This document shows, piece by piece, positions 1 through 64,000 of a DNA stretch of 64,000 nt. The stretch spans positions 1-64,000 of the forward strand of contig JANQJG010000098.1 in assembly GCA_028281785.1 (NCBI GenBank), in the 5' to 3' direction. The notes under the pieces are model-generated. The model was not told the DNA's origin. It did no database searches and saw only the letters and a list, made by a program, of their open reading frames with translations. Numbering within the stretch: position 1 is the first letter of the stretch; every line of letters begins with the position of its first letter. The position numbers and the translations under genes were made by a program. Origin of the DNA: Rhodospirillales bacterium (GTDB taxonomy: Bacteria > Pseudomonadota > Alphaproteobacteria > Rhodospirillales > Shumkoniaceae).

Positions 1-2700
1 GCGGGCCTTTTCGAGGACGGTCAAGATCGCCTGTTTGACGACGGCTCCGGCGTTCGTCTTCGCGGCCGACTGGCGGGCCTCGAGAAGGATCTCCACCTCG
101 CGCTCGGTCACCACGCGAAGGATGGTGGCAAGGCGCCGGCGTTCCGCGCTTGCCGTATCACGCTCCGTCGCGGCCGCCGTTTTCTTTTGGCTCGCTTCGT
201 CCTTTAGTGTCTCCAACTCGGCCGCCGCTCGGTTGTCGCGGATCGCCAGATAGGACGCCATCTTGTCGTGCAGCGTTGCGCCGCTGCTAAGCAAGATGTT
301 CGTGACCTCCGCGTCGCCCAATCCCTCCCAGAACGGGATCGCGTTCTTCAGGAGGACTAACCGGTCGACTGTTGGCGCGCCCGGAATCACCTGCCCCTTG
401 AGCCAGTTGACAACATCGTTTCGCGCCTTATCCGCCTGGTCGATGGCCGACAGATTGGGCGTCTTCTCCGCCGCATCCACGCGTTGCTTGATGTCAGCCT
501 GATCCGATTTGAGCGCCGGAGCGGTTCCCGAGAAGACCTTCAGGGCGTCGCGGATCCGCATCTGAATATCGATCTCATGTCGGAGCTTCTCGAAATCGTC
601 GGCGGATGTTCCCGAGGCGGTGCGGTCGACAGTCTTTCCCGACACGGCCTCCGCCGCGTAGATCTCTACCCGATCCGCTTTTTCGAACGTCTCCTGAGCG
701 GTTTCCAGTTTGGCCTCTCCCTCGGTCAGCCGATCCCGGAGCGCGCTGATATAGGCACGCAGCGTCTTCCCGGTTGTCCGCGAGAGAGCCAAGGCCAAGG
801 CCATTCGTTCGCCGGGTTCGCGTCCTTTGAGTTTCTTCTCGTATTCCTCGCGCTGGCGCAGTTCGTCCGCCTGGATGCGGATGGAATTGCCGACGGCTTG
901 CAGGACCAGAATGTAACGGTCCAACTCTTTTTTTGAAGACTCCCCCGATTTCACCAGCAGCTTGTCGTTGTCGGCGATCATCAGGACTTTCTTCGAGAAG
1001 CGGACCAACGCGTCGCTCAATTGCGCTCGCGCCTCCTTGACTGCGTCGGTTTCTTCCTTGCCAGCGGCCGCGTGCGCTTTCTTGAGATAATTCTCTATGA
1101 GCTTCTCGATCCCGTCATCCAGCCTCCCACGGTCCAGACCCGCCGTTGCACGCGCTCGAATCTTCTGGAGCGAGTCGATGACCGGGTCCATTGCTGAGGC
1201 CAGGGTTCCAAGCTCAGAGGATGGCCCACGCGTCAATCCGTATCGGCTGAGTTCCAAAAGCGGTGCGTGTCGAGCAAGGATATCCGGCTTATCCTTTGCT
1301 CCTGACCTAATCTCCGCAATCTGCTTGCCGGCGAACCTTCGGATAATGGCATCCGCATTGAGAAGAAGGTCGGCCATCACCTTCGGCTGTTTCTTGACGG
1401 CCAACTGAACCGACTCATTGACCTTACCAAAATCCCACAGGCTTTTCGGAATTGGCTCAGATGGGTCGGGGGGAACCCAGTTTCCACTGCCGCTTCCAAC
1501 GAGTAGCTCCTTCAACTTTGAGAGACCGTCGTCACCAAATTCGCTCACCGGCGGGTTGATGGCCGCGGCTATATGCTCGGGTTGACTCAGCGCGCTAATC
1601 CACTGCGCCGCGATGACAAGGTATTCCGACCTCCTTTCGGGTGACCCGAGACTCTGCGTATGAATGAGGTTCAGGCTCTCAATCGCCAGATTCCACAACC
1701 TCTGAAGGACGTCCCGCATCGCGAAATAGGCGTTCGCTTTTTCCCTCACCCGGGCGACGAAGGCTTGCGCGGCCGGGGAATCATCCGTGCCAAAGAGCAA
1801 GGTCGCGTGTGCGCGCACGATAGTTCCGTCCCTCAGCAGCCAGTACTCCCGCACCCGCCCCATCTCGGCGTCGAGTGTCTCCCCGTCCATCAAATCGTTG
1901 AGCCTCTCCCTGATATCCGGCACACGCTGGACGGATTCCGGTTCCAGCGGTGGGCCGTCGAGTGGCTGCACAATCACCTCTCGCGACTCGGGCCCGAATA
2001 CGGCATCGAGATATTCATTGAAGGCGAAGTTCAACCCCTCGACGGAGGGCAGGCGGGACGGAACTTTCGGATCCATCCAATCTGGTTCCAGGATCTCTTC
2101 ATACTTCTTGAGTAGTACCGTCGCATCGGTATTGAACTCGGAACTGAACCGCTTCCAGTCATCCGCTCTCACTCCGGATTTCGGCGGATCGAATACTTTG
2201 TTTAGCTCTTCATATTCCTCCCAAGCGTCAATTCCCCGGTCGATCAAATTTCGGAGTGCTTCGTTTTGAGGGTCTTCCTCGGCGCGAACCGTTTCCTTGT
2301 CCAAGTAAAGGCTCAATACCCCGTTGACGCGCTCGGCGCGTTCGTTCCAGTGCCCTTTTTTTACATCTTCACACTTTGTGTTTTGAGTATCGTTCGTTTT
2401 TTGCACGATCTCCGGGGGATGGCTCGCATAGTTGGGATTGTAGGGAACGGGGGTCGTCTGTTGTCGCGCGCAGGCCCGCAAAACGTCATTGCTCCACTGA
2501 AGGCGGTCGCGAAGCTCGATCAGAAGCGGCTTGGCCCCCATCGCCATGGCCGCGAACTGCTCCGTCTGCACATGCTTTTCGTCAGCCAGCGGTCCCTTGT
2601 AGACGTCGACGTCGATGCGCATGACCGCGCATCCCGAGAGCGCCGCCAGAACGCCGGCGATCAGCAATCCCCCGTGGAGGGCATTCCGGCGGGTATTCAT
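1..2700 (-). CDS. Large predicted lipoprotein, C-terminus beyond the window
   Basis: One frame is open for 900 codons from an ATG at 2698-2700 to the window edge without a stop, so the protein is at least 900 residues and its end is not seen. The N-terminus has a basic start, a hydrophobic stretch and a lipobox (LSGC, Cys about residue 24), implying an inner- or outer-membrane-anchored lipoprotein. The body is charged and rich in Glu, Lys and Arg, with no enzymatic motif I recognise. Residues from about 820 on look coiled-coil (runs of Ala/Glu/Lys/Arg). The start codon overlaps the stop of the upstream lipoprotein gene (ATGA), so the two are probably translated together. Function unknown; a cell-envelope structural or stress role is only a guess. 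That this frame is the gene is supported by its length and codon bias. Confidence 0.8.
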   Translation of the reverse strand, partial: MNTRRNALHGGLLIAGVLAALSGCAVMRIDVDVYKGPLADEKHVQTEQFAAMAMGAKPLLIELRDRLQWSNDVLRACARQQTTPVPYNPNYASHPPEIVQKTNDTQNTKCEDVKKGHWNERAERVNGVLSLYLDKETVRAEEDPQNEALRNLIDRGIDAWEEYEELNKVFDPPKSGVRADDWKRFSSEFNTDATVLLKKYEEILEPDWMDPKVPSRLPSVEGLNFAFNEYLDAVFGPESREVIVQPLDGPPLEPESVQRVPDIRERLNDLMDGETLDAEMGRVREYWLLRDGTIVRAHATLLFGTDDSPAAQAFVARVREKANAYFAMRDVLQRLWNLAIESLNLIHTQSLGSPERRSEYLVIAAQWISALSQPEHIAAAINPPVSEFGDDGLSKLKELLVGSGSGNWVPPDPSEPIPKSLWDFGKVNESVQLAVKKQPKVMADLLLNADAIIRRFAGKQIAEIRSGAKDKPDILARHAPLLELSRYGLTRGPSSELGTLASAMDPVIDSLQKIRARATAGLDRGRLDDGIEKLIENYLKKAHAAAGKEETDAVKEARAQLSDALVRFSKKVLMIADNDKLLVKSGESSKKELDRYILVLQAVGNSIRIQADELRQREEYEKKLKGREPGERMALALALSRTTGKTLRAYISALRDRLTEGEAKLETAQETFEKADRVEIYAAEAVSGKTVDRTASGTSADDFEKLRHEIDIQMRIRDALKVFSGTAPALKSDQADIKQRVDAAEKTPNLSAIDQADKARNDVVNWLKGQVIPGAPTVDRLVLLKNAIPFWEGLGDAEVTNILLSSGATLHDKMASYLAIRDNRAAAELETLKDEASQKKTAAATERDTASAERRRLATILRVVTEREVEILLEARQSAAKTNAGAVVKQAILTVLEKAR

Positions 2701-3371
2701 TTGCCGCTCCCGGCCCGGAGGTCACTCTGCAGGGTTTCGAGCTGTTTGCGCTGGTCCTTCACATGGGCCAGCGCCAAGAACAGATCGCGGTCGAGGCTGC
2801 TGCGCGCCGTTTTGCCGGCGTCGTCCCGCTTCTTCTGGGCCGCCCGCAACTGGGCGATGGTGCCGAGCGATTGGTCGATCGCCGTGAAGAACTCATCGGG
2901 GCTGACGCCCATCACCACGACCAGGCGATGGCCGGCCGGGGCCTCGCGAAACCCCTCCGGCCCGAACAGCATCAGGCGGCGGCCGGTCGTGAGTGCTGCG
3001 AGTTTCTTGGAGGCCTGCTCATCCACATTGATGGCGGTAGATTTCTCCTCGCTAAAATCGACGTCGGAGGCCAGTGAATCGATAAAGCGCGCCGGAACCC
3101 AGCCGCTGGCGAAGCGCATGAAGCTGATGAAGCTGGCTTGGCCGTGGACGCGGACGCGATAGATCGTCGGCGGCACCTGACCCTGCGGATCGAAGGCCCC
3201 CAGATAATAAATCTGCTGAACTTCCTGCGTCGGCGCGTTCGCCCCAAGGATGGTGGCGCCGATGGTGCCGCCGATGATTTCCTCGGTGCTGCAACCGGAC
3301 GCGGAGAGCGCCGCGGCCAGAATCGCGCCCAATACTAGATGTCGAGCTGCTCTGCGTGACCCCCTCATCAC
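2697..3371 (-). CDS. Predicted small lipoprotein, partner of the large lipoprotein
   Basis: The product is 224 residues. It begins with an Arg-rich n-region, a hydrophobic segment and an ASGC lipobox (Cys about residue 27), so export and lipidation are likely. After a Gly-rich start (IIGGTIGATILG) comes a globular part containing FGPEGFREAPAGHRLVVVMG, and a predicted helical, coiled-coil C-terminus from about residue 165. The globular part faintly recalls type VI secretion lipoproteins of the TssJ/VasD kind (tolerance of a beta-sandwich), but I see no other T6SS gene and would not name it so. Its TGA overlaps the start of the large lipoprotein gene by the ATGA pattern. Most likely the two form one envelope complex. 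Function not assigned. Confidence 0.72.
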   Translation of the reverse strand: MMRGSRRAARHLVLGAILAAALSASGCSTEEIIGGTIGATILGANAPTQEVQQIYYLGAFDPQGQVPPTIYRVRVHGQASFISFMRFASGWVPARFIDSLASDVDFSEEKSTAINVDEQASKKLAALTTGRRLMLFGPEGFREAPAGHRLVVVMGVSPDEFFTAIDQSLGTIAQLRAAQKKRDDAGKTARSSLDRDLFLALAHVKDQRKQLETLQSDLRAGSGK

Positions 3372-3498
3372 ACACCCCCCACAGTTCGCGGCCGTTTACG
3401 CCCCTTGGACGCGGCCGTCGGTTTCGCACACGTCGTTGCACTATTTTGATGCGCTGCGTGTGTTTGAGACGTCGCCCCGTTATTCAGTTGATCAAATT

Positions 3499-3508
3499 TA
3501 GTATACTA
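3499..3508. promoter_or_regulatory. AT-rich upstream region with palindrome TAGTATACTA
   Basis: About 130 bp upstream of the lipoprotein pair lies an AT-rich stretch (about 3470-3560) that stands out from the GC-rich surroundings. At its centre is a perfect 10-bp palindrome, TAGTATACTA. It could be a promoter or operator for the lipoprotein genes. No clear -35/-10 pair was settled, so this is a weak call. Confidence 0.3.
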
Positions 3509-3573
3509 CAATTTTAAAGTTTTATCACTGCTGATTATGGGCCAAATGCACTACCGCGAATAATTAACCTCAA

Positions 3574-3768
3574 CCGTGGATCGGCCGTGCCTGCGACGAA
3601 GCCGGGTTCTTCTGGTACGAGGACCCGCTGCGCAATGCCGGCACCTCGCAGCATGCGCATCGAAAGCTGCGCCAGATGATCAAGACGCCGCTCCTGATCG
3701 GGGAGCATGTGCGCGGCGTCGAGGCCAAGGCCGACCAACTCACCCCCTCGGATATGAGCATTATTGGC
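3574..3768 (+). pseudogene. Internal fragment of an enolase-superfamily (mandelate racemase type) gene
   Basis: In one plus-strand frame the translation contains ACDEAGFFWYEDPLR, then HRKLRQMIKTPLL and GEHVRGVEAKAD. These match the barrel region of mandelate-racemase/muconate-lactonizing enzymes, where the YEDP segment supplies a metal ligand and the EH segment follows it. Nothing N-terminal to this is present, and similarity stops after about residue 60 of the fragment. It is a remnant with no start codon or ribosome site. The C-terminal end of what looks like the same type of protein lies at 9153-9377 on the same strand. The family assignment rests on my recall of conserved motifs. Confidence 0.6.
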
Positions 3769-3857
3769 GACGGTCGTGGGCGCGCCCGTGTCATGATCTC
3801 CAATCAAATCGTCATGTCGACACGTGCTTTGGAAAGACGGCGGCCCTACCGCAGACA

Positions 3858-5141
3858 TCAATAAAAAGCGTTCGGAAGGACCAGCGCAATCTCGGGAAAC
3901 ACCAGTAGAATTCCGATCATCGTAAGGAGGGTCAGCACGAACGGTGCCACGCCGATGAATACATCATTCAATCGGCCTGAGCGGCGAATGCCCTGGATCA
4001 CATAGCACAGCATCCCAATAGGGGGCGTCAAAACGGACGTCTCGGCAATCAGCACCATCATCACGCCGAACCATACCGGGTCGAACCCCAGCGAAACCAC
4101 GATAGGCGTCACGATCGGAATGGTCAGTACGATCATGGCGAGCGTATCCATGAACATGCCGAGCACGAGAAAGATCGCAATGATGAAAATCATGGTCGTC
4201 ATGGGTGACCATCCCAGGTTCGTAATGACCTGATTGACCTGTGCCACCAGACCGACCGCACCAATGACGAAGTTGAGAAGGAAGGCCAGAATGGTGATCA
4301 GGATCATCATGGCGGAGGTCCGGATGGTCCCCTCCATCACCTCCCGCACCATTCTCGCGTTGACACGTCGCCGCCAGGCCGCGAACCCGAAGCTCGCGAT
4401 GACGCCGATCGCCGCGGCTTCCGTCGGTGTTGCCCACCCGGCATAGATGGAACCGATGACCAGCAGAAACAGAAGCACCGGTCCTGTGAGGTCGCCGAGC
4501 GCCCGAAACCGATCGGCCCAGGACGTCCGTATCCTGGTGCCGCCCCAGGACGGACGGATCATGCACGCGATGAAGATCGTGACCATGAACAGAAAGGCCA
4601 GGAGAAGGCCCGGAATGATTCCGGCCAGGAACAGCTTGGGCACGGACGTATCCGTCAGAAACCCAAACAGGATCATGTTGATCGAGGGCGGAATCAGAAT
4701 GCCGAGCGTTCCGCCCGCGGCAAGGCTGCCGAGAAACAGGCGTTCGTTATAGTCCCGCTTCCCGATCTGCGGCATCGCCGTGGTTCCGATGGTCGCCGCG
4801 GTCGCCACGCTGGACCCAGAGGTCGCGGCGAAAAGCGTGCAGGTTCCGATGTTGGCATGCATCAGTCCCCCCGGCAGCCACGAAAGCCATTGCGTCATGG
4901 CGTTGTACATGCGGTCGGCCATACCGGAACGCAGCAGGATTTCGCCCATCATGATGAACAGGGGGATGGCCACGAGGACGAAGTCGATGCTGTGCGACCA
5001 CGCGACTTCACCGAACGCGGCCTGCAACGGAAACGGCGAGTAAACGACATCCAGAAATATGGCCAGGACGCCGAGGACGACCGCGATCGGAAAACTAAGG
5101 GCAATGAGAACGAGAAGGACCACGGCGGTCGTGGTGAGCAC
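3858..5141 (-). CDS. dctM: TRAP transporter large permease subunit (DctM family)
   Basis: This 427-residue, very hydrophobic protein has the length and about 12 membrane segments expected of the TRAP large subunit, which carries out sodium-coupled uptake with a periplasmic binding protein. Family signatures visible include SGSSVATAATIGTTAMPQIG after the third or fourth segment, LIPPSINMILFG, and a late ETSVLTPPIGMLCYVI. The start is GTG at 5139-5141, preceded by AGGAGG at a normal distance. It is the last gene of an operon reading cyclase, binding protein, small permease, large permease, and lies 12 bp after the small permease. The substrate is not determined by sequence; the neighbouring D-glutamate cyclase suggests a glutamate or pyroglutamate-related compound. 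Confidence 0.93.
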   Translation of the reverse strand: MLTTTAVVLLVLIALSFPIAVVLGVLAIFLDVVYSPFPLQAAFGEVAWSHSIDFVLVAIPLFIMMGEILLRSGMADRMYNAMTQWLSWLPGGLMHANIGTCTLFAATSGSSVATAATIGTTAMPQIGKRDYNERLFLGSLAAGGTLGILIPPSINMILFGFLTDTSVPKLFLAGIIPGLLLAFLFMVTIFIACMIRPSWGGTRIRTSWADRFRALGDLTGPVLLFLLVIGSIYAGWATPTEAAAIGVIASFGFAAWRRRVNARMVREVMEGTIRTSAMMILITILAFLLNFVIGAVGLVAQVNQVITNLGWSPMTTMIFIIAIFLVLGMFMDTLAMIVLTIPIVTPIVVSLGFDPVWFGVMMVLIAETSVLTPPIGMLCYVIQGIRRSGRLNDVFIGVAPFVLTLLTMIGILLVFPEIALVLPNAFY

Positions 5142-5153
5142 GGTGGTGGCCTC

Positions 5154-5744
5154 CTATTCCCTTGATGATTCAATGGGCGCACCGGATGCTTCATCGATAA
5201 CGGATGGTGCTCCGGCAATGGTCTTGACAACTTCGTGCCGCCCGGACGCGAGTGCCAGCAGAGCGCGAACGAGCAGCATCAAAATGCACAGCAGAAAGTA
5301 TGTCAGCCCGGCGAGCCATAGGCTTTGCGGGATCCAGAGAGGCGTGGAAAGCGGCGTGCTCGCCCGCGCGCCCATGCGCAGGGTTTCCAATAGGGTCAGC
5401 AGGGCGTGGTAGTTAAGAAGACCGATCACGACCGCGAATCCCGCCAGCGCGACGATGTCCAGAATCCTTTGAAAGCGCGCCGGAAGGTGCACATAAAGCG
5501 CGTCCACACGGATGTGCGCACGCTGAAACAGCGCGAATGAATAGCCCCATGTGATGCTGATGGCGAAGGCGTATCCGGCAATCTCGTCGGCTCCGGTCAG
5601 CGAGAATGCGAAAAGCTTCCGCGCGATGACCTCGAACCCGACCAAAACGGCGGCGGCGACGAGAATGCCGCATCCGGCGTATACGCCGACCCGGGACAAA
5701 CGCTCGAGAACCCGTGTTAGGAATTCCAGAAAACCCGTCTCCAT
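5154..5744 (-). CDS. dctQ: TRAP transporter small permease subunit (DctQ family)
   Basis: The 196-residue product has four hydrophobic segments and the family's typical TGADEIAGYAFAISITWGYSFA stretch (shown here only as TGADEIAGYA) around the second membrane helix. This subunit pairs with the large permease in the inner membrane and docks the periplasmic binding protein. It lies between the binding-protein gene and the large permease gene. A 98-bp spacer containing a GC-rich hairpin separates it from the binding-protein gene, which may lower permease expression relative to the binding protein. The C-terminal tail of about 30 residues is hydrophilic and variable, as is common. Confidence 0.9.
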   Translation of the reverse strand: METGFLEFLTRVLERLSRVGVYAGCGILVAAAVLVGFEVIARKLFAFSLTGADEIAGYAFAISITWGYSFALFQRAHIRVDALYVHLPARFQRILDIVALAGFAVVIGLLNYHALLTLLETLRMGARASTPLSTPLWIPQSLWLAGLTYFLLCILMLLVRALLALASGRHEVVKTIAGAPSVIDEASGAPIESSRE

Positions 5745-5774
5745 TTCTCAATCCGGCCTCTAACTTGGCGAATG

Positions 5775-5803
5775 GCGAAGGACGGGCGCGTCCCGCCCTT
5801 CGC
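5775..5803. other. GC-rich hairpin between TRAP binding protein and permease genes
   Basis: GCGAAGG(A)CGGG and CCCG(C)CCTTCGC form a stem of about 11 bp with one mismatch around a short loop. It lies between the dctP stop and the dctQ start and has no clear T-run on the transcribed strand. It is more likely an mRNA-stabilising or processing hairpin that favours dctP over the permease genes than a full terminator. Confidence 0.5.
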
Positions 5804-5842
5804 TTTCCAGAGCCTTTGTAATGGCAAGGCCCCGCCAATGGC

Positions 5843-6928
5843 TCACGGGACGGGTGCGGTGACGTTCACGATCTTGCCGACGGTTTCGTTCCAGCCCTTG
5901 GTGCAGGCCGCGCCACACCGCTCTGCAAATTCAGGAAGCTGGCTCTTGGCGATCAAGTTCTTAAGAGTTTGCTTGTCTTCCTCCGTAACCGGGACCAACG
6001 TCAGATCCCGCTTTTCCAGCTTCTTGGGCGCGGTTGCGTTGACGTCACAGCGGTCATCACCCGTCGAACACCAGATTCCGTGCTGGGTCGCGTTTTCCGC
6101 CATTTTCCAGCCTTCCGCCACCATGTCAGTCTGAACCTGCTCGCTCAGAAAATCGCGCACCGCGGGATCCAGGGCTTGCCAGGACTTGGCGTTGGCTACG
6201 ATGAAGTTGATTCCCCAGCCGACGACGACGGGGTACATATGCGTCGCAACGTCGGTCCACTTCGCGATGTTGCCGGAGTTGGCGCCGGTCAGGGCACAGT
6301 CGATGACATTGCGCTGGAGGGCAGGAACGACTTCCGAGAAGGACATCGTCACGGGGATGGCACCGATGGCCTCCACGAAGTTGGCGGTCGTGGCGCTGAA
6401 AACCCGAACTTTCTTGCCGGTGAGGTCCTTGAGCCCGCCGATCGGGGTCGCACACCAGAACACCTGAGCCCCGGTCGGCCAGAAGCCGATCGGAACCACC
6501 CCGACCTTCTCTTCGTAAAGCTTTTCGAGCGTGGGCCGGTAAGCGTCGATGACCTTGTGAAGCGTGTCCGTATCCTGGATCAGTCCCGCGATATCGATAC
6601 CGTCGTTTTCGGGCAACTCGCCGGATACCAGGGTTGTCGATCCCGCCACCAAGTCCGCAACTCGAACCTTGGCCAAGCGCAACATCTCGGGGCCCTTCAC
6701 ACCCACCTCGGTCATGCTGATGCCATCCACGGTGACCTGTCCGTTGCTCTTCTGGGGCACACGGTCCAGCCAGAAAGGCTTTAGAACATTGACCCAGTTC
6801 GGCGAACTGATCGGCGAACCGATCAGCTTCAGGTTGGTTCTTGGCAAATCCTGCGAATAAGCGGAACCTGCCGCTCCCAAACCAAAAAACAATCCCGCCA
6901 AAATGGCGGTCAGAGTCCTTGCTCTCAT
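5843..6928 (-). CDS. dctP: TRAP transporter periplasmic substrate-binding protein (DctP family)
   Basis: The 361-residue product starts with a Sec signal peptide ending near AYSQ and follows the DctP fold. GLKDLTGKKVRVFSA is the family's hinge region just before the conserved substrate-contacting part, followed by MSFSEVVPALQRNVIDCALTG, where the family usually has the ...Y/FSEVYxALQxGxVDG pattern. The C-terminal half carries an extra Cys-containing segment (WCSTGDDRCDV) that may form a disulfide in the periplasm. The start ATG is preceded by GGAGATGGAGAG. It is the second gene of the cyclase-TRAP operon, 89 bp downstream of the cyclase gene. Substrate unknown. Confidence 0.9.
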   Translation of the reverse strand: MRARTLTAILAGLFFGLGAAGSAYSQDLPRTNLKLIGSPISSPNWVNVLKPFWLDRVPQKSNGQVTVDGISMTEVGVKGPEMLRLAKVRVADLVAGSTTLVSGELPENDGIDIAGLIQDTDTLHKVIDAYRPTLEKLYEEKVGVVPIGFWPTGAQVFWCATPIGGLKDLTGKKVRVFSATTANFVEAIGAIPVTMSFSEVVPALQRNVIDCALTGANSGNIAKWTDVATHMYPVVVGWGINFIVANAKSWQALDPAVRDFLSEQVQTDMVAEGWKMAENATQHGIWCSTGDDRCDVNATAPKKLEKRDLTLVPVTEEDKQTLKNLIAKSQLPEFAERCGAACTKGWNETVGKIVNVTAPVP

Positions 6929-7017
6929 CTCTCCATCTCCCTTTTTTTAAGCGTGATCTCCCTCTCAGCTCCCAGCTCGACCGGTGGATCCGGAAACGCG
7001 TCTCCCCCGGTCTGACG

Positions 7018-8040
7018 TCAATGTGCGGGCCCCCGATCGGGCGGCGCCAAATTCAAGCGCACCATGTCGTTGAGAAGCTGTACGATCGCCATCGAGCTCT
7101 CTCCCTGTGTACCGTCCACGAGAAACCGCTTCGTGCAGTACCGCGCCTCCAACCCCCCTGCATCCAGACATGCCCTGAGCATCCTCTCTTCGAGGCGAGG
7201 CGTGTGGATCATTTCCGGATCTCTCAACAGGAAGGCGAGGACGGCCGCGACGCCATAGCATCCCCAGTTCGAAACCGATGCCGGAAGAAGCACATCGGTC
7301 GCAACGACGCTGGGAACGCCGTAGCCGCAGCCGCAAGGACAATCGCGGCCATATGGGTGAAAATCCCGCATGAACGCGTGGATCGACCCGAAGCCGATCT
7401 CGTTTCCATTGTCCCCAATGCCAATGGTGAAGACCCCGCGCCGCGCCGCCTCCTCGAAAATGGGTCCGAAATTGACGATGTCCGGATGGGTAATCCCCGT
7501 CGAGTAGTGGGTCACGCCAACCTCGTTGGGGCCGAGGCGCTCCGCGCTTATCACAGCCTTGGGCTGATAGCTGTCAAAAATCTCCGGGATCCAGCGTTCA
7601 TAGGCCTCCGCATCGCGCGGCGCGGTCGTGGCCACGCCACCCAAGCGGCGATGTTTGGCAAGATCGAAATCGCGCACCATAACCCCGGCGGCCTCGCTTG
7701 CGGCGATCACGGGTGGCAGGTGCAGATCCTCGGTCACGTATACGGGAACCGCTTTCAATCCCCAGTAGATTACGCGCGCAAGCGCCGCGACGCCCGGAGG
7801 CCCGTCGATCTCTCCATGCGGCAATTCAGGCGGATATCCCGCGCCGGTGACCAGAAAAACCACGTCTCCCGGAGTGACGCGGGCGAGTAACCCCTGGGCC
7901 GCCCGCGTCGTGATGGGCGCGCCTCCCCCCTCTTCCCTCGCGCGATCATAGATCTGCTTGATGATATTATGGTTCATTGCCCGATTTCGCATTTCTGTCG
8001 TAATCAGGCGATCTACATATTCGCCGATAATCTCTGGCAT
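7018..8040 (-). CDS. D-glutamate cyclase-like protein (DUF4392 / DGLUCY C-terminal domain)
   Basis: The protein carries the hallmark IGDNGNEIGFG motif (family: IGDGGNEIGMG), a conserved AERLGPNEVGV segment, the stretch VSNWGCYGVAAVLAFLL near the C-terminus, and an early GDVVFLVTGAGYPP loop. These define the DUF4392 family. Human DGLUCY, which carries this domain, converts D-glutamate to 5-oxo-D-proline, so a related cyclase or hydrolase reaction on a D-amino acid is likely here. I place the start at the ATG at 8038-8040 because GGAAAGGGG precedes it; an ATG 39 bp further upstream is in frame but has no clear ribosome site. It is the first gene of the TRAP operon and is divergent from a LysR gene, implying that the imported solute is the enzyme's substrate or product. 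DCPCGCG is an unusual Cys-rich loop. Confidence 0.75.
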   Translation of the reverse strand: MPEIIGEYVDRLITTEMRNRAMNHNIIKQIYDRAREEGGGAPITTRAAQGLLARVTPGDVVFLVTGAGYPPELPHGEIDGPPGVAALARVIYWGLKAVPVYVTEDLHLPPVIAASEAAGVMVRDFDLAKHRRLGGVATTAPRDAEAYERWIPEIFDSYQPKAVISAERLGPNEVGVTHYSTGITHPDIVNFGPIFEEAARRGVFTIGIGDNGNEIGFGSIHAFMRDFHPYGRDCPCGCGYGVPSVVATDVLLPASVSNWGCYGVAAVLAFLLRDPEMIHTPRLEERMLRACLDAGGLEARYCTKRFLVDGTQGESSMAIVQLLNDMVRLNLAPPDRGPAH

Positions 8041-8159
8041 TGTCCCCTTTCCCGGCACTATCCGAGACGTGCGAGCCATAGGCCCACACGGCCGGTGACG
8101 CCTCTTGGTTCAAGCGTCGGTCAGCAAAGGGATAATGTCAAATCGCAATCATTGATGTT

Positions 8160-8180
8160 TTAATAATCCAATGTTATTAA
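8160..8180. promoter_or_regulatory. Inverted repeat in the cyclase/LysR divergent promoter
   Basis: TTAATAA and TTATTAA are perfect 7-bp arms separated by 7 bp, in the only AT-rich part of the 155-bp region between the cyclase gene (leftward) and the LysR gene (rightward). The arrangement fits a LysR-type binding site (T-N11-A within a dyad) controlling both promoters. Binding is inferred from position and symmetry only. Confidence 0.5.
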
Positions 8181-8195
8181 TTTCATCCTTTCTGG

Positions 8196-9137
8196 ATGAT
8201 CGTCCAGGTGCTTTGGCGCGGCATTGGTGAGATCTTGCGTATCAGCCCCCGACAGGTGGAGGCCTTTCGCTCCGTCATGCTCACCAACAGCATGACAGCC
8301 GCCGCCGACCTTCTTAACATCTCCCAGCCGGCCGTAACTCGGCTAATCAAGGACCTCGAAGAGAGCGTTGGGATTGCTCTGTTCCATCGTGTGGGAACGC
8401 GTCTCGCTCCGACGCGGGAAGCCCTGCTGCTGCTTCCCGCGGTCGAACGACTGTTCGTCGGGCTGGAGGATATTGAAGAGGCGGCCAGATCTATTCGGCG
8501 CAATCCCCTTGGGACATTGCGTATTGCTGCGATGCCGCTTCTGTCCCTCGGATACCTCGCCAAGACGACAAGAGCGTTTCTAAAACCGCGCCCGCAGCTT
8601 TCGATATCGGTCCATTTCGATACTTCCGTGAATATCGTCGATCTCGTCGCGCGGAGTCAGTACGATCTTGGTATCTGCTCGGTCCCCGCAATCCATCCGC
8701 GGATCAGCTTTGAGCAGCTTGCCCCGGTCGAAGCCGTCTGCATTCTTCCCCGGAACCATCCCCTCTCTGCTGAATCGGAGATACACGCATCAGATCTCGA
8801 CGGCATCGATTTCGTGTCCCTCGGTCACAGCAGCCTTCTCCGACAGCAAGTAAACGCGGTGCTTGCCGCCGAAGGCGTAACTGTGAACTTGAAAGTTGAA
8901 ACACTTTACTCCGCGACGGTCCGAGCCTTCGTCGAGCACGGCCTGGGCGTCTCGATCGTCGATCCCTTCGTCGCAGCCGATACCTCCCACCAGGGAATCG
9001 CCGTCAGGCCGTTCCGGCCAAGAATCCCGTACGAGTTCGCCCTCGTCTTCCCGCCCAACGTGCCGCCATCGCAACTTGCCCAAGAGTTTGGCGCGACCTT
9101 TCGCCGTTTCATGGCAGACGATTTCGGCGAGTTGTGA
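8196..9137 (+). CDS. LysR-family transcriptional regulator of the cyclase/TRAP operon
   Basis: The 313-residue product has the LysR helix-turn-helix near its start (SPRQVEAFRSVM, then AADLLNISQPAVTRLIKDLE) followed by a periplasmic-binding-like effector domain (NIVDLVARSQYDLGI, EHGLGVSIVDPFVA). The first 15 residues (before LRISPRQ) are longer than usual, and a TTG at 8235 preceded by GGTGAG could be the true start. It is transcribed away from the cyclase-TRAP operon, the usual arrangement for a LysR activator of its neighbours. The effector is probably the transported compound or its cyclised form. Downstream lies only a pseudogene fragment. Confidence 0.9.
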   Translation: MIVQVLWRGIGEILRISPRQVEAFRSVMLTNSMTAAADLLNISQPAVTRLIKDLEESVGIALFHRVGTRLAPTREALLLLPAVERLFVGLEDIEEAARSIRRNPLGTLRIAAMPLLSLGYLAKTTRAFLKPRPQLSISVHFDTSVNIVDLVARSQYDLGICSVPAIHPRISFEQLAPVEAVCILPRNHPLSAESEIHASDLDGIDFVSLGHSSLLRQQVNAVLAAEGVTVNLKVETLYSATVRAFVEHGLGVSIVDPFVAADTSHQGIAVRPFRPRIPYEFALVFPPNVPPSQLAQEFGATFRRFMADDFGEL

Positions 9138-9152
9138 AGAGACCGCTCATGG

Positions 9153-9377
9153 GGACCCCATCTCGCCGAAGCCTTCGGCCTGGATGTGGAGATCCACGCC
9201 CCCGGCCCGGCCCACCGCCATTGCATGCCGGCGATCGATCCGCAACTCCAACTTTTACGCGCCCGCCCTCGTCAGCCCGAAGATCCGCAACCCGGTTCCT
9301 CCGGTTCGGGCCTCGGCGTCACCTATGACGGGACGTATATCGAAAGACGCGCGATCATCGTCCAACGCTTCAAGTGA
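9153..9377 (+). pseudogene. C-terminal fragment of an enolase-superfamily gene, frameshifted
   Basis: Starting just after the LysR stop, the translation reads HLAEAFGLDVEIHAPGPAHR, typical of the last catalytic strand of mandelate-racemase-like enzymes. It continues in a shifted frame as RNSNFYAPALVSPKIRNPVP and returns to the first frame for GLGVTYDGTYIERR before a TGA. The first shift can be explained by a 4-bp duplication (GATCGATC-like, about 9233-9240). The second coincides with a small deletion before the conserved GLGV motif. No start or ribosome site is present. It is probably the 3' end of the gene whose middle lies at 3574-3768, with about 25-30 codons missing between the two. Confidence 0.6.
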
Positions 9378-9502
9378 CGCGGTTTTGGCCGGCCCGAATC
9401 CCAAGGCTGGCATGCAGGATTTCAGAGGAACTCAAGCGGTGTCGGGAATGCGGTTGACGATCAAGCCCACGGCTTGGCTCCCCTTCTTTCAGTGCCGACA
9501 TC

Positions 9503-9540
9503 TAGAGCATGTCTCGTTAATCTGAACGAGACATGCTCTA
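9503..9540. terminator. Perfect 16-bp hairpin at the end of the inositol operon
   Basis: TAGAGCATGTCTCGTT, a 6-base loop, then AACGAGACATGCTCTA form a perfect 16-bp stem. The right arm begins inside the stop codon of the leftward aldolase gene, so the hairpin is transcribed directly after it. There is no T-run, so it may be a 3' stabilising or processing hairpin, a repeat-family element, or a bidirectional terminator between the aldolase and the plus-strand remnant. A near copy of one arm (TAAAGCATGTCTC) occurs at about 34245-34257, at the edge of an IS110 scrap. Confidence 0.6.
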
Positions 9541-10368
9541 AGGATGACGTAGGGCTGATATCACCTCGACCGTGCATTCGCGGACGGCTGGAATTGTCGA
9601 TTTGAGCAGATCGAGCCTATCGAAAAGTTTCGGGTCGTTCGACATCGCCCGACGCAGAGCCTCGCCAAAGGCCATACGCAATTCGGTACCGATGTTGAAC
9701 TTGCAGACGCGGCTCTCCCGGGCCAGTCTGCGTCGCGTGTCAATCGGAATACCGCTACCGCCGTGCAGAACCAGCGGAAGCGTGGTCACCGCCTCGATCG
9801 CGGCGAGAGCGTCAAAGTCGATGCCGGCGGTCTTCTCGATCTGCAAATGCGTGTTGCCGATGGAAATCGCGAGGGCATCTGCCCCGCTTTCGCGATCGAA
9901 ACGCGCTGCCTCCTCGGGATCGGTGACGGCGGAGGCCGCTCCGTAGGCATAACCGACGACCCCCACTTCCCCCTCGACCGAGATCCCCGCGGCATGCGCC
10001 TTCTCAACGAGGCGGGCGGTCAACTCGACGTTCTCTGAAATCGGAAGCTTGGAGCCGTCGAACATGACGGAGGTGAAACCGCTGTCGATGCCCTCGATGC
10101 ATTCGTGAACGGAATACCCGTGATCGATATGGCAAACGATCGGCACGTTCGCCTGATCGGCCAAGTGACGGAACATCTTGCCCAGGATGGGAACGGGTGT
10201 GTGTTCACGGCAACTCGGCCCTGCCTGAAGGATGATCGGGATTCCGGTTTCCTCCGCAGCCTCCACATAGGCGCGGGCATCCTCCCAGCCGAGCACCACC
10301 AACCCGGCGACGGCATAGCCCTCGGCCATCGCCGGGGTCAGAACGTCCGAGAGCGAGCAGGCCGTCAT
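9538..10368 (-). CDS. iolJ: Class II aldolase of the inositol operon (IolJ/FbaA-KbaY type)
   Basis: This 276-residue protein has the class II (zinc) aldolase signatures: CHIDHGYSVHECIEGIDSGF with zinc ligand His, FDGSKLP, SVEGEVGVVG, the ligand His in IGNTHLQ, and the phosphate-binding LHGGSGIP and KFNIGTELR. In the iol pathway this reaction splits 2-deoxy-5-keto-gluconate-6-phosphate into dihydroxyacetone phosphate and malonate semialdehyde. Its place as the last gene of iolD-iolC-iolB supports that substrate over fructose-1,6-bisphosphate. Its start overlaps the iolB stop (ATGA). The iol assignment is from context; sequence alone would say class II aldolase. Confidence 0.8.
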   Translation of the reverse strand: MTACSLSDVLTPAMAEGYAVAGLVVLGWEDARAYVEAAEETGIPIILQAGPSCREHTPVPILGKMFRHLADQANVPIVCHIDHGYSVHECIEGIDSGFTSVMFDGSKLPISENVELTARLVEKAHAAGISVEGEVGVVGYAYGAASAVTDPEEAARFDRESGADALAISIGNTHLQIEKTAGIDFDALAAIEAVTTLPLVLHGGSGIPIDTRRRLARESRVCKFNIGTELRMAFGEALRRAMSNDPKLFDRLDLLKSTIPAVRECTVEVISALRHP

Positions 10369-11207
10369 TTGAACTTCGCAATCATGTCCTTGATGCCGGG
10401 AATGGTCTCGACCTGATAGGCATGCTCGGGCTGGAAGTACTGCACCAGCGAACGCTGGGACAGGCCACCGAGGATGGTAAAGTAATACATCTCGTATCCC
10501 GGCGCGACGACGCTCGGATGATAACCGTCGTTGAACACGAAGGTCGACCCGTCGACCAGATGAAATGCCTCGCCGACCTTGTCGCCGTGGGCCTGTAACA
10601 ATTGCAGGCCGAAACCGTGACTGGGATTGAAGCGGAAATTGTAGATCTCGTTGTGGCAGGTTTCGTCGGGCAGGTGATCCGAACCGTGCTTGTGCGAGGG
10701 GAAGCCCGACCAGCCGCCCTGGCCGACCGTATACAGCTCCGATACCAGAAGTCGACCAACCCTGTCATGGTGCTTGCCGCCCAGAATGTGTTTGATCTTG
10801 CGGTGGGTCTTGGTGTCGTCGGACCCGTACTGCACGACATCTATATCCGCCGCCCGGATGGCGAAGGGCGCCAAGACGTCGGCGAATTTGGCACCGGCGA
10901 CAAAAATCTCCGCGTCGTCTGATGTACAGGTTAGTCGGGCCTTTGCCCCAGTGGGGACATAAACGCCTTCGGGCTCGCCATCCCAGACGTTTTCGCGGCG
11001 CAGCCCGATGCCCTGATAGGCTTCGCCCTCGACACTGACATCCACGGTCCCTGTCGCCGGAACAATACAGGTTTCGTACCCGGGAACCTGAAATTCGAAG
11101 GTCTGGCCTTCGCGCAGTTTCACGATGTTGAAATAGGTCAGCGGCGTGGTGGCGTCATCGACGTCGACCAGGGGCTTGTTTTCATTGTTATAGGGAGGAA
11201 TATGCAT
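10365..11207 (-). CDS. iolB: 5-deoxy-glucuronate isomerase
   Basis: The 280-residue product is a bicupin of the IolB family, which converts 5-deoxy-D-glucuronate to 2-deoxy-5-keto-D-gluconate in myo-inositol catabolism. The metal-binding region reads PSHKHGSDHLPDET followed by EIYNFRFNPSHGFGLQ, the family's second-cupin signature, and YHPSVVAPGYEMYYFTILGG near the end. The true start is the ATG at 11205-11207 with GGAG upstream; the frame runs open a further 60 codons upstream, but that part overlaps iolC and is not real. It overlaps the iolC end by about 20 bp and iolJ by 4 bp, so the genes are translationally coupled. Confidence 0.93.
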   Translation of the reverse strand: MHIPPYNNENKPLVDVDDATTPLTYFNIVKLREGQTFEFQVPGYETCIVPATGTVDVSVEGEAYQGIGLRRENVWDGEPEGVYVPTGAKARLTCTSDDAEIFVAGAKFADVLAPFAIRAADIDVVQYGSDDTKTHRKIKHILGGKHHDRVGRLLVSELYTVGQGGWSGFPSHKHGSDHLPDETCHNEIYNFRFNPSHGFGLQLLQAHGDKVGEAFHLVDGSTFVFNDGYHPSVVAPGYEMYYFTILGGLSQRSLVQYFQPEHAYQVETIPGIKDMIAKFK

Positions 11208-12213
11208 GGTCTTCTCCAAGCGAAAAGGGCTCGATAGCGTGGGATCGGGTGAACTCCTCGATTTCGTCGGGCGTCGGCATCGCCGTTGAACAGGCCACAC
11301 GCGAGACCACAATGGCCGCCGAAGCCGAGCCGTAGCGAACGGCCTCGTCCACAGACAAACCGTTTGAGAGCCCGGCCATGAAACCACCGAGGAAGCCGTC
11401 CCCGGCGCCGGCGGGTTTCAACGCATCGACCTTGTAGATGCCGTTCTTGTGGCTGCCCGATTCGGTGAACGTGATCGAACCGAACTCGCCCATCTTGTAG
11501 ACGACGACGGAGGCCTGGCCCGATATCAGGGACCGGGCGAAGTCGAGACCTTGTTGTGGCGAGCCACCCGTGTTTCCGGCAGCAACGTCGAACTCCACGT
11601 CGTTGCCGATGACGATGTCGCATTCGGCCACGGCGCGGGAGTAGACATCCGCCGCTTCCTCAGCCGAGGTCCAGGAATAGGGACGGTAGTCCATATCGAT
11701 AACCGCCGAACTCCCAGCTTGCCGGGCCAGGGTGATAGCGCGGAAGATGGCCGCGCGAGATGGCTCTGCGGCGAGCGCGGTGCCCGAGAGGATAACCGCG
11801 TTCGTGTTTTCGTAGTCGAGCGACTCGACATCGTCGGTGTTCATCTGGAAATCGGCGGCGCCGTTTCGGTAGATCACCGCCTGGTAGTTTTCCAGCCGGG
11901 ATTCGGCGACCGCCAGCGTGTTTCGCGCCTCGCCGCCGACAACGCGGCAATAGGTCGTTCCGACCCCGAATTTCTCCAAAGTCCTGGTGGTGAAACGCCC
12001 GATCGCGTCGTCGGAGACGCAGGTTACCAGTTCCGCTTGGCAACCCTGTTTGACGAGCGCAACGGCGATGTTTCCCGCCGAGCCGCCAATATGGGCCGAA
12101 AACGATGTGGCGTCCTCGATTCTGGTGCCCGGAGGCTCGGGACAAAAATCGATGCCGGCCCGGCCGATGGAAATGAACCTTCTTCCGCTCAGACGCTCGA
12201 TAAGACCCTCCAT
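11188..12213 (-). CDS. iolC: 5-dehydro-2-deoxygluconokinase
   Basis: A 341-residue PfkB-family sugar kinase. It has the N-terminal FISIGRAGIDFCP and IGGSAGNIAVAL substrate region, NTLAVAE as in the IolC subgroup, and the ATP/catalytic motif PAGAGDGFLGGF (catalytic Asp in GAGD, with Pro-Ala replacing the usual Pro-Thr). It phosphorylates 2-deoxy-5-keto-D-gluconate, the step before the aldolase. The start at the ATG 12211-12213 lies 5 bp after the iolD stop. Neighbours iolD and iolB on either side make the function secure. The frame stays open upstream into iolD, but that extension has no meaning. Confidence 0.92.
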   Translation of the reverse strand: MEGLIERLSGRRFISIGRAGIDFCPEPPGTRIEDATSFSAHIGGSAGNIAVALVKQGCQAELVTCVSDDAIGRFTTRTLEKFGVGTTYCRVVGGEARNTLAVAESRLENYQAVIYRNGAADFQMNTDDVESLDYENTNAVILSGTALAAEPSRAAIFRAITLARQAGSSAVIDMDYRPYSWTSAEEAADVYSRAVAECDIVIGNDVEFDVAAGNTGGSPQQGLDFARSLISGQASVVVYKMGEFGSITFTESGSHKNGIYKVDALKPAGAGDGFLGGFMAGLSNGLSVDEAVRYGSASAAIVVSRVACSTAMPTPDEIEEFTRSHAIEPFSLGEDHAYSSL

Positions 12214-12218
12214 CACAT

Positions 12219-14090
12219 CTAAACGCCCTTGCGCTGGGATTGGCGCGCCTCGTCGATTACGGCACGGGCCCGGTTGATTTCCTCGCGGTCGGAAACATGG
12301 GGAATGCCGGTCTCCCACCAGGTGTGCCCCTCCTGCGTCCAGCCCTCGAAGGGATCCACCTTAAGGGAAATCACGTAGGTCTGGGATGCCGCCTTCGCGC
12401 GCCCGAACGCCTCCTTGAGACCGTCTATGGACGTCACGGTTTCGGCCGTGGCTCCCATGGCCTGGGCGTGCATTTCGAAGTCGACGGCGAAGGGCTCCAC
12501 CTCCAATTTGCAGTCCTTGATCAGGTTGTTGAAGGACAGGTTCCCCGTCCCGTTCTGGAGCTTGTTGATGACGGCGAAGCCGCCATTGTCGCAAACGACG
12601 ATGATCAGCTTCTTGCCAGACAGGACGGATGAATAGATGTCGGAGTTCAGAAGCAGATAGGATCCGTCGCCGACAAAAACGATGGTCTGCGCATCGGGTT
12701 CGGTTTGTTCCTGTGCGATCCGCGCGCCCCAGGCGCCGGCGATTTCATACCCCATGCAGGAGTATCCGAACTCGATGTCGACGGTTCCGATATCCTTGGT
12801 TCGCCAGTTGACCGCCACTTCCGCGGGAAGCCCCCCCGCAGCCGTCACGATGCGGTCACGCGGATCGCAGACCTCGTTGATGGCGCCCACCACCTGGGCG
12901 TAGGACATGGGCCGGTTCCCAGGGCGGACATTGTCGTCGACATAATTGTTCCAGGCGGCCGTTTCGCGCTTTGCAATGTCGGTCCATGTTTCCGAGGCAC
13001 GATAGTCGCCAACGGCCTTTTCCAATGCCTCGATGCCGCGCTTGGCATCGCCGACAACCGGAAGCGACAGATGCTTGCCCGCGTCGTAACGCGCCGCGTT
13101 GATCGCGATGAACTTGGCGTCCGAGGCGAAAGCCGACCAGGATCCGGTGGTGAAATCCTGGAGCCTGGTGCCGACGGCGAGGATCACATCGGCCGCCTTC
13201 GCCAGATTGTTCGCGGAGTTCGATCCGGTCACCCCGATCGGCCCACAGTTCAACGGATGACCGAAAACCATATTGGCCCGGCCGGCGATGGTTTCCACAA
13301 CCGGTATGTTGTGCGCTTCGGCGAAGGCGGTGACGTCGGCCGTCGCGCGGCTGTACTGCACCCCGCCCCCGGCGATGATCAATGGCCGTTGCGCTGCCTT
13401 CAAAAGTTCGGCCGCCGCGGCGACTTCCTCGCTGTCGGGAACCGCACGCCGGATTCGGTGGGTCTTGGGCTCGAAGAACGCCAACGGATAGTCATAGGTC
13501 CAGCCCTGTACATCCTGTGGCAGGCTGAGCAAGGCCGGTCCGCAATCCGCCGGGTCCAGCATGGTTGCGATGGCCTGCGGCAACGACTGGATCAACTGGG
13601 CCGGGTGGGTGATCCGATCCCAGTACCGGGTAACGGGCTGAAACGCCTCGTTCACCGAAATGGTCGGGTTGTGGAAGTGTTCGACCTGTTGCAGCACGGG
13701 GTCCGGCAGTCGGGTAGAGAAGGTGTCGCCACACAGAAGCAGCAGGGGTAACCGGTTGGCATGGGCGATCGCCGCCGAGGTCACCATGTTCGTGGATCCC
13801 GGCCCCGCCGAGGAGGTGGCGAACATGAACTGCCGGCGCAGCTTTTGTTTGGCGAATCCGATGGCGGCCATCGCCATGGACTGCTCGTTCTGCCCCCGCC
13901 ATAGGGGCAGCTCCTCACGATGGTTGTACAGGGCCTCGCCCAGACAGATCACATTGCCATGGCCGAATATGGCGAAGCCGCCGCCACAAAGCCGTTTCCT
14001 CTCGCCGTCCATCTCGATGAACTGATTGGCAAGATGGCGCACCAGCGCCTGGGCCATGGTCAGCTTCACGGTGCCTGCTTGACCTGCCAT
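12219..14090 (-). CDS. iolD: 3D-(3,5/4)-trihydroxycyclohexane-1,2-dione hydrolase (TPP enzyme)
   Basis: The 623-residue product is a thiamine-diphosphate enzyme of the acetolactate-synthase superfamily. The pyrophosphate-domain catalytic Glu lies in RGQNEQSMAMAA, SSAGPGSTNMVTSAA is the following loop, and VGDGSYLLLNSDIYSS with a downstream DNGGF forms the metal/TPP-binding GDG...N motif. IolD hydrolyses the diketo inositol ring to 5-deoxy-glucuronate. The start ATG at 14088-14090 (MAGQAGTVKLTMAQALVRHL) is the family's usual N-terminus. The frame runs open for 550 codons more upstream, across the opposite-strand iolE and iolG-like genes, and that part is not coding. It is the first gene of the iolDCBJ operon, about 65 bp from a LacI-type operator. 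Confidence 0.94.
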   Translation of the reverse strand: MAGQAGTVKLTMAQALVRHLANQFIEMDGERKRLCGGGFAIFGHGNVICLGEALYNHREELPLWRGQNEQSMAMAAIGFAKQKLRRQFMFATSSAGPGSTNMVTSAAIAHANRLPLLLLCGDTFSTRLPDPVLQQVEHFHNPTISVNEAFQPVTRYWDRITHPAQLIQSLPQAIATMLDPADCGPALLSLPQDVQGWTYDYPLAFFEPKTHRIRRAVPDSEEVAAAAELLKAAQRPLIIAGGGVQYSRATADVTAFAEAHNIPVVETIAGRANMVFGHPLNCGPIGVTGSNSANNLAKAADVILAVGTRLQDFTTGSWSAFASDAKFIAINAARYDAGKHLSLPVVGDAKRGIEALEKAVGDYRASETWTDIAKRETAAWNNYVDDNVRPGNRPMSYAQVVGAINEVCDPRDRIVTAAGGLPAEVAVNWRTKDIGTVDIEFGYSCMGYEIAGAWGARIAQEQTEPDAQTIVFVGDGSYLLLNSDIYSSVLSGKKLIIVVCDNGGFAVINKLQNGTGNLSFNNLIKDCKLEVEPFAVDFEMHAQAMGATAETVTSIDGLKEAFGRAKAASQTYVISLKVDPFEGWTQEGHTWWETGIPHVSDREEINRARAVIDEARQSQRKGV

Positions 14091-14154
14091 TTCACTCTCC
14101 GACTTTCGCCAACATTGGATCTTGACGGTTGATGATAATTTGCGTTCAATGATA

Positions 14155-14170
14155 TTGCAACCGGTTGCAA
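14155..14170. promoter_or_regulatory. LacI-type operator between iolD and iolE
   Basis: TTGCAACCGGTTGCAA is a perfect 16-bp palindrome with the central CG typical of LacI-family operators. It lies in the 135-bp divergent promoter region of iolD (leftward) and iolE (rightward). An identical site occurs at 17519-17534 next to the LacI regulator gene of this cluster, which is therefore the likely binder. Confidence 0.85.
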
Positions 14171-14225
14171 AAATGATTTCCGGGCCGACGAAAACGGCGC
14201 AACGAGATTGAATGGCGGGAAAGAG

Positions 14226-15119
14226 ATGTCGATCAGAATCGGAAACGCGCCGTGTTCCTGGGGGGTGGAATTCGCGGACGATCCAAGGAATCCGCAGTGG
14301 ACCCGCGTTCTGGACGAATGCAGGGATGCGGGCTATCGCGGGATCGAACTGGGGCCGGTAGGCTTCATGCCCGAAGATCCGGTGGAATTGGACGATGCGC
14401 TGGAGGCTCGCGGCCTCGAATTGATCGGCGGGGTGGTGTTCCGCCCGTTTCACAATCCGGACAAATGGGATGACGTCCTCGACGGCGCTGTCCGCACCTG
14501 CAAGGCGCTGTCCGCACACGGCGCGCGGCAGCTTGTCCTTATAGACAGTATTTCCGACCGCCGGGCGCCGACGGCCGGACGGCCCGACGAAGCGGAACAG
14601 ATGGACGGGGATGAATGGCGCGCCTTTGTCGGGCGCATTCGCGAAATCACCCGGATCGGCGGGGAGGAATACGGCCTGACCGTAGGCATCCACCCCCACG
14701 CCGCCGGATTCATGGATTTCGAGGCCGAGGCGGAGCGCCTGCTCGCGGATGTTTCGTCCGACATCCTCAAGATCGCCCTTGATACCGGCCATAGCGTTTA
14801 CGCCGGTTTCGATCCGGTGGCGTTCTACAGGCGCCACAGCGATCGGGTCTCCTATGTCCATTTCAAGGATATCGCTCCGGCGATCAAAGAGGACGTCATC
14901 GCCAATCGGACCGGTTTCTACGACGCCTGCGCGCTGGGCATTTTCTGCAATTTGGGTGACGGCGCGGTGGATTTTCCGGCCATGAAACAGGCCTTGACCG
15001 ACGCCGGGTTCGAGGGATGGTGCACGGTGGAGCAGGACTGCGATCCGCAGGGGGACACCTCTCCCGTCGACGACGCGCGCGCCAATCGGAAATACCTGGA
15101 ATCCATTGGGTTCGCATAA
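14226..15119 (+). CDS. iolE: Inosose dehydratase (IolE family)
   Basis: The product is a 297-residue TIM-barrel of the sugar-phosphate isomerase/epimerase superfamily. It begins IGNAPCSWGVEF, the conserved start of IolE proteins, has GYRGIELGPVGF, the metal-site region LTVGIHPHAAGF and IALDTGHSVYAGFDPVAFY, and ends with GWCTVEQDCDP. It dehydrates 2-keto-myo-inositol to the trihydroxycyclohexanedione acted on by IolD. I start at the ATG at 14226, 12 bases after GGCGGGAAA; an ATG six codons earlier is possible. It is the first gene of the rightward unit, facing iolD across a LacI operator, and is followed 15 bp later by a Gfo/Idh dehydrogenase. Confidence 0.93.
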   Translation: MSIRIGNAPCSWGVEFADDPRNPQWTRVLDECRDAGYRGIELGPVGFMPEDPVELDDALEARGLELIGGVVFRPFHNPDKWDDVLDGAVRTCKALSAHGARQLVLIDSISDRRAPTAGRPDEAEQMDGDEWRAFVGRIREITRIGGEEYGLTVGIHPHAAGFMDFEAEAERLLADVSSDILKIALDTGHSVYAGFDPVAFYRRHSDRVSYVHFKDIAPAIKEDVIANRTGFYDACALGIFCNLGDGAVDFPAMKQALTDAGFEGWCTVEQDCDPQGDTSPVDDARANRKYLESIGFA

Positions 15120-15134
15120 GTAAGCAGGGCGAAA

Positions 15135-16292
15135 ATGAAGAAATTGAACTGGGGCATGATCGGCGGCGGCGAGGGCAGCCAGATCGGCCCGGCCCATCGT
15201 TTGGGCGCTCACCTGGACGGGCTTTTCCAAATGGTTGCCGGCGCCTTGGACATCGACCCGGACAAGGGGCGCGATTACGCGATTCGGCTGGGGATCGCCA
15301 AGGATCGGGCCTATGGCGACTGGCGCGAGATGCTGGCCGCCGAGCGTGACCGGGCCGACCGGATCGATCTGGTCACGATCGCGACGCCGAACGCCACCCA
15401 CTACGAAATCTGCACGGCTTTTCTCGAATCCGGCTTCAATGTGCTTTGCGAGAAGCCCATGACGATGACCGTCGAAGAAGGCGAGGAGATCGTGGCGCTG
15501 GCCGAGTCGTCCGGCTGCGTTTTTGCCGTGAACTACGGCTATGCCGGCTATGCGCTCGTTCGCCATATGCGGGCCATGATCGCGCGCGGCGACCTGGGGA
15601 AGGTCCGCCTCGTGAAGGCCGAGTTCGCCCATGGCTTTCACGCCGATGCCGAGGACGCCGACAACCCGCGCGTGCGCTGGCGGTACGATCCGGCCCAGGC
15701 CGGCATGTCGGCGGTCATGGCCGACTGCGGCATCCACGCGCTCCACATGGCCTGCTTCGTCACCGGCCAGGAAGTCGAAAGACTGTCCGCCGATTTTGCC
15801 TCCTGCATCTCGTCGCGGACTCTAGAAGACGACGCCATGGTTTCCTTCCGCATGTCGGGCGGCGCCGTTGGCCGCCTTTGGGCAAGTGCGATGGCGGTTG
15901 GCCATATGCATGGTCTGAACATCGAGGTTTTCGGTGAAAAGGGCGGTATCCGCTGGGCGCAGGAATGGCCCAATCAGCTTTACTGGACGCCGTTGAACGA
16001 ACCGACCCGCATCTTGGAGCGCGGCGCTCCCAACCTGTCTCCGGAGGCCGACCGCGCCTCGCGTGTGACCATCGGCCATGCCGAGGGCATGTCGCTCGCC
16101 TTTGCGAATATCTATACCGACCTTGCCGAGATCATCGGCGCGGCCCGTGACAGCCGTAAGCCGGACCCGGTAGCCATGCATTATCCGCGTGCCATCGACG
16201 GCCTGAATTCCATGGCGGCGGTGCAGGCGGCCGTCTCTTCGGCGCAGAACGGAGGACGTTGGGAAGATGCCCGCCCGCCGTCGCGTCGTTGA
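15135..16292 (+). CDS. Gfo/Idh/MocA oxidoreductase, probable inositol dehydrogenase
   Basis: A 385-residue NAD(P)-dependent dehydrogenase. The Rossmann loop is WGMIGGGEGSQIGPAHR, the conserved Lys lies in CEKPMTM, and the catalytic Asp/His pair in DCGIHALHMA (D-x3-H), as in inositol dehydrogenases. It is a candidate for the first iol step (myo- or scyllo-inositol to inosose). It is co-oriented with iolE at 15 bp spacing. A second protein of the family lies at 17643-18770, so one may act on myo- and the other on scyllo- or another inositol isomer; sequence does not tell which. Its WQ/longer N-terminal loop (GGGEGS) is the form seen in members clustered with iolE. Confidence 0.88.
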   Translation: MKKLNWGMIGGGEGSQIGPAHRLGAHLDGLFQMVAGALDIDPDKGRDYAIRLGIAKDRAYGDWREMLAAERDRADRIDLVTIATPNATHYEICTAFLESGFNVLCEKPMTMTVEEGEEIVALAESSGCVFAVNYGYAGYALVRHMRAMIARGDLGKVRLVKAEFAHGFHADAEDADNPRVRWRYDPAQAGMSAVMADCGIHALHMACFVTGQEVERLSADFASCISSRTLEDDAMVSFRMSGGAVGRLWASAMAVGHMHGLNIEVFGEKGGIRWAQEWPNQLYWTPLNEPTRILERGAPNLSPEADRASRVTIGHAEGMSLAFANIYTDLAEIIGAARDSRKPDPVAMHYPRAIDGLNSMAAVQAAVSSAQNGGRWEDARPPSRR

Positions 16293-16344
16293 AAAGCCGC
16301 AGCGGTCTGATACCGGCGAGCGGCTGAAAGGACTCGGGCCTCTC

Positions 16345-16391
16345 CTTCGACTTTGCTCAGGATGAGGCCCTCATGCTGAGCTTCGTCGAAG
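16345..16391. repeat. REP-like inverted repeat between convergent genes
   Basis: CTTCGACTTTGCTCAGGATGA and TCATGCTGAGCTTCGTCGAA (plus a final G) form a 21-bp inverted repeat with four mismatches and a 5-bp loop. It sits between the convergent iolG-like and LacI genes. The sequence type (CTTCGAC...GCTCAG.ATGA) resembles dispersed palindromic repeats common in GC-rich proteobacteria and may end transcription from both sides. Confidence 0.65.
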
Positions 16392-16420
16392 CACGAGGGC
16401 CGACTGCCCGGCGTGTCACT

Positions 16421-17422
16421 TCAAACGCTAGTTGACCTGAGCGTGTTCCGTTCGATCAGCTCGCAAGGAAGAAGCTTGACTTCCGACGGGTAGGCCGGAT
16501 TTTCCACCAACCGATCGATCAGCTCGATCGAAGTCAGGATGATGTCTTTGAACGGCTGGCGGATCGTGGTCAAACGGTAGGCCGACCAACTTGCCATCGA
16601 CATGTCGTTGAAGCCGACAAACCCCAGCTCTTCGGGGATCGCGATGCCGCGATCCCTTGCGGCATCCATGGCCCCCATACAAATCAGGTCATCCCCGCAG
16701 AAAACCGCCTCGACCTCGAATTCGTCCAGCAAGCTCTTCATGGCGCGACGGCCGGCATTGTAGGTGTACCCCTCCGCGTACCGGATGACGGAACTCCGGA
16801 GACCGATCTTTGCGGATCTGCGTTCAAATCCCGCAAGCCGGTCCTGCGTCGAGGTCGAGGTCTTCGGTCCTCCCAGAAACGCGACGTCTCGGTAGCCATG
16901 GTCGAACAGAGCCTGCGCCACCATTTCACCGCAGGCGATGTTGTCGATTCCGACGATATGGAAATCCGGGTTCGGGCTGGCGCGGCCGAAGGTATGGACC
17001 ACGGGAACCCTGGCATCCTTGAAAGCCGTCAAATATCCCTGCGGCAGCGTTGAAGACGCGATGATGACGCCGTCCACGTTGTATTGATGCAGCATGCGCA
17101 CAAAGGCCTGGGGGTCGCTTTCGTCGGTCAGGTTGACGATCAGAGGCCGCAAACCGCGTTCCTGCAATGCGCGCGTATACAGGTCGAACACTTCCACAAA
17201 AACGGGGTTTTGGTAGTTGTTGGCCACAAGTCCGATCAGCTTGGTCCGGCTGGTGGCAAGCGAGCGGGCGATCAGGCTGGGGCTGTAATCCAGCTCCCGC
17301 GCAGCCTTGAGCACCTTTTCCCGCATTTTTTTGGAAACGCTCGCTCCCTCGGTGAAGGTTCGCGATACCGCGGACCGGGAAACGCCCGCGCGTTCCGCCA
17401 CATCTTTCAGCGTGACCGCCAT
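16421..17422 (-). CDS. LacI-family regulator of the inositol genes
   Basis: The 333-residue product has the LacI DNA-binding head at residues 1-60 (TLKDVAERAGVSRSAVSRTF, then the hinge YSPSLIARSLATSRTKLIG) and a periplasmic-binding-type effector domain with GFVGFNDMSMASWSAYRLTT near the C-terminus. It is divergent from the second Gfo/Idh gene, and between them lies a copy of the perfect palindrome TTGCAACCGGTTGCAA. The same palindrome sits at the iolD/iolE promoters. This strongly suggests that it represses the whole locus and is released by inositol or an early intermediate. Most characterised IolR regulators are RpiR or DeoR/GntR types, so a LacI version is a different regulatory solution. 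Confidence 0.9.
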   Translation of the reverse strand: MAVTLKDVAERAGVSRSAVSRTFTEGASVSKKMREKVLKAARELDYSPSLIARSLATSRTKLIGLVANNYQNPVFVEVFDLYTRALQERGLRPLIVNLTDESDPQAFVRMLHQYNVDGVIIASSTLPQGYLTAFKDARVPVVHTFGRASPNPDFHIVGIDNIACGEMVAQALFDHGYRDVAFLGGPKTSTSTQDRLAGFERRSAKIGLRSSVIRYAEGYTYNAGRRAMKSLLDEFEVEAVFCGDDLICMGAMDAARDRGIAIPEELGFVGFNDMSMASWSAYRLTTIRQPFKDIILTSIELIDRLVENPAYPSEVKLLPCELIERNTLRSTSV

Positions 17423-17518
17423 CGAACTCCTAACTTCTTAAACGACCGTGCAGCTTTAGGCGAAAGAACACTATTCCAGCGATGCATGGCATGCATATTG
17501 AAAGCATCATAGGATTTT

Positions 17519-17534
17519 TTGCAACCGGTTGCAA
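17519..17534. promoter_or_regulatory. Second LacI-type operator (autoregulatory)
   Basis: TTGCAACCGGTTGCAA occurs again, identical over 16 bp to 14155-14170. It lies 97 bp upstream of the LacI gene and 109 bp upstream of the second Gfo/Idh gene, so it can control both. Confidence 0.85.
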
Positions 17535-17642
17535 ATCGGCTTTCGTCGTGTTTTACTTTGCTGCCTCGTCACGCGGGTTCTGGTGCTGGCATGAGTCACC
17601 CGGAGCAAAAGGCTATAATTTCATTTTGCTTGTGGAGTGGTC

Positions 17643-18770
17643 ATGGCGAAGCTGGGTATCGGTATCGTTGGCGGCGGATATATGGGCAAGGCGCACGCGG
17701 TCGCCTACGCCGCCGTTGGCGCCGTTTTCGACACGCCCCTGCGCCCTTCTCTGGCGATGATCTGCACGACCACGGAGAGCGGCGCGGCGGAAAAGGCCAG
17801 GTCCTATGGTTTCGACAGATCAACCGTCGACTGGCGGATGCTCGTGGCCGATCCGTCGGTGGACGCGGTGGTCATCGCATCGCCCCAGGAAACGCATCGC
17901 GACATCGCGCTGGCCAGCTTCGCGCTCGGAAAGCCGGTGTTTTGCGAGAAACCTCTGGGGACCGGCCTCGAGGATGGCCGCGCGATGCTCAAGGCCGCCG
18001 AGGCCGCCGGTGTCGTCAACATGGTTGGCTTCAACTACATCCGCACGCCGGCTTCGCAGCTCGCTCGCGACATCATCGCCTCGGGCGAGATCGGCGAGAT
18101 TACCTATTTCCGCGGTGAACATACGGAGGATTTTCTGGCCGACAGGACAGCCCCGGCATCCTGGCGCACCCGGGGCCGCGCCAACGGCTGCATGGGCGAC
18201 TTGGCCCCCCACATGGTGAACGGCGCGCTGGCCCTGGCCGGCCCCATCGAATCGCTCGTGGCCGATATCGAAACCGTGCACGCCGAGCGGCCCGGACCGC
18301 GTGGCGGACGTGAAGCCGTCGACAATGACGATCAGGGGCAGTTTCTGTGCCGCTTCGAAAACGGGGCCATGGGCGCGATCTTTATCAGCCGCATCGCCAC
18401 GGGACGCAAGATGGGCTACGCCTACGAGGTTTTCGGCAACAAGGGCGCGATCCGCTTCGACCAGGAAGACCAGAACTCACTCTGGTTGTGCAAGGGGGGA
18501 GCCGCCCCCGGGCGCGATGGGTTCACGCGGATCCTCACCGGCCCCGAGCATCCGGACTACCTGGCCTTTTGCCAGGGACCCGGCCATGGCACCGGCTACC
18601 AGGACCAGATCATCATCGAGGCCAAGGACTTCCTACGGGCCATCGAAACCGGCGAATCCGTCTGGCCCACCTTCCGCGACGGCTTGGCGGTCAGCGAGGT
18701 CATCGCCGCCGCCTGGAGATCGAGCGGAGAGAAACGCTGGGTTTCCGTCGATGAAATCCGAAAAGGATGA
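17643..18770 (+). CDS. Gfo/Idh/MocA oxidoreductase, second inositol dehydrogenase candidate
   Basis: A 375-residue dehydrogenase with Rossmann motif GIGIVGGGYMGKAHA, Lys in CEKPLGTG, and Asp/His in GDLAPHMVN (D-x3-H). The middle part includes FNYIRTPASQLARDII, typical of the family's substrate face. The start ATG at 17643 follows GTGGAG; an in-frame GTG two codons upstream is possible. It is driven from the promoter carrying the second LacI operator, so it belongs to the inositol regulon though separated from iolE by 2.5 kb. It may oxidise a different inositol isomer or a related cyclitol. Confidence 0.88.
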   Translation: MAKLGIGIVGGGYMGKAHAVAYAAVGAVFDTPLRPSLAMICTTTESGAAEKARSYGFDRSTVDWRMLVADPSVDAVVIASPQETHRDIALASFALGKPVFCEKPLGTGLEDGRAMLKAAEAAGVVNMVGFNYIRTPASQLARDIIASGEIGEITYFRGEHTEDFLADRTAPASWRTRGRANGCMGDLAPHMVNGALALAGPIESLVADIETVHAERPGPRGGREAVDNDDQGQFLCRFENGAMGAIFISRIATGRKMGYAYEVFGNKGAIRFDQEDQNSLWLCKGGAAPGRDGFTRILTGPEHPDYLAFCQGPGHGTGYQDQIIIEAKDFLRAIETGESVWPTFRDGLAVSEVIAAAWRSSGEKRWVSVDEIRKG

Positions 18771-18986
18771 GGCACGGGCCCGAGGCGGCTTCACCAAACA
18801 TGCGCCGCTTCGTGACAAAGTCGCCCCTCCCCCTTAACCGGATCCCGCTGTTAAGTCAGAGGAGCTCGGCACCGGAATCCTGGGAAGGATGGGATGAGCG
18901 GATGCCCGGTAAGCGCTTTTCAATCGAGCGGATCATCGACTATTTACGGGAGGGCGGAAGCTCGTATTTTCGATCGGCCAACTTAA

Positions 18987-19772
18987 ATGGGTGAATCCGA
19001 CGGACAGAAAACAAAGTGTTGCGGGGAATCGACAATCTTGACCACTCAGATTGAAATTGCGAAGCGCGCTTTGGGACTGCTGGACCTCACATCGCTGGGC
19101 GAGGACGACGGTGACGCGACCGTTTCCGCGCTCTGCGAGCGAGCCTACGGTCCCTGGGGCGCGGTGGCGGCGGTGTGCGTTTGGCCGCGTTTCGTCTCCC
19201 TGTGTCGGCAACGACTGGCGGAAACGGAGATTCGGGTAGCGGCCGTCGCCAACTTCCCCGAGGGGTCCGACGACATCCCGCGTGCCGTGGCGGAGACCAA
19301 GGAGATCCTCGATGCCGGCGGCGACGAGGTCGACGTGGTTTTGCCCTATGACGCATGGCTGAACGGCCGACGCGAGCAGGCGCGGGAGCTGGTGTCCCGC
19401 TGCAAGGAGGCCTGCGGGCCGGAGGGGCACCTCAAAGTCATCCTGGAAACGGGCCGCCTGGGCTGCGCCGAGAACGTGGCGGCCGCCGCGCGGGACGCCC
19501 TGGATGCGGGTGCCGACTTTATCAAGACATCGACCGGAAAGACCGAAAAGTCGGCCACCCCGGAGGCCGCCGCGGTCATGCTGGCGGCCATCCGCGAGGC
19601 CGGGTTGGCGGTTGGTTTCAAGGCGGCGGGCGGGATTCGTACGGTCCAGGATGCCGGCATTTATTTGGGTTTGGCGGATCTCATCATGGGGCCGGAATGG
19701 GCAAGCCCAGCCACCTTCCGGCTCGGCGCGAGCAGTCTGCTCGACAACCTCCTCGCCGAAACAGCTGAGTAG
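18987..19772 (+). CDS. deoC: Deoxyribose-phosphate aldolase family protein
   Basis: The 261-residue product is a class I aldolase of the DeoC family. The Schiff-base Lys is in DFIKTSTGKTEKSAT and the second catalytic Lys in VGFKAAGGIRT, with an upstream Asp in EVDVVLPYDAW. E. coli DeoC splits 2-deoxyribose-5-phosphate to acetaldehyde and glyceraldehyde-3-phosphate. The first 17 residues are not conserved in the family, and a TTG at 19038 could be the true start. It leads a rightward unit with an amidohydrolase 12 bp later. The link between a DeoC aldolase and an amidohydrolase is unusual, so it may act on a non-nucleoside sugar phosphate. Confidence 0.88.
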   Translation: MGESDGQKTKCCGESTILTTQIEIAKRALGLLDLTSLGEDDGDATVSALCERAYGPWGAVAAVCVWPRFVSLCRQRLAETEIRVAAVANFPEGSDDIPRAVAETKEILDAGGDEVDVVLPYDAWLNGRREQARELVSRCKEACGPEGHLKVILETGRLGCAENVAAAARDALDAGADFIKTSTGKTEKSATPEAAAVMLAAIREAGLAVGFKAAGGIRTVQDAGIYLGLADLIMGPEWASPATFRLGASSLLDNLLAETAE

Positions 19773-19784
19773 CAAAGGCTAAAA

Positions 19785-21326
19785 ATGGAAGCGACGACGT
19801 TGGTTCGCGGACGATACGTCCTGGAAGGCCTCGACGGGGACCGCCCCCTCGTTCATGAAGACGCGGCAGTTCTACTGAACGGTGACAAGGTTAGCGAGAT
19901 CGGTCCCTTCGATACCCTGAAAGATCGAAATCCGGGCGCCAAAATTGTCGGAACGGCCGAATCCGCCGTGATTCCCGGCCTCATCAACGCCCATCACCAT
20001 ATCGGCCTGACCCCTCTCCAACTGGGATCGCCCGACCATCCGCTGGAACTCTGGTTCGCGAGCCGGCTGGCGTTGCGCGACGTGGATCTGTATCTCGACA
20101 CCCTCTACTCGGCCTTCGAGATGATCGCCTCCGGCGTCACCACGGTGCAGCACCTACACAGCCGGGCCCCCGGCGGGCCGGAGCAGATCCTGCATGCGGC
20201 GGGGGAAGTGATTCGCGCCTACCGGGACATCGGCATGCGCGCTTCCTATTCCATCGCGCTCCGCGACCAGAACCGGCTGGTCTATGAGTCGGACGAGGCG
20301 TTTCTCCAGCGGCTTCCCGAAAGCCTGAGGCCGGAGATGGCGGAGTACTTTCGCCGTTTCACCATGCCGCTCGACGAGCAGGTCGCGGTGTTCGGGGATC
20401 TGCACGGAGCCTACAAGGGCGAACCGCGAACCCGCGTTCAGCTCGCGCCGGCCAATCTCCACTGGCTGTCGGATGCGGCCTTGGAGGCCGCCGCCGAGAT
20501 GGCCGAGCGCTTCGACGTTCCCATGCATATGCATCTGGTCGAAACGCCCTACCAGAAGATCTATGCACAGAAACGGACCGGCGGGACCGCCTTCGCCCAT
20601 TTGCATCGCTTCGGCCTGACAGGGCCCCGCATGACCATCGGCCACGGAACCTGGATGACCGAAGCCGACATCGAGCTTTGCGCCGACACGGGCACCTGCC
20701 TGTGTCACAACTGCAGCTCCAACCTGCGCCTGAAGAGCGGCATCGCGCCCGTCAACCGGTATCTGGAGCGCGGGGTCGCCGTCGCCATCGGAATCGACGA
20801 GGCGGGGATCAACGACGACCGCGACATCCTTCAGGAGATGCGTCTGGTCCTCAGGATGCATCGGGTTCCGGGGCATGGGTCGCCGTTTCCGACCCCGCCG
20901 CAGGTCCTCCGCATGGCCACCGAGCATGCCGCGAAAACGACTCCATTCGCGGCTGAGATCGGACGGCTGTCGCCGGGTCTCGCGGCGGACCTGACGGTCC
21001 TCGACTGGCGGGCGGTCACCCGTCCCTATCAGAGCGGCGATATCCCCTTCGTCGACGTGCTGGTGCAGCGCGCCAAATCCACATCCGTCCGCTCGGTGAT
21101 GGTGGCCGGAGAGCTGATCTACGATGACGGACGGTTCACCCGCGTCGACCGCGATGCCGCTCTCGACGAGATCGAAGCGCGCCTGGCCGCGCCGCTGACC
21201 GAGGCCGAGGAGCGCCGCCGCGCCTTGGCGCGGGAGGTCTTCCCCTATGTGGCGGCGTTCTATGCGGACGAGTCATGGGCTGTGCGGCCGGAGAAACCCT
21301 TCTATCGGTGGAACGACCGGGCGTGA
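19785..21326 (+). CDS. Amidohydrolase-superfamily enzyme (chlorohydrolase/deaminase type)
   Basis: A 513-residue metal-dependent hydrolase. The first metal motif is PGLINAHHHIGLTP (HxH), then MHMHLVETPY (His), TIGHGTWMTEADI (His) and GIDEAGINDDRD (Asp), the mononuclear-metal pattern of the AtzA/TrzN, guanine deaminase and SAH-deaminase subgroup. Such enzymes deaminate or dechlorinate purine- or triazine-like rings or N-heterocycles. The C-terminus returns to the beta-sandwich with GLAADLTVLDW. It lies 12 bp after deoC and 22 bp before a PuuE-like deacetylase, suggesting that ring-type nitrogen compounds are substrates. Exact substrate unknown. Confidence 0.85.
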   Translation: MEATTLVRGRYVLEGLDGDRPLVHEDAAVLLNGDKVSEIGPFDTLKDRNPGAKIVGTAESAVIPGLINAHHHIGLTPLQLGSPDHPLELWFASRLALRDVDLYLDTLYSAFEMIASGVTTVQHLHSRAPGGPEQILHAAGEVIRAYRDIGMRASYSIALRDQNRLVYESDEAFLQRLPESLRPEMAEYFRRFTMPLDEQVAVFGDLHGAYKGEPRTRVQLAPANLHWLSDAALEAAAEMAERFDVPMHMHLVETPYQKIYAQKRTGGTAFAHLHRFGLTGPRMTIGHGTWMTEADIELCADTGTCLCHNCSSNLRLKSGIAPVNRYLERGVAVAIGIDEAGINDDRDILQEMRLVLRMHRVPGHGSPFPTPPQVLRMATEHAAKTTPFAAEIGRLSPGLAADLTVLDWRAVTRPYQSGDIPFVDVLVQRAKSTSVRSVMVAGELIYDDGRFTRVDRDAALDEIEARLAAPLTEAEERRRALAREVFPYVAAFYADESWAVRPEKPFYRWNDRA

Positions 21327-21348
21327 CTCAGTAGGCGGTAGTGCGGGC

Positions 21349-22278
21349 ATGGACAGGCGGGATCTCCTTGGATATGGCGGCGATTGGCCCGATCTGCGCT
21401 GGCCGGGGGAGGCCCGAGTTGCAGTTTCGCTGGTGGTCAATGTGGAGGAGGGAGCCGAGCTTTCCATCGCCGACGGCGACGAGCGGAACGAGAGCGTCTA
21501 CGAGGCACGGGAAGAGGTCGTGGACACCGTCGACCCGTGCATGGAGAGTCATTTCGGCTATGGTCCCCGGGCGGGCTATTGGCGGATCGTCGACATCCTC
21601 GCCGATCATGGCGTTCCCGCCACCTTTTCCTGCTGCGGCCGCGCCGCCGAACGCCTTCCCTGGCTGATCCGAGATGCGGTCGGCCGTGGTCACGAGATCA
21701 GCTGCCATGGATGGCGCTGGGAAACCCACGCGCTTATGGAGCCCGAAGCGGAGCGGGAAGTCATCGCCCGCACCCATGCCGCCATCTCGCAAGCGGCCGG
21801 AATCGCTCCCGTCGGTTGGCACACCCGGTCGGCATCGACGGCGAACACCCGCCGGCTTCTCGTCGAACATGGCGGGTTTCTCTATGACTCCGACGCTTAT
21901 GACGACGACTGCCCGTACCTAGTCAGACAGGGCGATGTCGATCACGTGGTGCTGCCCTATGCATTCGACACCAACGACATGCGGTTCCAGCCGGGTGGCG
22001 GTTTTGTCCACGGCGAGGACTTCACCCGGTACTGCGTCGCCGCGTTCGAACGGCTGAGGCGCGAGGGGGCGGACGCGCCGCGTATGATGTCGGTCGGCCT
22101 GCATCTGCGTCTGATCGGCCGGCCGGCGCGGATCAACGCCCTCGACGATTTCCTGAAAGCCGTCAGGAACGGCGGTGGCGCCTGGTTCGCCACCCGCTCG
22201 ATGATCGCCCACCACTGGCGGGCGGGTGTCAGCCTCCCGGCTTGGCTGCCCCGGTCACCCGAAACCACGGACTCATAA
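21349..22278 (+). CDS. Polysaccharide deacetylase-family protein (PuuE-like), copy A
   Basis: The 309-residue product has the NodB-type fold as seen in PuuE, a polysaccharide-deacetylase-related allantoinase: VVNVEEGAELS near the N-terminus, FSCCGRAAERLP, GHEISCHGWRWETH, YDSDAYDDDCPY and GLHLRLIGRPARI. PuuE opens the hydantoin ring of allantoin, or acts on other cyclic ureides or amides. The frame opens about 34 codons upstream within the amidohydrolase gene; I start at the ATG at 21349, 22 bp after the amidohydrolase stop. Its 3' end overlaps the convergent racemase-like gene by 6 bp. A paralogue lies at 22928-23851 on the other strand. Confidence 0.82.
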   Translation: MDRRDLLGYGGDWPDLRWPGEARVAVSLVVNVEEGAELSIADGDERNESVYEAREEVVDTVDPCMESHFGYGPRAGYWRIVDILADHGVPATFSCCGRAAERLPWLIRDAVGRGHEISCHGWRWETHALMEPEAEREVIARTHAAISQAAGIAPVGWHTRSASTANTRRLLVEHGGFLYDSDAYDDDCPYLVRQGDVDHVVLPYAFDTNDMRFQPGGGFVHGEDFTRYCVAAFERLRREGADAPRMMSVGLHLRLIGRPARINALDDFLKAVRNGGGAWFATRSMIAHHWRAGVSLPAWLPRSPETTDS

Positions 22279-22935
22279 AGGCGAGCCGTCCCCCAGCAAC
22301 GCCGCGACCCGGCGAACCGCGGCGGGGACGGGCTCGATAATCGGCACGGAAAAGAGCGGCCTGAGGTCGCGTGCGGCTTCCGCCAGCGGTCCACCGCCGA
22401 TGACCACGGCCTCCGCACCGTCGATGTCGATCGCGGCCCGAACCGCCGCTTCGAGGGCGGTGAGCAGCCGCTCGGGATCGGACATGACGATTTGGGGGTC
22501 GCCTTCCGTCAGCCGGACCGAGACCAGGCCGTCGCCGAACCCGTAGTCCCGCGCGCAACGTTTGATCGCGGGGGCGAGGTCGGCCGTGGTCGTGGCGACG
22601 GAAAAGCGTCGGCCGGCAGCGGCGGCTTCGGCCATGCCGGCCTCGGCAATGCCGACGACCGGAATGGAGGTCAGGCGGCGGGCCGCCATGAGGCCCGGAT
22701 CGCCAAAGGCGGAGACGATCGCGGCGTCGGCGGCTGGCCCGGCCTCGCGAAACAACTCGGAGACGGCCTCGGCCGCCACGGTCAGGCCGGCTTCGTCGGT
22801 GATAAGAGGAACGCCATGCGAGACCGTCGCCCCGACAACGGTCAAGCCGCCGGTTGCCGCCGCCTTGGCGATGGCGACCATGCGCGCGGTGGTTCCGGCA
22901 TCGGTGTTGGGATTGACGAGCAGGACCTCAGGCAT
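22273..22935 (-). CDS. Asp/Glu/hydantoin racemase-like protein without catalytic cysteines
   Basis: The 220-residue product has the fold signatures of hydantoin/allantoin racemases: LLVNPNTDAGTTARM at the start, VSAFGDPGLMAARRL, VVGIAEAGMAEA and VVIGGGPLAEAARDL. In active racemases the two catalytic cysteines sit in a CFxDPG motif and a GCxG motif. Here the positions are Ala (VSAFGDPG) and Gly (VIGGGPL). The general architecture is kept while both acid/base residues are lost, so this is either a non-catalytic homologue, a binding subunit, or an enzyme with another mechanism. It overlaps the deacetylase B gene by 8 bp (co-transcribed) and the convergent deacetylase A gene. Confidence 0.78.
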   Translation of the reverse strand: MPEVLLVNPNTDAGTTARMVAIAKAAATGGLTVVGATVSHGVPLITDEAGLTVAAEAVSELFREAGPAADAAIVSAFGDPGLMAARRLTSIPVVGIAEAGMAEAAAAGRRFSVATTTADLAPAIKRCARDYGFGDGLVSVRLTEGDPQIVMSDPERLLTALEAAVRAAIDIDGAEAVVIGGGPLAEAARDLRPLFSVPIIEPVPAAVRRVAALLGDGSPL

Positions 22936-23851
22936 GGTCGTGGCCCAATCGCTGGGGAGGGGCCACCTCGCGGAAGGCTTCCGAGATGTCGAGGCGTCGC
23001 GCGATCCAGATCCGATCGCCGAGATCGGCCAACATCGAGAAGATCTCCTGGGCCGCGCGGAATCGCGCGGGGCGACCGCAGATCCGAAGGTGGAAACCGA
23101 TATTGAGGAGGCGCGGCTTGCCGGCTTCGGCCTCGGTCAGCAGGACCTGCAGGGCATCGCGAACATAGTCGATCATTTCCGACGACCGGGCAAAACCGTT
23201 GGGATGGAAGAACTTCATGTCGTTGCTGTCGAGCGCGTAAGGGACGACCAGCAGCGGCCCGCCGGCGACATCGAGATCCCAGTAGGGCAGGTCGTCATCG
23301 AAGGCGTTCGAGGTGTAGACAAAGCCCCTCGCGGCCAGCAACTCGCGGGTCCAGATACTCTCGCTCCCACGGCAGAAGAAGCCGAGCGGGCGCTGGCCCG
23401 TCGCGGCCTCGGTGACCTCGATGCAACGATCCAGGTCGGCCGCCTCCGACTCGCGATCGGCATAGTCGGAACTGGGGCGCCACCGCCAGCCATGACATGC
23501 AGGCTCGTGCCCCCTGCGCACGACTTCCGCCGCCAAACCGGGAACGCGCTCGACAGCGCGTCCGCAGAGGAAGAACGTCGCCGGCAGGTCCCGCGCGTCG
23601 AGCGCGTCCAGAAAACGCCACAGGCCCGCGCGCATCCCGTAGGCGAAGATCTGCTCCTGCCCGATATCGCGGGTGCCGGGTTCGACAACACTGAGCACCT
23701 CGCCCATCCGTTCCGAGGCGGCGTCGCCGTCGCCGACCTGAAGCTCCGCGCCTTCCTCGAAGTTGACGACGACGGACACGGCCAGACGCGCGCCGTTGGG
23801 CCAGGAAAAGTCGGGCGGGTTGCCCGCGTATCCGCGCAGGTCACGATGCAT
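22928..23851 (-). CDS. Polysaccharide deacetylase-family protein (PuuE-like), copy B
   Basis: A 307-residue paralogue of the protein at 21349-22278: VVNFEEGAELQ, FFLCGRAVERVP, GHEPACHGWRWRPS, YTSNAFDDDLPYW, NIGFHLRICGRPARF. The second position of the metal/His motif differs from copy A (ACHGWRWRPSSDY against SCHGWRWETH). It reads leftward, opposite to copy A, and its 3' end overlaps the racemase-like gene by 8 bp. Its start faces the SIS-domain operon across a 371-bp region, so the two units are divergent. It probably acts on a cyclic ureide, lactam or N-acyl substrate; which one is not clear. Confidence 0.82.
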   Translation of the reverse strand: MHRDLRGYAGNPPDFSWPNGARLAVSVVVNFEEGAELQVGDGDAASERMGEVLSVVEPGTRDIGQEQIFAYGMRAGLWRFLDALDARDLPATFFLCGRAVERVPGLAAEVVRRGHEPACHGWRWRPSSDYADRESEAADLDRCIEVTEAATGQRPLGFFCRGSESIWTRELLAARGFVYTSNAFDDDLPYWDLDVAGGPLLVVPYALDSNDMKFFHPNGFARSSEMIDYVRDALQVLLTEAEAGKPRLLNIGFHLRICGRPARFRAAQEIFSMLADLGDRIWIARRLDISEAFREVAPPQRLGHDHA

Positions 23852-24222
23852 CTTCTATCATCTCTTCGTCATGTGCATGGGGAAAGGAGGCTTGCCAACG
23901 TTCCGATCTGCCACCGAAATGTGCAATCAGGAAAAAATCGGGTCGGGATGATCAATTGTTGAACAGGGTGAGTTTGTTACATATATTTTTCCCGTACGGA
24001 GATTGACACAGCATGCGGATCTTAGGCTTGCGTTCAGGAACGGCCAAGTGGGCGCGGGGGAAGATGTTCAAAACCCCGTCGCGATCCTGTCGCGCCTTTG
24101 TCTCGCTTTTGGCTGCCACCCAAAGAACCTGCTTCTGATCATATCGGGAGAGCGGTCTCCCGTGGGTCAGCGTTCGCGGTGTCGCGAGCGTCGGATGTTC
24201 GTTTTTTCGGACGCGAAGCAGA
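23852..24222. promoter_or_regulatory. 371-bp divergent promoter region, no gene seen
   Basis: This region lies between deacetylase B (leftward) and the SIS/ABC operon (rightward) and should hold both promoters. An AT-rich part (about 23945-24000: GTTGAACAGGGTGAGTTTGT, then TACATATATTTTTCC) is the likeliest core. A GGTCTCCCGTG-rich part follows. Several open frames of 80 codons cross it, but none has a convincing start or family match. No operator palindrome was recognised. Confidence 0.4.
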
Positions 24223-25422
24223 ATGTCATTCCCAGAGGCCTCACCTGAAACCTCCAAGCCGGGGCAGCCGTTTCCCGAGCGGTTTGCCGATTTGCTCGCC
24301 GATGCGGTCGCGGACAGTCTCGATTTCCGGCTTATCGAGAAGGCTGCCAGAGAGGCGGCGGAACAATTCATGGCCGGCGATCGAACGAAGGCAAGCCGGC
24401 GGCTGTTCCTGGTCGGCTCGGGTGACAGTCTGTTCGCGGCGCTGTCGGCGCTCCCGGCGCTTCGGCGCTGGACCGGACTCATCGTCGAAGCGCGAACCTC
24501 GATCGAATTCTCCCGTTATGAGATTCCCGTCGTCCAGGATGGCGACGTCTTGGTCGCGGTCTCCAATTCGGGCGGTTCCTCCCGCACGCGGGAAGGCGTG
24601 CTACTCGCCAAGGAACGCGGGTTGCCGACCGTCGGCGTGACCGGTTCGTCCGATGGCCCCCTCGCGCAGTCGGCCGACATCGTCCTTCATCGTCCCGTCC
24701 AGGCGTATTCCGGCGCGCCGGAGATCGTTCGCCGAGCCCTTCTGCATACCTCGGAGTTTCTAGCGGCGTTGGCCGCCCTCTACACATTCGGCCTCAACCT
24801 CGGGGTGGCGCGGGGGCAGATCGCGGCCTCGATGCGCGACGAGACGATCAGCGAGCTTCGCGGCGCTGTCGCGTCCCTCGGCACCATCGCCGCGGCCTCC
24901 GAACCCGCCGTGGTCGAATTCCTCAACGGGGTTCCGGACCTCGACACGGTCTTCGTCCTCGGCGCCGGCCCGAACCGCGGATGCGCCGAATACTGCGCCG
25001 CCAAGTTCCATGAGCAGGTGCCCATCAACGGCGTTCCGCAGGACCTCGAGGAGTGGGCCCATCTTCAATACTTCCTGACCTATTTCAGCTGGCGCAGCCG
25101 GGGGCCCATCGTCGTTCTGGCGCCGGAAGGCAACGCGTTGGACCGTGCGCGGGAGATCGTGACGGGCATTCGCTCCGCCGGGGGCCGGTCGCTGCTGGTG
25201 ACGAATTCGACCGAGCGCTTCGAGGACGCGGAGCTGACATTCCGCATCGAGAAGCCGGCGGGTGAGCTGTTGACCCCGGCCACGTTTCACATCCCCTGCC
25301 AGCTGATGACCTTGCATTTGGCGCGCCTGCGCGGCGTGAACCCGACACCCCTCCGGCGCCGCGACGACTTCTGGCTGATCCGGAAGGGCAACGTTCTTTC
25401 CTCGCGGGCCGATTTGAAATGA
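24223..25422 (+). CDS. SIS-domain protein A (GlmS-isomerase/FrlB-like deglycase candidate)
   Basis: The 399-residue product contains two SIS (sugar isomerase) folds: residues about 60-190 (LFLVGSGDSLFAAL, VAVSNSGGSSRTREG) and about 240-370 (FVLGAGPNRGCAEYCAAKF). The motif LEEWAHLQYF corresponds to the E-x2-H region of GlmS and of fructosamine-6-phosphate deglycases. There is no glutamine amidotransferase domain. Such stand-alone proteins isomerise or deglycate phosphorylated amino sugars, for example fructoselysine-6-P. It is the first gene of an operon with an ABC importer, a second SIS protein and two PfkB kinases, which fits uptake, phosphorylation and deglycation of an amino-sugar conjugate. 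Substrate not shown by sequence. Confidence 0.85.
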   Translation: MSFPEASPETSKPGQPFPERFADLLADAVADSLDFRLIEKAAREAAEQFMAGDRTKASRRLFLVGSGDSLFAALSALPALRRWTGLIVEARTSIEFSRYEIPVVQDGDVLVAVSNSGGSSRTREGVLLAKERGLPTVGVTGSSDGPLAQSADIVLHRPVQAYSGAPEIVRRALLHTSEFLAALAALYTFGLNLGVARGQIAASMRDETISELRGAVASLGTIAAASEPAVVEFLNGVPDLDTVFVLGAGPNRGCAEYCAAKFHEQVPINGVPQDLEEWAHLQYFLTYFSWRSRGPIVVLAPEGNALDRAREIVTGIRSAGGRSLLVTNSTERFEDAELTFRIEKPAGELLTPATFHIPCQLMTLHLARLRGVNPTPLRRRDDFWLIRKGNVLSSRADLK

Positions 25423-25497
25423 TCGGATCGCGACGGGAGCAAAGGCGGCTCGACGTCCGCCACGACAAGACCACCATCGAAACAGGAGGTGTTCATC

Positions 25498-26553
25498 ATG
25501 AACGCTAAAATCACCCGCCGAACCTTCGGCAAGGGCCTGCTCGCTACCGGTGTGGCCACGGCGACGGTTTCGGCACCCTACATCGCCCGGGCTGCGGACA
25601 AGGAACTCGTGGTGATCAGCTATGGCGGTGCCCTTCAGGAACCCCACCGCTGGCTCGGCGACCAGCTGGAAGCGAAGCATGCGGGTCTCAAGGTTCGCCT
25701 GATCCCCAGCGAATCCCAGGACATCGTCGCCCAGATCAAGGCGGCGCAAGGCTACAGTCCCTACGATGCCATGCCCAATGGCGAGCCGCCCCACCTGATC
25801 GCCATGAAGGAAGGCTACATCCAGAAGGCCGATCCCAGCAAGCTTTCCAACTACGGGAATGTCTTCCCCGAATTCATCGAGAAGAGCCAGGGATATGGCG
25901 TGCCCGCGACGTTCTCGCTGATCGGCCTCGCCTACAACACGGAGCTGGTCAAGACGCCGCCGACAAGCTGGGCCGATATGTGGAACGAGGAATACAAGGA
26001 TCTGGTCGGCATCTGCCGGACCTCCTCGAACCTGGGCCTCGGGACGCTGGCGGTCACGGCGAAGATCTTCGGCGGTTCCGAGGACAATCTCGAACCAGGT
26101 TGGGAAAAGCTCAAGGCCCTCAATCCGATCGCCGGACGCAGCCCGCGTATCCTCGCCCAGATGATGGAACGCGGCGAGATCGGGATCGCCCCGCTATGGA
26201 ACAACGACGCCGCCGTCGCCGAGGCCAAGGGACTCCCGATCCGCTTCGTGAAGCCGGATCCCGGGCCGGTCGCCATCGTCTCCATCATGTCGGCGATCAC
26301 CAACACCCGCCATCCCGATCTCGTCAACGAGTGGATGGACGGTATCATCAGCGCCGAGTACCAGGCGATGGCGGCGGATGCGCCCTACTATTTCGGCGTC
26401 ACGGTCAAGGGTGTCGCCATCCCCGAGGCGGCGCGCCCCTACACGCCGTCGACACCGGAGGAGGTGACGAAACTCCAGACCGTCGACTGGAGCAAGATCG
26501 TGCCGGTCCGTCCGCAGCTTGTCGATCAGTTCGACCGCGCCTTCGCCATCTGA
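25498..26553 (+). CDS. ABC transporter substrate-binding protein, polyamine/opine class
   Basis: The 351-residue product begins with a twin-arginine-like signal (TRRTFGKGLLATGVA, cleaved near ARA-AD) and a type-2 periplasmic-binding fold of the spermidine/putrescine (PotD) family (VVISYGGALQEPH, TPPTSWADMWNEEY, PVAIVSIMSAITNTRHPD). The start ATG at 25498 follows AGGAGG by 9 bases. It feeds the ATPase and two permeases encoded 2 kb downstream. The same transporter class includes mannopine-type opine importers of Agrobacterium, which makes an Amadori or opine ligand plausible next to SIS and PfkB genes. Ligand residues cannot be assigned here. Confidence 0.87.
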   Translation: MNAKITRRTFGKGLLATGVATATVSAPYIARAADKELVVISYGGALQEPHRWLGDQLEAKHAGLKVRLIPSESQDIVAQIKAAQGYSPYDAMPNGEPPHLIAMKEGYIQKADPSKLSNYGNVFPEFIEKSQGYGVPATFSLIGLAYNTELVKTPPTSWADMWNEEYKDLVGICRTSSNLGLGTLAVTAKIFGGSEDNLEPGWEKLKALNPIAGRSPRILAQMMERGEIGIAPLWNNDAAVAEAKGLPIRFVKPDPGPVAIVSIMSAITNTRHPDLVNEWMDGIISAEYQAMAADAPYYFGVTVKGVAIPEAARPYTPSTPEEVTKLQTVDWSKIVPVRPQLVDQFDRAFAI

Positions 26554-26577
26554 ATCACAAACAAACGCGGGAACGCC

Positions 26578-27678
26578 ATGACGGAAATGGTCGACCGGGA
26601 CACGTCTCCCATGCTCGCGGACATCCGGCGTCAACCGGATGTCATCGAGGGCATCGCCGCGCGCGCCAAGGAGATCGTCGGCTTCGCCGATGCCCATCTG
26701 AGGCCGGTGGGTGGCGGGCGGCTGGTTGCCTTTGGAAGTGGCGACGGATGGTTCGCGGCCCGCGCCACGACCGCGCGGGCCGCGAACTTTTCCGCTTCGA
26801 GCGGGCTGGAGATGCTGGCGTTCACCGCCCCGACCATGGGGCCGGACGACAGGGCGCTGGCCATTTCCATGTCCGGAAATGTCGACCGCAGCGTCGAGGC
26901 CGCGCAGGCGGCGATTGAGCGCGACGTCCCCTCCGCGGCCCTGGTCAACGGGACCGGCGGCCGCCTGGCCGCGCTGGGGCTGCCGACGCTCTCTCTCGAT
27001 CTCGAGGACATCGCCCCGTTCCTGTGCGGCACCTCCTCCTATCTCGCGACCCTCTCGGTTCTGCGCATCCTGTCCGCGGCAAAAGCCGAGGTCGCGCGGA
27101 TCGTCGACACCCTGCGCCTGACGGCGCGGGCTCTGCCGGCTTTCCTGGCGCAGGCCGACGCGGTGGCCGCCGAGACTGCCACGACGCTGGCCCCGCGTCC
27201 CAGGGGGGTCAGGCTGCTGTCGGCCGGAGGGGCCGGACTGGCGATCGCGGATTATGGCGCCGCCAAACTGGTCGAACTCACGCGGACACCGTCCTGGACG
27301 GACGACATCGAAGAGTTCGCCCACCGCCAGTTCTGGAGCGCCGACGCCGGCGAACTGGTGGTGTTCCTGCCGACCACGCCGCTGGTCGCCGAGTATGCGG
27401 ACCGCAGCGCGGAAGCCCTAGCCGAGATGGGGTTCGCGACGCTGGCGATCGGCCCCCGGCCCTGGTTAGGTTCCCACGCGCGGTGGTCGATCCCCATCGA
27501 TGATGCCGACGCGGATCCGCTGATCTGCGACGCGATTGCCCTGCAACTCCTGGCCTATCGTCTGGCCGAGGCCGAGGGCCTCAATCCGAACCGGCGTCAA
27601 CACCTGAAGGACGACATTTTGCGATTCCGTGTGAGCCGTATGCTGACACGACGGTCTCTTGTCGGCACGGGACAATGA
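26578..27678 (+). CDS. SIS-domain protein B
   Basis: The 366-residue product is a second two-SIS-domain protein, clearly different from the one at 24223-25422. The first domain reads LVAFGSGDGWFAARATT, then LAISMSGNVDRSVEAAQAA (where the paralogue has SNSGGSSRT). The second has IADYGAAKLVELT and IEEFAHRQFW, corresponding to EEWAHLQYF of protein A and keeping the Glu and His. Two unequal SIS proteins in one operon suggest a hetero-oligomer, or successive deglycase and isomerase steps. It overlaps the PfkB gene that follows (ATGA), so the kinase is translationally coupled to it. Confidence 0.82.
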   Translation: MTEMVDRDTSPMLADIRRQPDVIEGIAARAKEIVGFADAHLRPVGGGRLVAFGSGDGWFAARATTARAANFSASSGLEMLAFTAPTMGPDDRALAISMSGNVDRSVEAAQAAIERDVPSAALVNGTGGRLAALGLPTLSLDLEDIAPFLCGTSSYLATLSVLRILSAAKAEVARIVDTLRLTARALPAFLAQADAVAAETATTLAPRPRGVRLLSAGGAGLAIADYGAAKLVELTRTPSWTDDIEEFAHRQFWSADAGELVVFLPTTPLVAEYADRSAEALAEMGFATLAIGPRPWLGSHARWSIPIDDADADPLICDAIALQLLAYRLAEAEGLNPNRRQHLKDDILRFRVSRMLTRRSLVGTGQ

Positions 27679-28559
27679 CACCGCGGGTCGGCGTCTTCGG
27701 ATATCTCTCGATCGACACGCTGATCCATGACAACCGCGCCTATGACGGGGTACCCGGCGGCGCCGCCCTCTATGCCGCGCTGGCGGTGATCGCGGCCGGT
27801 GGAACGCCCATCCTCCATGCCACGCGCGGACAGGATTTTCCGAAACATGTTCTTTCTTCCATCAGTACGCTCGGCGCCGACCTCTCGGCCGTGAGGGACG
27901 GCGACGGCCCCAGCCGGCGCACCCGCATCGCCTATGGCGTAGGCGAGTCGAGGACGTCCGACCACTACGCGGATCCAGACTGGTGGGAACGGACGGAGGC
28001 GCTTTTACCGCCGCTGCCTTCCACCGTCCTGGATGCCGCGGTCATGACGCCCATGCCGCCCGGCCATGCGGCCAGGATCTCGGCGGCGGTGGCCGACGGC
28101 ACCCCGATCGTCGCGGATACGAGCGAGGCGTTTGCCGGACGTTCGCCGCAGGCGCTTTTGGATTTGCTGCCGTCCATCAGTGTTTTCGTGCCCAGCACCT
28201 CTGAGACCCGCCTTCTTGTTCCGCGGGTTGACGACGATGCGGCCGCCAGGACCCTCGCGGCCCGAGGTTGCGCCGTGATTCAGAAACGCGGACCGGACGG
28301 CCTGGTTTGGGCCGACCGAACGGGGATCGTGGCAAGGCGGGCGGCGCAGGCCGCGGCGGTCGTGGATCCGACGGGCGCCGGGGACACGGTGGCCGGCGCC
28401 GTGGCCACCGCTCTGGCTCGGGAGTCTTCGCCCGAGGCTATCCTGGCTTTCGCGGTCGACATAGCGGCCATGACGATCGGGGCCCCGGGGCCGGCGGGGC
28501 TTGGGCTCGATCCCGGGCCGTTCAGAGGAGAGAAGACGCAGACATGCATGTCCAGATAG
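27675..28559 (+). CDS. PfkB-family sugar kinase A
   Basis: A 294-residue ribokinase/PfkB-fold protein: FGYLSIDTLIHDN at the N-terminus, the GGAALYAALAV substrate loop, and the ATP/catalytic motif VVDPTGAGDTVAGAVATA with the Asp general base. The N-terminal lid is short compared with ribokinase. It probably phosphorylates the imported sugar-amine at C6 before the SIS step, as FrlD does in fructoselysine degradation. It starts within the stop of SIS protein B, and its last 16 bp overlap the ABC ATPase gene, so the genes form one transcript. Confidence 0.88.
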   Translation: MTPRVGVFGYLSIDTLIHDNRAYDGVPGGAALYAALAVIAAGGTPILHATRGQDFPKHVLSSISTLGADLSAVRDGDGPSRRTRIAYGVGESRTSDHYADPDWWERTEALLPPLPSTVLDAAVMTPMPPGHAARISAAVADGTPIVADTSEAFAGRSPQALLDLLPSISVFVPSTSETRLLVPRVDDDAAARTLAARGCAVIQKRGPDGLVWADRTGIVARRAAQAAAVVDPTGAGDTVAGAVATALARESSPEAILAFAVDIAAMTIGAPGPAGLGLDPGPFRGEKTQTCMSR

Positions 28560-29587
28560 ACGGCATCGACAAATGGTTCGGCGCCAACCACGTGCTCAGG
28601 CGGTGCGATCTGTCGGTCGAGCAAGGTGAGCTGATCACGCTGCTCGGTCCTTCCGGCTGTGGGAAAACGACCCTTCTGCGCTGTTTGGCGGGGTTCGAGC
28701 TGCCGGATGGCGGCAGCGTCTCGATCGGCGAGGACAACGTGACCCATTTGGCGCCGAACCATCGCAATGTCGGTTTCGTGTTTCAGAGCTACGCCCTGTT
28801 TCCCCATCTGACGGTGGTCGAGAATGTGGGATATGGGCTGGCCGTTCGTCGGGTCTCGAAGGCCAAGCGGGTGCGGCGGGCGATGGAAACCCTGGAACTG
28901 GTGGGGCTTCAGCAGTTCGGCGACCGCTATCCGGCCCGGCTGTCCGGCGGCCAGCAGCAGCGGGTCGCGCTCGCCCGGGCGCTGGTGCTGCAGCCCAAGG
29001 TCCTGCTTCTCGACGAGGCCTTCAATGCCCTCGACGCGAAACTGCGTGTCGCCATGCAGGTCGAGCTTCGCAAGCTGGTGAAGAAAGTGGGTATCACGAC
29101 CATCTGCGTTACCCATGATCAGACCGAGGCCCTGACGATCAGCGACCGGATCGCGGTCATGTTCGAAGGACGCATCGACCAGATGGGGACCCCCTCCGAG
29201 GTCTATGAGCGGCCCTGCACGGCCTTCGTCGCCGACTTCCTCGGCACGGCCAACCTGCTCAGGCGACGGTCGGAGGGCGGATCGCTGGAGGTCGGTCCCG
29301 GCATCCGGATTTCCAGCACCTTTGACGGCGGCGTCATCGTGGTGGTCCGGCCGGAGGACGTGATGCTGTCCCAGCCCATAGAAGGGGATGGATGGGGAGG
29401 CCGGATCACCTTCTCCCGGCTTGTGGGGCCCAGCATCGAGTTCGAAATCGACACCGGGGAGGATCGTCCCGTGCGTGTCCTCTCGCCGCGGCGGGGCGGC
29501 GACCGGTATTCGGTGGGCGACCGCGTGGCGCTTGCCCTGTCGAGCCGGGATGCCTGTGTCGTGCTTCCGCATCAGGAGGCGTCATGA
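28544..29587 (+). CDS. ABC transporter ATP-binding protein, PotA-type
   Basis: The 347-residue product has Walker A GPSGCGKTTLLR, the signature RLSGGQQQRVALARAL, Walker B VLLLDEAFNALD, the switch His in CVTHDQTEAL and a C-terminal TOBE-like domain (VVVRPEDVML). Walker B reads DEAFNALD instead of the usual DEPLSALD, keeping the catalytic Glu. The ATG at 28544 is used; the open frame upstream lies in the kinase gene and is not part of it. It energises the importer formed with the two permeases that follow in ATGA-overlapped order and the binding protein at 25498. Confidence 0.92.
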   Translation: MHVQIDGIDKWFGANHVLRRCDLSVEQGELITLLGPSGCGKTTLLRCLAGFELPDGGSVSIGEDNVTHLAPNHRNVGFVFQSYALFPHLTVVENVGYGLAVRRVSKAKRVRRAMETLELVGLQQFGDRYPARLSGGQQQRVALARALVLQPKVLLLDEAFNALDAKLRVAMQVELRKLVKKVGITTICVTHDQTEALTISDRIAVMFEGRIDQMGTPSEVYERPCTAFVADFLGTANLLRRRSEGGSLEVGPGIRISSTFDGGVIVVVRPEDVMLSQPIEGDGWGGRITFSRLVGPSIEFEIDTGEDRPVRVLSPRRGGDRYSVGDRVALALSSRDACVVLPHQEAS

Positions 29588-30495
29588 CGGCGGCGGCCCG
29601 GCCGGCGAATACGTTCGGCGGCGGGTTCGCGCGCATGCTGTCGCGCGGGGGTTTGTGGCCCGCCTTGCCGGCCATCGTCTTCTTGACGGTTTTCTTCGCG
29701 ATGCCGCTGGCGGTTCTGTTCGCCTTCGGATTCGTGACCATCGAGCGCGGCGTCGTCCAGCCCGGGACATTCACCTTCCAATACTTCATCGACACGCTGA
29801 GCGACGACCTGTTCTGGAAGGTCTGGTGGCGGTCCTTCTGGGTCGGGACGGTATCGACCGTCCTGTGTCTCTTCCTCGCGTATCCGCTCGCCTACGTCTA
29901 TACGCTCGTGGGCCGGTTCTGGCAGACTGTCATTCTGGTCGTGACCATCTCGCCCCTGCTGACGAGTGCGCTGGTCCGAACCTACGCTTGGCTGGTGATC
30001 CTCGGCGGGCGGCGGGGCGTGATCAATTCCATGCTGATAGAGCTCGATCTGATCGAGCGGCCCATCCGGTTTCTCTTTTCCGACTTCGCCGTCATCGTGG
30101 GCATGACGCAGATCCATCTGCCCTTCATGATCCTTCCCCTGATCACGGTCCTGTCCGCCCGGGACCGCACCCTGGAGCAGGCATCCCTCGGCCTCGGCGC
30201 CAGCCGGACCGAGACCTTCTTCCGCGTCGTCCTGCCCGTCAGTCTTCCGGGGATCGTGGCGGGGTTCGCGCTGGTGTTCGCGATTTCCTACACCAACTTC
30301 ATCATTCCCCAGTTGCTGGGCGGCGGGAACTACACCACGCTCGCGGTCCGGGTCTACGAGTTCATCGTCGTCATCCTCGACTGGAACAAGGGGGCGGTGC
30401 TGGCGTTCCTGCTCCTGGCCAGCTGCTTCCTGTTCGTGCTCGGGATTACCTATCTGGGCAATCTTGCCATGCGCTGGTCGGAGGCCGACCGATGA
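29584..30495 (+). CDS. ABC transporter permease, PotB-type
   Basis: A 303-residue membrane protein with about six helices and the EAA loop (EQASLGLGASRTETFFRVVL) that contacts the ATPase. TYAWLVILGGRRGVIN is typical of the spermidine/putrescine PotB group. The start overlaps the ATPase stop (ATGA) and the end overlaps the next permease in the same way. Together with the second permease it forms the inner-membrane channel. Confidence 0.92.
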   Translation: MTAAARPANTFGGGFARMLSRGGLWPALPAIVFLTVFFAMPLAVLFAFGFVTIERGVVQPGTFTFQYFIDTLSDDLFWKVWWRSFWVGTVSTVLCLFLAYPLAYVYTLVGRFWQTVILVVTISPLLTSALVRTYAWLVILGGRRGVINSMLIELDLIERPIRFLFSDFAVIVGMTQIHLPFMILPLITVLSARDRTLEQASLGLGASRTETFFRVVLPVSLPGIVAGFALVFAISYTNFIIPQLLGGGNYTTLAVRVYEFIVVILDWNKGAVLAFLLLASCFLFVLGITYLGNLAMRWSEADR

Positions 30496-31346
30496 CCGAG
30501 TCGGCAACCATGGAACAAGGGGCACCCCGCCATCGCCGGAGGGTGGGAATGGGCGCCGTCGACTGGGTCGGGGCGGTCGTGCTCGGGTGTGTCGCCTGTT
30601 TCACGCTCCTGCTCCTGATCATGCCGAGCGTCATCGTCGTCGCCATCTCCTTCACGGAGAAGGAGTACATCGGGTTTCCCCCGGAGGGCTTCTCCTTCCG
30701 CTGGTTCGTCGAGCTGCTCGGCCGGGACCAGATCATCGAGTCGGCGGTGACGAGCCTCAGGATTGCCTCATTCACGACCGTTTTCGCCCTGCTTCTGGGC
30801 GTCTCCGCCGCCTTCGCGCTGGTGAGGGGCCGATTCCCGGGACGGATGGCGGTCACGGCCTTCGTGGTGGCGCCGCAGATGTTGCCGGGCATGGTCATCG
30901 GCATCGCCATCCTTTTCTTCGGCGCGTACTTTGCCTTCTACCAGTCAGATGCGATGGTGATCATCGCGATGACCGTGTTCTGCCTGCCATTCGCCGTTCG
31001 CCTCGTCATGGCGCGACTGGCGGTGCTGGATCCGACGCTCGACGAGGCGTCGGTCGGCCTTGGCGCGACCAAGTCGCAGACCTTCCTCCGCATCACGATG
31101 CCGCAGGTGATGCCGGCCGTGATCGGCGCCGGGGCCTTCGTTTTCATCGAGGCCTTCGACAACATCACGGTGGCGCTGTTCACGTCCTCGCCGCGCGGGC
31201 GGCCGCTCTCGGTGGAGCTCTACAATCTCGTCCAGTTCGACAGCAGCCCGATCGTCGCCGCCCTGTCCAGCCTCGAGATTCTCTTTGCGCTGCTGATCAT
31301 GATCGTCCTGGCGCGGAGCATCGGCCTCGACCGGTTGCGGACCTGA
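30492..31346 (+). CDS. ABC transporter permease, PotC-type
   Basis: The 284-residue product has about six helices and the EAA loop DEASVGLGATKSQTFLRITM, plus the usual PotC-like FTEKEYIGFPPEGFSFRWF near the first periplasmic loop. The start at 30492 overlaps the previous gene by ATGA. It is followed by a PfkB kinase gene after 3 bp. About 20 hydrophilic residues precede the first helix. Confidence 0.92.
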   Translation: MTESATMEQGAPRHRRRVGMGAVDWVGAVVLGCVACFTLLLLIMPSVIVVAISFTEKEYIGFPPEGFSFRWFVELLGRDQIIESAVTSLRIASFTTVFALLLGVSAAFALVRGRFPGRMAVTAFVVAPQMLPGMVIGIAILFFGAYFAFYQSDAMVIIAMTVFCLPFAVRLVMARLAVLDPTLDEASVGLGATKSQTFLRITMPQVMPAVIGAGAFVFIEAFDNITVALFTSSPRGRPLSVELYNLVQFDSSPIVAALSSLEILFALLIMIVLARSIGLDRLRT

Positions 31347-31349
31347 CCC

Positions 31350-32285
31350 GTGACGGTGCCACGCCTGGTCATACTCGGACAGATCACCCTCGACGACGTG
31401 GTGCCGGCACGGCCCGGGCCTTGGGCGCGCCAGTTGGGTGGGAACGCCCTCTACGCCGCGGCTGGTGCGCGGATGCTTCTACGGCCGGGCGATGTGGGGG
31501 TGGTCTCCCGGATTGGTTCGGGGATGCCCTTCGACGTCAAGGCGTTGCTGGGCAGGTTTGGGGTCGCCGCGGCCCTGCGCCGGATCGACCAGGAACATCT
31601 GATCGAGTGGCTGATCTATGAAGAGGATGGCTCAAGACGCTCCCTGCCCCGCAACCTGTCCTTGAGGCAGAGGGTCGGGGAGGGGCAGCGGGCGGACGAA
31701 GACTATCTGCGGTACCTTGAGGCCCAAAGCCCCGAAGCGACAGATCTGCCGGAGGAATGGCGCCAGGCGAAGGGGTTTCATCTTGCTCCCCAGGTCTTCG
31801 AAAGGCACCGGGCGAGCCTGGACGCGCTTGCCGGCGGGGCGTTCGTCACACTTGATCCATCGCCGCACTATAGCCGGTATCTGAAACCCCGCGCCTATGC
31901 TCAAAGTTTGGCCGGCGCCTCGGCGGTTCTGCCGAGCGAACAGGAGATCCGTCATCTCATGCCCGAGGGGTCGACCGACCCGAAGGCCCTGGCCGATATC
32001 GCGGCGGGGTTGATGAACGCTGGCATTCCCGAGGTCGTCATCAAGGCCGGGGCGCGGGGCTGCGTCGTCGCTGTCGACGGCGGGGTGGGATGGGTCGATG
32101 CCATGCCCGTGCCGAGCGTCGTCGACCCTACCGGGGCGGGCGACGCGTTTTGCGGCGCCTATGCGGCGGCCCGGGTGCTCGGGTTGACCCCCTTCGACGC
32201 GGCCGGCAAGGCCGTGGCCGCGGGCGCCGCCGTTATCGCCTGTTCTGGCGCGGAAGCAGCGTTCGATCCAACTGAACGGCGGTGA
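31350..32285 (+). CDS. PfkB-family sugar kinase B
   Basis: A 311-residue ribokinase-fold kinase, starting with GTG 3 bp after the permease stop. It has LVILGQITLDDVV, the LGGNALYAAAGARML substrate region and the catalytic VVDPTGAGDAFCGAYAAA. An unusual insertion near residues 90-130 (RRSLPRNLSLRQRVGEGQRA) sets it apart from ribokinase. It is the last gene of the operon. Two different PfkB kinases in one transcript could act on two sugars or on two positions of one intermediate. Confidence 0.87.
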   Translation: MTVPRLVILGQITLDDVVPARPGPWARQLGGNALYAAAGARMLLRPGDVGVVSRIGSGMPFDVKALLGRFGVAAALRRIDQEHLIEWLIYEEDGSRRSLPRNLSLRQRVGEGQRADEDYLRYLEAQSPEATDLPEEWRQAKGFHLAPQVFERHRASLDALAGGAFVTLDPSPHYSRYLKPRAYAQSLAGASAVLPSEQEIRHLMPEGSTDPKALADIAAGLMNAGIPEVVIKAGARGCVVAVDGGVGWVDAMPVPSVVDPTGAGDAFCGAYAAARVLGLTPFDAAGKAVAAGAAVIACSGAEAAFDPTERR

Positions 32286-32520
32286 CGGGCCTCCGATCAG
32301 CGCCCAAGAAATGGGGCGCTCTAAAGAGACGGAGTGGTGGAGCAGGCAGTCTCAAGCGAACTCGTCTCCGCCAGAATTCCCCGCGAAATGGAACAGGGAA
32401 AATACAGGGAGTTTGCCGTAGGCGCCGCTTGGCGACGCTCTTGTTTTCGGTTCTGCGGATGCACCCTTCTCTCGACGGCGGGGAAGCGCCCGGAACAGGA
32501 AGCGTTCTGGCGGGCAAAGC

Positions 32521-32724
32521 TCAAACACGAGGAGCCGGCCTCCGCGGGCCAGCTGCTTTACCGCCACGCCGGCTCAAGACCTGTTCTATGATGGCAAGCT
32601 CTGTAAGCTGAAGGGCGGCCGAACGGGGCGTCAACGTGCCGCTGTCGATCAGCTCGCGGAGAGCCTCGGCTTTGTGCCGGAGCTCGTCGGTCGACAAGAC
32701 GTGCCAGGGGCCGGTGTCGATCAT
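32521..32724 (-). CDS. Small 67-residue protein overlapping the MarR gene
   Basis: A 67-residue open frame starting at the ATG 32722-32724, which overlaps the MarR stop codon (ATGA). It begins MIDTGPWHVLSTDELRHKAE, is predicted mainly helical and charged, and ends in a basic tail (GGKAAGPRRPAPRV). I recognise no family. The coupling to the MarR gene and helical character suggest a partner or antagonist of the regulator, which is only an inference. GC bias of the codons matches its neighbours, supporting that it is real. Confidence 0.55.
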   Translation of the reverse strand: MIDTGPWHVLSTDELRHKAEALRELIDSGTLTPRSAALQLTELAIIEQVLSRRGGKAAGPRRPAPRV

Positions 32725-33323
32725 GGCAACGCTCCTCCACTGGATGCGGGCTCGAAATTGACGCAAAGCTGGTCGAGCTCGGCGCGTGTCAGCGGTGCCA
32801 GGAAAAGGCCGCAGGAATAGGGCGAACGGCCCTCCGGGCAGCGCCCGTCCTCTCGTATGTGTTCGCAGGACGGACAGGTGCCGAACGGGCGGGCGCTGCG
32901 GGCGCGGGCGACATGGCGCAACATGCGTCTGAGGGTGCGGTCCAACTGGCGGCGGGCACCCGCAGCCTCGGCATCCGCCGCCCGGACCAGGGCCTCGAAC
33001 GGATCATCCGCGAGGGCGCCCCTGGCTTTGGCGGTCAAATCGAGGCGGCGGCTGCGACCGTCCTGATCGGAGCGGGTGCGCGTTAGGTAGCCCTGGGCGA
33101 CCAGGCTCTTGATCATCTGCGAGACCGTGCCGCGGGTGGTGGCGTGGTATTCGGCAAAGGCGGAGATCGTGCGCGAGAAGCGATTGGCGCGCGCGAAGTA
33201 ACGCAGCGCCGTCCATTGCACCGGGGTCAGGCCGCTTTGCAAGCCTTCGCCATGGCCGGAGCGGCCGAGCTGGGCGATCAACTCGGCCAACGCACGGGGG
33301 TCGATCTGGGCGTTGTTCTTCAT
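32721..33323 (-). CDS. MarR-family regulator with a C-terminal four-cysteine cluster
   Basis: The 200-residue product has a MarR winged helix (SRTISAFAEYHATTRGTVSQ, MIKSLVAQGYLTRTRSDQDG with the wing DGRSRRLDLT) and a C-terminal extension carrying CPSCEHIREDGRC and YSCGLFLAPL: four Cys in a C-x2-C-x8-C-x8-C pattern. That arrangement can hold zinc or an iron-sulfur cluster, giving redox or metal sensing. The start is the ATG at 33321-33323; no strong ribosome site is seen, so the message may be nearly leaderless. It faces an Rrf2-like gene and fdxA, which fits an iron-sulfur or oxidative stress circuit. A small gene overlaps its 3' end. Confidence 0.87.
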   Translation of the reverse strand: MKNNAQIDPRALAELIAQLGRSGHGEGLQSGLTPVQWTALRYFARANRFSRTISAFAEYHATTRGTVSQMIKSLVAQGYLTRTRSDQDGRSRRLDLTAKARGALADDPFEALVRAADAEAAGARRQLDRTLRRMLRHVARARSARPFGTCPSCEHIREDGRCPEGRSPYSCGLFLAPLTRAELDQLCVNFEPASSGGALP

Positions 33324-33347
33324 ACACAGATAGTATGGTTTCAAAAC

Positions 33348-33376
33348 TACCTTGACAAGAGAGGATGGCCTATTTA
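33348..33376 (+). promoter_or_regulatory. Candidate promoter of the Rrf2/ferredoxin unit
   Basis: TTGACA (about 33352) followed after 17 bp by TAGTTT resembles a sigma70 -35/-10 pair reading right into the Rrf2-like gene. ATAGTAT (about 33329) and ATACTAT (about 33389) form inverted elements flanking it, and a TTTCAAAA-rich dyad lies between; these could be the MarR operator. Exact sites are not certain. Confidence 0.4.
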
Positions 33377-33441
33377 GTTTGGAATCGATACTATTTTGGC
33401 AGACAACGCCCCGTGTTTTTGGGAGGAGCCTGGACGGTGGG

Positions 33442-33846
33442 ATGGAGATCGACAGGAATGCATGTATGGGTGTGGAGGTGATGGCCCGGCTGGCGGCGTG
33501 CGCGCCGCGAGGCGGATGCAGCAGCCGGACGCTGGCGGATTGGATCAACCAGCCCTCCTCCTACACGCAAGCCTTACTGGGCGTCCTGGTCGCCGGCGGG
33601 CTGGTGCGCGTGCGGTTGGGCTCACCGGTGTCTTACGACCTCGCCCGCCCGGCAGAGCGGATCAGCGTGGCCGAGATTTTCGAGGTCTTCGAGGAACCGC
33701 CGAGCGGACCGGCTGACGGAAGCGGCGCCCCGGATGGAACGGGCTGGCTTTGGCAATCGCTCACAAGCCACATCCTGCTGTGTCTAAGCTCGATCTCGCT
33801 GGCGGAAATCGCGCCACATGGACAAGCCCCCCGATCACGAGTGTGA
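33442..33846 (+). CDS. Rrf2-like regulator without the usual cysteines
   Basis: The 134-residue product has an Rrf2-type winged helix (SSRTLADWINQPSSYTQALL, then GGLVRVRLGSPVSYDLARPA). Unlike IscR or NsrR it lacks the three clustered cysteines around residues 90-105 that hold an iron-sulfur cluster, so sensing must differ or the protein is only DNA-binding. The start follows a GGTGGG stretch. It lies 54 bp before fdxA and is divergent from the MarR gene. Confidence 0.7.
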   Translation: MEIDRNACMGVEVMARLAACAPRGGCSSRTLADWINQPSSYTQALLGVLVAGGLVRVRLGSPVSYDLARPAERISVAEIFEVFEEPPSGPADGSGAPDGTGWLWQSLTSHILLCLSSISLAEIAPHGQAPRSRV

Positions 33847-33900
33847 AAGCGGCGACCTTTGTAAACACTTAGGTGAGCGAGAGATGGAGGAAGGCCGATC

Positions 33901-34242
33901 ATGACCTTTGTCGTCACGGAAGCCTGCATCAAGTGCAAGTACATGGACTGCGTGGAGGTGTGTCCGGTCGATTGCTTCTATGAGGGTGAAAACATGCTGG
34001 TGATCCACCCCGATGAGTGCATCGACTGTGGCGTCTGCGAGCCCGAGTGTCCCGCCGAGGCGATCTTGCCCGATACGGATGCGGGAGCCGAGACGTGGGT
34101 GGAGCTCAACCGCAAGTATTCGGAGCAGTGGCCGAACATCACGCGCCAGGGCGAGACGCCGCCGGACGCGGATGCGTACAAGGGCGCGCCGGACAAGTTT
34201 GCGCAGTATTTCAGCCCGAGTCCGGGGAAGTCGGCGGAATGA
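33901..34242 (+). CDS. fdxA: 7Fe ferredoxin (FdxA family)
   Basis: The 113-residue product matches Fdx[21 protein letters not shown] (Cys 9, 12, 17, 21, 25) and a second cluster [16 protein letters not shown] (Cys 40, 43, 46, 50), giving a [3Fe-4S] and a [4Fe-4S] site. It carries electrons in the cytoplasm. The C-terminal extension (residues 60-113) with [11 protein letters not shown] is typical of the family. It is preceded by an Rrf2-like regulator and followed by a truncated IS110 remnant. Confidence 0.95.
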
Positions 34243-34249
34243 GCTAAAG

Positions 34250-34395
34250 CATGTCTCAGGCCGGCCAGGCTGCAAAAGGTCTTGCCCAAATCGATCCCCA
34301 ACGTCACCATCGTCATCGCTCTGCTCCCTTCCTCGCCGGATCTCAAAAAACCCAGCACTCAGAGGGAGGGAGCAGGCCATCCCATAATATGAGGC
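34250..34395 (-). mobile_element. Remnant of an IS110-family element (5' end and transposase start)
   Basis: On the minus strand the sequence holds a leader (AGTGCTGGGTTTTTTGAGA, then AGGAAGGGAGCAGAGC) and a start codon followed by MTMVTLGIDLGKTFCSLAGL, the DEDD transposase N-terminus of IS110-type elements (first catalytic Asp in GIDLGK). The frame breaks off after 20 residues where GAGACATGCTTTA begins. Only this end of the element is left, so it is inactive. A 13-base near match to the truncation point occurs in the hairpin at 9503-9540. Confidence 0.65.
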
Positions 34396-34716
34396 TGCGA
34401 ACGGAAAATTTCCGGGCAGCCTTGGAGGTTCGAATTGAGGGCCCACAATTGTCTTAATTTGCTCTTGGCGGTTAGAAAGCCCTCCCAGTCGTGCAAGCAA
34501 ATCACCCTTCCAGTGACCGTTTCCGGGCAGCTTTCAGACCTCGCATGGCCGGCAGTATTTTAGCCAAATCTCTCCCTATCGGACTTGGTCACCTCGCGGC
34601 GCCGCAAAGCCAACAGATCCATGTTGTCAGCTCTGCAAATCATGTTGGATAGGGCTGCCCGCTATTGGAAACGAGCGGTACCGAAACCAAAAAAGCGGGC
34701 TAAATGCCGGGAGAGG
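34396..34716. other. About 320 bp without a recognisable gene
   Basis: Between the IS110 scrap and the GntR gene the sequence contains repeated short motifs (TTTCCGGGCAGC at about 34408 and 34525) and no convincing frame or match. The doubled motif could be part of the decayed mobile element. Nothing more was seen. Confidence 0.3.
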
Positions 34717-35511
34717 TTACGCGGGCACACCGCGTGTGTTTCTGCGTCCGCGACGGTCGCGTTTGCCGGGACCGGTTTCGGGCTCCTCGGCGGCACTGAG
34801 AATTTTCAACGCCAAGGCCTGGGCCTGTTTCACCCGCTGTCGCTCAAGCAGCTCGGCGTCGTCTTCCAAACCGTTTTCAATGAACCTGACAAGCTCCCGC
34901 CAGCTCTTGACAGACTCGGTCCGGCGTTCCGGCGTCGACAACCCCAAGCGCGTGTAACGGGCGACCTGGCGGGCCAGCTGAAAAATGATGTCGCACAGCT
35001 TCTCATTGCCGGAGCGCGCCGCGAGGACATAGTTCATGCGCGCGCTGACCCGGAAGTGGACCTCGAGCTCGTTGTCCGTTTCCACATTCTGCTCGAGAAG
35101 CCCGCTGCCCTCCTTGAGAATACGCAGGCATTCGGGATCGGAACGCCGCGCGGCCAAGCGGGCCGCATGCCCCATCAGCACGGCCCGGATGTCGAAGATG
35201 TCGTGGACCTCCCGCGTTGTCAGGCGGGTGACCTGAGCGCCGCGCCGGGGGATGATCTCGACAAGCCCTTCCTTTTCGAGAATCCGCAGCGCATCACGCA
35301 CCGGGCCGCGGCTGACCCCGAACTGTTCCGAAAGGCTTTGCTCGGTGACGGATTCACCCGGCTGGTATTCTTCCCGAAGAATCGCCTCGGCCACCTGTTC
35401 CGCGATCTGCTCCGCCAGGGAGAGTGTACGCCAGCGGCCTCGCGGTTTCGGGAACAGCGAGGTTTCGATCGCGTCCTCAGCCCACCAGACTTGCATCTCG
35501 CTTTTGTCCAT
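34717..35511 (-). CDS. GntR-family regulator, FadR/FCD subfamily
   Basis: A 264-residue product with a GntR winged helix at residues 30-95 (AEQIAEQVAEAILREEYQPG, SEQFGVSRGPVRDALRILEK, GLVEIIPRRGAQVTRL) and a C-terminal FCD effector domain of helical type. FCD proteins often bind an organic acid through a metal site. Operators of the form TNGTNNACNA, expected for this subfamily, are present upstream of its own gene and at three promoters of nearby genes, which makes it the likely regulator of the TTT transporters and aldolase. It is separated by 87 bp from the KDG kinase gene upstream, so it may have its own promoter. Confidence 0.9.
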   Translation of the reverse strand: MDKSEMQVWWAEDAIETSLFPKPRGRWRTLSLAEQIAEQVAEAILREEYQPGESVTEQSLSEQFGVSRGPVRDALRILEKEGLVEIIPRRGAQVTRLTTREVHDIFDIRAVLMGHAARLAARRSDPECLRILKEGSGLLEQNVETDNELEVHFRVSARMNYVLAARSGNEKLCDIIFQLARQVARYTRLGLSTPERRTESVKSWRELVRFIENGLEDDAELLERQRVKQAQALALKILSAAEEPETGPGKRDRRGRRNTRGVPA

Positions 35512-35545
35512 GGGGTCCTCGCAATACCCGGCGTCAACATCCGGC

Positions 35546-35555
35546 GTGTTTACAA
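35546..35555. promoter_or_regulatory. Candidate autoregulatory operator of the GntR gene
   Basis: GTGTTTACAA lies 35 bp upstream of the GntR start. It matches nine of ten positions of the FadR-type consensus TNGTNNACNA and resembles the TTGTCAACAA sites at 39589, 39703 and 45107. Autoregulation is an inference from this match. Confidence 0.45.
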
Positions 35556-35598
35556 TATGTGCGTTGCGTTCGGCCAGTCCATTCGCAACTCACGGGAA

Positions 35599-36549
35599 TC
35601 AGCGCATGACGAACATATTGGTACTCAGCATTTCATCAAGATCCGCCTTGTTCGGCAGGGCCTCGATGTTACCGGGCAGGCGAACCGACCATCCAGCGAC
35701 GGCATTGCCCAGGGCCACCGCGTCCCGCAACGAACGATCCTCTAGCAGGCCGGCGATATACCCTGCGGCGAAGCTGTCGCCGGCGCCGAAGCGGTCGACC
35801 GGCTTCGCCAAGGGATACCCAGGGATCGCCTCCGCGCCGTCCGGCGTCGACAGGACCGCGCCGTCGACGCCGGTCTTGAGCACGACATGTGACAAGCCGA
35901 GACCGTGCAGGTAGCGCAAAATGTCCTTGTCCTTGGCGACACCCGTGAGCTTGATCATGTCTTCCCGCCCGGCGAGCACGTGGTCGGCCCGGCGCATCAT
36001 CGCTTCCAGGCACGGCCTGGCTTCCTCGGGCGGCCACACCTTGGCGCGGTAGTTCGGATCGAAGACGATGGTGACGCCCTTCGCCACCGCGATGTCGATG
36101 GCGCGCTCTACCGCAGCGCGGCAGGACGGGGACAGGCCCGGCGTGATCCCGGTCAAATGCAGCATGCGCGCCGACGCGATGGCATCCTCGGCCACGTCGT
36201 CCGGGCTCATCCCGGAAAATGCCGAGTCCTTGCGGTAGTAGTACACGGCCGATCGGCCCAGCGGCCGATTCTCTCGGAAGAACACGCCCGTCGGTGAGTC
36301 CCCGACCAGCCGGACATGCGAAACATCGACCCCTTCCGCCCGCATCACGCTCAAAACGTAGTGTCCGAACTCATCGTCGCCCAACCGGCTGATCCAGCTT
36401 GCCGAATGCCCCAGCTTGGCGACGCCCGCCGCGACGGTGCTCTCTGCGCCGCCGGGCCGGCGTTCGAACTCGGCGCAGTAGCGCAGCCGCCCGCCGCTTT
36501 TTGCGACGAGAACCACGCAGGTCTCACCGAGGGTCACCAGCTCCGGCAT
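35599..36549 (-). CDS. kdgK: 2-keto-3-deoxygluconate kinase (PfkB family)
   Basis: The 316-residue product matches KDG kinases: YYYRKDSAFSGMSPDDV, FDPNYRAKVWPPEEA, and the catalytic DRFGAGDSFAAGYIAG (Asp in GAGD). It phosphorylates 2-keto-3-deoxygluconate to KDPG, the central step of hexuronate and aldonate degradation. It begins 3 bp after the TctA stop, so it belongs to the TctCBA operon. That suggests the transported substrate is an aldonate, uronate or aldarate that feeds 2-keto-3-deoxygluconate. Substrate specificity within the PfkB family is inferred from the motifs around residues 90-115. Confidence 0.85.
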   Translation of the reverse strand: MPELVTLGETCVVLVAKSGGRLRYCAEFERRPGGAESTVAAGVAKLGHSASWISRLGDDEFGHYVLSVMRAEGVDVSHVRLVGDSPTGVFFRENRPLGRSAVYYYRKDSAFSGMSPDDVAEDAIASARMLHLTGITPGLSPSCRAAVERAIDIAVAKGVTIVFDPNYRAKVWPPEEARPCLEAMMRRADHVLAGREDMIKLTGVAKDKDILRYLHGLGLSHVVLKTGVDGAVLSTPDGAEAIPGYPLAKPVDRFGAGDSFAAGYIAGLLEDRSLRDAVALGNAVAGWSVRLPGNIEALPNKADLDEMLSTNMFVMR

Positions 36550-36552
36550 GGG

Positions 36553-38055
36553 CTATTCCTCCAATTTCATTTTGCGTCCTAAAAACCATCGGGTGAGGAG
36601 TGGGCTCAACAGCAGCACCACAATGGCGACGAGAAGGCTCGCGCTCAACGGACGGGTCAAGAACCCCAAGGGGTTGCCGTCGTCGAGGATCAGTGCCCGC
36701 CGCAGATTGTCCTCGACCAGGGGGCCCAGGATGAATCCCAGAACCATTGGCGCCACCGGAAGCGCGATCTTGCGCATCACATAGCCGACGACACCGAAGA
36801 CGATCAGGACGCCGATGTCGAAGACGCTGTTCTGCGCGGCGTATGCCCCGATGATGCAAAACGCGAGGACGACCGGCATCAGGTAGCGTTGCGGGGTTTC
36901 CAGAAGCCTGAGGATGAACCGCAGGCCGGTGAGGCCAATGATCACGAAAAGAATATTACCCAGGATGAACATGATGAACAGGCTCGACACCAGATCCGGC
37001 CGCTCGATGAAAAGGGCCGGGCCGGGTTGGAGACCATGTATCAACAGCGCCCCGATCAACACCGCCGTGACCGCGTCTCCTGGAATGCCAAGCGCGATCA
37101 TCGGGACCAGGGCGCCCCCGGTTCCTGAGTTGTTCGCTGCCTCGGAGGCGACGATGCCTTCGGGCGCGCCGGTTCCCAGCGCCTCCCGGTTCCGGCCCAC
37201 GCGCTTCTCCATCCCGTAGGAGACGACCGAGCCGATGGTCGGGCCGGACGCCGGCATCACGCCGATCAGCAGCCCGAGAAACGTGGAGCGAATGAGGACC
37301 GTTAGTTTCGTCGCCGCCTCCCGGAAGCTCTTGATGACGCCGGTGATCTCTTGGCGAACGGGTTCTTGCGTGGTCATGCGCCGTTCAACCGCCGAGAACA
37401 CCTCGGCCAGACCGAACAGGCCGATCATCACCGGAACGAAGGACAGGCCGCCGATCATCGCCGGCTGATCGAAGGTAAAGCGCGGATACGCGCCCGCGGG
37501 ATCGTTGCCGACGCAGGCGATCAGAAGGCCGAGCGCCCCCGCCAGCAGGCCCTTGAGGATGGAGGGGCTGATATAGGCGATGACCGCCAGGCCGAACAGG
37601 GCGACCGCGAAATACTCATGCGCCCCCAGCCGAATGGCCCATCGCGCGGCGATCGGCGCGGCCGCGACCAGGAAGAGCGCGCTGACCAGGCCGCCAAACA
37701 GGGAAGACATCGCGGCCAGGCCAATGGCGCGTCCCGCCTCGCCCCGCAGGCGCATGGGATAGCCGTCCAGGGTGGTCATGATGGCGGCCCCGGTGCCCGG
37801 AATGTTCAGCAGGATGGCGCCGATCGATCCTCCGAACGTACCCGCCGCGTAGGCCGGCAAGAGGATGGCGAACGCCTCCTGCGGGGTCAGCGTATAGGTC
37901 AGCGGAATCATGATGGCCACGGCCATGGCCGAGGTCAGGCCGGGCAACGCGCCGACCACGAGGCCGATCAGGCTGCCCAGAAAGACCAGGGCCAGCACGC
38001 TTGGCGTCAACACCAGGGGCAGGCCGATGGTCAGGGCTTCGGTGAAATCCAGCAT
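36553..38055 (-). CDS. tctA: Tripartite tricarboxylate transporter large membrane protein, set 1
   Basis: A 500-residue protein with about 11-12 membrane helices and the TctA signatures: LIGLVVGALPGLTSAMAVAI, GTFGGSIGAILLNIPGTGAA, VMPASGPTIGSVVSYG and NNSGTGGALVPMIALGIPGDA. TctA is the sodium-symport channel of a binding-protein-dependent secondary importer. It lies 12 bp after TctB, in order tctC-tctB-tctA-kdgK. Substrate by context: a sugar acid. Confidence 0.94.
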   Translation of the reverse strand: MLDFTEALTIGLPLVLTPSVLALVFLGSLIGLVVGALPGLTSAMAVAIMIPLTYTLTPQEAFAILLPAYAAGTFGGSIGAILLNIPGTGAAIMTTLDGYPMRLRGEAGRAIGLAAMSSLFGGLVSALFLVAAAPIAARWAIRLGAHEYFAVALFGLAVIAYISPSILKGLLAGALGLLIACVGNDPAGAYPRFTFDQPAMIGGLSFVPVMIGLFGLAEVFSAVERRMTTQEPVRQEITGVIKSFREAATKLTVLIRSTFLGLLIGVMPASGPTIGSVVSYGMEKRVGRNREALGTGAPEGIVASEAANNSGTGGALVPMIALGIPGDAVTAVLIGALLIHGLQPGPALFIERPDLVSSLFIMFILGNILFVIIGLTGLRFILRLLETPQRYLMPVVLAFCIIGAYAAQNSVFDIGVLIVFGVVGYVMRKIALPVAPMVLGFILGPLVEDNLRRALILDDGNPLGFLTRPLSASLLVAIVVLLLSPLLTRWFLGRKMKLEE

Positions 38056-38067
38056 GCTCCCCCACCC

Positions 38068-38502
38068 TCACGGCATGGGTATGCCGAAGCCAACGACGAA
38101 GAGCCCATAGAGTGCGATGCCGGCGGCCAGGCCGATGCCACCGGCGCGCACCCACGGGGCGCCGAGGATGCGCATGCCGATGATCAGGAACGCGACAACC
38201 GGCAGAAAGAGACCGAAAAGAACGAACGCCTGGGCAAACACGATCAGGGCGACAAACAACCCGGCCGCCGCCAAAAGCTCCGGCGACCGTTGGAACGGCA
38301 GCGCGAAACGGACGCCGCGTGCCACGCCATAGCCCAGTGAGATGAGACTCAGCGCGGCGATCAATCCGAGCACGAGCCACGGAAAGAACGCCGCGCCCAA
38401 CCCCTCTTGAAGGCCCTGGACCGGAAACGTGCGGGCCTCGATCCAGGCCAGGCCGGCGACGGCCAAGCCCAGAACGCCCGATGCCACATACGATCCCCCC
38501 AT
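38068..38502 (-). CDS. tctB: Tripartite tricarboxylate transporter small membrane protein, set 1
   Basis: The 144-residue product has four hydrophobic segments and a short PFQRSPELLAAAGLFV loop, the usual length and arrangement of TctB. It pairs with TctA in the inner membrane. It lies between tctC (39 bp) and tctA (12 bp). Members are poorly conserved, so the call rests on hydrophobic pattern and position. Confidence 0.88.
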   Translation of the reverse strand: MGGSYVASGVLGLAVAGLAWIEARTFPVQGLQEGLGAAFFPWLVLGLIAALSLISLGYGVARGVRFALPFQRSPELLAAAGLFVALIVFAQAFVLFGLFLPVVAFLIIGMRILGAPWVRAGGIGLAAGIALYGLFVVGFGIPMP

Positions 38503-38541
38503 GACGTTCGCCTCTTCGATCCTTTCCCGCCTTCCTGGCGG

Positions 38542-39522
38542 CTATCGCAGCATTCCCGCCTTTTCGATCAGCGCGCGGAACTCCGCGTCCACCTTCTGCA
38601 GATACGCGTCTCCCTCGGAGGGGGACAGGTACCATCCGCCCTGACCGCTCTTCTTGAGATGCTCCTGATAGGAGTCCGACTCATAGGCAGCTTTGATGGC
38701 GTCGGCTAGAACCTTTACCACCTCGTCCGGGGTTCCGGCCGGGGCGGCGAAACCGCGGACCGGGCCGAAGACGAAATCGAACCCCTGCTCCTTGAAGGTG
38801 GGAACGTCCGGGTAAGCCGGATTGCGCTCCTCCGCGGCAATGCCGATCATCTTGACCAGGCCGGCGCGGCTCATGGAATCGGCTTCCGGCGCGCCGGCCC
38901 CGGCCGCAACCACCTCTTCGCCCGCGACAGCCTTAAGGCCGCCGGCCGTGGCGCCCTTGTAGGTCACCGTCGTTAACTCGACGCCAAGCTTGTCCATGAA
39001 GGCTTCCCAGGCCCAGTGATAGGCCGTGGCCGGGCCGCCGTCGCTGACCTTCGCGCCGGGATTGGCCTTCAGCCAGTTCACAAAGCCGTCGACATCGTCG
39101 TAGGGCGCCTTTGCGTTCACGGCGACCCCCCAGGCGTCGGCGTTGACCATGCCCAGGAACCGGATGTCCTTCAGCGGGTCGACCCACGCCTTCGAGGTTT
39201 TCAGATACTTCTGAATCGCGGCGTTGAGGGGCAGGAAGATGGCGATCGTATACCCGTCGGGTTCCGCCGCGGCCAGCTCTTTCCAGGAAACCAAGCCACC
39301 GCCGCCCGGCTTGTTGACGGGGACGACGGGCTGGCCGAGCGCCTTTTCCATTTCGATGGCGATCTTGCGAGCCACGGTGTCGGTGCCGCCGCCGGCGCCG
39401 AACCCGATCAGCATCGTGACCGGCTTCTCGGGAAAGGCCGCCTGGGCGCCGGAAGCGGCGAGCGTCCCAGCGAAGGCGGCGATCATCGCCGCTCGAACGA
39501 CCGTTTTGAACGGGTGTTTCAT
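38542..39522 (-). CDS. tctC: Tripartite tricarboxylate transporter binding protein, set 1
   Basis: A 326-residue periplasmic protein with signal peptide (cleavage near AQA-AFPEKP) and the Bug/TctC signature FPEKPVTMLIGFGAGGGTDT at the mature N-terminus. The later VVPVNKPGGGG and AEERNPAYPDVPTFKEQGFD are also typical. The start ATG (39520-39522) has AAGGAGGAG upstream; the open frame continues 27 codons beyond but without a start signal. It captures a dicarboxylic or sugar acid. Its promoter has a GntR-type operator at 39589-39600. Confidence 0.93.
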   Translation of the reverse strand: MKHPFKTVVRAAMIAAFAGTLAASGAQAAFPEKPVTMLIGFGAGGGTDTVARKIAIEMEKALGQPVVPVNKPGGGGLVSWKELAAAEPDGYTIAIFLPLNAAIQKYLKTSKAWVDPLKDIRFLGMVNADAWGVAVNAKAPYDDVDGFVNWLKANPGAKVSDGGPATAYHWAWEAFMDKLGVELTTVTYKGATAGGLKAVAGEEVVAAGAGAPEADSMSRAGLVKMIGIAAEERNPAYPDVPTFKEQGFDFVFGPVRGFAAPAGTPDEVVKVLADAIKAAYESDSYQEHLKKSGQGGWYLSPSEGDAYLQKVDAEFRALIEKAGMLR

Positions 39523-39588
39523 CGTGCTCCTCCTTGTTTGCATCGTGGCAGCCGGATGACGGCCTATCACATTATCGCAAACATACAT

Positions 39589-39600
39589 ATTGTCAACAAT
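39589..39600. promoter_or_regulatory. GntR-type operator upstream of tctC set 1
   Basis: ATTGTCAACAAT is a 12-bp site containing TTGTCAACAA, which matches the FadR-subfamily consensus TNGTNNACNA. On the minus strand it contains TTGACA and so overlaps a -35 box of the leftward tctC promoter (-10 less clear). It is 67 bp upstream of tctC. Confidence 0.7.
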
Positions 39601-39685
39601 CAAACACTTTATCTCGTGGCTTCCGATCAGTGTTGCAGCTAGGCATAAGAAAAAGCGGGACTTTTTGACTCAGCGCTGTGCGAAC

Positions 39686-39735
39686 AAATTGTCAAATAAA
39701 TGATTGTTGACAATTTGAGCGTATCTCGGTATGAG
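39686..39735 (+). promoter_or_regulatory. Promoter and operator of the aldolase gene
   Basis: AAATTGTCAA (39686-39695) and TTGACAATTT (39707-39716) are perfect inverted arms. The 3' arm lies within ATTGTTGACAAT (39703-39714), the same operator word as at 39589 and 45107. TTGACA at 39707-39712 with TATGAG 17 bp later (39730-39735) forms a sigma70 -35/-10 pair reading into the aldolase gene. The operator thus overlaps the -35 box, an arrangement for repression. Confidence 0.7.
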
Positions 39736-39812
39736 TCGGCGGAAAAGCTCGGCACGTCTCGGCACGGCGTCGCGGCCGGCGAAAACCAGGATGAAGGAGA
39801 AGGAAACCGATC

Positions 39813-40703
39813 ATGAGCATGAAGAATTTCAAGGGGGTCATGCCCGCGCTGATCACGCCGTTCGATGCCGACGGCAAAATCGACGACGCCAAGTTCAGGG
39901 CTTTCCTGGACTGGCTGGTGCCGCAAGTGCACGGCCTCTACGTCGCCGGGTCTTATGGATCGGGACCGATCATGACGGTCCAGCAGCGCCAGCGCGTGGT
40001 CGAGATCGTAGCCGAGGTCGTCGACGGGCGCATCCCGCTGGTTCTTCACGCCGGCGACCCCGACACCTACACCACCGTCGCCTTGGCCAAGCATGGGGAA
40101 CGCTGCAAGGTCTCGGCGATCGCCTCGCTGACACCGTATTACTATCTGCACGGCCCGGAGAACGTCGAGGCCCATTTCCTGCGCCTCATCGACGCCGTCT
40201 CGACGCCGATCTACATGTACAACAACCCCAAATACACGAATTACTGCACGACGCCGGAGCAGGTCGCGAAACTCGCCGAGAAGGGCCTCGCCGGGATCAA
40301 GGACAGCAGCGCCAGCATCCAACTGTTCTACGATCTCGTCGCGGCGACCCTGGCGTTCCCGGATTTTCAAGTCCTGGTGGGATCGCAGACCATCCTTCTC
40401 CCGGCCCTGGTCGGCGGCGGCAAGGGCTGCGTATCGGGCCTCTCCAACCTGTATCCGAAGGCCGTCAACGGCATCTTCGAGGCGGCGGACCGGGGTGACT
40501 TCGCCGGCGCCCTCGATCTCCAGCGCGAGGCCAACAAGCTGAGAAAGCTCACCGGATCTGGTATTCCCGTGCCCTTCTATCACACGGCCCTGCGCTACCG
40601 CGGGATCGATATCGGCCTGCCGAAACTGCCGATGCTGCCGAAATCCGCCGAGGAAGAGACCCAGATCTTCAAGGAACTGGACAGCTACAAGCACTTCGAG
40701 TAG
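39813..40703 (+). CDS. Dihydrodipicolinate synthase-family aldolase/dehydratase
   Basis: The 296-residue product is a class I aldolase of the DHDPS family: VMPALITPFDADGKID at the N-terminus, VAGSYGSGPIM in place of the usual GTTGE loop, catalytic Tyr in IYMYNNPKYTN and Schiff-base Lys in LAGIKDSSASI. The changed first loop argues against lysine synthesis. The family also contains KDG aldolase, 5-keto-4-deoxyglucarate dehydratase and N-acetylneuraminate lyase. With a KDG kinase and two TTT transporters under one operator type, a sugar-acid substrate is likely. It is followed by a strong terminator. Confidence 0.87.
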   Translation: MSMKNFKGVMPALITPFDADGKIDDAKFRAFLDWLVPQVHGLYVAGSYGSGPIMTVQQRQRVVEIVAEVVDGRIPLVLHAGDPDTYTTVALAKHGERCKVSAIASLTPYYYLHGPENVEAHFLRLIDAVSTPIYMYNNPKYTNYCTTPEQVAKLAEKGLAGIKDSSASIQLFYDLVAATLAFPDFQVLVGSQTILLPALVGGGKGCVSGLSNLYPKAVNGIFEAADRGDFAGALDLQREANKLRKLTGSGIPVPFYHTALRYRGIDIGLPKLPMLPKSAEEETQIFKELDSYKHFE

Positions 40704-40715
40704 ACAGCCGGCACG

Positions 40716-40750
40716 GGCGCGCCCGTCGGTTTTCGGGCGCGCCTTCCTTT
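40716..40750 (+). terminator. Rho-independent terminator after the aldolase gene
   Basis: GGCGCGCCCG (40716-40725) and CGGGCGCGCC (40734-40743) form a perfect 10-bp GC stem with an 8-base loop, followed by TTCCTTT. It lies 13 bp after the aldolase stop and probably separates it from the YeiH gene. Confidence 0.8.
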
Positions 40751-40832
40751 CGATACGGTGCTCACTCGGAAGCGGAAGCAGGCCCGTTCCCGCTTCCAAC
40801 CGCTGTCGGGGCGCTGTCCCCGAGGGCACCCC

Positions 40833-41867
40833 ATGAGAGACTCCTCCCCCATGAGCGAGCCATCGCCGCCCCGGAAGCAGGCCGAGGCCATTCTTCAACG
40901 CATCCGCCGCCTGTTCCCGGGAGTCATCCTGTGCTTGACCGTCGTCGCCGCGGCGCGTTTCCTGTCCGATCACTACGGAGCCCCGCAGATGCTGTTTGCG
41001 CTGCTGCTGGGCATGGCCTTCCACTTCCTGGTGGAAGAGCCTTCCTGCGCGCCGGGTATCGAGCTGTCGGCCCGCACGGTACTGCGGATCGGAGTCGCCT
41101 TGCTGGGCATGCGCATCACGATCGACGAGGTCATGGCGCTGGGGGGCTTCTCCGTCCTGTGGATCGGTATCGGCGTCATCCTGACCATCTTCGTCGGGGG
41201 CGTGGCGGCACGCGCCTTCGGCCGACGCTTCGATTTTGGTGTGCTCACCGGCGGCGCCGTGGGCATCTGCGGCGCGGCCGCGGCGCTGGCAATCTCCTCG
41301 ATCCTGCCACGGCATCCAGCGTCCGAGCGGGACACCATCTTCACTGTCCTGGCGGTAACGACACTGTCCACCATCGCCATGGTCGCCTATCCCATCCTGG
41401 CTCTCGGGCTGGGCCTCGACACCTTGGATTCGGGCATCTTCCTCGGCGCGACCATCCACGACGTGGCGCAGGTGGTCGGCGCCGGGTACGGCATGTCGGC
41501 GGAGACCGGGGACATCTCCACCATTACCAAGCTGTTCCGGGTCATGATGCTGGTTCCGGTGGTCTTCGTGCTGTCGCTCGCGTTCCGCCGCCGCGGCGGC
41601 CAACAGGGAAAGACCCCATTGCCGGTGTTCGTGCTGGTCTTCTGTATGTTCGTCGGGTTCAACAGCTTCGGTCTCATCCCCGAACAGCTGCGCCTCCTGC
41701 TGGTGAATGCCTCCAGCTGGTGTCTGGTCACCGCCATCGCCGCGCTGGGCGTGAAAACCTCCCTGAAATCCCTCGTCGACGTCGGCTTCGTCCCCGTCGC
41801 GCTGATGGTGGCGGAGACCCTTTTCATCGCCGGCTGGGTGCTGGCCGGATTGATGATCGTCTTCTGA
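40833..41867 (+). CDS. YeiH-family putative membrane transporter (UPF0324)
   Basis: The product has about 9-10 membrane helices and the YeiH signatures LLGMRITIDEVMALGG, GGAVGICGAAAALAISSILP and GATIHDVAQVVGAGY. The family is often annotated as a putative sulfate exporter, with little experimental basis. I start at the ATG at 40833, preceded by GAGGGCACC; earlier in-frame starts precede it. It lies downstream of the aldolase terminator, and convergent with the second TctA gene. A role in exporting sulfite or another anion formed in catabolism is possible. Confidence 0.85.
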   Translation: MRDSSPMSEPSPPRKQAEAILQRIRRLFPGVILCLTVVAAARFLSDHYGAPQMLFALLLGMAFHFLVEEPSCAPGIELSARTVLRIGVALLGMRITIDEVMALGGFSVLWIGIGVILTIFVGGVAARAFGRRFDFGVLTGGAVGICGAAAALAISSILPRHPASERDTIFTVLAVTTLSTIAMVAYPILALGLGLDTLDSGIFLGATIHDVAQVVGAGYGMSAETGDISTITKLFRVMMLVPVVFVLSLAFRRRGGQQGKTPLPVFVLVFCMFVGFNSFGLIPEQLRLLLVNASSWCLVTAIAALGVKTSLKSLVDVGFVPVALMVAETLFIAGWVLAGLMIVF

Positions 41868-41909
41868 CATTGTTCGGCCAGTTCGGCATCGACGGGGCAT
41901 GCGCATCCC

Positions 41910-43418
41910 TCATTCGGGGCCCTTCGTCTTGCGCCGCCGCCCGAAACGGCCGATGACCGGCGCCAGGAACAAAACCACGCAGATGACCACCAGCAGGACC
42001 GCAACCGGCCGGTCGAGAATGGACAGGAAGCTGCCACCGGATATCATCAAGGCCGTCCGCAGCTTGGCCTCGGCGATCGGCGCGAGCACGAATCCGATCA
42101 CGAAGGGAGCCAGCGGGATGCGCGCCCGCTCCATCAGAAAGCCCAGCAGGCCGCATCCGACCATGACCCAGACGTCGAACATGCGGTTGTTCAATGCGAA
42201 GGATCCGACGACGCAGAACACCAGGATCGGCGGCATCAGAAGGTAGAGCGGAATGTCCGCCACCCGCCGCAGATAACGGATCAGCCCCATCATCATCAGG
42301 AACATGGCGATGTTGGCGATCAGGCAGGCCCCCATGATGACGTAGACAAGGCTGCTGTTCGTGGTGAACAGCAGCGGCCCCGGCGTGATGCCGTGGATGA
42401 TCATGGCGCCCATCAGGAACGCATCGGCGATGCTGCCGGGAATACCGAGGGATATCAGGGGGATGAGGGCGCCGCCGACGGTCGAGTTGTTACCGGTCTC
42501 GGAGGCGACGATACCCTCTTCCGAGCCCGTCCCGAACTTTTCCGGCCTCTTGGAGGTCGCCTTGGCGACCAGATAAGCCAGCACCGACCCGATATTGGCG
42601 CCGACCCCAGGCAGGATGCCGACAAACGTTCCGATCACCGAGGAGCGGACCAGGTTGACGCCATGCCGCCGCAGGTCGCTCAGCTTGGCCGCGATCCGGC
42701 TGACACCGACGCTTCGCTCCGGCTTGGCGTCGGCGTTGAGCATGTCGCTGACGACTTGGCTGATGGCGTACACGCCCACCAGGACCGGCAACAGCGAGAA
42801 CCCGCCCTCCATGGCGGGCATGCCGAAGGTAAGCCGCGGCATGCCGACCGAGGGGTCCTCACCCGGCAGCGCGATGAGGACTCCCAGCAATCCCGAGATC
42901 AGGGCGCGAGTGGTGCTGCCCTCGCCAACGGCGGAGATCAGCATCAGGGCCAGCAAGGTCAGCGCGAAGAACTCCCAGGGACCAAAATGGACGGCGGCTT
43001 CCGCCAGCGGCAGGGCTAACAGCACCAGGAACACCCATGACACGATCCCGCCGAAAAAGGACGAGAGCGTACCGAGCCCAAGGGCGCGGCCCGGCTGCCC
43101 CTTCTTCGCCATGGGGAAGCCGTCCAGCGTGGTCATCACGCTGGCCGGCGTCCCCGGCATGCGCAGCAGGGTGGCGCTGATCAGGCCGCCGCTGACCGAG
43201 CCGACATACTCCGAAACCAGCAGCACCATCGCCTGCTCGGGAGTAAGAAAAAAGGTCGCCGGCAGCGACAGCGCGATCAGCATGCTGCCCGTCAGCCCCG
43301 GAATGGCGCCAACGGTAATCCCCAGGAACACGCCGACAAGAAGATAGGGTGCGGTGGCGGGCGTCAGGACATGCCAAATCCCGCCCCCCAGTCCAGTGAG
43401 AATGCCGGATAAGTCCAT
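41910..43418 (-). CDS. tctA: Tripartite tricarboxylate transporter large membrane protein, set 2
   Basis: A 502-residue TctA: ITVGAIPGLTGSMLIALSLP, SEYVGSVSGGLISATLLRMP, GILPGVGANIGSVLAYLV and NNSTVGGALIPLISLGIPGS. It differs clearly from set 1 (for instance SGGLISATLLRMPGTPA against GGSIGAILLNIPGTG). It is the last gene of tctC-tctB-tctA set 2 and ends convergent with YeiH. Its operon has the same operator word as set 1, so two TTT systems share one regulator but may carry different acids. Confidence 0.94.
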   Translation of the reverse strand: MDLSGILTGLGGGIWHVLTPATAPYLLVGVFLGITVGAIPGLTGSMLIALSLPATFFLTPEQAMVLLVSEYVGSVSGGLISATLLRMPGTPASVMTTLDGFPMAKKGQPGRALGLGTLSSFFGGIVSWVFLVLLALPLAEAAVHFGPWEFFALTLLALMLISAVGEGSTTRALISGLLGVLIALPGEDPSVGMPRLTFGMPAMEGGFSLLPVLVGVYAISQVVSDMLNADAKPERSVGVSRIAAKLSDLRRHGVNLVRSSVIGTFVGILPGVGANIGSVLAYLVAKATSKRPEKFGTGSEEGIVASETGNNSTVGGALIPLISLGIPGSIADAFLMGAMIIHGITPGPLLFTTNSSLVYVIMGACLIANIAMFLMMMGLIRYLRRVADIPLYLLMPPILVFCVVGSFALNNRMFDVWVMVGCGLLGFLMERARIPLAPFVIGFVLAPIAEAKLRTALMISGGSFLSILDRPVAVLLVVICVVLFLAPVIGRFGRRRKTKGPE

Positions 43419-43439
43419 TCCCGCGCGCCCCTTCCACCC

Positions 43440-43931
43440 TCACGGGAGATCGATCAGCAGGAATTCGGTGAACACGACATGGGTTCCCACGGCCACCACG
43501 GCGGCGACGACAAGGGAGACGATCCGTCCTCGCCCCGTGCCGCCCTCGAGAAGGCGGCTGCCGATATAGGTGAAGATCAGGGTTGCAACCCAGAATGGGA
43601 TGTCCGTCAGGTCGAGCAGGACCACGTAGACGATAAATGCGGCCAGTGAGAGGGCGGTCCGTGATCCGATGCTCCACCGCGGCGCCGGCGCGTTGGTGCC
43701 GGTTTCCGCCGATCCACGATCCGGCTTTGCGAGCCCCTCCCCGAGGGTGAGCTCCTCGAAGACCATCAACGCCACAAGAACCAGCAGGCTGATCGCAACG
43801 AAATAGGGAATGGTTGCCGATCCGAAGCTGTCGAAAGCCAGTTCGGGCGCATTGGCCGCCTGCTGGATGGCCAGCCCCGCTAGAATGACGACGGCTCCGG
43901 TCGTCACCCAGGTCCAATTGCGCCTCGACAT
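43440..43931 (-). CDS. tctB: Tripartite tricarboxylate transporter small membrane protein, set 2
   Basis: The 163-residue product has four predicted helices (VILAGLAIQQAANAP, IPYFVAISLLVLVALM, SLAAFIVYVVLLDLT, SLVVAAVVAVGTHVVF) and a hydrophilic loop between the second and third. It lies 21 bp before tctA and 83 bp after tctC, with an attenuator-like hairpin between it and tctC. Confidence 0.88.
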   Translation of the reverse strand: MSRRNWTWVTTGAVVILAGLAIQQAANAPELAFDSFGSATIPYFVAISLLVLVALMVFEELTLGEGLAKPDRGSAETGTNAPAPRWSIGSRTALSLAAFIVYVVLLDLTDIPFWVATLIFTYIGSRLLEGGTGRGRIVSLVVAAVVAVGTHVVFTEFLLIDLP

Positions 43932-43956
43932 CCGCTTTCTCCCGGCAGCGCTTCAA

Positions 43957-44000
43957 GAAAAAGCGGGCAGTCCCCTCCCTTGGCCGAGGGCACCGCCCGC
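43957..44000 (-). terminator. Attenuator between tctC and tctB of set 2
   Basis: On the transcribed strand GCGGGCGGTGCCCT and AGGGGACTGCCCGC form a GC-rich stem of about 12 bp (small mismatch) followed by TTTTTC. It lies just after the tctC stop and before tctB. Partial termination here would give more binding protein than permease. Confidence 0.7.
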
Positions 44001-44014
44001 GATCAGGGAGACCG

Positions 44015-44974
44015 CTATTTCTTGCTCTTCATGGCCTGGGAAGCAATCGGCTCGATCTTCGCGTATTCGGCCGCGATGTAGTTCCTAAGCTCATCGCCGG
44101 CGCGATAGATGGGCAGGGTCAGGCGCTTGGTAAAGGCGTCCTTCACCTGTTGCGTGTCCATAGCCGCCTTGAAGATTTCAGCCAGCTTGGCGACGCGGTC
44201 GGCCGGCGTGCCCTTGGGCGCCAGCCACCAGTATTCGAAGCAGAAGGAAATGTCGAAGCCCTGCTCCCTGGCCGTTGGTATGTCGGGCAACCCGGGATGG
44301 CGCTCATCGGCGAGGATGGCCAAACCGCGCAGGCCGGCCGCGCGTCCGGCATTGAATTGACCGGCCGAAATCGCCGTCACATTGATATGCCCGCCCTTGA
44401 GATTGGTGAAATTGGCGACATCGCCGCCGATCTGGACGAAGCGGAACTGCGCGCCGGGCATGGTGCTTTGAAGAAGCAATCCCCCCATATGGTTGAGGGC
44501 GCCCAGATTGACGCCGTAGATCAGAGTATCGGGCTGGGCCTTGGCCGCCGAAAGCACGTCCTTCAGCGACTTGTGGGGGGCGGACTCCATGACCGCCACC
44601 GTCAGGCAGACATCGCCGGTTCCGGCGACGGGCTCGAAATCGCGATAGCCATAATCGGCGAGCCCCGTGGCTTCGCTTGTCAGCAGGGTGAGATGATTCA
44701 TCAAGAGCGTGTAGCCATCGGGCTCCGCCTCTTTGGCGGTGCGGGACCCGATCCGGCCGCCGGGGCCGGCGATGTTGGTCACGACGAAGGGAACGCTGGC
44801 CAAGTTGTTGGCCTCGATGGCGTTCTGAAACGTACGAGCGATCGCATCGGAACCGCCACCTGCCTTGAATGGAACGATGACCTTGATCGGTTTTTCTGGG
44901 TATTCCGCCATCGCGCTGCCAATCGTCGTCAGCGCAAAGGCGAAAGATGCAAGAACCGATAGGGTTTGACGCAT
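44015..44974 (-). CDS. tctC: Tripartite tricarboxylate transporter binding protein, set 2
   Basis: A 319-residue periplasmic protein with signal peptide (cleavage near AMA-EYPEKP) and the TctC N-terminal signature YPEKPIKVIVPFKAGGGSDA. The mature body contains NIAGPGGRIGSRTAKEAEPD and ERHPGLPDIPTAREQGFD, both common in the family. The start ATG (44972-44974) follows CAGGAGG. It is paralogous to the set 1 protein but not close, so the ligand may differ. Its promoter carries the GntR-type operator at 45107-45118. Confidence 0.93.
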   Translation of the reverse strand: MRQTLSVLASFAFALTTIGSAMAEYPEKPIKVIVPFKAGGGSDAIARTFQNAIEANNLASVPFVVTNIAGPGGRIGSRTAKEAEPDGYTLLMNHLTLLTSEATGLADYGYRDFEPVAGTGDVCLTVAVMESAPHKSLKDVLSAAKAQPDTLIYGVNLGALNHMGGLLLQSTMPGAQFRFVQIGGDVANFTNLKGGHINVTAISAGQFNAGRAAGLRGLAILADERHPGLPDIPTAREQGFDISFCFEYWWLAPKGTPADRVAKLAEIFKAAMDTQQVKDAFTKRLTLPIYRAGDELRNYIAAEYAKIEPIASQAMKSKK

Positions 44975-45085
44975 CGGGGTAGACCTCCTGTTTTCTGACT
45001 CCACGCCGCGACGGAACCGGCGGGAATGTTCGTTCGGTTGGTTTGTCGTCCGCGTGTCACGGACCGCCCTTCTTCGGGGATTTCG

Positions 45086-45118
45086 ATGCTATCTGCGGGA
45101 ATATTAATTGTCAACAAT
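45086..45118 (-). promoter_or_regulatory. Promoter and GntR-type operator of tctC set 2
   Basis: ATTGTCAACAAT (45107-45118) matches the operator upstream of tctC set 1 and that of the aldolase. Read leftward, TTGACA (complement of 45109-45114) and TAGCAT (complement of 45086-45091) are spaced by 17 bp and form a sigma70-like promoter, with the operator over the -35 box. It lies about 110-145 bp upstream of tctC set 2. Confidence 0.7.
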
Positions 45119-45191
45119 CTTAAAATAAGAATTTTAACTTTCTATCGGAAAAAGGAAATCTCTCGGGCGGGAAAGGATCGCGGCTGTGCCC

Positions 45192-45728
45192 TTAAAAAGA
45201 TCCGTCGGGAACCGCGGGCTCGTCGGGTCGAATCTCCGACCGCCGCACTCCCGCGCGATGCTCGGTCCCGTCAGGATCCCCGCCTTCGACGAAGGTCGAG
45301 AGGTTGTCGGAAAGGCGATGAATTGTGCGCGCGAATCGTTCGATCTCGTCTTGGGAGAAGCCTTTGAACAGGATCTCCCAATACGCTTCGATGGCCTTGA
45401 ACGCCTGTTTGTGGACTTCGCGGCCCGCCGCCGTGATGCGGACATCGAAACTGCGCCTGTCTGAGCCTCGGACATGCCGGGTGACGAACTTCCGGCGCTC
45501 GAGAAGTCCCAACGTGCGCGAGAGGTTGTTGCGATCCTGCCCCACTCGGGCGGCCAACTCTCCCTGGCTGAGGCCGTCGGCCCGGCAAAGCTCGCGCAGA
45601 ATGATCTCCTGCTGCCGCGTGATCGGACAGCCGATCCCCTTGAGCAATCGAGAGAGAGTCAGGTTGACCAGCTTGTCGAACCGGGCCAGCGGCAGACGGG
45701 GATAAGAGATGGCGGCGTCTTTCTTCAT
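45192..45728 (-). CDS. MarR-family transcriptional regulator
   Basis: The 178-residue product has a MarR winged helix: LSQGELAARVGQDRNNLSRT as recognition part and LERRKFVTRHVRGSDRRSFD as wing with SDRRS. A long C-terminal tail (about 25 residues) follows. It is the last gene of a leftward unit with the zinc alcohol dehydrogenase, whose stop lies 19 bp upstream. It probably responds to a carbonyl or aromatic-acid ligand from that unit. No operator was identified. Confidence 0.88.
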   Translation of the reverse strand: MKKDAAISYPRLPLARFDKLVNLTLSRLLKGIGCPITRQQEIILRELCRADGLSQGELAARVGQDRNNLSRTLGLLERRKFVTRHVRGSDRRSFDVRITAAGREVHKQAFKAIEAYWEILFKGFSQDEIERFARTIHRLSDNLSTFVEGGDPDGTEHRAGVRRSEIRPDEPAVPDGSF

Positions 45729-45746
45729 GGACCTCTCCGGGACCGA

Positions 45747-46790
45747 CTAGGGCCTAGCGGCGTCCTCCGAAACATGGAATACGACCCGCACGAGGTCCTC
45801 CCGGCGCTGGTCCACCAACTCGAAGGCATCCTGCGCGTCCTCCATGGCCACGCGATGGGTCACCAGCCGCGACAACGCCGACCGGTGGGCGGCGGCAATC
45901 TCGCAAGCCTTTGTAAAGTCGCCGGCCTCGTAGGTCACGCTGCCGATCATTGCCTGTTCCTTCGACTTCAATTCCTGCAGCGGGACCGGCGCCGGACCGT
46001 CATACATCGCGATAACGATAATCCGCCCGCGGACCCGTACGGCGTGAACGGCTTGCTCGACAACGCCCGCACCGTCGGTCGCCAGAAAGGCGTGGTCCAC
46101 GCCCTCGCCGCCGGCCACGTCGCGTGCAAGGTCGAGGACCGATCCCTGTTGTGCATTATGGATATCCGTGGCGCCTAGATCTCGCGCCACCGCCAGATTG
46201 TAGTCGTGGAGGTCGGTGGCGATAACGGTCGCCGCACCCGCCTCGCGCGCGGCCAGCACGGTCAGCAGACCGATGGCCCCCGCGCCGAACACGATGGCCG
46301 ACTGCCCTGGGCCGATGCCGGCGCGGCGAACGGCGTGTACCGCCACCGCCAGGGGTTCGGTCAGCGTCGCCTCGGCGGCGCCCACCCCGTCGGCCACCTC
46401 GAAAAGAAGATCGGCCGGGATCACGAAGTATTCGGCATACGCTCCGGGCCAATCGGTGAAACCGAGCATCAGGCGAGAACGGCATAGATTCGGCGTTCCG
46501 TCCCGGCAGGGCCGACAGCGGCCGCAGGTCCTTTGCGGCATGGCAGCCACACGCGTCCCCGGCGGGGGGCCGGTCACGCCCTCCCCCAGCGTCTCCACGA
46601 CGCCGCAGACCTCGTGGCCCATCACCACGGGCGGCCGGCGGCCGAAATGGCGGCCGTGATAGCCATGCAGCTCCGAGCCGCAGATGCCGGCTTCGAGCAC
46701 GCGAACCAGGGCCTCGCCCGGGCCCGGTTGCGGCTTCTCCATGTCTACGAGGGTGACCTTTCCCGGTTCGGTCAGCAGGATGGCTTTCAC
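45747..46790 (-). CDS. Zinc-dependent alcohol dehydrogenase (MDR family)
   Basis: A 347-residue medium-chain dehydrogenase: catalytic zinc ligands in [13 protein letters not shown] and [14 protein letters not shown] (Cys and Glu/His), structural-zinc cysteines in [15 protein letters not shown], and the NAD site [15 protein letters not shown]. It belongs to the sorbitol/threonine/galactitol dehydrogenase group, oxidising a polyol or hydroxy acid. It lies downstream of the broken 2-hydroxyacid dehydrogenase and two SDRs, which fits an uronate, polyol or aldonate pathway. The exact alcohol is unknown. Confidence 0.9.
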
Positions 46791-46812
46791 GGTCGTCTCC
46801 TCGCCTGTCCGA

Positions 46813-47179
46813 TCACGCGAACACGTTGTTGGTGGGCGGCAGCCCGTCCACCAACACGCGGCGGATTTCCGTGGCCGCGCCTACCGCCATGGCGGTAGGC
46901 GCCTGGATGGTCATCGCGGCGACATGGGGGGGTGACGATGTTCTCGCAGGCGAACAGGGCGTCGTCGAAATCCGGCGGCTCGCGGTCGAACACGTCGAGC
47001 GCGGCGCCGCCGATCCGTCCGGACTGTGCGGCCTCGGCCAGGGCCTCCTTGTCGATCAGCCCGCCGCGCGAGGTGTTGACGATGATCGCATCGGGCTTGA
47101 CCAGGTCCAGCCGCGCGAAATCGCCGAGCAGGTCCAGCCCCTCGGGGCGCACATTGCCGAGAACGAGAACATTGTCCAT
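46813..47179 (-). pseudogene. Broken D-2-hydroxyacid dehydrogenase
   Basis: The frame begins [18 protein letters not shown], then jumps directly to [20 protein letters not shown], the C-terminal part of the NAD-binding domain, so some 190 residues including the GxGxxG loop are missing by an in-frame deletion. After ENIVTPP a run of seven C (G at 46926-46932) shifts the frame; with one C fewer, the true C-terminus ([20 protein letters not shown], ending NNVFA) follows in frame. The gene lies in the same operon as an intact 2-hydroxyacid dehydrogenase 0.9 kb upstream. It is surely non-functional as an oxidoreductase. Confidence 0.85.
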
Positions 47180-47204
47180 CGGACCCTCCCTCCCTTGCCG
47201 CGTT

Positions 47205-48026
47205 CTACAGCCCGGCATAGGCGTTGAAGCCGCCGTCGACCGGCGTGACAGTGCCGGTGACGAAGCGCGAGCCGTCGCCGGCGTACCACAGCGCCGTCCC
47301 GACCAGGTCCTCCACCTCGCCCAGCCGTCCCATCGGCGTGTGGGCGATGATTTTCTCGGCCCGTTCGCTATGACTGCCATCGGCGTTGAACAGGGCGTCG
47401 CGCATGCGCTCGTTGGGGAAGAAGCCGGGCGCGATGGCGTTGACGCGGACGCGCGGCGTGTACTCCTTCGCGACATGGCAGGCGAGCCATTGGGTGAAGT
47501 TGCTGACCGCCGCCTTCGACGCGGCATAGGCGGGACGCCCCTCCAGGGGGCGATACGCGTTCATCGAGCTGATATTGATGATCGACCCGCCGGTTTCGTT
47601 CGCCACCATCGGCCGGCCATAAGACAGGCAGGGCAGGATCGCGCCGCCCAACACATTGAGAATCATCGTGTCTTCCAGGGCCTGCGGCGGCAGGTCGAAG
47701 AACCCGGTCTTCTGATCGGTGATGGCGGCCTTGATGTTGCCGCCCGCGCAGTTGACCAGGACATCGATGCGGCCGAAATCCCGCATCACGGTGTCGGCAT
47801 GGGCGGCGATGGCGTCGGGGTCGAGCACGTCGACCCGGTCGCTGCGGGCCCTCACGCCCAGGGCCGCGGCAGCAGCAGCCACCCCCTCGGCCGGTCCGGC
47901 GTTGTTGTTGTAGGTCAAGGCCAGATCGGCGCCGGCCCTTGCAAAGCCGCTCGCGATGGCTCCGCCGATGGCGCCCGAGGCACCGGTTATCACGGCGGTT
48001 CGGCCGTTCAGGGAAAACAGGTCCAC
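47205..48026 (-). CDS. SDR-family oxidoreductase (D-mannonate oxidoreductase-like)
   Basis: The 273-residue product is a classical short-chain dehydrogenase: [25 protein letters not shown] and the catalytic Ser-Tyr-Lys ([21 protein letters not shown]). [16 protein letters not shown] and [12 protein letters not shown] resemble the YjmF/UxuB-type SDRs that reduce D-fructuronate, so a hexuronate role is possible alongside the nearby KDG kinase. It starts with GTG overlapping the stop of the upstream 2-hydroxyacid dehydrogenase (TAGTG), with GGAGG before it. Confidence 0.85.
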
Positions 48027-49021
48027 TAGCCCTTTCCTCCCGACTGACTGGTTTGAAAGACCTCTGGATTGACGACATGGCGAAGCGGTTCGCCGCGCGA
48101 AAACCTCAGGACCTCTTCGACGGCCGCCATGGCGACGGCGCGCTGCGCCTCCGGCGTCACGGCGGCGATATGCGGCAGGACGAGGCAGTTCTCCAGGCGC
48201 AGGAGCGGCTCCTCAGCGCGCACGGGCTCATTGGCCAGAACGTCCGTGGCGGCCGCGAAGATGGCGTTGCGGGCGAGCGCGTCGTAAAGCGCCCGCTCTT
48301 CGACCACCCCTCCGCGCGCGAGATTAATCAGGATGGCGGTGCTTTTCATCAGCGCAAGTTCCCGCGCCCCGATCAGATTCCGCGTTGCCTCCGTCAGCGG
48401 TACATGGAGGGAAATCACATCGCTTTCTCGCAGCAGGGTCTCCAGATCCACGAGCTCCAGCGGCAAGTCGGACAGGCCACGCGCCGACGGCCGCGGATGA
48501 TGCGCCAGCACCTTCATGCCCAGGGCGTGGACCCGCTGGACGACCTCGCGACCGATATGGCCGACCCCGATCAGGCCGAAGGTCTTGCCGAAGAGTTCCA
48601 CCCCCATGAAGCCCAGACGGTCGGGCGCGCCCAGGCGGCAGGATGCGGTCGCCGGAACGAGCCTGCGGGCGGCCGCGAACATGAGGCCCAGGGTGTATTC
48701 GGCGAGGGAGACCGCATTGGCGCCGGGCGTGTTGGTCACCGGGATGCCCCGGCGCGTGGCATGCTCCACATCGACATTGTTGTATCCCGACCCATGGCGG
48801 GCGATGAGGCGCAGGTTCGGCGCCGCGTCGATCAACTCCGCATCGATGGGGACGGGGTCGGTCTTGCTGAGGATGATGTCGACGGTCGCGACGCGGCGGC
48901 GCAGCGCCTCCCGCGACAACCCGTCGTCGCCGACATCGATGCGCAGATGCCGCGCCAGCAGCTCCTGCGCCTCGGGTTGCAGCGGTTCCGTTACGAACAC
49001 CGACAAGGTCGAATGCGCCAT
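48026..49021 (-). CDS. D-isomer 2-hydroxyacid dehydrogenase
   Basis: A 331-residue NAD-dependent dehydrogenase with GLIGVGHIGREVVQRVHALG, catalytic Arg in INLARGGVVEERALYD, Glu in DVLANEPV and His in CLVLPHIAAVTPEAQ: a complete catalytic triad. The family includes phosphoglycerate, glycerate, hydroxypyruvate and formate-like enzymes. I start at MAHSTLSV with GGGAGGG upstream; an ATG 8 codons earlier exists. It lies 28 bp after the SDR at 49050 and overlaps the next SDR start, so it is in one operon with both. Confidence 0.9.
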   Translation of the reverse strand: MAHSTLSVFVTEPLQPEAQELLARHLRIDVGDDGLSREALRRRVATVDIILSKTDPVPIDAELIDAAPNLRLIARHGSGYNNVDVEHATRRGIPVTNTPGANAVSLAEYTLGLMFAAARRLVPATASCRLGAPDRLGFMGVELFGKTFGLIGVGHIGREVVQRVHALGMKVLAHHPRPSARGLSDLPLELVDLETLLRESDVISLHVPLTEATRNLIGARELALMKSTAILINLARGGVVEERALYDALARNAIFAAATDVLANEPVRAEEPLLRLENCLVLPHIAAVTPEAQRAVAMAAVEEVLRFSRGEPLRHVVNPEVFQTSQSGGKG

Positions 49022-49049
49022 GGGCGTGGCCCTCCCGATGGGCACGAGG

Positions 49050-49832
49050 TCAGGGAATCGTGAAGCCGCCGTCGATCGGAATCGTCACCCCCGTGATGTA
49101 GGCTCCCAGCGGCGAAGCCAGGAAGGCCACCGTATTGGCGTAGTCGACGGGCTCGCCTTCCCTTTGCAGGGCCAGCTTCGCGAACACGCGCCCGGTTTCG
49201 TCCTTGCCGCGATAGAACATGGTCCCATCGCGCCCGCCGATCTTCGCCGTCGAGGTGAAGCCCGGCGCGATGGCGTTGACCGTGATGTTGTGCGCGCCCA
49301 GCTCGCGCGCCAGCAGCTTGGTCGCCATGATCACGCCCGCCTTCGACACGCTGTAGGGGCCGCGGCTGACATTGGCGTTGAGCCCGGTCGAGGAGGACAG
49401 GTTGATCACCGCGCCGCCGCGCCCCTGCTCGATCATCCGGCGGGCGGCGGCCTGCGTGCACAGGACCACGCCCTTGAGGTTGATGTCGAGAACCGCGTCC
49501 CACTCTTCGTCCGTCACCTCCATCAGCGTCTCGCGGCTGGAGATGCCGGCATTGTTCACCAGAACGTGGACGCCGCCCAGCTCCCGCACGCAGGCTTCGA
49601 CCATGCTCTCCACCTGATCGCGCCGGGAAACGTCACAAACGACCGGCAGCGCCTTGCGGCCCCGCTTTTCGATTTCCGCGACCGTCGCCGACATGTCGTC
49701 GTCATGGGCGACATCGGCCAGGCACACATCGGCGCCGCATTCGGCCAGGCGGATCGCCTGGGCAGCACCCAGCTGCCGCCGTCCGCCGGTCACGATGGCG
49801 ACGCGGTCGGCAAGGGAAATGGTGGGTTGCAT
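49050..49832 (-). CDS. SDR-family oxidoreductase
   Basis: The 260-residue product has the NAD motif TGGRRQLGAAQAIRLAECG, NNAGIS, and catalytic Ser-Tyr-Lys in INLSSSTGLNANVSRGPYSV followed by SKAG. The C-terminus GAYITGVTIPIDGGFTIP is typical of FabG-like enzymes. The start follows GAGGAGG (49832). It is the first gene of the leftward dehydrogenase operon, divergent from the MmgE/PrpD gene. Reduction of a ketone or oxidation of a hydroxy group on a sugar acid or polyol is likely; the substrate is unknown. Confidence 0.88.
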   Translation of the reverse strand: MQPTISLADRVAIVTGGRRQLGAAQAIRLAECGADVCLADVAHDDDMSATVAEIEKRGRKALPVVCDVSRRDQVESMVEACVRELGGVHVLVNNAGISSRETLMEVTDEEWDAVLDINLKGVVLCTQAAARRMIEQGRGGAVINLSSSTGLNANVSRGPYSVSKAGVIMATKLLARELGAHNITVNAIAPGFTSTAKIGGRDGTMFYRGKDETGRVFAKLALQREGEPVDYANTVAFLASPLGAYITGVTIPIDGGFTIP

Positions 49833-49940
49833 GAAAGCCTCCTCGGCAACGTCACGGGTTCCACGGAACCGCCCGCCCGAAGCCGCGGAAACCGAACGGC
49901 TGCCGACTTGCGTGAGGCCCGATTGACCCAAAACGGATTT

Positions 49941-49976
49941 ATATGTTACTACATCATATAATCATGTAGCTATATA
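49941..49976. promoter_or_regulatory. AT-rich inverted repeat in the SDR/PrpD divergent promoter
   Basis: CTACAT (49949-49954) and ATGTAG (49964-49969) are exact arms extended by ATAT flanks (ATATGTTACTACAT against ATGTAGCTATAT). The repeat is centred in an AT-rich island between the divergent genes. It could be an operator for a GntR- or MarR-type regulator; which one is unknown. Confidence 0.5.
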
Positions 49977-50022
49977 CGAGTCAATCGGAGGGGCGTTCCT
50001 CCGTGACCGCGATGGCCGACAC

Positions 50023-51420
50023 ATGACCCAAACCGCTCCCCTTACCGCATACTTGGCTGAGTTGGCGTGCGATATCGCCGCCTCCCCGCTGCCCGAACCG
50101 GTCGAGCAAAAGGCGAAGCTCTGCCTCCTGGATTTTCTGGCCGCCTGCATGGCCGGCCTCCCCACCGAAGTCGCCCGAACGGGCCTTGCCACGCTGCCTG
50201 CCTTTGGTGACGGAGACTCCACGGTCCTCACCCATGGCGAGCGGACGAGCCTCCTCGGCGCCGCCTTCTTCCATGGCCTGATCGCGACCGTCGAGGATGT
50301 CGACGATTCCCATCGTTTCGCGTCGGGTCTGCATCTGTCCGCCCTCACCTTTCCCGTCGCGCTGGCGCTGGGCGAAGCCAAAGCGCGGTCAGGCGCGCAG
50401 GTGTTGCGCGCGGCCACCGCGGGGTATGAGGTGGCCTCGCGGCTTTGCCGGGCGGTGGATGCCGGCCTGCGAGAGCGCGGCTTCCACTCGACCGGCGCGG
50501 TCGGTCCCTTCGGCGCCTGCGCCACGGCCTGCGCTTTGCTGGGACTCGATCCCGAGCGGACGGCCCGGGCGCTCGGGATCGCCGCATCCGGCGCCGGCGG
50601 TCTGTTCGCCTTTCTGCCGGAAGGGGCGACCGTCCGCCATGCCCACGGCGCTTGGGCCGCGTCAAACGGACTGATGGCGGCGCTGCTGGCCGAGCACGGC
50701 CTGACCGGCCCCGGCCTGGCCATCGAGGGCAAGGATGGTTTCCTGCGCGCCTATGCGACCCGGTGTGACGAAGACTTCCTGCGCGCCCCGTTCCCGTCGC
50801 AAACGGGCAGCTATGAAATCGCCAACGCCTACCACAAGCTGTTCAGCTCCTGCGGACATGCCCTCCCCGCCATCACCGCCGCGCTCGAGCTGCGCGATCA
50901 GGTCGCGGCGCGCCTCGACGATATCCAGGGCATCGACATCCGCGCCTACAAGGCGTCGGCCGCGCTGACCAATCCCGACCCAGCGTCGGTCGGCGAGGCC
51001 AAGTTTTCGCTGCCCTTCATCACGGCGCTCGCCTTGCTCTATGGCGATGTGACGACGCAGGAGATGCGGATGGATGTGCTGCAGCGCCCCGAGGTCCGCC
51101 GTCTGGCCGACCTCGTGGCGGTATCGGAAGATCCCAAGATCAGCGCCGACTTTCCCCGGCTGCGGTCCGCCGAGCTTGCCGTTAACCTGACCGACGGGAC
51201 GTCGCTGCGAAAATACGTGGACGCGCCCATCGGCATGCCGGAGAACCCGGTCGGATGGGATCAGATCGCCAAGAAGTTCCGCCTCGCCGCCGACGGAATT
51301 CTCTCCGCCTCCACACAGGACGCCGTCCTGTCCGAGGTCGAGGGGCTTGAACGGGCCTCATCCTTGAACAGCCTCATGCGTCTGGTCGGTACTGCGCCGT
51401 CCACTTTGCCACCACGATGA
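50023..51420 (+). CDS. MmgE/PrpD-family protein
   Basis: The 465-residue product has the MmgE/PrpD fold: LLDFLAACMAGLPTEVARTG, ATVEDVDDSHRFASGLHLSA, ATAGYEVASRLCRAVDAGL, and FKLFSSCGHALP-like YHKLFSSCGHALPAITAALE. The family covers 2-methylcitrate dehydratase, cis-aconitate decarboxylase and epimerases, so the reaction here (dehydration, decarboxylation or epimerisation of a branched acid) is not fixed. It is divergent from the SDR/2-hydroxyacid dehydrogenase operon with an inverted repeat between. No propionate (methylcitrate) genes neighbour it. Confidence 0.88.
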   Translation: MTQTAPLTAYLAELACDIAASPLPEPVEQKAKLCLLDFLAACMAGLPTEVARTGLATLPAFGDGDSTVLTHGERTSLLGAAFFHGLIATVEDVDDSHRFASGLHLSALTFPVALALGEAKARSGAQVLRAATAGYEVASRLCRAVDAGLRERGFHSTGAVGPFGACATACALLGLDPERTARALGIAASGAGGLFAFLPEGATVRHAHGAWAASNGLMAALLAEHGLTGPGLAIEGKDGFLRAYATRCDEDFLRAPFPSQTGSYEIANAYHKLFSSCGHALPAITAALELRDQVAARLDDIQGIDIRAYKASAALTNPDPASVGEAKFSLPFITALALLYGDVTTQEMRMDVLQRPEVRRLADLVAVSEDPKISADFPRLRSAELAVNLTDGTSLRKYVDAPIGMPENPVGWDQIAKKFRLAADGILSASTQDAVLSEVEGLERASSLNSLMRLVGTAPSTLPPR

Positions 51421-51933
51421 GGCACGGGCCGCCGGCCCTGACGGCATCCGAGGATCGGTGCCCCATACATGCCGGATGAACATCCTTCATCTAGTCAACT
51501 CCTGCATCATTCTGATGTGGCGGTCGCAATGCACCTCGCCTTGGGAGCAATTGGCTTGGTTTATTTGAAATAATCGGAGCGATTCTTGGCTGCCTCAATG
51601 CGTTCCGAAGCAGGCGGGAATAGCCGCCAAGAAAGCCAAGTGAATCCAGTTCATGTCTGACTGAAGAATTGTCGTTTGCCAGAGCCGCTTCAGGCGTGAA
51701 ACTCTCAAGCATCGCACCATCACGGGCAGCTGTTTTCCGGGAGTTGGGACCAACAGCTCATCGGTCCGCTTGAGGTCGGCCGATGCCCGCGGCCGTTTGG
51801 CTCTGGCCGACCGGAAAGGATGGAAGATGAAGGGGCATCACGATCGGATCGCGTGGATCGATCTTTCGCGATGCTCGATGAGGTACCAGGGGGCGGATGG
51901 AGCAATTGGGGACGATTTATCGGCGGGTCGCCC
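51421..51933. other. 513-bp region without a recognised gene
   Basis: Several frames of 70 codons cross this region, but none has a start signal or family match. It contains GGGCAGCTGTTTTCCGGGAG at about 51725 and a GC-poor part near 51530-51600. It looks like decayed sequence between the MmgE/PrpD gene and the convergent LysR gene. Confidence 0.35.
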
Positions 51934-52824
51934 TCATGCGTTTTCGATCTCCGGAAGCAGCCATTCCTGGAACTTCCGAACCTTGGCCAACCGTCCATGG
52001 GAATGTGGAAAAACCATGAAATGGGCGCGCACCTTGAGGCTTTTTGTGCAGCCGTCGAAGAGCTTCACGAGCTTGCCCGCCGCCAGCTGGCTCGCCGCCA
52101 TGGTTTCGCTGTCAAGAGCGACGCCCAGCCCTTCAACCGCTGCTTGGATCGTCATTTGAGTGCGATCGAACCAGAGACCGCGATCGGTGTCGATCCCGCT
52201 GAGATTGTTCTCGGCAACCCAATCTCGCCACTGCACCAGTGCGACCTCGGAATGGATCAATGTTACCCGGCTTAGATCTTCGGGATCGCGGAGAGGATTG
52301 TCTCGCTCCAGGAACCGCGGGCTGCACAGCGGCGATATGGTTTCTTCGATCAGCGGATGGGTCTCCACTCCTTTCCAGTTCGGAACCCCGTAGCGGATAT
52401 CGACGTCGATGTCGTCTCCCATGAAATTCGCCGGAGTCGGCGATGCGCTGACCCGAACGTTCAAACCGGGGTTCTGCTGGATAAAGGACGCCAAGCGGGG
52501 CATCAGCCAAAGACTGGCGAAGGTCGGCACCGAATGCACGGTAAGGACGTCGGCGGTGCCACGAGTGGCCACGAAGCGTGTCGCCTTTTCCAGTTTCGCA
52601 AAGGCGTCTTGGAGAAGGGCAAGGTACTCCTCTCCCAGCGGCGTAAGGAGAAGGCCTCGACTCGTTCGATGAAACAGATTCACGCCGAGAAGCGATTCGA
52701 GGTTCTTGATCCGATGGCTGATGGCGGAGGGGGTAATGTGTAGTTCAGCGGCCGCATCCTTGAAACTCCGATGCCGAGCGGCGGCCTCAAACGCGCGCAG
52801 TGTCCGAAAGGGTGGAGTCCGCAT
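51934..52824 (-). CDS. LysR-family regulator, GcvA-like
   Basis: A 296-residue product whose start (PFRTLRAFEAAARHRSFKDA, then ITPSAISHRIKNLESLLGVN) is typical of the GcvA subgroup, with the effector-binding domain after residue 90 (PTFASLWLMPRLASFIQQNP, DDIDVDIRYGVPNW). I use the ATG at 52822-52824; a TTG nine codons further out is also open. It is divergent from the aldehyde dehydrogenase gene (about 200 bp between the starts) and probably activates it or the following TRAP genes. The ligand is unknown. Confidence 0.9.
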   Translation of the reverse strand: MRTPPFRTLRAFEAAARHRSFKDAAAELHITPSAISHRIKNLESLLGVNLFHRTSRGLLLTPLGEEYLALLQDAFAKLEKATRFVATRGTADVLTVHSVPTFASLWLMPRLASFIQQNPGLNVRVSASPTPANFMGDDIDVDIRYGVPNWKGVETHPLIEETISPLCSPRFLERDNPLRDPEDLSRVTLIHSEVALVQWRDWVAENNLSGIDTDRGLWFDRTQMTIQAAVEGLGVALDSETMAASQLAAGKLVKLFDGCTKSLKVRAHFMVFPHSHGRLAKVRKFQEWLLPEIENA

Positions 52825-53029
52825 GGGATGATTCGCATGAATACCGTTCAAACCGGATCAAATCCTGATCGACATGCGCTCTCCCGTCAATGCCGGTTTC
52901 TTTCGGCACAGATTGCGCCCGAGGGGACAGAAGGGCGCGTGGTCGCAAGCTCGGTGATGCCCGACCTTTGACGCCACACCATCCGCGTTTCCAGCCTTCC
53001 GACGTTTGTTTAGAGAGGAGAACCGAACC

Positions 53030-54466
53030 ATGGATGTGTTTCCCAACTACATTGCCGGCGAATGGAGCCAGGGCGAGGCCGTTCGCGAAAGCATGAATCC
53101 GTCCGACCTCGGCGACATGGTTGGCTGCTGCGCTTACGCCGATGCGTCTCAATGCGAAACCGCCATTATGGCGGCGAGGACTGCGTTTCCCGAGTGGTCG
53201 AGAAGCCCTCTGCAGAGTCGGGTTGATGCGCTCGACGGCATCGGCGTTGAAATCCTGGCGCGCAAGGAGGAACTCGGGCGGCTGCTTGCCCGCGAAGAGG
53301 GGAAAACGCTGGCCGAGGCCATCGGTGAAGTCACCCGGGCCGGGCAAATATTCCGGTTTTTCGCGGGCGAGGCGGTCAGAATACCGGGCGAGCGCCTGGC
53401 GTCGCTTCGTCCCGGCATCGAGTTGGAAGTGACGCGTGAACCGATAGGGGTGGTGGGCATCATTGCGCCTTGGAACTTCCCGATCGCAATCCCGGCATGG
53501 AAGATTGCCCCGGCGATCGCCTTCGGAAATTGCGTGGTGTTCAAGCCAGCCGACAACACACCGGCCACCGCCTGGGCCTTGGCCGAGATCATTTCGCGGG
53601 CGGGCCTTCCCGAGGGCGTGTTCAATCTCGTTATGGGACGGGGGTCCGTCGTCGGGGACGTGCTGATCCATCATCCGGAGGTCGACGGCATCACGTTTAC
53701 GGGTTCCTCGGAAACCGGAATGAGGGTCGCCCAAGCCTGCGTCGAGCGGCGTGCCAAGGTGCAACTCGAGATGGGAGGAAAGAACCCGCTTGTCGTCCTG
53801 GATGACGCCGATCTGGACAATGCCGTGCGATGTGCCCTGGACGGAGCGTTCTTCTGCACGGGGCAGCGGTGTACGGCATCGAGTCGTCTGGTGGTGACAG
53901 AGGCCATCCACGATCGATTTGTCTCAGCGCTTGTCGAGAGCATGAAGCGGCTAAGTGTCGGCCATGCCCTAGCCGAGGGCACGGATATCGGTCCGGTGGT
54001 TGATGAAGCTCAGTTATCCCAAGACTTGGCCTATCTTGAGATCGGCGAAAAAGAGGGCGCGCGGTTGGCATATGGCGGCGAACGCCTCGATTGCGGGAAG
54101 GACGGGTACTACCTCCAGCCCGCGCTGTTCGTGGATACCGACAACGGGATGCGGATCAACCGAGAAGAGATATTCGGACCCATCGCCAGTGTGATCCGCG
54201 TTCGCGACTATGACGAAGCCCTGTCGGTGGCAAACGATACCGACTTCGGTCTGGTGGCTGGGATTTGCACCGGCTCTCTGAAACATGCGAGCCACTTCAA
54301 GCGGAATGTGGAATCCGGCACGGTTGTTGTCAATCTGCCGACCGCCGGGGGCGACTATCACGTTCCCTTTGGCGGCAGGAAGGCGTCCAACTACGGAAGC
54401 CGCGAACAAGGCCGGTATGCGGTTGAGTTCTACACCGTGGTCAAGACGGCATACTCCAAGCCGTGA
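53030..54466 (+). CDS. NAD(P)-dependent aldehyde dehydrogenase (semialdehyde type)
   Basis: A 478-residue ALDH with the catalytic Cys in FFCTGQRCTASSR, the general base Glu in VQLEMGGKNPLVV, the NAD site APWNFPIAIPAWKIAPAI and FTGSSETG. The subgroup resembles alpha-ketoglutarate semialdehyde and succinate semialdehyde dehydrogenases rather than methylmalonate-semialdehyde (IolA). The start follows AGAGAGGAG at 53030. It may finish the oxidation of an aldehyde made by the downstream iron alcohol dehydrogenase. About 490 bp separate it from that gene. Confidence 0.9.
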   Translation: MDVFPNYIAGEWSQGEAVRESMNPSDLGDMVGCCAYADASQCETAIMAARTAFPEWSRSPLQSRVDALDGIGVEILARKEELGRLLAREEGKTLAEAIGEVTRAGQIFRFFAGEAVRIPGERLASLRPGIELEVTREPIGVVGIIAPWNFPIAIPAWKIAPAIAFGNCVVFKPADNTPATAWALAEIISRAGLPEGVFNLVMGRGSVVGDVLIHHPEVDGITFTGSSETGMRVAQACVERRAKVQLEMGGKNPLVVLDDADLDNAVRCALDGAFFCTGQRCTASSRLVVTEAIHDRFVSALVESMKRLSVGHALAEGTDIGPVVDEAQLSQDLAYLEIGEKEGARLAYGGERLDCGKDGYYLQPALFVDTDNGMRINREEIFGPIASVIRVRDYDEALSVANDTDFGLVAGICTGSLKHASHFKRNVESGTVVVNLPTAGGDYHVPFGGRKASNYGSREQGRYAVEFYTVVKTAYSKP

Positions 54467-54959
54467 CTCGATAGAGGCCGTCGGTCGCGGGCGGCCTCAT
54501 CCCCTGCCATTGAGTATTGCACGCGGCAGCCACCGGCCTGTTTGGCAGCAAAGGCCGTTGGCGCCGTTTGTATCTTGCGCATGGCGGGCGAGGGAGCAGA
54601 CTGCCTCGATAGCCATTACCCGGCAAACCCACGTACGATGAACAAGGTTCAACTGAACCTTTGGTTCTGCGTATCTGAATACAGGCTTAGACAGGCCAAC
54701 AGCCCACTGAATAATTTGATGTAATCCTAAACCCACTTGTCGAAACGAGAGTGGGCTTGGGATGTTACATGGAGGCAGATTACACAGCTGCATGAATAGC
54801 ATTCACTTAGAGTTGAATATTTGGAGTTTGCTAGCTGGTTATCGACATGAAAGTCTTTCATCTGTGGGTGTTATGCCCGCTGGCAGCACCGGGCCAGAGG
54901 TTTCCAACGCGATCGGATGGCAAGCATTGGTCGTCCGTCCATAAGCGGCCCGAAGACGA
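54467..54959. other. 493-bp region with two hairpins and no gene
   Basis: The region is lower in GC than its surroundings and has no convincing gene. GGTTCAACTGAACC (about 54646-54659) is a perfect short dyad. CCCACT (54732-54737) and AGTGGG (54750-54755) form a hairpin in which TTGTCG and CGAGA extend the stem, a possible terminator of the aldehyde dehydrogenase message. The promoter of the following dehydrogenase may lie between 54850 and 54950. Confidence 0.45.
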
Positions 54960-56204
54960 ATGAAAGTGGCGGGAAAGGTCATACGGAGCGAACCGAGGAT
55001 GCCGTCAAGTACTGCAGATAAGATTTCAGCTTGTTTGGCCACGGAGGGTCAGCAATTCAATTTCCCGCCGCTTCCGGTGGACATTCACTTCGGATACGGG
55101 GCGTTCGCAGATCTTGCCCGCCACGTGCGTCGTTGCGGGGGTAAGAAGGCGATCATCATCACCGACCGGGGACTGCGCCGGACGGGATGGATCGATTACG
55201 GGGAGGAACTGCTGCGTGCCGAGGGAATCCCGTACGCGGTGTATGACGATGTTCCCGAGAATTCCAGCACCTCTGCCGTCGCGGCGGCCGTTGCGCGCCT
55301 ACGGGACTTCAAGGCGGAGGTCATTGTCGGAATCGGGGGCGGGAGCGCCCTTGACACGGCGAAGGCTGTTGCCGCGATGGCCACCAATCCCGGCAGCGTC
55401 GCGGACTACAAGGGGCTCAACAATATCGATTGCGACCCCTTGCCATGCGTTTGCGTTCCCACGGCGGCCGGAACGGGCAGTGAAGTAAGTATCTGGTCCG
55501 TGATCACCGATGATCAGACCAACGCGAAATTCGGCGTGGGAAGTCAAAAGCTGCTTCCCCGGATCGCGCTTTGCGATCCCGAGCTCACCTTTGGACTGCC
55601 CCCCGCGCTCACCGCGGCGACGGGAATGGACGCCCTCTCGCATGCCGTAGAGAGCTATACGAGCAAAGAAAGTCAGCCGATATCCGCATCGCTGGCCATT
55701 GGTGCTATCGAGCTCATCGGACGCCATTTGCGGACGGCCGTCATCGATGGCACCAACCGCGCGGCACGTTACGGCATGCTCCTCGGAAGCATGATGGCCT
55801 TGATGGCCATGAACTCGACCCGCTGTGGCATTGCCCATGCCCTGGCGATGCCGATGGGAAGCGGAGATCTGCGCATACACCACGGAACCATCGTCGGCAT
55901 GCTGTTGCCGGAGGTAACACGCTTCAACCACATGGCGGCTCCGGAGCGATATGCGGCGATCGCGCGCGCCATGGGGGCGCCGGTGGCTGGGCTCACGGTC
56001 GAGGAAGCCGCGCCGCATGCGGTTGGCGCGATTCAGGATTTGGGCGCGGACGTTGGGATGCCCAGCCGGTTTTCCCAGTTCGGGATGCGGGAAGCCCATA
56101 TCGGCCCGGTTGTCCAGGCTGCCATGCAGAGCGACAACATCCGGGTAAACCCGCGCACCCCCGAGCCCACTGACCTCGAAGGGATCCTGCGGAGACTCAT
56201 GTAA
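54960..56204 (+). CDS. Iron-containing alcohol dehydrogenase
   Basis: The 414-residue product has the group III alcohol dehydrogenase fold: GIGGGSALDTAKAVAAMATN as NAD site, CVPTAAGTGSEVS, and iron ligands in GMDALSHAVESY (Asp, His), GIAHALAMPMGS (His) and IHHGTIVGMLLPEVTRFN (His). It oxidises or reduces short alcohols or lactaldehyde-like compounds. The N-terminus is uncertain: an ATG at 54999 preceded by GAGG is an alternative, since the first 13 residues look basic and unconserved. It precedes a TRAP system by 105 bp, so the transported compound may be its substrate. Confidence 0.88.
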   Translation: MKVAGKVIRSEPRMPSSTADKISACLATEGQQFNFPPLPVDIHFGYGAFADLARHVRRCGGKKAIIITDRGLRRTGWIDYGEELLRAEGIPYAVYDDVPENSSTSAVAAAVARLRDFKAEVIVGIGGGSALDTAKAVAAMATNPGSVADYKGLNNIDCDPLPCVCVPTAAGTGSEVSIWSVITDDQTNAKFGVGSQKLLPRIALCDPELTFGLPPALTAATGMDALSHAVESYTSKESQPISASLAIGAIELIGRHLRTAVIDGTNRAARYGMLLGSMMALMAMNSTRCGIAHALAMPMGSGDLRIHHGTIVGMLLPEVTRFNHMAAPERYAAIARAMGAPVAGLTVEEAAPHAVGAIQDLGADVGMPSRFSQFGMREAHIGPVVQAAMQSDNIRVNPRTPEPTDLEGILRRLM

Positions 56205-56309
56205 CAGGTATTTTTTCCTGAATCCCTTGTGCCGTAGATGAAGGCTCGACCACAAAAACGTCTTCGGATTCTCAAACATCGTCCAGCGATAAATGGAAAG
56301 GAGGCTGAA

Positions 56310-57335
56310 ATGAATTATCTGGGACACAGAAGCGTGAAACATCCCACCCTGTGCTTGAAGACGCTTCGCCTGCCCATAGCAGTTCTCGCCGCAGCGGCAA
56401 CACTAACTCTCACGGGTGCGCCGCGCATGGCGGATGCACAGGATTACAAATGGGTAGCCGCGAGCGGCGCGCCCGAGACCGACTTTATCGGACGCCAACT
56501 CAACTTCTTTGTCGAGCGGGTCAAAGAGCTGTCAGGCGGCCGGATCGTCATTACGGCACATCACGGCGGGTCGTTGGGTGCCGACCGAGATATCCTGGAA
56601 AGTATCCTGCAAGGGTCGATGCAGTTGGCGGCTCCCGGACAGGCCCTCATGGCGGGCTGGTACAAGCCGGCCGAGATATGGACTTTTCCGTATCTTTTCA
56701 AGGACGTCGAGCACAAGGACCGGATTTGGGACACGGTCAAGCAGGAATATGCCGAAGACATGGCCAAACAAGCGGGGTTCCGGCCTCTGGCCAGCATTCC
56801 GCGGGCACCCCGTCAGCTCAGCGCCAATAAGGTCGTAAAGACCCCTGAAGACATGAAGGGTCTGAAGATTCGTGTGCCTGAAACGCCCATGTGGCGTGAG
56901 ACATTCAAGCGGTTTGGCGCGTCTCCCACGCCGTTGCCATTCCCCGAGGTTTACCAGTCGTTGAAGTCCGGTGTTATCGACGGCCAGGACAACCCGGCAC
57001 CATTGACTTGGAACGCGGGATTCTTCGAGGTCAACTCGCATCTCAATCTGACCGAACACATGATGCAGGACAGCGTGATCGTGATCGGCGAGCAGTTTTA
57101 TCAACAGCTTCCGCAGGACCTCAAAGACGTTCTGCATCAGGCCGCGGCCGATGCAGAAAAGACGTTCCGCGAGCGCCTCACCGAGGAGCATGAGGCGATC
57201 ATGCAGAAGATCAAGGAAAAGGGTGTGGTGGTTACGGCGGTCGACAAGGAGGCATTCAGGGCCCGGGTGGCCGGAATGGAGAGCGACTTTCCGCATGTGA
57301 AGAAGTGGGTCGAACGGTTCAGCCAGATCGACTGA
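56310..57335 (+). CDS. dctP: TRAP transporter periplasmic binding protein, second system
   Basis: A 341-residue periplasmic protein with a signal peptide (AVLAAAATLTLTGAPRMADA) and DctP motifs: GGSLGADRDILESILQGSMQ, EDMKGLKIRVPETPMWRETF and the family's FPEVYQSLKSGVIDGQDNP. The start is AAAGGAGG-backed at 56310. It is followed by a terminator-like hairpin, then DctQ and DctM genes. Substrate unknown, perhaps a hydroxy or keto acid handled by the alcohol and aldehyde dehydrogenases upstream. Confidence 0.9.
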   Translation: MNYLGHRSVKHPTLCLKTLRLPIAVLAAAATLTLTGAPRMADAQDYKWVAASGAPETDFIGRQLNFFVERVKELSGGRIVITAHHGGSLGADRDILESILQGSMQLAAPGQALMAGWYKPAEIWTFPYLFKDVEHKDRIWDTVKQEYAEDMAKQAGFRPLASIPRAPRQLSANKVVKTPEDMKGLKIRVPETPMWRETFKRFGASPTPLPFPEVYQSLKSGVIDGQDNPAPLTWNAGFFEVNSHLNLTEHMMQDSVIVIGEQFYQQLPQDLKDVLHQAAADAEKTFRERLTEEHEAIMQKIKEKGVVVTAVDKEAFRARVAGMESDFPHVKKWVERFSQID

Positions 57336-57351
57336 CGAGAAGTGTGTTGCC

Positions 57352-57413
57352 CGGGGCTGATCGGTGCGGTTCGGAACAAACAGCGATGCCCGCCGATCGC
57401 CCCGGCCTTTTTG
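57352..57413 (+). terminator. Terminator-like hairpin between dctP and dctQ, second TRAP system
   Basis: CCGGGGCTGATCGGTGCGG and CCCGCCGATCGCCCCGG form an imperfect stem of about 15 bp with a long loop, followed by CTTTTTG. It lies after the dctP stop and before a further 220 bp of untranslated sequence. Partial termination would favour binding protein over permease. Confidence 0.6.
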
Positions 57414-57634
57414 CCAACCCAGCTCAAATTTGGATTTCGTTGCCGGTCCCTGTCTTCATATCCTCGTGTCGGCGGGCCGAGACCTCCGGGCAGGAGGTCT
57501 TTTTCGTCCAAGTTGCGACGCCATGAGCAAGATCCGAAAGCGGCCATGGTGACCAACGCGCTAAAATAACGGGCGACGAATTGTCGCGGAAAACGAGACA
57601 GGGAAAAGCGGCTCGGCCCCATGGGAGTGGATTG

Positions 57635-58153
57635 ATGCTCAGCGCTCTTTGCGATGTCACGGAAAGGGCTTGCCGCCGGCTGATCGGCACTCTGATTGCT
57701 CTTGTCGTCGCGATCATGGTGACAGCGGTGTGCTTCCGGTATGGGCTCAACAGCCCGCTCTACTGGACCGAGCAGATCTCCCGAATGATGTTTGTATGGA
57801 TGACCTTCCTCGGCGCAGCCGTGCTCTATCGAAACAACGCGCACATCGCCGTACGGTTCCTCGTAGAGCTGCTTCCGCCCGCGCCGCGCCGCGCCTGTGG
57901 ATTGATCGGCGAGGGGCTATGCCTTCTCCTGTTCCTCGTCATCGTCATTTTCGGCACCAAGCTCACCTTGGACACCACGAAGCAAACCTTCGGTGCCCTG
58001 GACCTTTCGCCGAGCCTCTACTATGTCTCGGCCCCGATTTCCGCGCTGCTGATGACTCTGTACTGGATCGAGCGGGTCGTATTCGGGCGGCGACCGGACG
58101 GGGATGCCGAGATCCCGTCCGGCGGACGGGAACAGGGGGCGGACCGGCAATGA
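57635..58153 (+). CDS. dctQ: TRAP transporter small permease, second system
   Basis: The 172-residue product has four hydrophobic segments and the DctQ stretch NSPLYWTEQISRMMFVWMTF (Trp-Thr-Glu in the second helix region). The start at 57635 follows GGGAGTGG; the frame opens 18 codons earlier. It overlaps the large permease start (ATGA). The C-terminal tail is hydrophilic. Confidence 0.9.
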   Translation: MLSALCDVTERACRRLIGTLIALVVAIMVTAVCFRYGLNSPLYWTEQISRMMFVWMTFLGAAVLYRNNAHIAVRFLVELLPPAPRRACGLIGEGLCLLLFLVIVIFGTKLTLDTTKQTFGALDLSPSLYYVSAPISALLMTLYWIERVVFGRRPDGDAEIPSGGREQGADRQ

Positions 58154-59430
58154 GCATCCTCCTCTTGGTCGTATTCTTCGCGGTGTTGTGTCTCGGCGTT
58201 CCGCTCGCCTTCACCATGGGAATCGCCGCACTCGCGGTCGTTTCCACTCAAGACATGTTGCCCTTGTCCCTGGTTCCACAGCGCGCGCTCATCGGCGCGG
58301 ACTCGTTCTCGCTCCTCGCTATTCCGTTCTTCATCCTGGCCGGCAATCTCATGAACCATGGTGGCATCACCACCCGTATCATTGCGTTCGCCAACGCCAT
58401 CGTCGGTCGATTTACCGGTGGGCTCGGGCTCGGGAACATCGTCGCGAGCATGTTGTTCGCAGGCGTATCGGGGTCTGCGGTCGCGGATACGACGGCCTTG
58501 GGGAGCACCCTCATACCGGCCATGAAAAAGGAGGGTTACGATGGCGGATTCAGTGCCGCGGTTACCGCCGCTTCCTCGATCTGCGGGCCGATCATCCCGC
58601 CCAGCATCCCTCTTGTCATCTACGGGCTGACCGCGGGGACGGGGGTGTCCATTGGCGCGCTCTTTCTCGGAGGGGCCATCCCCGGCCTCATTCTCGGTCT
58701 CTCCCTTTTGACTCTGTGTTGGCTGATTTCCAAGCGGCGTTCCTATCCGATCTACAAGGCTGTCCCATTCCGGGTCATCTTGCAGACCGGCCTTCGCGCG
58801 ATCTGGGCCATTTTCATGCCGCTGATCATTCTGGTTGGCGTTGTTTCCGGGATCTTTACCGTGACAGAAAGCGCGGCGGTGGCGGTCGTCTACGCTCTGA
58901 TCGTCGGCATGTTCATCTATCGGGAGCTAAGGATATCCGATCTGTTTTCAGTTTTAGTTGCGACGGCCCTCGACTCGGCGAAGGTCATGATCATCGTGGC
59001 AATGGCCAGCACCTTTGGCTGGATTATGGCCTTCAGCGGACTGCCTAAGGCGATCGCCGATCTCCTTCTCACGATCTCGGAAAATCCCACCGTCATCCTA
59101 CTGATCATGAACGTCCTTCTCCTTGTCGTCGGTACGTTCATGGAGGCGATTGCGGCCATGATCATACTTATTCCGGTGCTGGTCCCGGTCGCCGTCCAGG
59201 TGGGGATCGACCTTCACCACCTGGGCGTGATTCTCGTGTTCAACCTGATGCTGGGGCTTTTGACGCCACCGGTCGGAATCTGCCTCTACATCGCCGCGCA
59301 GTTCGCAAGGACCCGGATCGAGATCATCATCAAGGAGGTGATGCCGTTCTTCACGATCGGCCTGCTTGTCCTTCTGCTGATCACCTTGATTCCGGATCTT
59401 GTTCTCCTCCTTCCGCGCACTTTCATGTGA
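58150..59430 (+). CDS. dctM: TRAP transporter large permease, second system
   Basis: A 426-residue DctM: about 12 helices, AGVSGSAVADTTALGSTLIP, ICGPIIPPSIPLVIYGLTAG, ESAAVAVVYALIVG and NLMLGLLTPPVGICLYIAAQ. The ATGA overlap with dctQ couples translation. It is followed by an IS630 remnant after 75 bp, which may have ended an older, longer operon. Confidence 0.93.
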   Translation: MSILLLVVFFAVLCLGVPLAFTMGIAALAVVSTQDMLPLSLVPQRALIGADSFSLLAIPFFILAGNLMNHGGITTRIIAFANAIVGRFTGGLGLGNIVASMLFAGVSGSAVADTTALGSTLIPAMKKEGYDGGFSAAVTAASSICGPIIPPSIPLVIYGLTAGTGVSIGALFLGGAIPGLILGLSLLTLCWLISKRRSYPIYKAVPFRVILQTGLRAIWAIFMPLIILVGVVSGIFTVTESAAVAVVYALIVGMFIYRELRISDLFSVLVATALDSAKVMIIVAMASTFGWIMAFSGLPKAIADLLLTISENPTVILLIMNVLLLVVGTFMEAIAAMIILIPVLVPVAVQVGIDLHHLGVILVFNLMLGLLTPPVGICLYIAAQFARTRIEIIIKEVMPFFTIGLLVLLLITLIPDLVLLLPRTFM

Positions 59431-59504
59431 CCGGGCTTGGTCGCGCCTTCGCTACTGAATGAATTCGTGCGGGCCAAAGTAACAGATAGGAGGGGATTTT
59501 TTAC

Positions 59505-59834
59505 CCTATGGCAGCAACTTCCAGGCCTATGTCGAGCAGACCCTCGTCCCCGAACTGTTGCCGGGCGATATCGTCGTCACGGACAATCCCGGTAGCCAAG
59601 GAAAGGCGATCCGCAAGGCTATTACACAGCCGGAACGTGCCTCCCCTTCCCGCCGCCATACAGCCCCGACATCAATCCCATCGGACAACTGCTCTCGAAA
59701 CTCAAACACCTGACCAGAATGGCGGCGCCTCGAACCCTCGAAACCACCGGCAACGCATCGGGCAGTTGATCGGAGTGATTCATCAAGCCGAATGCGAAAA
59801 CTATTTCCGAAACTCCAGGCATGTTTCCAAATAA
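59505..59834 (+). mobile_element. Remnant of an IS630-family transposase (C-terminal part)
   Basis: In one plus-strand frame the translation reads FQAYVEQTLVPELLPGDIVV, TDNPGSQGKAIRKAI and, after a shift, FPPPYSPDINPIGQLLSKLKHL, the second half of an IS630 DDE transposase (Asp in VVTDN; the last acidic residue would be Glu in NPIEQ but is Gly here). A further shift leads to RIGQLIGVIHQAECENYF before a TAA. At least two frameshifts and the lost Glu make it inactive. The N-terminal half is missing. It lies between the TRAP system and the LacI gene. Confidence 0.8.
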
Positions 59835-59857
59835 ACCTGAAAGGATCTAGACTTTCT

Positions 59858-60892
59858 TCACGAACGACTTGGATTTGGAGTCCGGCCATTCTGCCCTTTG
59901 GTGCTGTCGCGCACGACGAGCTCGGTGGAAAGACGTAGGGAAGACATTGCGCGGCCGTCGGTCAGATAGCCCAGAATTGTCTGGACGCAGCGGGTCGCCA
60001 TCATTTGCCGCGGTGTGCGCACGCTGGTCAGGGCCGGTGTCGAGATCTCCGCGAATTCCGAATCGTCAAAACCGGTAATGGAGATATCCTCCGGGACCCT
60101 CAGGCCGAGCCGGCGCGCTTCGCGCAGCGCCCCGAAGGCGAAAAGGTCCGACGTGCAAACGATCGCCGTCGGCGGCTGGCGCCGGTTGATCAGAGCCAGG
60201 AAGGCAGCGGCGCCCTCCTCAATGCCGAATCCGGCCGTCGCAAACAGGGAACGGTCAATCGGCAGATCCGCGGCGGCCAGCGCATCGCTCACACCCGTGA
60301 GACACATCTCGGCGCGGTCGTTGCCCTCGGTATGCCCCGAGATTACGCCGATACGGGAATGGCCTAACGCGCACAGGTGAACGGCCGCCTTGTGCGCCGC
60401 GCGACGGTTGCAAAAACCGATCTGCACATGCGGGCTCTCCTCCTGCCACGACCAGATGTTGACGCGCGGTACGTGGTGCCGCGCGATCAGCTCGTCCGTC
60501 TCCGGCGCATGCAGGCCACCGACCAGAACCAAGGCGTCCACGCCCCGGGCGATAAGTTGACGCACACGGTTCGGCTCCACCGCGATATCATAGCCGGTCG
60601 TCATCACGATCAGGGTGTAACCGGCCTCGTCGAAGCGAGATTGCATCTCATTGAGGACGCTGCCGAACAGAATGCTGTCGAGGCGGGGAAAGACGGCGCC
60701 GATCGTCATCGATCGGCCGGATTTGAGCGTCTGCGCCGCCGTCAAGGGAACGAAACCGAGCTCGTCGATCGCCTGCTCCACACGTAAGCGTCGCTCCGAG
60801 CGCACCATTTCGGGATTGTTGAGAACGCGCGAAACCGTGGAGGACGAAACACCCGCGTGCCGGGCGACATCTTCGATGGTGGGAAAGGTCAC
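59858..60892 (-). CDS. LacI-family regulator of the third TRAP system
   Basis: The product has the LacI head (TIEDVARHAGVSSSTVSRVL, then ELGFVPLTAAQTLKSGRSMT as hinge) and an effector domain ending DISITGFDDSEFAEISTPAL. I start at GTG 60890-60892, which gives the usual N-terminus; an ATG 29 codons upstream is open but unlike the family. It is divergent from the third TRAP system, and a LacI-type dyad (TTGAAAACGATTTCAA) lies between them, so repression of that system with release by its substrate is likely. Confidence 0.9.
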   Translation of the reverse strand: MTFPTIEDVARHAGVSSSTVSRVLNNPEMVRSERRLRVEQAIDELGFVPLTAAQTLKSGRSMTIGAVFPRLDSILFGSVLNEMQSRFDEAGYTLIVMTTGYDIAVEPNRVRQLIARGVDALVLVGGLHAPETDELIARHHVPRVNIWSWQEESPHVQIGFCNRRAAHKAAVHLCALGHSRIGVISGHTEGNDRAEMCLTGVSDALAAADLPIDRSLFATAGFGIEEGAAAFLALINRRQPPTAIVCTSDLFAFGALREARRLGLRVPEDISITGFDDSEFAEISTPALTSVRTPRQMMATRCVQTILGYLTDGRAMSSLRLSTELVVRDSTKGQNGRTPNPSRS

Positions 60893-61073
60893 GTCGCCGA
60901 TCTCGCTCGGAATTCTGGAAACGCGGGGTGCGTGTAGCGCACAACAAGAAACATAGCAATTGGCGGAGCTAATCGCCAAGCGGCTGTTGGGAACGTTTTC
61001 ATTTTCTAGCCCGCAATTCGTAAGGATTCCAATCTAGTTTGACAGGAAACTCGGGCAATGCTAGCCTAGGTTC

Positions 61074-61089
61074 TTGAAAACGATTTCAA
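61074..61089. promoter_or_regulatory. LacI-type operator upstream of the third TRAP system
   Basis: TTGAAAACGATTTCAA is a 16-bp dyad with a central CG and arms matching at six of eight positions. It lies 76 bp before the DctQ start (61165) and 182 bp from the LacI start. Spacing and central CG fit the adjacent LacI regulator. Confidence 0.65.
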
Positions 61090-61164
61090 AAAAATAAACG
61101 GGGTGGCTTGACGATGCTTTTCCTTACTGCTCGCTCACGCCAAACAGGTCGCGGCTGACGCCGT

Positions 61165-61698
61165 ATGGCAGGGCGGCCGGTGAACAGACACAGCTTGGTG
61201 CGTATCCTCGATTTGCGGATCGAGGAATCCATTGCCTGCGTGCTGATCACCGTCATGGCGCTGTGCGTACTGTTGCAGGTCATCAGCCGCTATCTGCTTG
61301 ATCTCGGCGTCCACTGGACCGAGGAAGTCGCCGCCTACTGCATGGTCTGGGCCGTCTATCTCGGCGCGTCGATCGGGATCAGACATCACTTCCACATTCG
61401 TATGATCCTTTTGATCCAGAAGTTGCCGCGAGCCCTTTCGCTGCCGCTGGTTCTCATCGCCGACGCCATTTGGGTCGCCTTCAACATCCTCATGATCGTC
61501 TACGCCGAGGAGTATCTGAGCCTTCTTCTTACGACCATCAACCGGTCGCCGGCGCTCGGCATCGAGCAGGAGTGGCCGCACTCGATCGTCCTGATCGCCT
61601 ATGTCCTGATGACCCTGCGGGTGATCCAGACCTACGTGATTTGGCTGCGCGGCGGCTGTGCGGGGCTGCCGGCCCGCGAGCATGAGGATGCTTCATGA
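61165..61698 (+). CDS. dctQ: TRAP transporter small permease, third system
   Basis: The 177-residue product has four hydrophobic segments and the DctQ pattern around LDLGVHWTEEVAAYCMVWAV (Trp-Thr-Glu-Glu). The start could be ATG 61165 or GTG 61180; no strong ribosome site is seen for either. Its stop overlaps the large permease start (ATGA). Confidence 0.9.
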   Translation: MAGRPVNRHSLVRILDLRIEESIACVLITVMALCVLLQVISRYLLDLGVHWTEEVAAYCMVWAVYLGASIGIRHHFHIRMILLIQKLPRALSLPLVLIADAIWVAFNILMIVYAEEYLSLLLTTINRSPALGIEQEWPHSIVLIAYVLMTLRVIQTYVIWLRGGCAGLPAREHEDAS

Positions 61699-62981
61699 GC
61701 GAACCGTTGATCATTGCGCTGGTCTTCATCGTGACGCTCCTGATCGGCGTCCCGATCTTCGTCGTGCTTGGCGTCACGGCAATGGTCGGCCTCTGGCTCC
61801 TCGATATCCCCGGGAGCTCTCTCGCCCAATCGTCCTTTGTCGCGCTGCAACCCTTTCCGCTGCTTGCGCTGCCGCTGTTCATCTTCGCCGGCTCGCTGAT
61901 GGAACGTGGCCGCACAGCGACCCGCTTGATCGGCATCGCGCAAGCCTTGATGAGTTCCTACAGGGGCAATCTCGGCTATGTCACGGTCATTGCTTGCGCC
62001 GTATTCGGGGCGATCTCCGGATCGGGGATGGCGACGACGGCGGCAGTGGGCTCCGTGACGATCCCGCGCATGGAAGCGGAAGGATACTCGCCGCGCTTCG
62101 CTTCGGCCGTGGCCGCTTCCGCCGGCGCGCTCGGCGCGATGATCCCGCCGAGCAACATGATGATCATCTATGGGCTCGTCGCATCGGAGTCGATTCCTCG
62201 GCTGTTCCTCGCCGGCGTCGTGCCGGGCCTCGTGCTGACCCTCGGGCTCATGGTGACCGTATGGATCATGGTCCGCCGCGCGGCGCCAGGTCAGACGGAA
62301 CCGTTTCGATGGGGGCCGCTTCTACGCGCGTTCTGGGACGGAAAGTGGGCGCTCGGCGCACCGGTTTTGATTCTTGGAGGGATTTACAGCGGCGTCTTCA
62401 CGCCGACCGAGGCGGCGGGCGTCGCCGTCTTCTACGCCCTCTTCGTCGAGGGGGTGATCTACCGGGAAGTGGGTTGGTCGCAGTTCGTCGGCGCGCTGCG
62501 GTTTACCGTCCTCATGACCGGTATCCTCATCCTCCTCGCCCCGACCCTCACGCTCGGCCACATCATCGCGCTCTATGACATGCCCGACCTTCTGTTGGGC
62601 ACGATCGACCTCTTCGGCGAGAACCCCTGGCTGTTCCTCCTGTTCGTGGCGGTCTTCTACATCCTGATCGGTACGTTCATGGATTCGCTCGCCCAGATCG
62701 TCATCTTCACACCGGTTCTTCTGCCCATCGCGGTTGAGCTCGGCATCGATCCGGTACTCTTCGGCGTTTTCACCATCATGACCGCCGAGATCGGTTTCCT
62801 GACGCCGCCGGTGGGCGGCAACCTCTACGTCGCACAGCGCATAGGCGGGGTGAGCCTGGAATCGATCTCCATCGCGGTAATTCCGTTTTTTGGAGCGTAT
62901 TTGGTCGGCTTGGTCGTCATCTCGCTCTGGCCCGATCTGACCCTGTGGCTGCCCAACCTCGTCTACGGCGCGCGGCAATAG
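61695..62981 (+). CDS. dctM: TRAP transporter large permease, third system
   Basis: A 428-residue DctM: SGSGMATTAAVGSVTIPRME, GAMIPPSNMMIIYGLVASES, FTPTEAAGVAVFYALFVEG and ETGFLTPPVGGN-like EIGFLTPPVGGNLYVAQRI. It has the typical about 12 helices. A spacer of 116 bp separates it from the binding-protein gene that follows. Confidence 0.93.
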   Translation: MSEPLIIALVFIVTLLIGVPIFVVLGVTAMVGLWLLDIPGSSLAQSSFVALQPFPLLALPLFIFAGSLMERGRTATRLIGIAQALMSSYRGNLGYVTVIACAVFGAISGSGMATTAAVGSVTIPRMEAEGYSPRFASAVAASAGALGAMIPPSNMMIIYGLVASESIPRLFLAGVVPGLVLTLGLMVTVWIMVRRAAPGQTEPFRWGPLLRAFWDGKWALGAPVLILGGIYSGVFTPTEAAGVAVFYALFVEGVIYREVGWSQFVGALRFTVLMTGILILLAPTLTLGHIIALYDMPDLLLGTIDLFGENPWLFLLFVAVFYILIGTFMDSLAQIVIFTPVLLPIAVELGIDPVLFGVFTIMTAEIGFLTPPVGGNLYVAQRIGGVSLESISIAVIPFFGAYLVGLVVISLWPDLTLWLPNLVYGARQ

Positions 62982-63097
62982 CCGCGCTGCCAGACCATTC
63001 CCCACCCGCCAACCAAGACAGGAGGACGATCAAGGCAAGAAGTTCAGGGAGAGCAACTCAGAGTTCCAGTCCAGTATCAGGAAAGACGGAGGACGAC

Positions 63098-64000
63098 ATG
63101 TTCGAGAACATGACAGCCCGCTTCGTGAAAGGAATAGTCGCGGCGGCATTCGTAGCTGTTGCCAGTCCCGCCCTGGCCGATGACGTCACCATCAATGTCG
63201 GGTGGGAGACACCGGCCGATTCCAAGCTCGGCATCCTCGCCGTCAAGTTCAAGGAGCTTGCCGAGGAGTACAGTAACGGGTCCGTCAAGGTGAACCTGCG
63301 CTGCTGCGGGCAGATTGGAAGCGAAGAGACCGCCTTCAGTGCCATGCAGCTTGGCACGGTCGACGCGTTTCTCATCAGCTCCAACAACGTTTCGCCGAAC
63401 TACCCGCTGATGAACGTTTTTGTCCTCCCCTACATCTTCCAGAGTCCGGAGCATATGGCGACGGTCCTGGAAGGTGACATAGGACGGGAGTTCGCCGATC
63501 GCCTCCACGCGGAGACCGGCGTGCATCTTCTCGCCTACGGTGGCGTCTTCTTCCGTGAGATGTTCACCATCGACCGGCCGGTCGAGTCGATCGAGGACGT
63601 CGACGGACTGAAATATCGCGTTCCGCAGAATCGGGTGATGATCGAGACCGCCGACGCGTTCGGCGCCCAGCCCGTAGCGCTGGCGTGGTCCGAGGTGCCG
63701 ACGGCACTTCAGACGGGCGCGATCGACGGCAGCGACAATGGCCTTGCGACCATTCGCGACATGAAGTTCTACGAGTTCGCCCGTCACCTCGTTCGTCTGG
63801 ACCACATCGCCGCCTTCGTACCGCTGTTCATGAGCAACCGGGTCATGGAGAAGTTCGACGATGAGCAGAGAGAGGCCGTGCACCGTGCGGCTGCCGAGGC
63901 GAGTGTCCATCAAGCTGACATAATCAGGCGGGAGGAAGAAGAGATAAGGCAGTGGCTGAAGGACAAAGGCGGCATGAAGCTCTACAGCCCGGACACGACG
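63098..64000 (+). CDS. dctP: TRAP transporter periplasmic binding protein, third system, truncated by window edge
   Basis: The frame is open for 301 codons to the edge; the C-terminus lies outside. A signal peptide (GIVAAAFVAVASPALA) is followed by a DctP body with VDAFLISSNNVSPNYPLMNV, VDGLKYRVPQNRVMIETADA and LAWSEVPTALQTGAIDGSDN. An unusual Cys pair (NLRCCGQIGSEE) replaces the usual YP-AG segment before QLG. The start has CGGAGGACGAC before it. The binding protein follows the permeases here, unlike the second system where it precedes them. Confidence 0.9.
   Translation, partial: MFENMTARFVKGIVAAAFVAVASPALADDVTINVGWETPADSKLGILAVKFKELAEEYSNGSVKVNLRCCGQIGSEETAFSAMQLGTVDAFLISSNNVSPNYPLMNVFVLPYIFQSPEHMATVLEGDIGREFADRLHAETGVHLLAYGGVFFREMFTIDRPVESIEDVDGLKYRVPQNRVMIETADAFGAQPVALAWSEVPTALQTGAIDGSDNGLATIRDMKFYEFARHLVRLDHIAAFVPLFMSNRVMEKFDDEQREAVHRAAAEASVHQADIIRREEEEIRQWLKDKGGMKLYSPDTT

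Follow-up and report, generated by a model that had tools for sequence, protein, structure and literature searches.

What might a protein with the fold of an allantoin racemase do once both of its catalytic cysteines have been replaced? In the known racemase mechanism, a proton is passed between two thiols. The question is raised by a gene, here termed Rac, in the window (the whole 64,000-nucleotide stretch that was analysed):

22273-22935, minus strand: Rac, Cys-less racemase-fold protein of 220 aa

Rac is an unbroken frame with 220 codons of product. It matches PF01177, the Asp/Glu racemase superfamily, with an E value of 3e-39 and 135.4 bits against a curated cut-off of 31, and profile and fold both place it in this superfamily; none of the NCBIfam models matches it at E 0.001. 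The AlphaFold (AF2) model has a pLDDT of 95.2 and a pTM of 0.92, and its best Foldseek matches are allantoin racemases (3qvk, TM 0.91), with structural Z scores of 31.7 to 5lg5, 30.1 to 3qvk, and 30.0 to 3qvj. By sequence, the nearest solved relatives are the allantoin racemases 3qvk/3qvj and 5lfd, followed by 2eq5. The 3′ end of Rac shares 6 bp with the 3′ end of a convergent PuuE-like gene (ending at 22278), and its start shares 8 bp with the 3′ end of an upstream PuuE-like gene (22928-23851, minus strand). The initial annotation, which described an intact gene overlapping two others and a retained racemase-like fold, is thus confirmed on both counts (pLDDT 95; Z of 30 to the Klebsiella pneumoniae allantoin racemase).

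The active site was examined by phmmer and profile alignments with the solved allantoin racemases, and the numbering of the KpAllR entry itself was checked (Cys79, Cys184). Four positions, all on the minus strand and given with their KpAllR equivalents, are relevant; the roles of the two threonine- and asparagine-bearing positions follow the cited passages of PMC12661438:

22906-22908, minus strand: N10, equivalent to Asn12, allantoin hydrogen-bond residue, kept
22708-22710, minus strand: codon GCC, A76, at the position of Cys79
22588-22593, minus strand: T115-T116, equivalent to Thr118-Thr119, ureido-tail pocket, kept
22393-22395, minus strand: codon GGT, G181, at the position of Cys184

Alignment with characterised allantoin racemases, the check that the initial annotation had proposed, therefore upholds its reading that the two catalytic cysteines are now Ala and Gly, and the NPNT and FGDPG motifs that it reported as kept are both present. 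Conserved cysteines at shifted positions can be discarded, since the only cysteine of Rac is C127, which lies in helix 118-130 outside both motifs and whose column does not rank among the top 15 for Cys content in 93 clade members.

Rac consequently harbors neither the catalytic Cys pair of the allantoin-hydantoin racemase (HYD) subfamily, nor the two catalytic cysteines of maleate isomerase and the Asp and Glu racemases, nor the Thr/Cys of EcL-DER. A 2025 study describes two cysteines as conserved across this superfamily (cited passages of PMC12661438). Partial departures are on record: EcL-DER has Thr/Cys in place of the Cys pair (same source), and arylmalonate decarboxylase (AMDase) has lost the first cysteine (G74; in the portion of PMC4996985 cited here). 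Because the double Cys-to-Ser mutant of OpaE retains an activity of at most 0.3% (PMC12661438, cited passages), Rac would not be expected to racemise by the known route. The two-thiol proton route cannot operate in this protein.

The remainder of the site is largely preserved. As described in PMC12661438, in the passages cited, KpAllR hydrogen-bonds its substrate through Asn12, Thr118, and Thr119, and the oxyanion hole of OpaE, as of KpAllR, is formed by the backbone nitrogens directly after each cysteine. For the oxyanion hole, the corresponding residues of Rac are F77 and G182, and both loops are kept. The substrate-binding set of the HYD subfamily (Asn/Asp12, Thr/Ser118, Thr119) is present in Rac as N10, T115, and T116. 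Across the clade, N10 occurs in 93/93 rows and Thr at position 115 in 90/93, while position 116 is Thr in 61/93 and Val in 25/93. Further residues are conserved specifically in the clade, namely T117 (93/93), D146 (80/93, plus 5 Glu), and R109 (86 of the 87 filled rows); among the 35 Cys/Cys rows, Leu or Met predominates at position 117, and positions 109 and 146 are mixed.

Rac and KpAllR/HpxA (3qvj, K. pneumoniae) therefore share the fold (Z 30.0), NPNT, FGDPG, the oxyanion loops, and equivalents of Asn12, Thr118, and Thr119. There are, however, several differences: Cys79 is replaced by A76, Cys184 by G181, and Met17 by T15, and loop 145-147 of Rac carries GDP, unlike that of KpAllR. The hydantoin racemases (HyuA) resemble Rac in Pfam family and size, and part of the Rac clade has HyuA-like gene neighbourhoods with cyclic-amide hydrolases; in contrast to HyuA, Rac is without the catalytic cysteines.

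The loss of the cysteines is an old, clade-wide state and not the decay of one gene. The clade, defined by A76 and GGGPL at 180-184, is found in a large group of soil and plant bacteria that comprises Alphaproteobacteria, Betaproteobacteria, and a small number of Actinomycetota; a viral origin can be set aside, as the viral contigs scanned yielded no relative. Conservation of A76 was judged solely from a motif-free sample obtained by whole-genome searches with the Rac protein itself (78 loci, 82 HSPs), as the patterns behind the named-genome loci include [SA]AFGDPG and make those loci unusable here. The A76/G181 pair occurs in 11/11 HSPs with at least 41% identity to Rac, in 17/33 at 34-41%, in 0/23 at 30-34%, and in 1/15 below 30%. 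Among 156 aligned rows, the states at the two cysteine positions are A/G in 108, C/C in 35, C/G in 9, G/C in 2, S/G in 1, and V/G in 1. In the tree of these rows, 93 GGGPL rows form one group with an SH-aLRT of 99, and one GGGPL row (L052) is placed outside it. With the active-site columns removed (86 rows), the 46 GGGPL rows still fall on one side of a branch with a support of 99 and the 8 xGAPL rows group with a support of 98. The hypothesis that the A/G rows all arose once is not rejected (p-AU 0.449). The clade is under purifying selection, with dN/dS values of 0.11-0.39 (median 0.19, 109 clade pairs) that speak for the clade and not for the window gene alone, to which the closest relative has 55% identity. 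The cysteine loss first noticed in this one gene thus stands, although not as a special trait of it (SH-aLRT 99; 11/11 HSPs).

Two neighboring groups, which have the A76 and/or G181 states in common with Rac, can be distinguished from the Rac clade. The sister Cys-less clade, xGAPL (e.g., L043, L015), differs in its second motif, [AG]GAPLAGLA, in an Asp at 201, in Phe in place of T116, and in mostly Ala in place of T117. The second group differs from Rac in that it keeps the first cysteine: the sequences L064-L066, L047, L051, L055, L156, and L157 have ACFGDPG together with GGA, with Gly at the second position, an intermediate state that could reveal the role of one thiol. In three loci (L155 at 1681-3113, L180, and L102 at 9989-20256), GGGPL-like and GAPL kinds share a cluster, adjoining or close to one another, as would fit a role in different steps; L102 has a Cys/Cys copy as well as both Cys-less kinds. 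The PDB sequence of Pseudomonas fluorescens AllR (5lfd/5lg5) has Gly aligned at the first cysteine position, whether natural or engineered, and the same G/C pair is found in one genome sequence (L053, 2149-2871). Locus L115, a contig labelled Frankia sp. RB7, carries a gene that the tree places within Bradyrhizobium; the contig is probably mislabelled or contaminated.

In the window, Rac is embedded in the following cluster:

18987-19772, plus strand: DeoC aldolase (TIGR00126, above cut-off)
19785-21326, plus strand: AmiH, TRZ/ATZ-type amidohydrolase, probable deaminase (PF01979 6e-41; 8-oxoguanine deaminase 7ww2 6e-28)
21349-22278, plus strand: PuuE1, second PuuE-like protein, convergent (TIGR03212 297.3 bits; start codon inferred, longest frame 21247-22278)
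22928-23851, minus strand: PuuE2, PuuE-like cyclic-amide hydrolase (TIGR03212 277.8 bits, cut-off 424.6; PuuE 3cl6 1e-66)
24223-25422, plus strand: SIS-domain protein 1, GlmS isomerase-like (PF01380 2e-21; GlmS chains)
25504-26553, plus strand: PotD-type ABC solute-binding protein (PF13343 7e-24)
26578-27678, plus strand: SIS-domain protein 2 (PF01380 1e-9)
27675-28559, plus strand: PfkB sugar kinase 1 (PF00294 1e-20)
28544-31346, plus strand: ABC ATPase and two permeases (ABC, PermA, PermB), overlapping, named from sequence and position (homologues in related operons)
31350-32285, plus strand: PfkB sugar kinase 2 (PF00294 5e-22)

PuuE1, AmiH, and DeoC converge on Rac, and the SIS, PfkB, and PotD-type ABC genes lie on its other side. 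The cluster at 16421-32285, which also has a LacI regulator and a Gfo/Idh gene, is catabolic, and its conservation, although incomplete, extends from Alphaproteobacteria into Betaproteobacteria. Much of the set around Rac is found again, in whole or in part, in loci of Aureimonas, Jiella, Ancylobacter, Skermanella (two loci), Rhodoferax, and Bosea, where a BtpA-family gene can belong to it (one representative scanned). The cluster looks like a route for using a cyclic ureide, imidazolone, or amine linked to a sugar, and a sugar moiety on the imported compound is suggested by the sugar-kinase, SIS, and aldolase genes. The two PuuE-like proteins are probably not ordinary allantoinases because their scores of 277.8 and 297.3 bits are well below 424.6.

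The source genome has 13 PF01177 matches, one of which, at C143, is a Cys/Cys racemase encoded 1.5 kb away from a true PuuE (TIGR03212, 522.8 bits); an NCS1-like transporter, as read from sequence, lies between them. The pair in the window is thus a second, diverged PuuE-racemase pair. UraD (PF09349) was not found in the source genome, though the true PuuE is present; nevertheless, Rac is unlikely to be a general replacement of this OHCU decarboxylase, as UraD is present in 9/9 other genomes searched that have a Rac locus near a PuuE-like gene.

Gene neighbours were counted in 79 loci (43 clusters at 70% identity), these being the best 80 kept from a pattern-guided scan of named genomes with L142 dropped as a duplicate. 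RpiR lies within 4 kb of Rac in 29 loci versus 2 at 6-10 kb, MFS in 28 versus 1, PuuE in 13 versus 6, amidase in 12 versus 3, TRZ amidohydrolase in 8 versus 4, and dihydropyrimidinase in 1 versus 0; for any cyclic-amide hydrolase, the values are 24/79 and 8/79. RpiR and MFS both occur within 4 kb in 21/79 loci, the commonest single context. From these counts, the regulator-transporter-Rac module is therefore the commonest arrangement, and the PuuE context is one branch. Dihydropyrimidinase is above the NCBIfam cut-off in five Cys-less loci (L158, L159, L163, L165, and L122). The sister clade is found near dihydropyrimidinase, amidase, or hydantoinase A (L158, L163, L165, L169), and the window's clade near dihydropyrimidinase in L159 and L122. 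In a phylum sample of 398 genomes, all 8 read as GGGPL-type carriers (one AGGPL) have a strong TIGR03212 match, an overlap that ignores genome size and kinship, is drawn against a list of 143 genomes, and is not used as evidence.

Taken at a rough probability of 0.45, Rac is tentatively assigned to an old subfamily within the allantoin/hydantoin racemase branch that does without thiols; it would be functional, as an enzyme acting on a hydantoin- or ureide-like compound. Because the pocket and the oxyanion loops are kept, an enzyme that transfers protons without a thiol appears most likely, its substrate being a cyclic ureide or amide or the opened form of one. Rac would bind a hydantoin- or ureide-like compound, or the ring-opened product, in a pocket homologous to that of KpAllR. 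The reaction would occur at a carbon next to a carbonyl and pass through an enediolate, which backbone amides in the AFG and GGP loops would hold, while proton transfer would fall to a non-thiol group (conserved candidates are T117, D146, E98, and R109) or to water. The outcome may be an isomerisation, or a reaction akin to one, that either readies the substrate for PuuE2 or consumes the PuuE2 product. As to reaction class, isomerisation, decarboxylation, and hydrolysis may all still be considered; to our knowledge, no activity is known for any member of the GGGPL clade. Counting against a cyclic-amide enzyme are the leading RpiR and MFS context and the Val at position 116 in 25/93 rows. A wider version is possible yet doubtful, in which a large thiol-free subfamily would perform carbon-acid or ring chemistry on cyclic ureides or amides and one branch would serve a sugar-linked hydantoin or imidazolone via the PuuE-like/SIS/PfkB/amidohydrolase operon. 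The proposal of the initial annotation that the Asp/Glu racemase fold has acquired a new function is consistent with the data, although unproven.

That Rac is instead a non-catalytic pseudoenzyme, whether a stabiliser or regulator of hydrolases (PuuE-like or other) or a sensor of ligands, is unlikely. Both catalytic thiols are gone, as such a role would allow, and the Rac start overlaps the PuuE2 stop in the window. In 10/10 loci checked, the PuuE stop likewise abuts the start of Rac or shares as many as 4 bp with it; these are 10 of the 13 loci with a PuuE match within 4 kb, the remaining three (L122, L144, L154) having another arrangement. Some PuuE homologue is also present elsewhere in 15/15 genomes chosen from loci without a nearby PuuE. 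However, PuuE is missing within 4 kb in 66/79 loci, Rac is the sole enzyme-like gene of the RpiR-MFS-Rac modules, and little or no variation is seen in the ligand pocket and the oxyanion loops, although a non-catalytic binding role would conserve the pocket equally. The earlier suggestion of a structural partner for the PuuE-like protein fits the overlapping pair but is weakened by the scarcity of PuuE, which lies within 4 kb in 13/79 loci. As Rac is found with RpiR and MFS or with dipeptide-ABC genes elsewhere, it is probably not just a PuuE subunit, although a PuuE homologue encoded elsewhere in the genome could still serve as its partner.

It is improbable that Rac is a cofactor-free decarboxylase resembling AMDase, in which CO2 would be lost, the oxyanion loops would stabilise the resulting enediolate, and either water or a group other than a thiol would protonate it. 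AMDase shares the fold (Z 17.0 to 3ixl) and the absence of the first cysteine, for which its G74 is the precedent within the fold (PMC4996985, in the portion cited). Yet AMDase keeps Cys188 and needs it for protonation (same portion), whereas the corresponding motif of Rac has no cysteine. When the AMDase signature from that source (Gly74 and the proton donor Cys188) was positioned on Rac by hand, no Cys was found in either motif. Moreover, the operon suggests no substrate for decarboxylation.

A hydrolase or lyase with new chemistry, for example one opening or closing a cyclic amide, likewise has a low probability. Part of the clade neighbours cyclic-amide hydrolases and deaminases, and the transporter-plus-Rac modules would need a single enzyme yielding a usable product, but neither a metal site nor a nucleophile motif is recognised, and D146 and T117 are mere candidates. 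A decayed gene or a misalignment is hardly credible in view of the clade-wide fixation, the dN/dS of 0.11-0.39, the intact frame, and the pLDDT of 95.

Where annotated, clade members in plasmid-collection records are labelled “aspartate/glutamate racemase family protein” or “hydantoin racemase”, and no paper on a Cys-less clade was found in the open-licence PMC literature searched. With A76/G181 fixed and the allantoin-binding residues kept, the racemase annotation is probably misleading for many genes. Since one genome has a Cys/Cys and a Cys-less version, each with a PuuE-type hydrolase nearby, the two can be compared directly. The Rac clade is a stable, so far unexplained variant; if active, a superfamily member with neither cysteine would be new, and a fold with a fixed Cys-less clade points to a chemistry or role that has not yet been described.

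Follow-up and report, generated by a model that had tools for sequence, protein, structure and literature searches.

Two SIS proteins and two PfkB kinases in one gene cluster of a Rhodospirillales bacterium: a possible catabolic pathway for a sugar/N-heterocycle conjugate

The closest described systems are those for the use of fructoselysine and fructose-asparagine, namely E. coli frlABCD, Salmonella fra (PMC4072780, PMC4941530) and B. subtilis frlBONMD (PMC12632257), and the catabolism of pseudouridine, in which the PfkB kinase PsuK phosphorylates the nucleoside and PsuG then cleaves it (PMC9247573). Here, we compare these systems with a gene cluster of a Rhodospirillales bacterium, found in a window of 64,000 nucleotides, which is the whole stretch of DNA analyzed (Table 1). 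The cluster resembles the frl and fra systems in combining an importer, a kinase and a two-domain SIS protein with Glu and His. It differs from them in having two SIS proteins and two kinases, which belong to separate clades and carry other motifs, and in the addition of amidohydrolase, PuuE-like and racemase genes.

The genes from SISA to KinB are separated, in order, by 75, 24, −4, −16, −4, −4 and 3 bp. The original prediction placed nine co-oriented genes at 24223–32285; the co-orientation was confirmed, and the number of genes is eight. The SIS, PfkB, ABC ATPase and binding-protein assignments were confirmed by Pfam and NCBIfam, and none of the proteins encoded in 24223–32285 reached a curated cut-off for a named function. 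The proposed catabolic unit with a PotABCD-type importer is supported. Because amidoH, PDA1, HydRac and PDA2 recur with the SIS set at related loci, the boundary of the cluster was moved upstream to 19785. Judged by gene content, the conserved functional unit is therefore 19785–32285 with these four genes included. The DeoC gene (18987–19772) was also considered as a member and was dropped, with no counterpart at loci L012–L021 or L056–L059. PsuG (Indigoidine_A) was not found among the genes of 19785–32285, all of which belong to other families.

Table 1. Genes of the cluster in the window, with positions, strand and features
Gene	Predicted product	Position	Strand	Feature
amidoH	TRZ/ATZ-type amidohydrolase (deaminase family)	19785–21326	+	conserved with the cluster
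PDA1	PuuE-allantoinase-like hydrolase	21349–22278	+	scores under the PuuE cut-off
HydRac	Asp/Glu/hydantoin racemase family	22273–22935	−	
PDA2	second PuuE-like hydrolase	22928–23851	−	
SISA	two-domain SIS protein, 399 aa	24223–25422	+	GlmS/FrlB-type site intact (Ser303, Glu488 and His504 equivalents)
SBP	PotD-like periplasmic binding protein	25498–26553	+	twin-arginine-like signal MNAKITRRTFGKG
SISB	divergent two-domain SIS paralogue, 366 aa	26578–27678	+	Gly at the Ser303 equivalent
KinA	PfkB-family kinase of the SIS-associated clade	27675–28559	+	pairs with SISB in distance correlations
PotA-like	ABC importer ATPase	28544–29587	+	TOBE domain
PotB-like	permease	29584–30495	+	PotB/PotH model matches
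PotC-like	permease	30492–31346	+	no Pfam hit; 58–71% identity to orthologues
KinB	second PfkB-family kinase	31350–32285	+	pairs with SISA in distance correlations

To compare the two SIS proteins, site residues were numbered by mapping onto E. coli GlmS. The best curated model is GlmS for SISA (77 bits against a cut-off of 381) and NagB-II (NF046059) for SISB (21 bits against 430). The AlphaFold (AF2) models have pLDDT values of 83 for SISA and 90 for SISB, and both match in fold the isomerase domains of GlmS/GFAT, AgaS and other two-domain SIS structures. The equivalents of Glu488 and His504 are present in all 13 SISA and all five SISC proteins, the latter being a third type. Among the 16 SISB proteins, the His504 equivalent is invariant and the Glu488 equivalent is kept in 14, with Lys in L058 and L059. 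In the phosphate pocket, the Ser303 equivalent is Ser in 12 of 13 SISA, 5 of 5 SISC and 11 of 11 lone SIS relatives, and it is Gly in every SISB (16/16). The Lys603 equivalent is missing in both SISA and SISB. Loss of Thr352 was considered as a defect of SISB alone and rejected; several lone SIS relatives also carry Val at this position, so only the loss of Ser303 is special to SISB. The motif pairs SNSGGSSRT/EEWAH and SMSGNVDRS/EEFAH are present, as originally noted, and conserved.

The phylogenetic tree recovers SISB as a monophyletic group and SISA as another when the gene of L057 is set aside, since the second SIS protein of that locus is of the SISC type. Each of the two proteins is conserved, and they are genuinely different, as originally noted. 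Lone SIS proteins of Chloroflexota, Actinomycetota, Bittarella and a Mesorhizobium plasmid stand as sister group to SISA (91/86). The clade of SISA, SISB and lone SIS proteins excludes E. coli FrlB, GlmS and AgaS (99/93, with these outsiders on long branches).

Regarding the kinases, the best curated model of both KinA and KinB is ribokinase (48 and 58 bits against a cut-off of 300), and the FrlD model NF007321 is not among their model matches. KinA and KinB form separate clades in a larger group, together with most kinases that adjoin lone SIS proteins, and E. coli FrlD, RbsK, PsuK, KdgK and FruK fall outside this group (99/98). Over the seven loci with all four genes, four of which are close relatives, the distance correlations are 0.94 for SISA–KinB and 0.92 for SISB–KinA; the crossed pairs give 0.82 and 0.78. 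This order holds in most leave-one-out sets and is lost or weaker without L016 or L021. KinA follows SISB wherever KinA is present, and KinB follows SISA in L016, L018–L020 and L058/L059. By these distances SISA pairs with KinB and SISB with KinA, a small-sample signal that linkage alone could also produce.

The importer has all parts of the PotABCD fold class, namely an ATPase, two permeases and a PotD-like binding protein, and falls short of the family cut-offs for polyamine specificity: the best curated model of the binding protein is PotD (57 bits against 582), and the ATPase scores 319 bits against 356 with the PotA subfamily TIGR01187. At L016 and L018–L020 an oligopeptide-type importer replaces PotABCD, which indicates that the enzymes rather than the importer are the constant part. 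The upstream hydrolases PDA1 and PDA2 score 298 and 278 bits with the PuuE model TIGR03212, both under its cut-off of 424.6, and a canonical PuuE is present on another contig of the same genome. PDA1 and PDA2 are therefore paralogues that probably act on a ring other than that of PuuE. The amidoH and PDA1 genes are also found without SIS genes in Salipiger, Methylobacterium and a comamonad, where they adjoin SsuABC-like or PotABCD-like importers, the PotD-like binding protein there being a 25–32% relative.

When the genome collection was searched with SISA, ten close relatives (46–58% identity) were found, hosted by Jiella, Aureimonas, Kandeliimicrobium, Pseudoruegeria, Roseibium, Geminicoccaceae and other Alphaproteobacteria, and by metagenome-assembled genomes labelled Pelagibacterales and Immundisolibacterales. 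Nine of the ten loci carry homologues of SISA, SISB, a kinase, amidoH, at least one PuuE-like protein and HydRac, and the tenth, L014, is interrupted by a contig end. Of 384 further genomes sampled from the class, four matched the SISB profile, all at E ≤ 1e-100 with no intermediate scores, and none of about 398 others sampled from the phylum did. The two-SIS set is thus rare among the sampled genomes. A sample of the order to which L015 belongs contributed one further SISB locus (L090) and two weak matches (L091 and L092, 90–99 bits), which are lone SIS proteins. Plasmid searches with SISB, KinA and KinB gave no matches, and those with SISA led to a PfkB/SIS/BtpA/Bmp operon of M. huakuii.

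The named-genome scan, the class sample and the L015-order sample together provide 16 SISB loci, the window and 15 further ones. L056 is interrupted by a contig end; the other 15 loci, where both flanks of SISB are available, all have a second SIS gene, which is SISA in 13 and SISC in L057 and L090. SISA, SISB and SISC are all present in Jiella (L013/L094) and in the genomes of L015 and L017. Every SISB locus (16/16) has a kinase from a single PfkB clade, and amidoH, PuuE-like and/or HydRac genes are present at most of them, across several families and importer types. At L015, L017, L058 and L059, however, a single kinase of this clade accompanies both SISA and SISB, and a KinA-profile search of these four whole genomes found no KinA. 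The SIS doubling is ancient; as read from gene content, it is conserved and the kinase doubling is not. Two phosphorylation steps, as originally suggested, can therefore not be taken as a fixed trait of the pathway.

The lone SIS relatives adjoin PfkB and BtpA/SgcQ genes (for example, L006, L022 and L030), and at L006 a Bmp-type importer lies beside them. In Anaerolineae, the lone SIS genes (L027, L031 and L032) adjoin Indigoidine_A/PsuG, the pseudouridine-5′-phosphate glycosidase family. In 8 of the 16 genomes, a BtpA of one close type (46–58% identity to the L057 protein) is a neighbour of the cluster, and a ninth genome has it on a small contig. In the genome of the window, the only BtpA is a distant one and lies on another contig. 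The cluster has the GxGD-motif SIS and the clade PfkB of what we name here the SIS/PfkB/BtpA module, and BtpA is absent from it. This absence of a gene frequent in relatives counts against the pathway proposed below. At L058 the importer is of the Bmp/RbsA type, a 2OG-Fe(II) oxygenase is also present, and amidoH was not found within the DNA examined; near the set in L059, a relative of L058, there are a canonical PuuE gene and one for an allantoate amidohydrolase.

From the gene content we infer that 19785–32285 may be a catabolic cluster for an imported sugar/N-heterocycle conjugate, a tentative reading of substrate, reactions and their order, to which we give slightly less than an even chance. 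The conjugate would be a nucleoside-like or amine-linked sugar, taken up by the PotABCD-type importer and phosphorylated on the sugar by KinB, with KinA where it is present. The GlmS/FrlB-type Glu/His pair of SISA would then open the sugar ring and cleave or rearrange the C–N link, so that a sugar phosphate would be formed together with an amine or base. With its altered phosphate pocket, SISB might act on the KinA product in a second, related step or form a hetero-oligomer with SISA. Finally, the heterocycle would be deaminated by amidoH, racemized by HydRac and ring-opened by PDA1/PDA2. In a more specific and more tentative form, the pathway, previously undescribed, might serve nucleosides, damaged or modified, or else sugar-amine adducts of ureide-type rings; two kinase/SIS pairs would do the C–N cleavage otherwise done by a nucleosidase or phosphorylase, the SIS pair would be split in function, and the lone SIS/PfkB/BtpA(/PsuG) operons of other phyla would be simpler relatives. 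SIS enzymes are not known to cleave the ordinary N-glycosidic bonds of bases, which counts against a conjugate as substrate, as do the four loci with a single kinase of the clade. Arginine-derived hydroimidazolones, t6A/ct6A, vicine, spiroiminodihydantoin nucleosides and streptothricin each account for part of the genes and were dropped as unsupported candidates.

The main rival divides the cluster into two separate adjacent modules, one for a cyclic ureide or aminated heterocycle (amidoH/PDA/HydRac with PotABCD) and one for an unrelated amino sugar or glycated amine (the kinase/SIS genes), which would share only nitrogen-scavenging regulation. Two modules could serve two compounds, because in Salipiger, Methylobacterium and the comamonad the heterocycle genes have importers of their own and no SIS genes with them, and L058 has SIS genes and a Bmp importer with no amidoH in the DNA examined. 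Both sets, however, stand together at most SISB loci across families and importer types, and the window cluster has a single importer; we consider this division unlikely. More unlikely still is an Amadori/Heyns pathway, in which a kinase and then a SIS deglycase would give glucose-6-phosphate and an amino acid, the two pairs handling two glycation isomers. The combination of SIS, PfkB and importer is that of FrlB/FrlD and FraB/FraD, SISA has the required Glu and His, and there are two SIS/kinase pairs; against this, the KinA/KinB clade is apart from FrlD and FrlB lacks the SISA/SISB motifs. A plain fructosamine pathway is also made less likely by the constant heterocycle enzymes and by SISA relatives with PfkB, BtpA/SgcQ, Bmp importers and PsuG. 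The Amadori, opine or amino-sugar substrate first suggested, in the FrlB/FraB sense, has accordingly lost ground. A set for amino-sugar catabolism, built on deaminating isomerases like NagB-II or AgaS and combined with an importer for polyamines of the usual sort, would fit the weak NagB-II match of SISB and the fold similarity to AgaS and GlmS, but 21 bits is far from 430, no amino-sugar deacetylase or PTS genes were recognized beside the cluster, and the conserved heterocycle enzymes would be left unexplained; this is highly improbable.

A sub-question of the conjugate pathway is whether SISA and SISB form one hetero-oligomeric enzyme, in which SISB would lend His and structure to the SISA site. 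The active-site His of GlmS is supplied by the neighbouring subunit. In the 15 complete contexts SISB never occurs without SISA or SISC, and its pocket has the invariant Ser-to-Gly change, Glu to Lys in L058/L059 and an invariant His. SISB nevertheless tracks KinA more closely than SISA (0.92 versus 0.78) and keeps Glu in 14 of 16 proteins, and only the Ser loss is SISB-specific, Thr352 being Val in several lone relatives. We regard such an enzyme as less likely than not.

The individual families are known; the literature searched, which leaves most subscription journals outside its coverage, gave no description of the two-SIS gene set, of the clades of SIS proteins and kinases or of the link to BtpA. 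The cluster provides a testable gene set for the catabolism of a nutrient and a lead to the function of three orphan groups, namely the BtpA/SgcQ family, the SIS clade described here and the PfkB clade that accompanies it. Cleavage of nucleoside-like conjugates by SIS enzymes, if it occurs, would be a new route for releasing a base from its sugar. The paired duplication (SISA–KinB and SISB–KinA), with one altered phosphate pocket, is a clean case in which to study functional splitting in sugar-phosphate enzymes.

Like FrlB/FraB, SISA and SISB have two SIS domains with the catalytic Glu and His (both invariant in SISA; His invariant and Glu in 14 of 16 in SISB), and they do not group with E. 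coli FrlB, which lacks the GxGD and LEEWAH/EEFAH motifs common to both. KinA and KinB are not of the FrlD type, and SISB, at 21 bits, is well below the 430 bits that define NagB-II (NF046059). With pseudouridine catabolism the cluster shares a PfkB kinase, and SISA relatives adjoin PsuG in Anaerolineae; the window cluster has no PsuG, and KinA/KinB lie outside the branch of E. coli PsuK. Allantoin and purine ring catabolism likewise has PuuE-like and hydantoin-racemase-family genes, but PDA1 and PDA2 reach 298 and 278 bits against 425 and the canonical PuuE is elsewhere in the genome. Lastly, SISA and SISB resemble the GlmS/GFAT isomerase domain in fold (TM about 0.7) and in the Glu488/His504 equivalents, and differ from it in lacking the glutaminase domain and the Lys603 equivalent and in having Asp for Thr302.

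Immediately upstream of the TRZ/ATZ amidohydrolase gene of the main cluster lies a deoxyribose-phosphate aldolase gene (TIGR00126 score above the cut-off), no counterpart of which was found at related loci; an FdxA-like ferredoxin gene lies downstream of the cluster. A distinct cluster in the window encodes a GntR/FCD regulator, TctA/TctC-type transporters, a DapA-like protein and a PfkB kinase, and possibly has a role in sugar-acid use.

At two loci carrying SISB, one of the window's two two-domain SIS proteins, the PotD-like binding protein is doubled in tandem ahead of SISB. In the genus of L058 and L059, two further SISB loci, the catalytic glutamate of SISB (GlmS 488) is replaced by lysine, and the regulator adjoining SISB fuses a LacI DNA-binding domain to an MtnA/ribose-bisphosphate-isomerase-like IF-2B domain.

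Coordinates of the features discussed
Locus	Position	Feature
Window	18987-19772	aldolase
Window	33901-34242	ferredoxin
Window	34717-45004	distinct cluster
Window	35599-36549	KDG-kinase-like PfkB, within the distinct cluster
L057	11066-13182	tandem binding proteins
L090	7968-10071	tandem binding proteins
L058	4331-5491	SISB
L059	9848-10972	SISB
L058	3076-4269	fusion regulator
L059	11036-12262	fusion regulator
L044	429-9701	Salipiger plasmid module
L008	1-18795	Streptosporangium plasmid region
L032	7985-11843	Anaerolineae operon

The Salipiger plasmid carries a cyclic-amide module without SIS, in which a PotABCD importer is combined with a homologue of PDA1 (the PuuE-allantoinase-like hydrolase of the window), an amidase, a dihydropyrimidinase and two racemases of the Asp/Glu type. 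Outside the SISB loci, SIS genes also accompany BtpA, a family found beside many SIS relatives. On the Streptosporangium plasmid, both lie near several phosphotransferase genes and homologues of folE, queE and queD, in what may be a 7-deazapurine natural-product cluster. The Anaerolineae operon has the gene order PsuG, PfkB, SIS, BtpA; to our knowledge, the known pseudouridine pathway has no place for SIS or BtpA.

Follow-up and report, generated by a model that had tools for sequence, protein, structure and literature searches.

The window, by which we mean the whole analysed stretch of 64,000 nucleotides of DNA, contains a locus in which two gene sets for tripartite tricarboxylate transporters (TTT) are found together with genes for a sugar kinase, an aldolase-like protein, a GntR regulator and a MarR-family regulator. 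The genes and features of this locus are the following:

34717–35511, minus strand: gntR, GntR winged helix and FCD domain (PF00392, PF07729), proposed repressor
35545–35556, minus strand: candidate weak operator D, ATTGTAAACACG with two mismatches, 39 bp upstream of the gntR ATG
35599–36549, minus strand: kdgK-like PfkB-family sugar kinase, best NCBIfam model KDG/KDGal kinase, below cut-off
36553–38055, minus strand: tctA1 (PF01970)
38068–38502, minus strand: tctB1 (PF07331)
38542–39522, minus strand: tctC1 (PF03401, on an ORF with an earlier start), first gene of tctCBA1-kdgK-gntR
39589–39600, minus strand: candidate operator A, ATTGTTGACAAT towards tctC1, with its centre 72 bp upstream of the ATG of that gene (39522), poor −10
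39687–39696, plus strand: putative extra half-site AAATTGTCAA beside operator B, from sequence
39703–39714, plus strand: candidate operator B, ATTGTTGACAAT towards the DHDPS-like gene, with TTGACA-17-TATGAG and its centre 104 bp upstream of the ATG
39813–40703, plus strand: DHDPS / N-acetylneuraminate-lyase / KDG-aldolase superfamily protein (PF00701)
40714–40743, plus strand: GC-rich hairpin after the DHDPS-like gene, perfect 10-bp, z −2.8
40852–41867, plus strand: yeiH-type putative sulfate exporter (PF03601; TIGR00698 below cut-off), start uncertain
41910–43418, minus strand: tctA2 (PF01970)
43440–43931, minus strand: tctB2 (PF07331)
44015–45004, minus strand: tctC2 (PF03401), start could be 44974, heads tctCBA2 behind operator C
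45107–45118, minus strand: candidate operator C, towards tctC2, TTGACA-17-TAGCAT
45192–45728, minus strand: MarR-family regulator (MarR2; MarR_2), beside operator C, disfavoured as the regulator

The gaps in the series tctC1-tctB1-tctA1-kdgK-gntR, all on the minus strand, are 39, 12, 3 and 87 bp, and judging by this spacing the genes probably form one operon. The DHDPS-like gene is divergent from it, and tctC2-tctB2-tctA2 is a second minus-strand set. Both the kinase and the DHDPS-like aldolase match curated NCBIfam models only below the cut-offs. The hairpin at 40714–40743 may end or attenuate transcription before yeiH; with such a strong GC hairpin in between, co-transcription of yeiH with the DHDPS-like gene may fail, and we are unsure whether yeiH is a member of the regulon.

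An earlier note on this DNA described four copies of a FadR-type operator, at 39589, 39703 and 45107 and, as a weaker copy, before gntR, and all four stretches were found within 1 bp of these positions. Three of them are strong and consist of the identical 12-mer ATTGTCAACAAT / ATTGTTGACAAT, with perfect ATTGT/ACAAT arms around a CA/TG centre, starting at 39589, 39703 and 45107; the 10-mer TTGTCAACAA is located at 39590–39599 (+), 39704–39713 (−) and 45108–45117 (+). In the 5.24-Mb genome the 12-mer has four copies, three of them in the window and the fourth on contig C77 (C77:6975), compared to 0.09 copies expected genome-wide from base composition. The three strong copies are more than chance: at least three copies in 9.6 kb have a P of ~1e-12 based on base composition, and three copies a P of ~7e-8 when the rate of the 10-mer in the rest of the genome is used. 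Further copies of TTGTCAACAA, on contigs C17 and C118, are within coding sequence, and we discounted them as targets. A literature search for TTGTCAACAA with GntR gave a single paper, on a Streptococcus pneumoniae two-component system, with no sign of relevance.

The weak copy before gntR fared less well. It was found as GTGTTTACAA at 35546, and its two-mismatch class occurs in the window at chance frequency (12 found vs 9.6 expected), so that by sequence alone operator D is not significant. It gains support only because its position, 39 bp before gntR, matches that of a strong site ~30 bp before the gntR of the relative in genome G217.

A weight matrix was constructed only from sites outside the window, i.e. 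five sites beside members of the GntR clade (see below) in other genomes and the site of an own-genome paralogue on contig C210. The matrix scan covered the 76.5-kb contig, while consensus patterns covered the whole genome. Operators A, B and C ranked 1–3 with 22.6–23.5 bits, and the next-best match had 14.3 bits, leaving a gap of 8 bits; the 12-mer of the half-site AAATTGTCAA ranked 5th and operator D 7th (12.0 bits). The half-site and TTGACAATTT of operator B together make a 10-bp inverted repeat across 11 bp (39687–39714). A similar arrangement of operator and half-site is also present near 4260 in the Paracoccus locus (L042).

Each strong operator contains TTGACA, reading towards its downstream gene. 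The overlap with −35 boxes pointed out earlier is therefore real, but it is automatic and not independent evidence, because TTGACA is part of the motif. The −10 boxes described at exactly 17 bp from two of the sites were also found, TATGAG at B and TAGCAT at C, both matching the −10 hexamer at 4/6 positions; about 3 % of random positions have such a −10 within 16–18 bp. Operator C was the sole promoter-like match at an operator in the promoter scan. Operator A has only poor −10 candidates. The hexamer in every site and the two well-spaced −10 boxes would also fit repeats that are only strong −35 elements (TTGACA) with no operator role. We consider this extremely unlikely, since both arms, ATTGT and ACAAT, are conserved beyond the hexamer, several sites of relatives have no good −10 or have TTGACA facing away from the gene (gntR of G217, C210), and genome G466 carries a palindrome centred on TCGACA.

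The product of gntR has the GntR domain PF00392 at residues 32–94 (68 bits vs a cut-off of 27) and the FCD domain PF07729 at residues 104–222 (53 bits vs 24.3). Its winged helix-turn-helix, FCD domain and TKGT-N2/3-ACMA type of operator (TTGT-CA-ACAA at A–C and the relatives) place it in the GntR superfamily and its FadR/FCD subfamily. It is not FadR itself, as the NCBIfam FadR models gave only 20–23 bits against cut-offs of 189 and 249 and the operator has N2 spacing. The designation FadR-type thus applies to the operator as a GT-N2-AC variant of the subfamily, not in the sense of the N3 spacing of FadR's own site.

Relatives of this GntR were gathered by protein similarity alone and their surroundings were read afterwards. 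The closest is in G217 (47 %), and no relative was found closer than about 49 %; a single-protein scan of the genome contigs gave only two distant matches. In a tree of 60 FCD regulators, seven GntR proteins, that of the window included, form one clade with 100/100 support, and all paralogues from the same genome that are in the tree fall outside it. The loci of the clade (34717–35511 in the window, L044, L043, L066, L045, L041 and L042) have kept the YR-centred ATTGT-ACAAT operator. The three histidines which hold the metal in Atu1419, TM0439 and LldR (PMC7797058) are absent in 7/7 clade members, with Trp at the middle position in all, whereas other sampled FCD regulators outside the clade have mostly kept them. 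At these positions the window GntR has N, W and V (or R), in agreement with an alignment with 3sxy. The three His plus Asp/Asn of metal-dependent FCD regulators (TM0439, LldR, Atu1419, DgoR, CitO) were not found in it, and as the three metal histidines are absent it is an FCD regulator outside the metal-binding type.

At 7/7 clade loci a TTGTYRACAA-like operator stands in front of the operon with gntR or of the neighbouring one. In G217 TTGTTGACAA occurs twice, before the gntR gene itself and in the interval that separates a TauD gene from a tctC2 orthologue (50 %); orthologues of tctA2 and yeiH follow. The operator of G102 precedes an acyl-CoA carboxylase operon with gntR as the last gene, that of G151 is directly before gntR, and in G466 YeiH/CoA-transferase, gntR and TauE are each preceded by a site, three in all. 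On the Paracoccus plasmid pBEN ATTGTTGACATT, with one mismatch, heads a transporter operon with gntR last, and on a Variovorax plasmid AATGTCGACATT is 97 bp before gntR. In whole genomes the CA/TG-centred 10-mer TTGTCAACAA has two copies in G217, both at the clade locus, one in G102 and one in G151, both there as well, and three in G466, one at the GntR relative and two inside coding sequence; 5/7 of these copies are within 10 kb of a GntR relative (combined P ~3e-8). This comparative evidence connects the operator with the clade of the window GntR.

The same comparison bears on the MarR-family regulator at 45192–45728 as the DNA-binding protein at the operators. It is encoded next to operator C, and proteins of the MarR type, too, have short A/T-rich palindromes as binding sites. 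In G217, G102, G151 and G466, however, the operator is beside GntR, and BLAST of the compared flanks gave no MarR2-like gene. Also, a 52 %-identical MarR paralogue on contig C179 (L069) has no TTGTNNACAA within its 3.4-kb locus, and operators A and B are far from marR. We regard a role of MarR2 at the operators as very unlikely.

Another FCD-GntR paralogue of the same genome, e.g. that on C210, C77 or C189, could own the operators wholly or partly, with overlapping regulons. The genome is rich in such proteins: tblastn of the window GntR gave 43 matches, many of them FCD paralogues. Upstream of two other FCD-GntR genes, each at the head of a tctCBA set, TTGTCAACAA or ATTGTAAACAAT is found: the C210 gene (L004, G000:C210, 52–877) has ATTGTCAACAAA upstream, before gntR-tctCBA, and the C189 gene with its tctCBA operon (L005, G000:C189, 5375–6226) has ATTGTAAACAAT. 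The identical ATTGTCAACAAT is present at 6975 on C77 (L001, G000:C77, 3910–8814), with an enolase-DHDPS-gntR operon on one side and a divergent gene for an IlvD/Edd dehydratase on the other. This is the one further copy given by the genome-wide motif search that the earlier note had proposed, heading another sugar-acid locus, and it either serves a paralogue as operator or is a further target of the window GntR. Moreover, ATTGTNNACAAT with at most one mismatch is found within 350 bp upstream of 14/56 sampled FCD regulators, often with a TA centre outside the clade. As the CA-centred site is also at C210 and C77, cross-talk between the paralogues is possible. Ownership by a paralogue nevertheless seems unlikely, as the gntR of the window is surrounded by the three window sites, the operator also adjoins its closest relatives in each of four other genomes, and no own-genome paralogue in the tree falls in its clade.

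Our preferred reading, which we consider highly probable based on these sequence comparisons, is that the GntR FadR/FCD regulator encoded in tctCBA1-kdgK-gntR binds ATTGT-YR-ACAAT operators and controls the promoters of tctC1, the DHDPS-like gene and tctC2. The proposal that one repressor joins tctC1, kdgK, the aldolase and tctC2 was thus largely borne out, with sites at all seven clade loci and operators A–C at the top of the matrix scan, except that kdgK has no site of its own and would be reached via the operon only, and that the single repressor, likely as it is, is not exclusive, the same sequence being found upstream of one or more GntR paralogues of the genome. As three perfect sites front target genes and the same site accompanies GntR relatives elsewhere, the system is in all likelihood a local regulon, unremarkable in kind but clearly delimited.

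What the computations show is the motif, where it is placed and how it is linked to the GntR clade; binding, repression and an inducer would be expected by analogy with the family. A dimer of the window GntR would bind the operators at the −35 region of three promoters, those of tctC1 (and thereby of kdgK and gntR itself), of the divergent DHDPS-like aldolase and of tctC2, and probably also the weaker, autoregulatory site just before gntR. When no substrate is present, the bound GntR would block RNA polymerase. An organic or sugar acid taken up by the cell, or its catabolic intermediate, would bind to the FCD domain and release the operators, and the two TTT uptake systems, the kinase and the aldolase would be turned on together. 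Operators A and B are 114 bp apart centre to centre. Two bound sites of the Atu1419 system (PMC7797058) have a similar distance of 109 bp, and A and B could therefore be bridged by a tetramer or by looping.

The regulon contents differ among the clade loci, which include TTT transporters, acyl-CoA carboxylases, ABC transporters and dioxygenases, and consequently a metabolic function does not transfer from one clade member to another. We suggest tentatively, as plausible rather than probable, that the clade represents undescribed FCD regulators which have lost the metal His, could sense an acid effector without metal, and have retained one ATTGT-YR-ACAAT operator across fully turned-over regulons. 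YeiH recurs near clade members (L044, 3735–8991; L066, 2692–16330), TauE/SafE is found in G466 and TauD in G217. These neighbours hint that the substrates of some clade members may be sulfonated. A sulfonate substrate is not claimed for the window system, because yeiH is set off from the DHDPS-like gene by the strong hairpin and the theme is absent from the loci of G102, Variovorax and Paracoccus.

The outcome for this uncharacterised GntR is a concrete operator and a list of targets. It connects the two tripartite tricarboxylate transporters with a kinase and an aldolase, which narrows the search for their substrate, and the loss of the metal site in the clade is a testable structural question.

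Sites with GT-N2-AC spacing have been described as a variant within the FadR subfamily, and FCD GntR regulons with such operators include those of GntR, UxuR, HypR, MdcY, PrpR and HpxS (Suvorova et al. 2015, PMC4494728). The window system shares with these regulons the winged helix and FCD domain, a palindrome rich in A/T whose TKGT/ACMA boxes are 2 nt apart, an operator adjacent to genes of transport and catabolism, a pair of sites in a divergon and additional, weaker half-sites. It differs in the centre of the operator, which is YR (CA/TG/CG) and in theirs TA, and in its gene content of two TTT systems, a kinase and a DHDPS-like protein. Atu1419 of Agrobacterium fabrum, a VanR-type FCD repressor (PDB 6z74 series), is likewise an FCD-GntR with a 10-bp GT-N2-AC palindrome at promoters, ATGTATACAT, and with multiple sites, in its case 109–190 bp apart and one of them degenerate (PMC7797058). 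Unlike the window GntR, which has 0/3 of the His, it coordinates Zn by Asn and three His, and the regulons of the two differ. With E. coli FadR the window regulator has in common the GntR family, the subfamily name and a site overlapping a promoter, whereas FadR has a longer GT-N3-AC site and a fatty-acid regulon. The window operator resembles the N2, VanR-like operators more than FadR's own N3 site.
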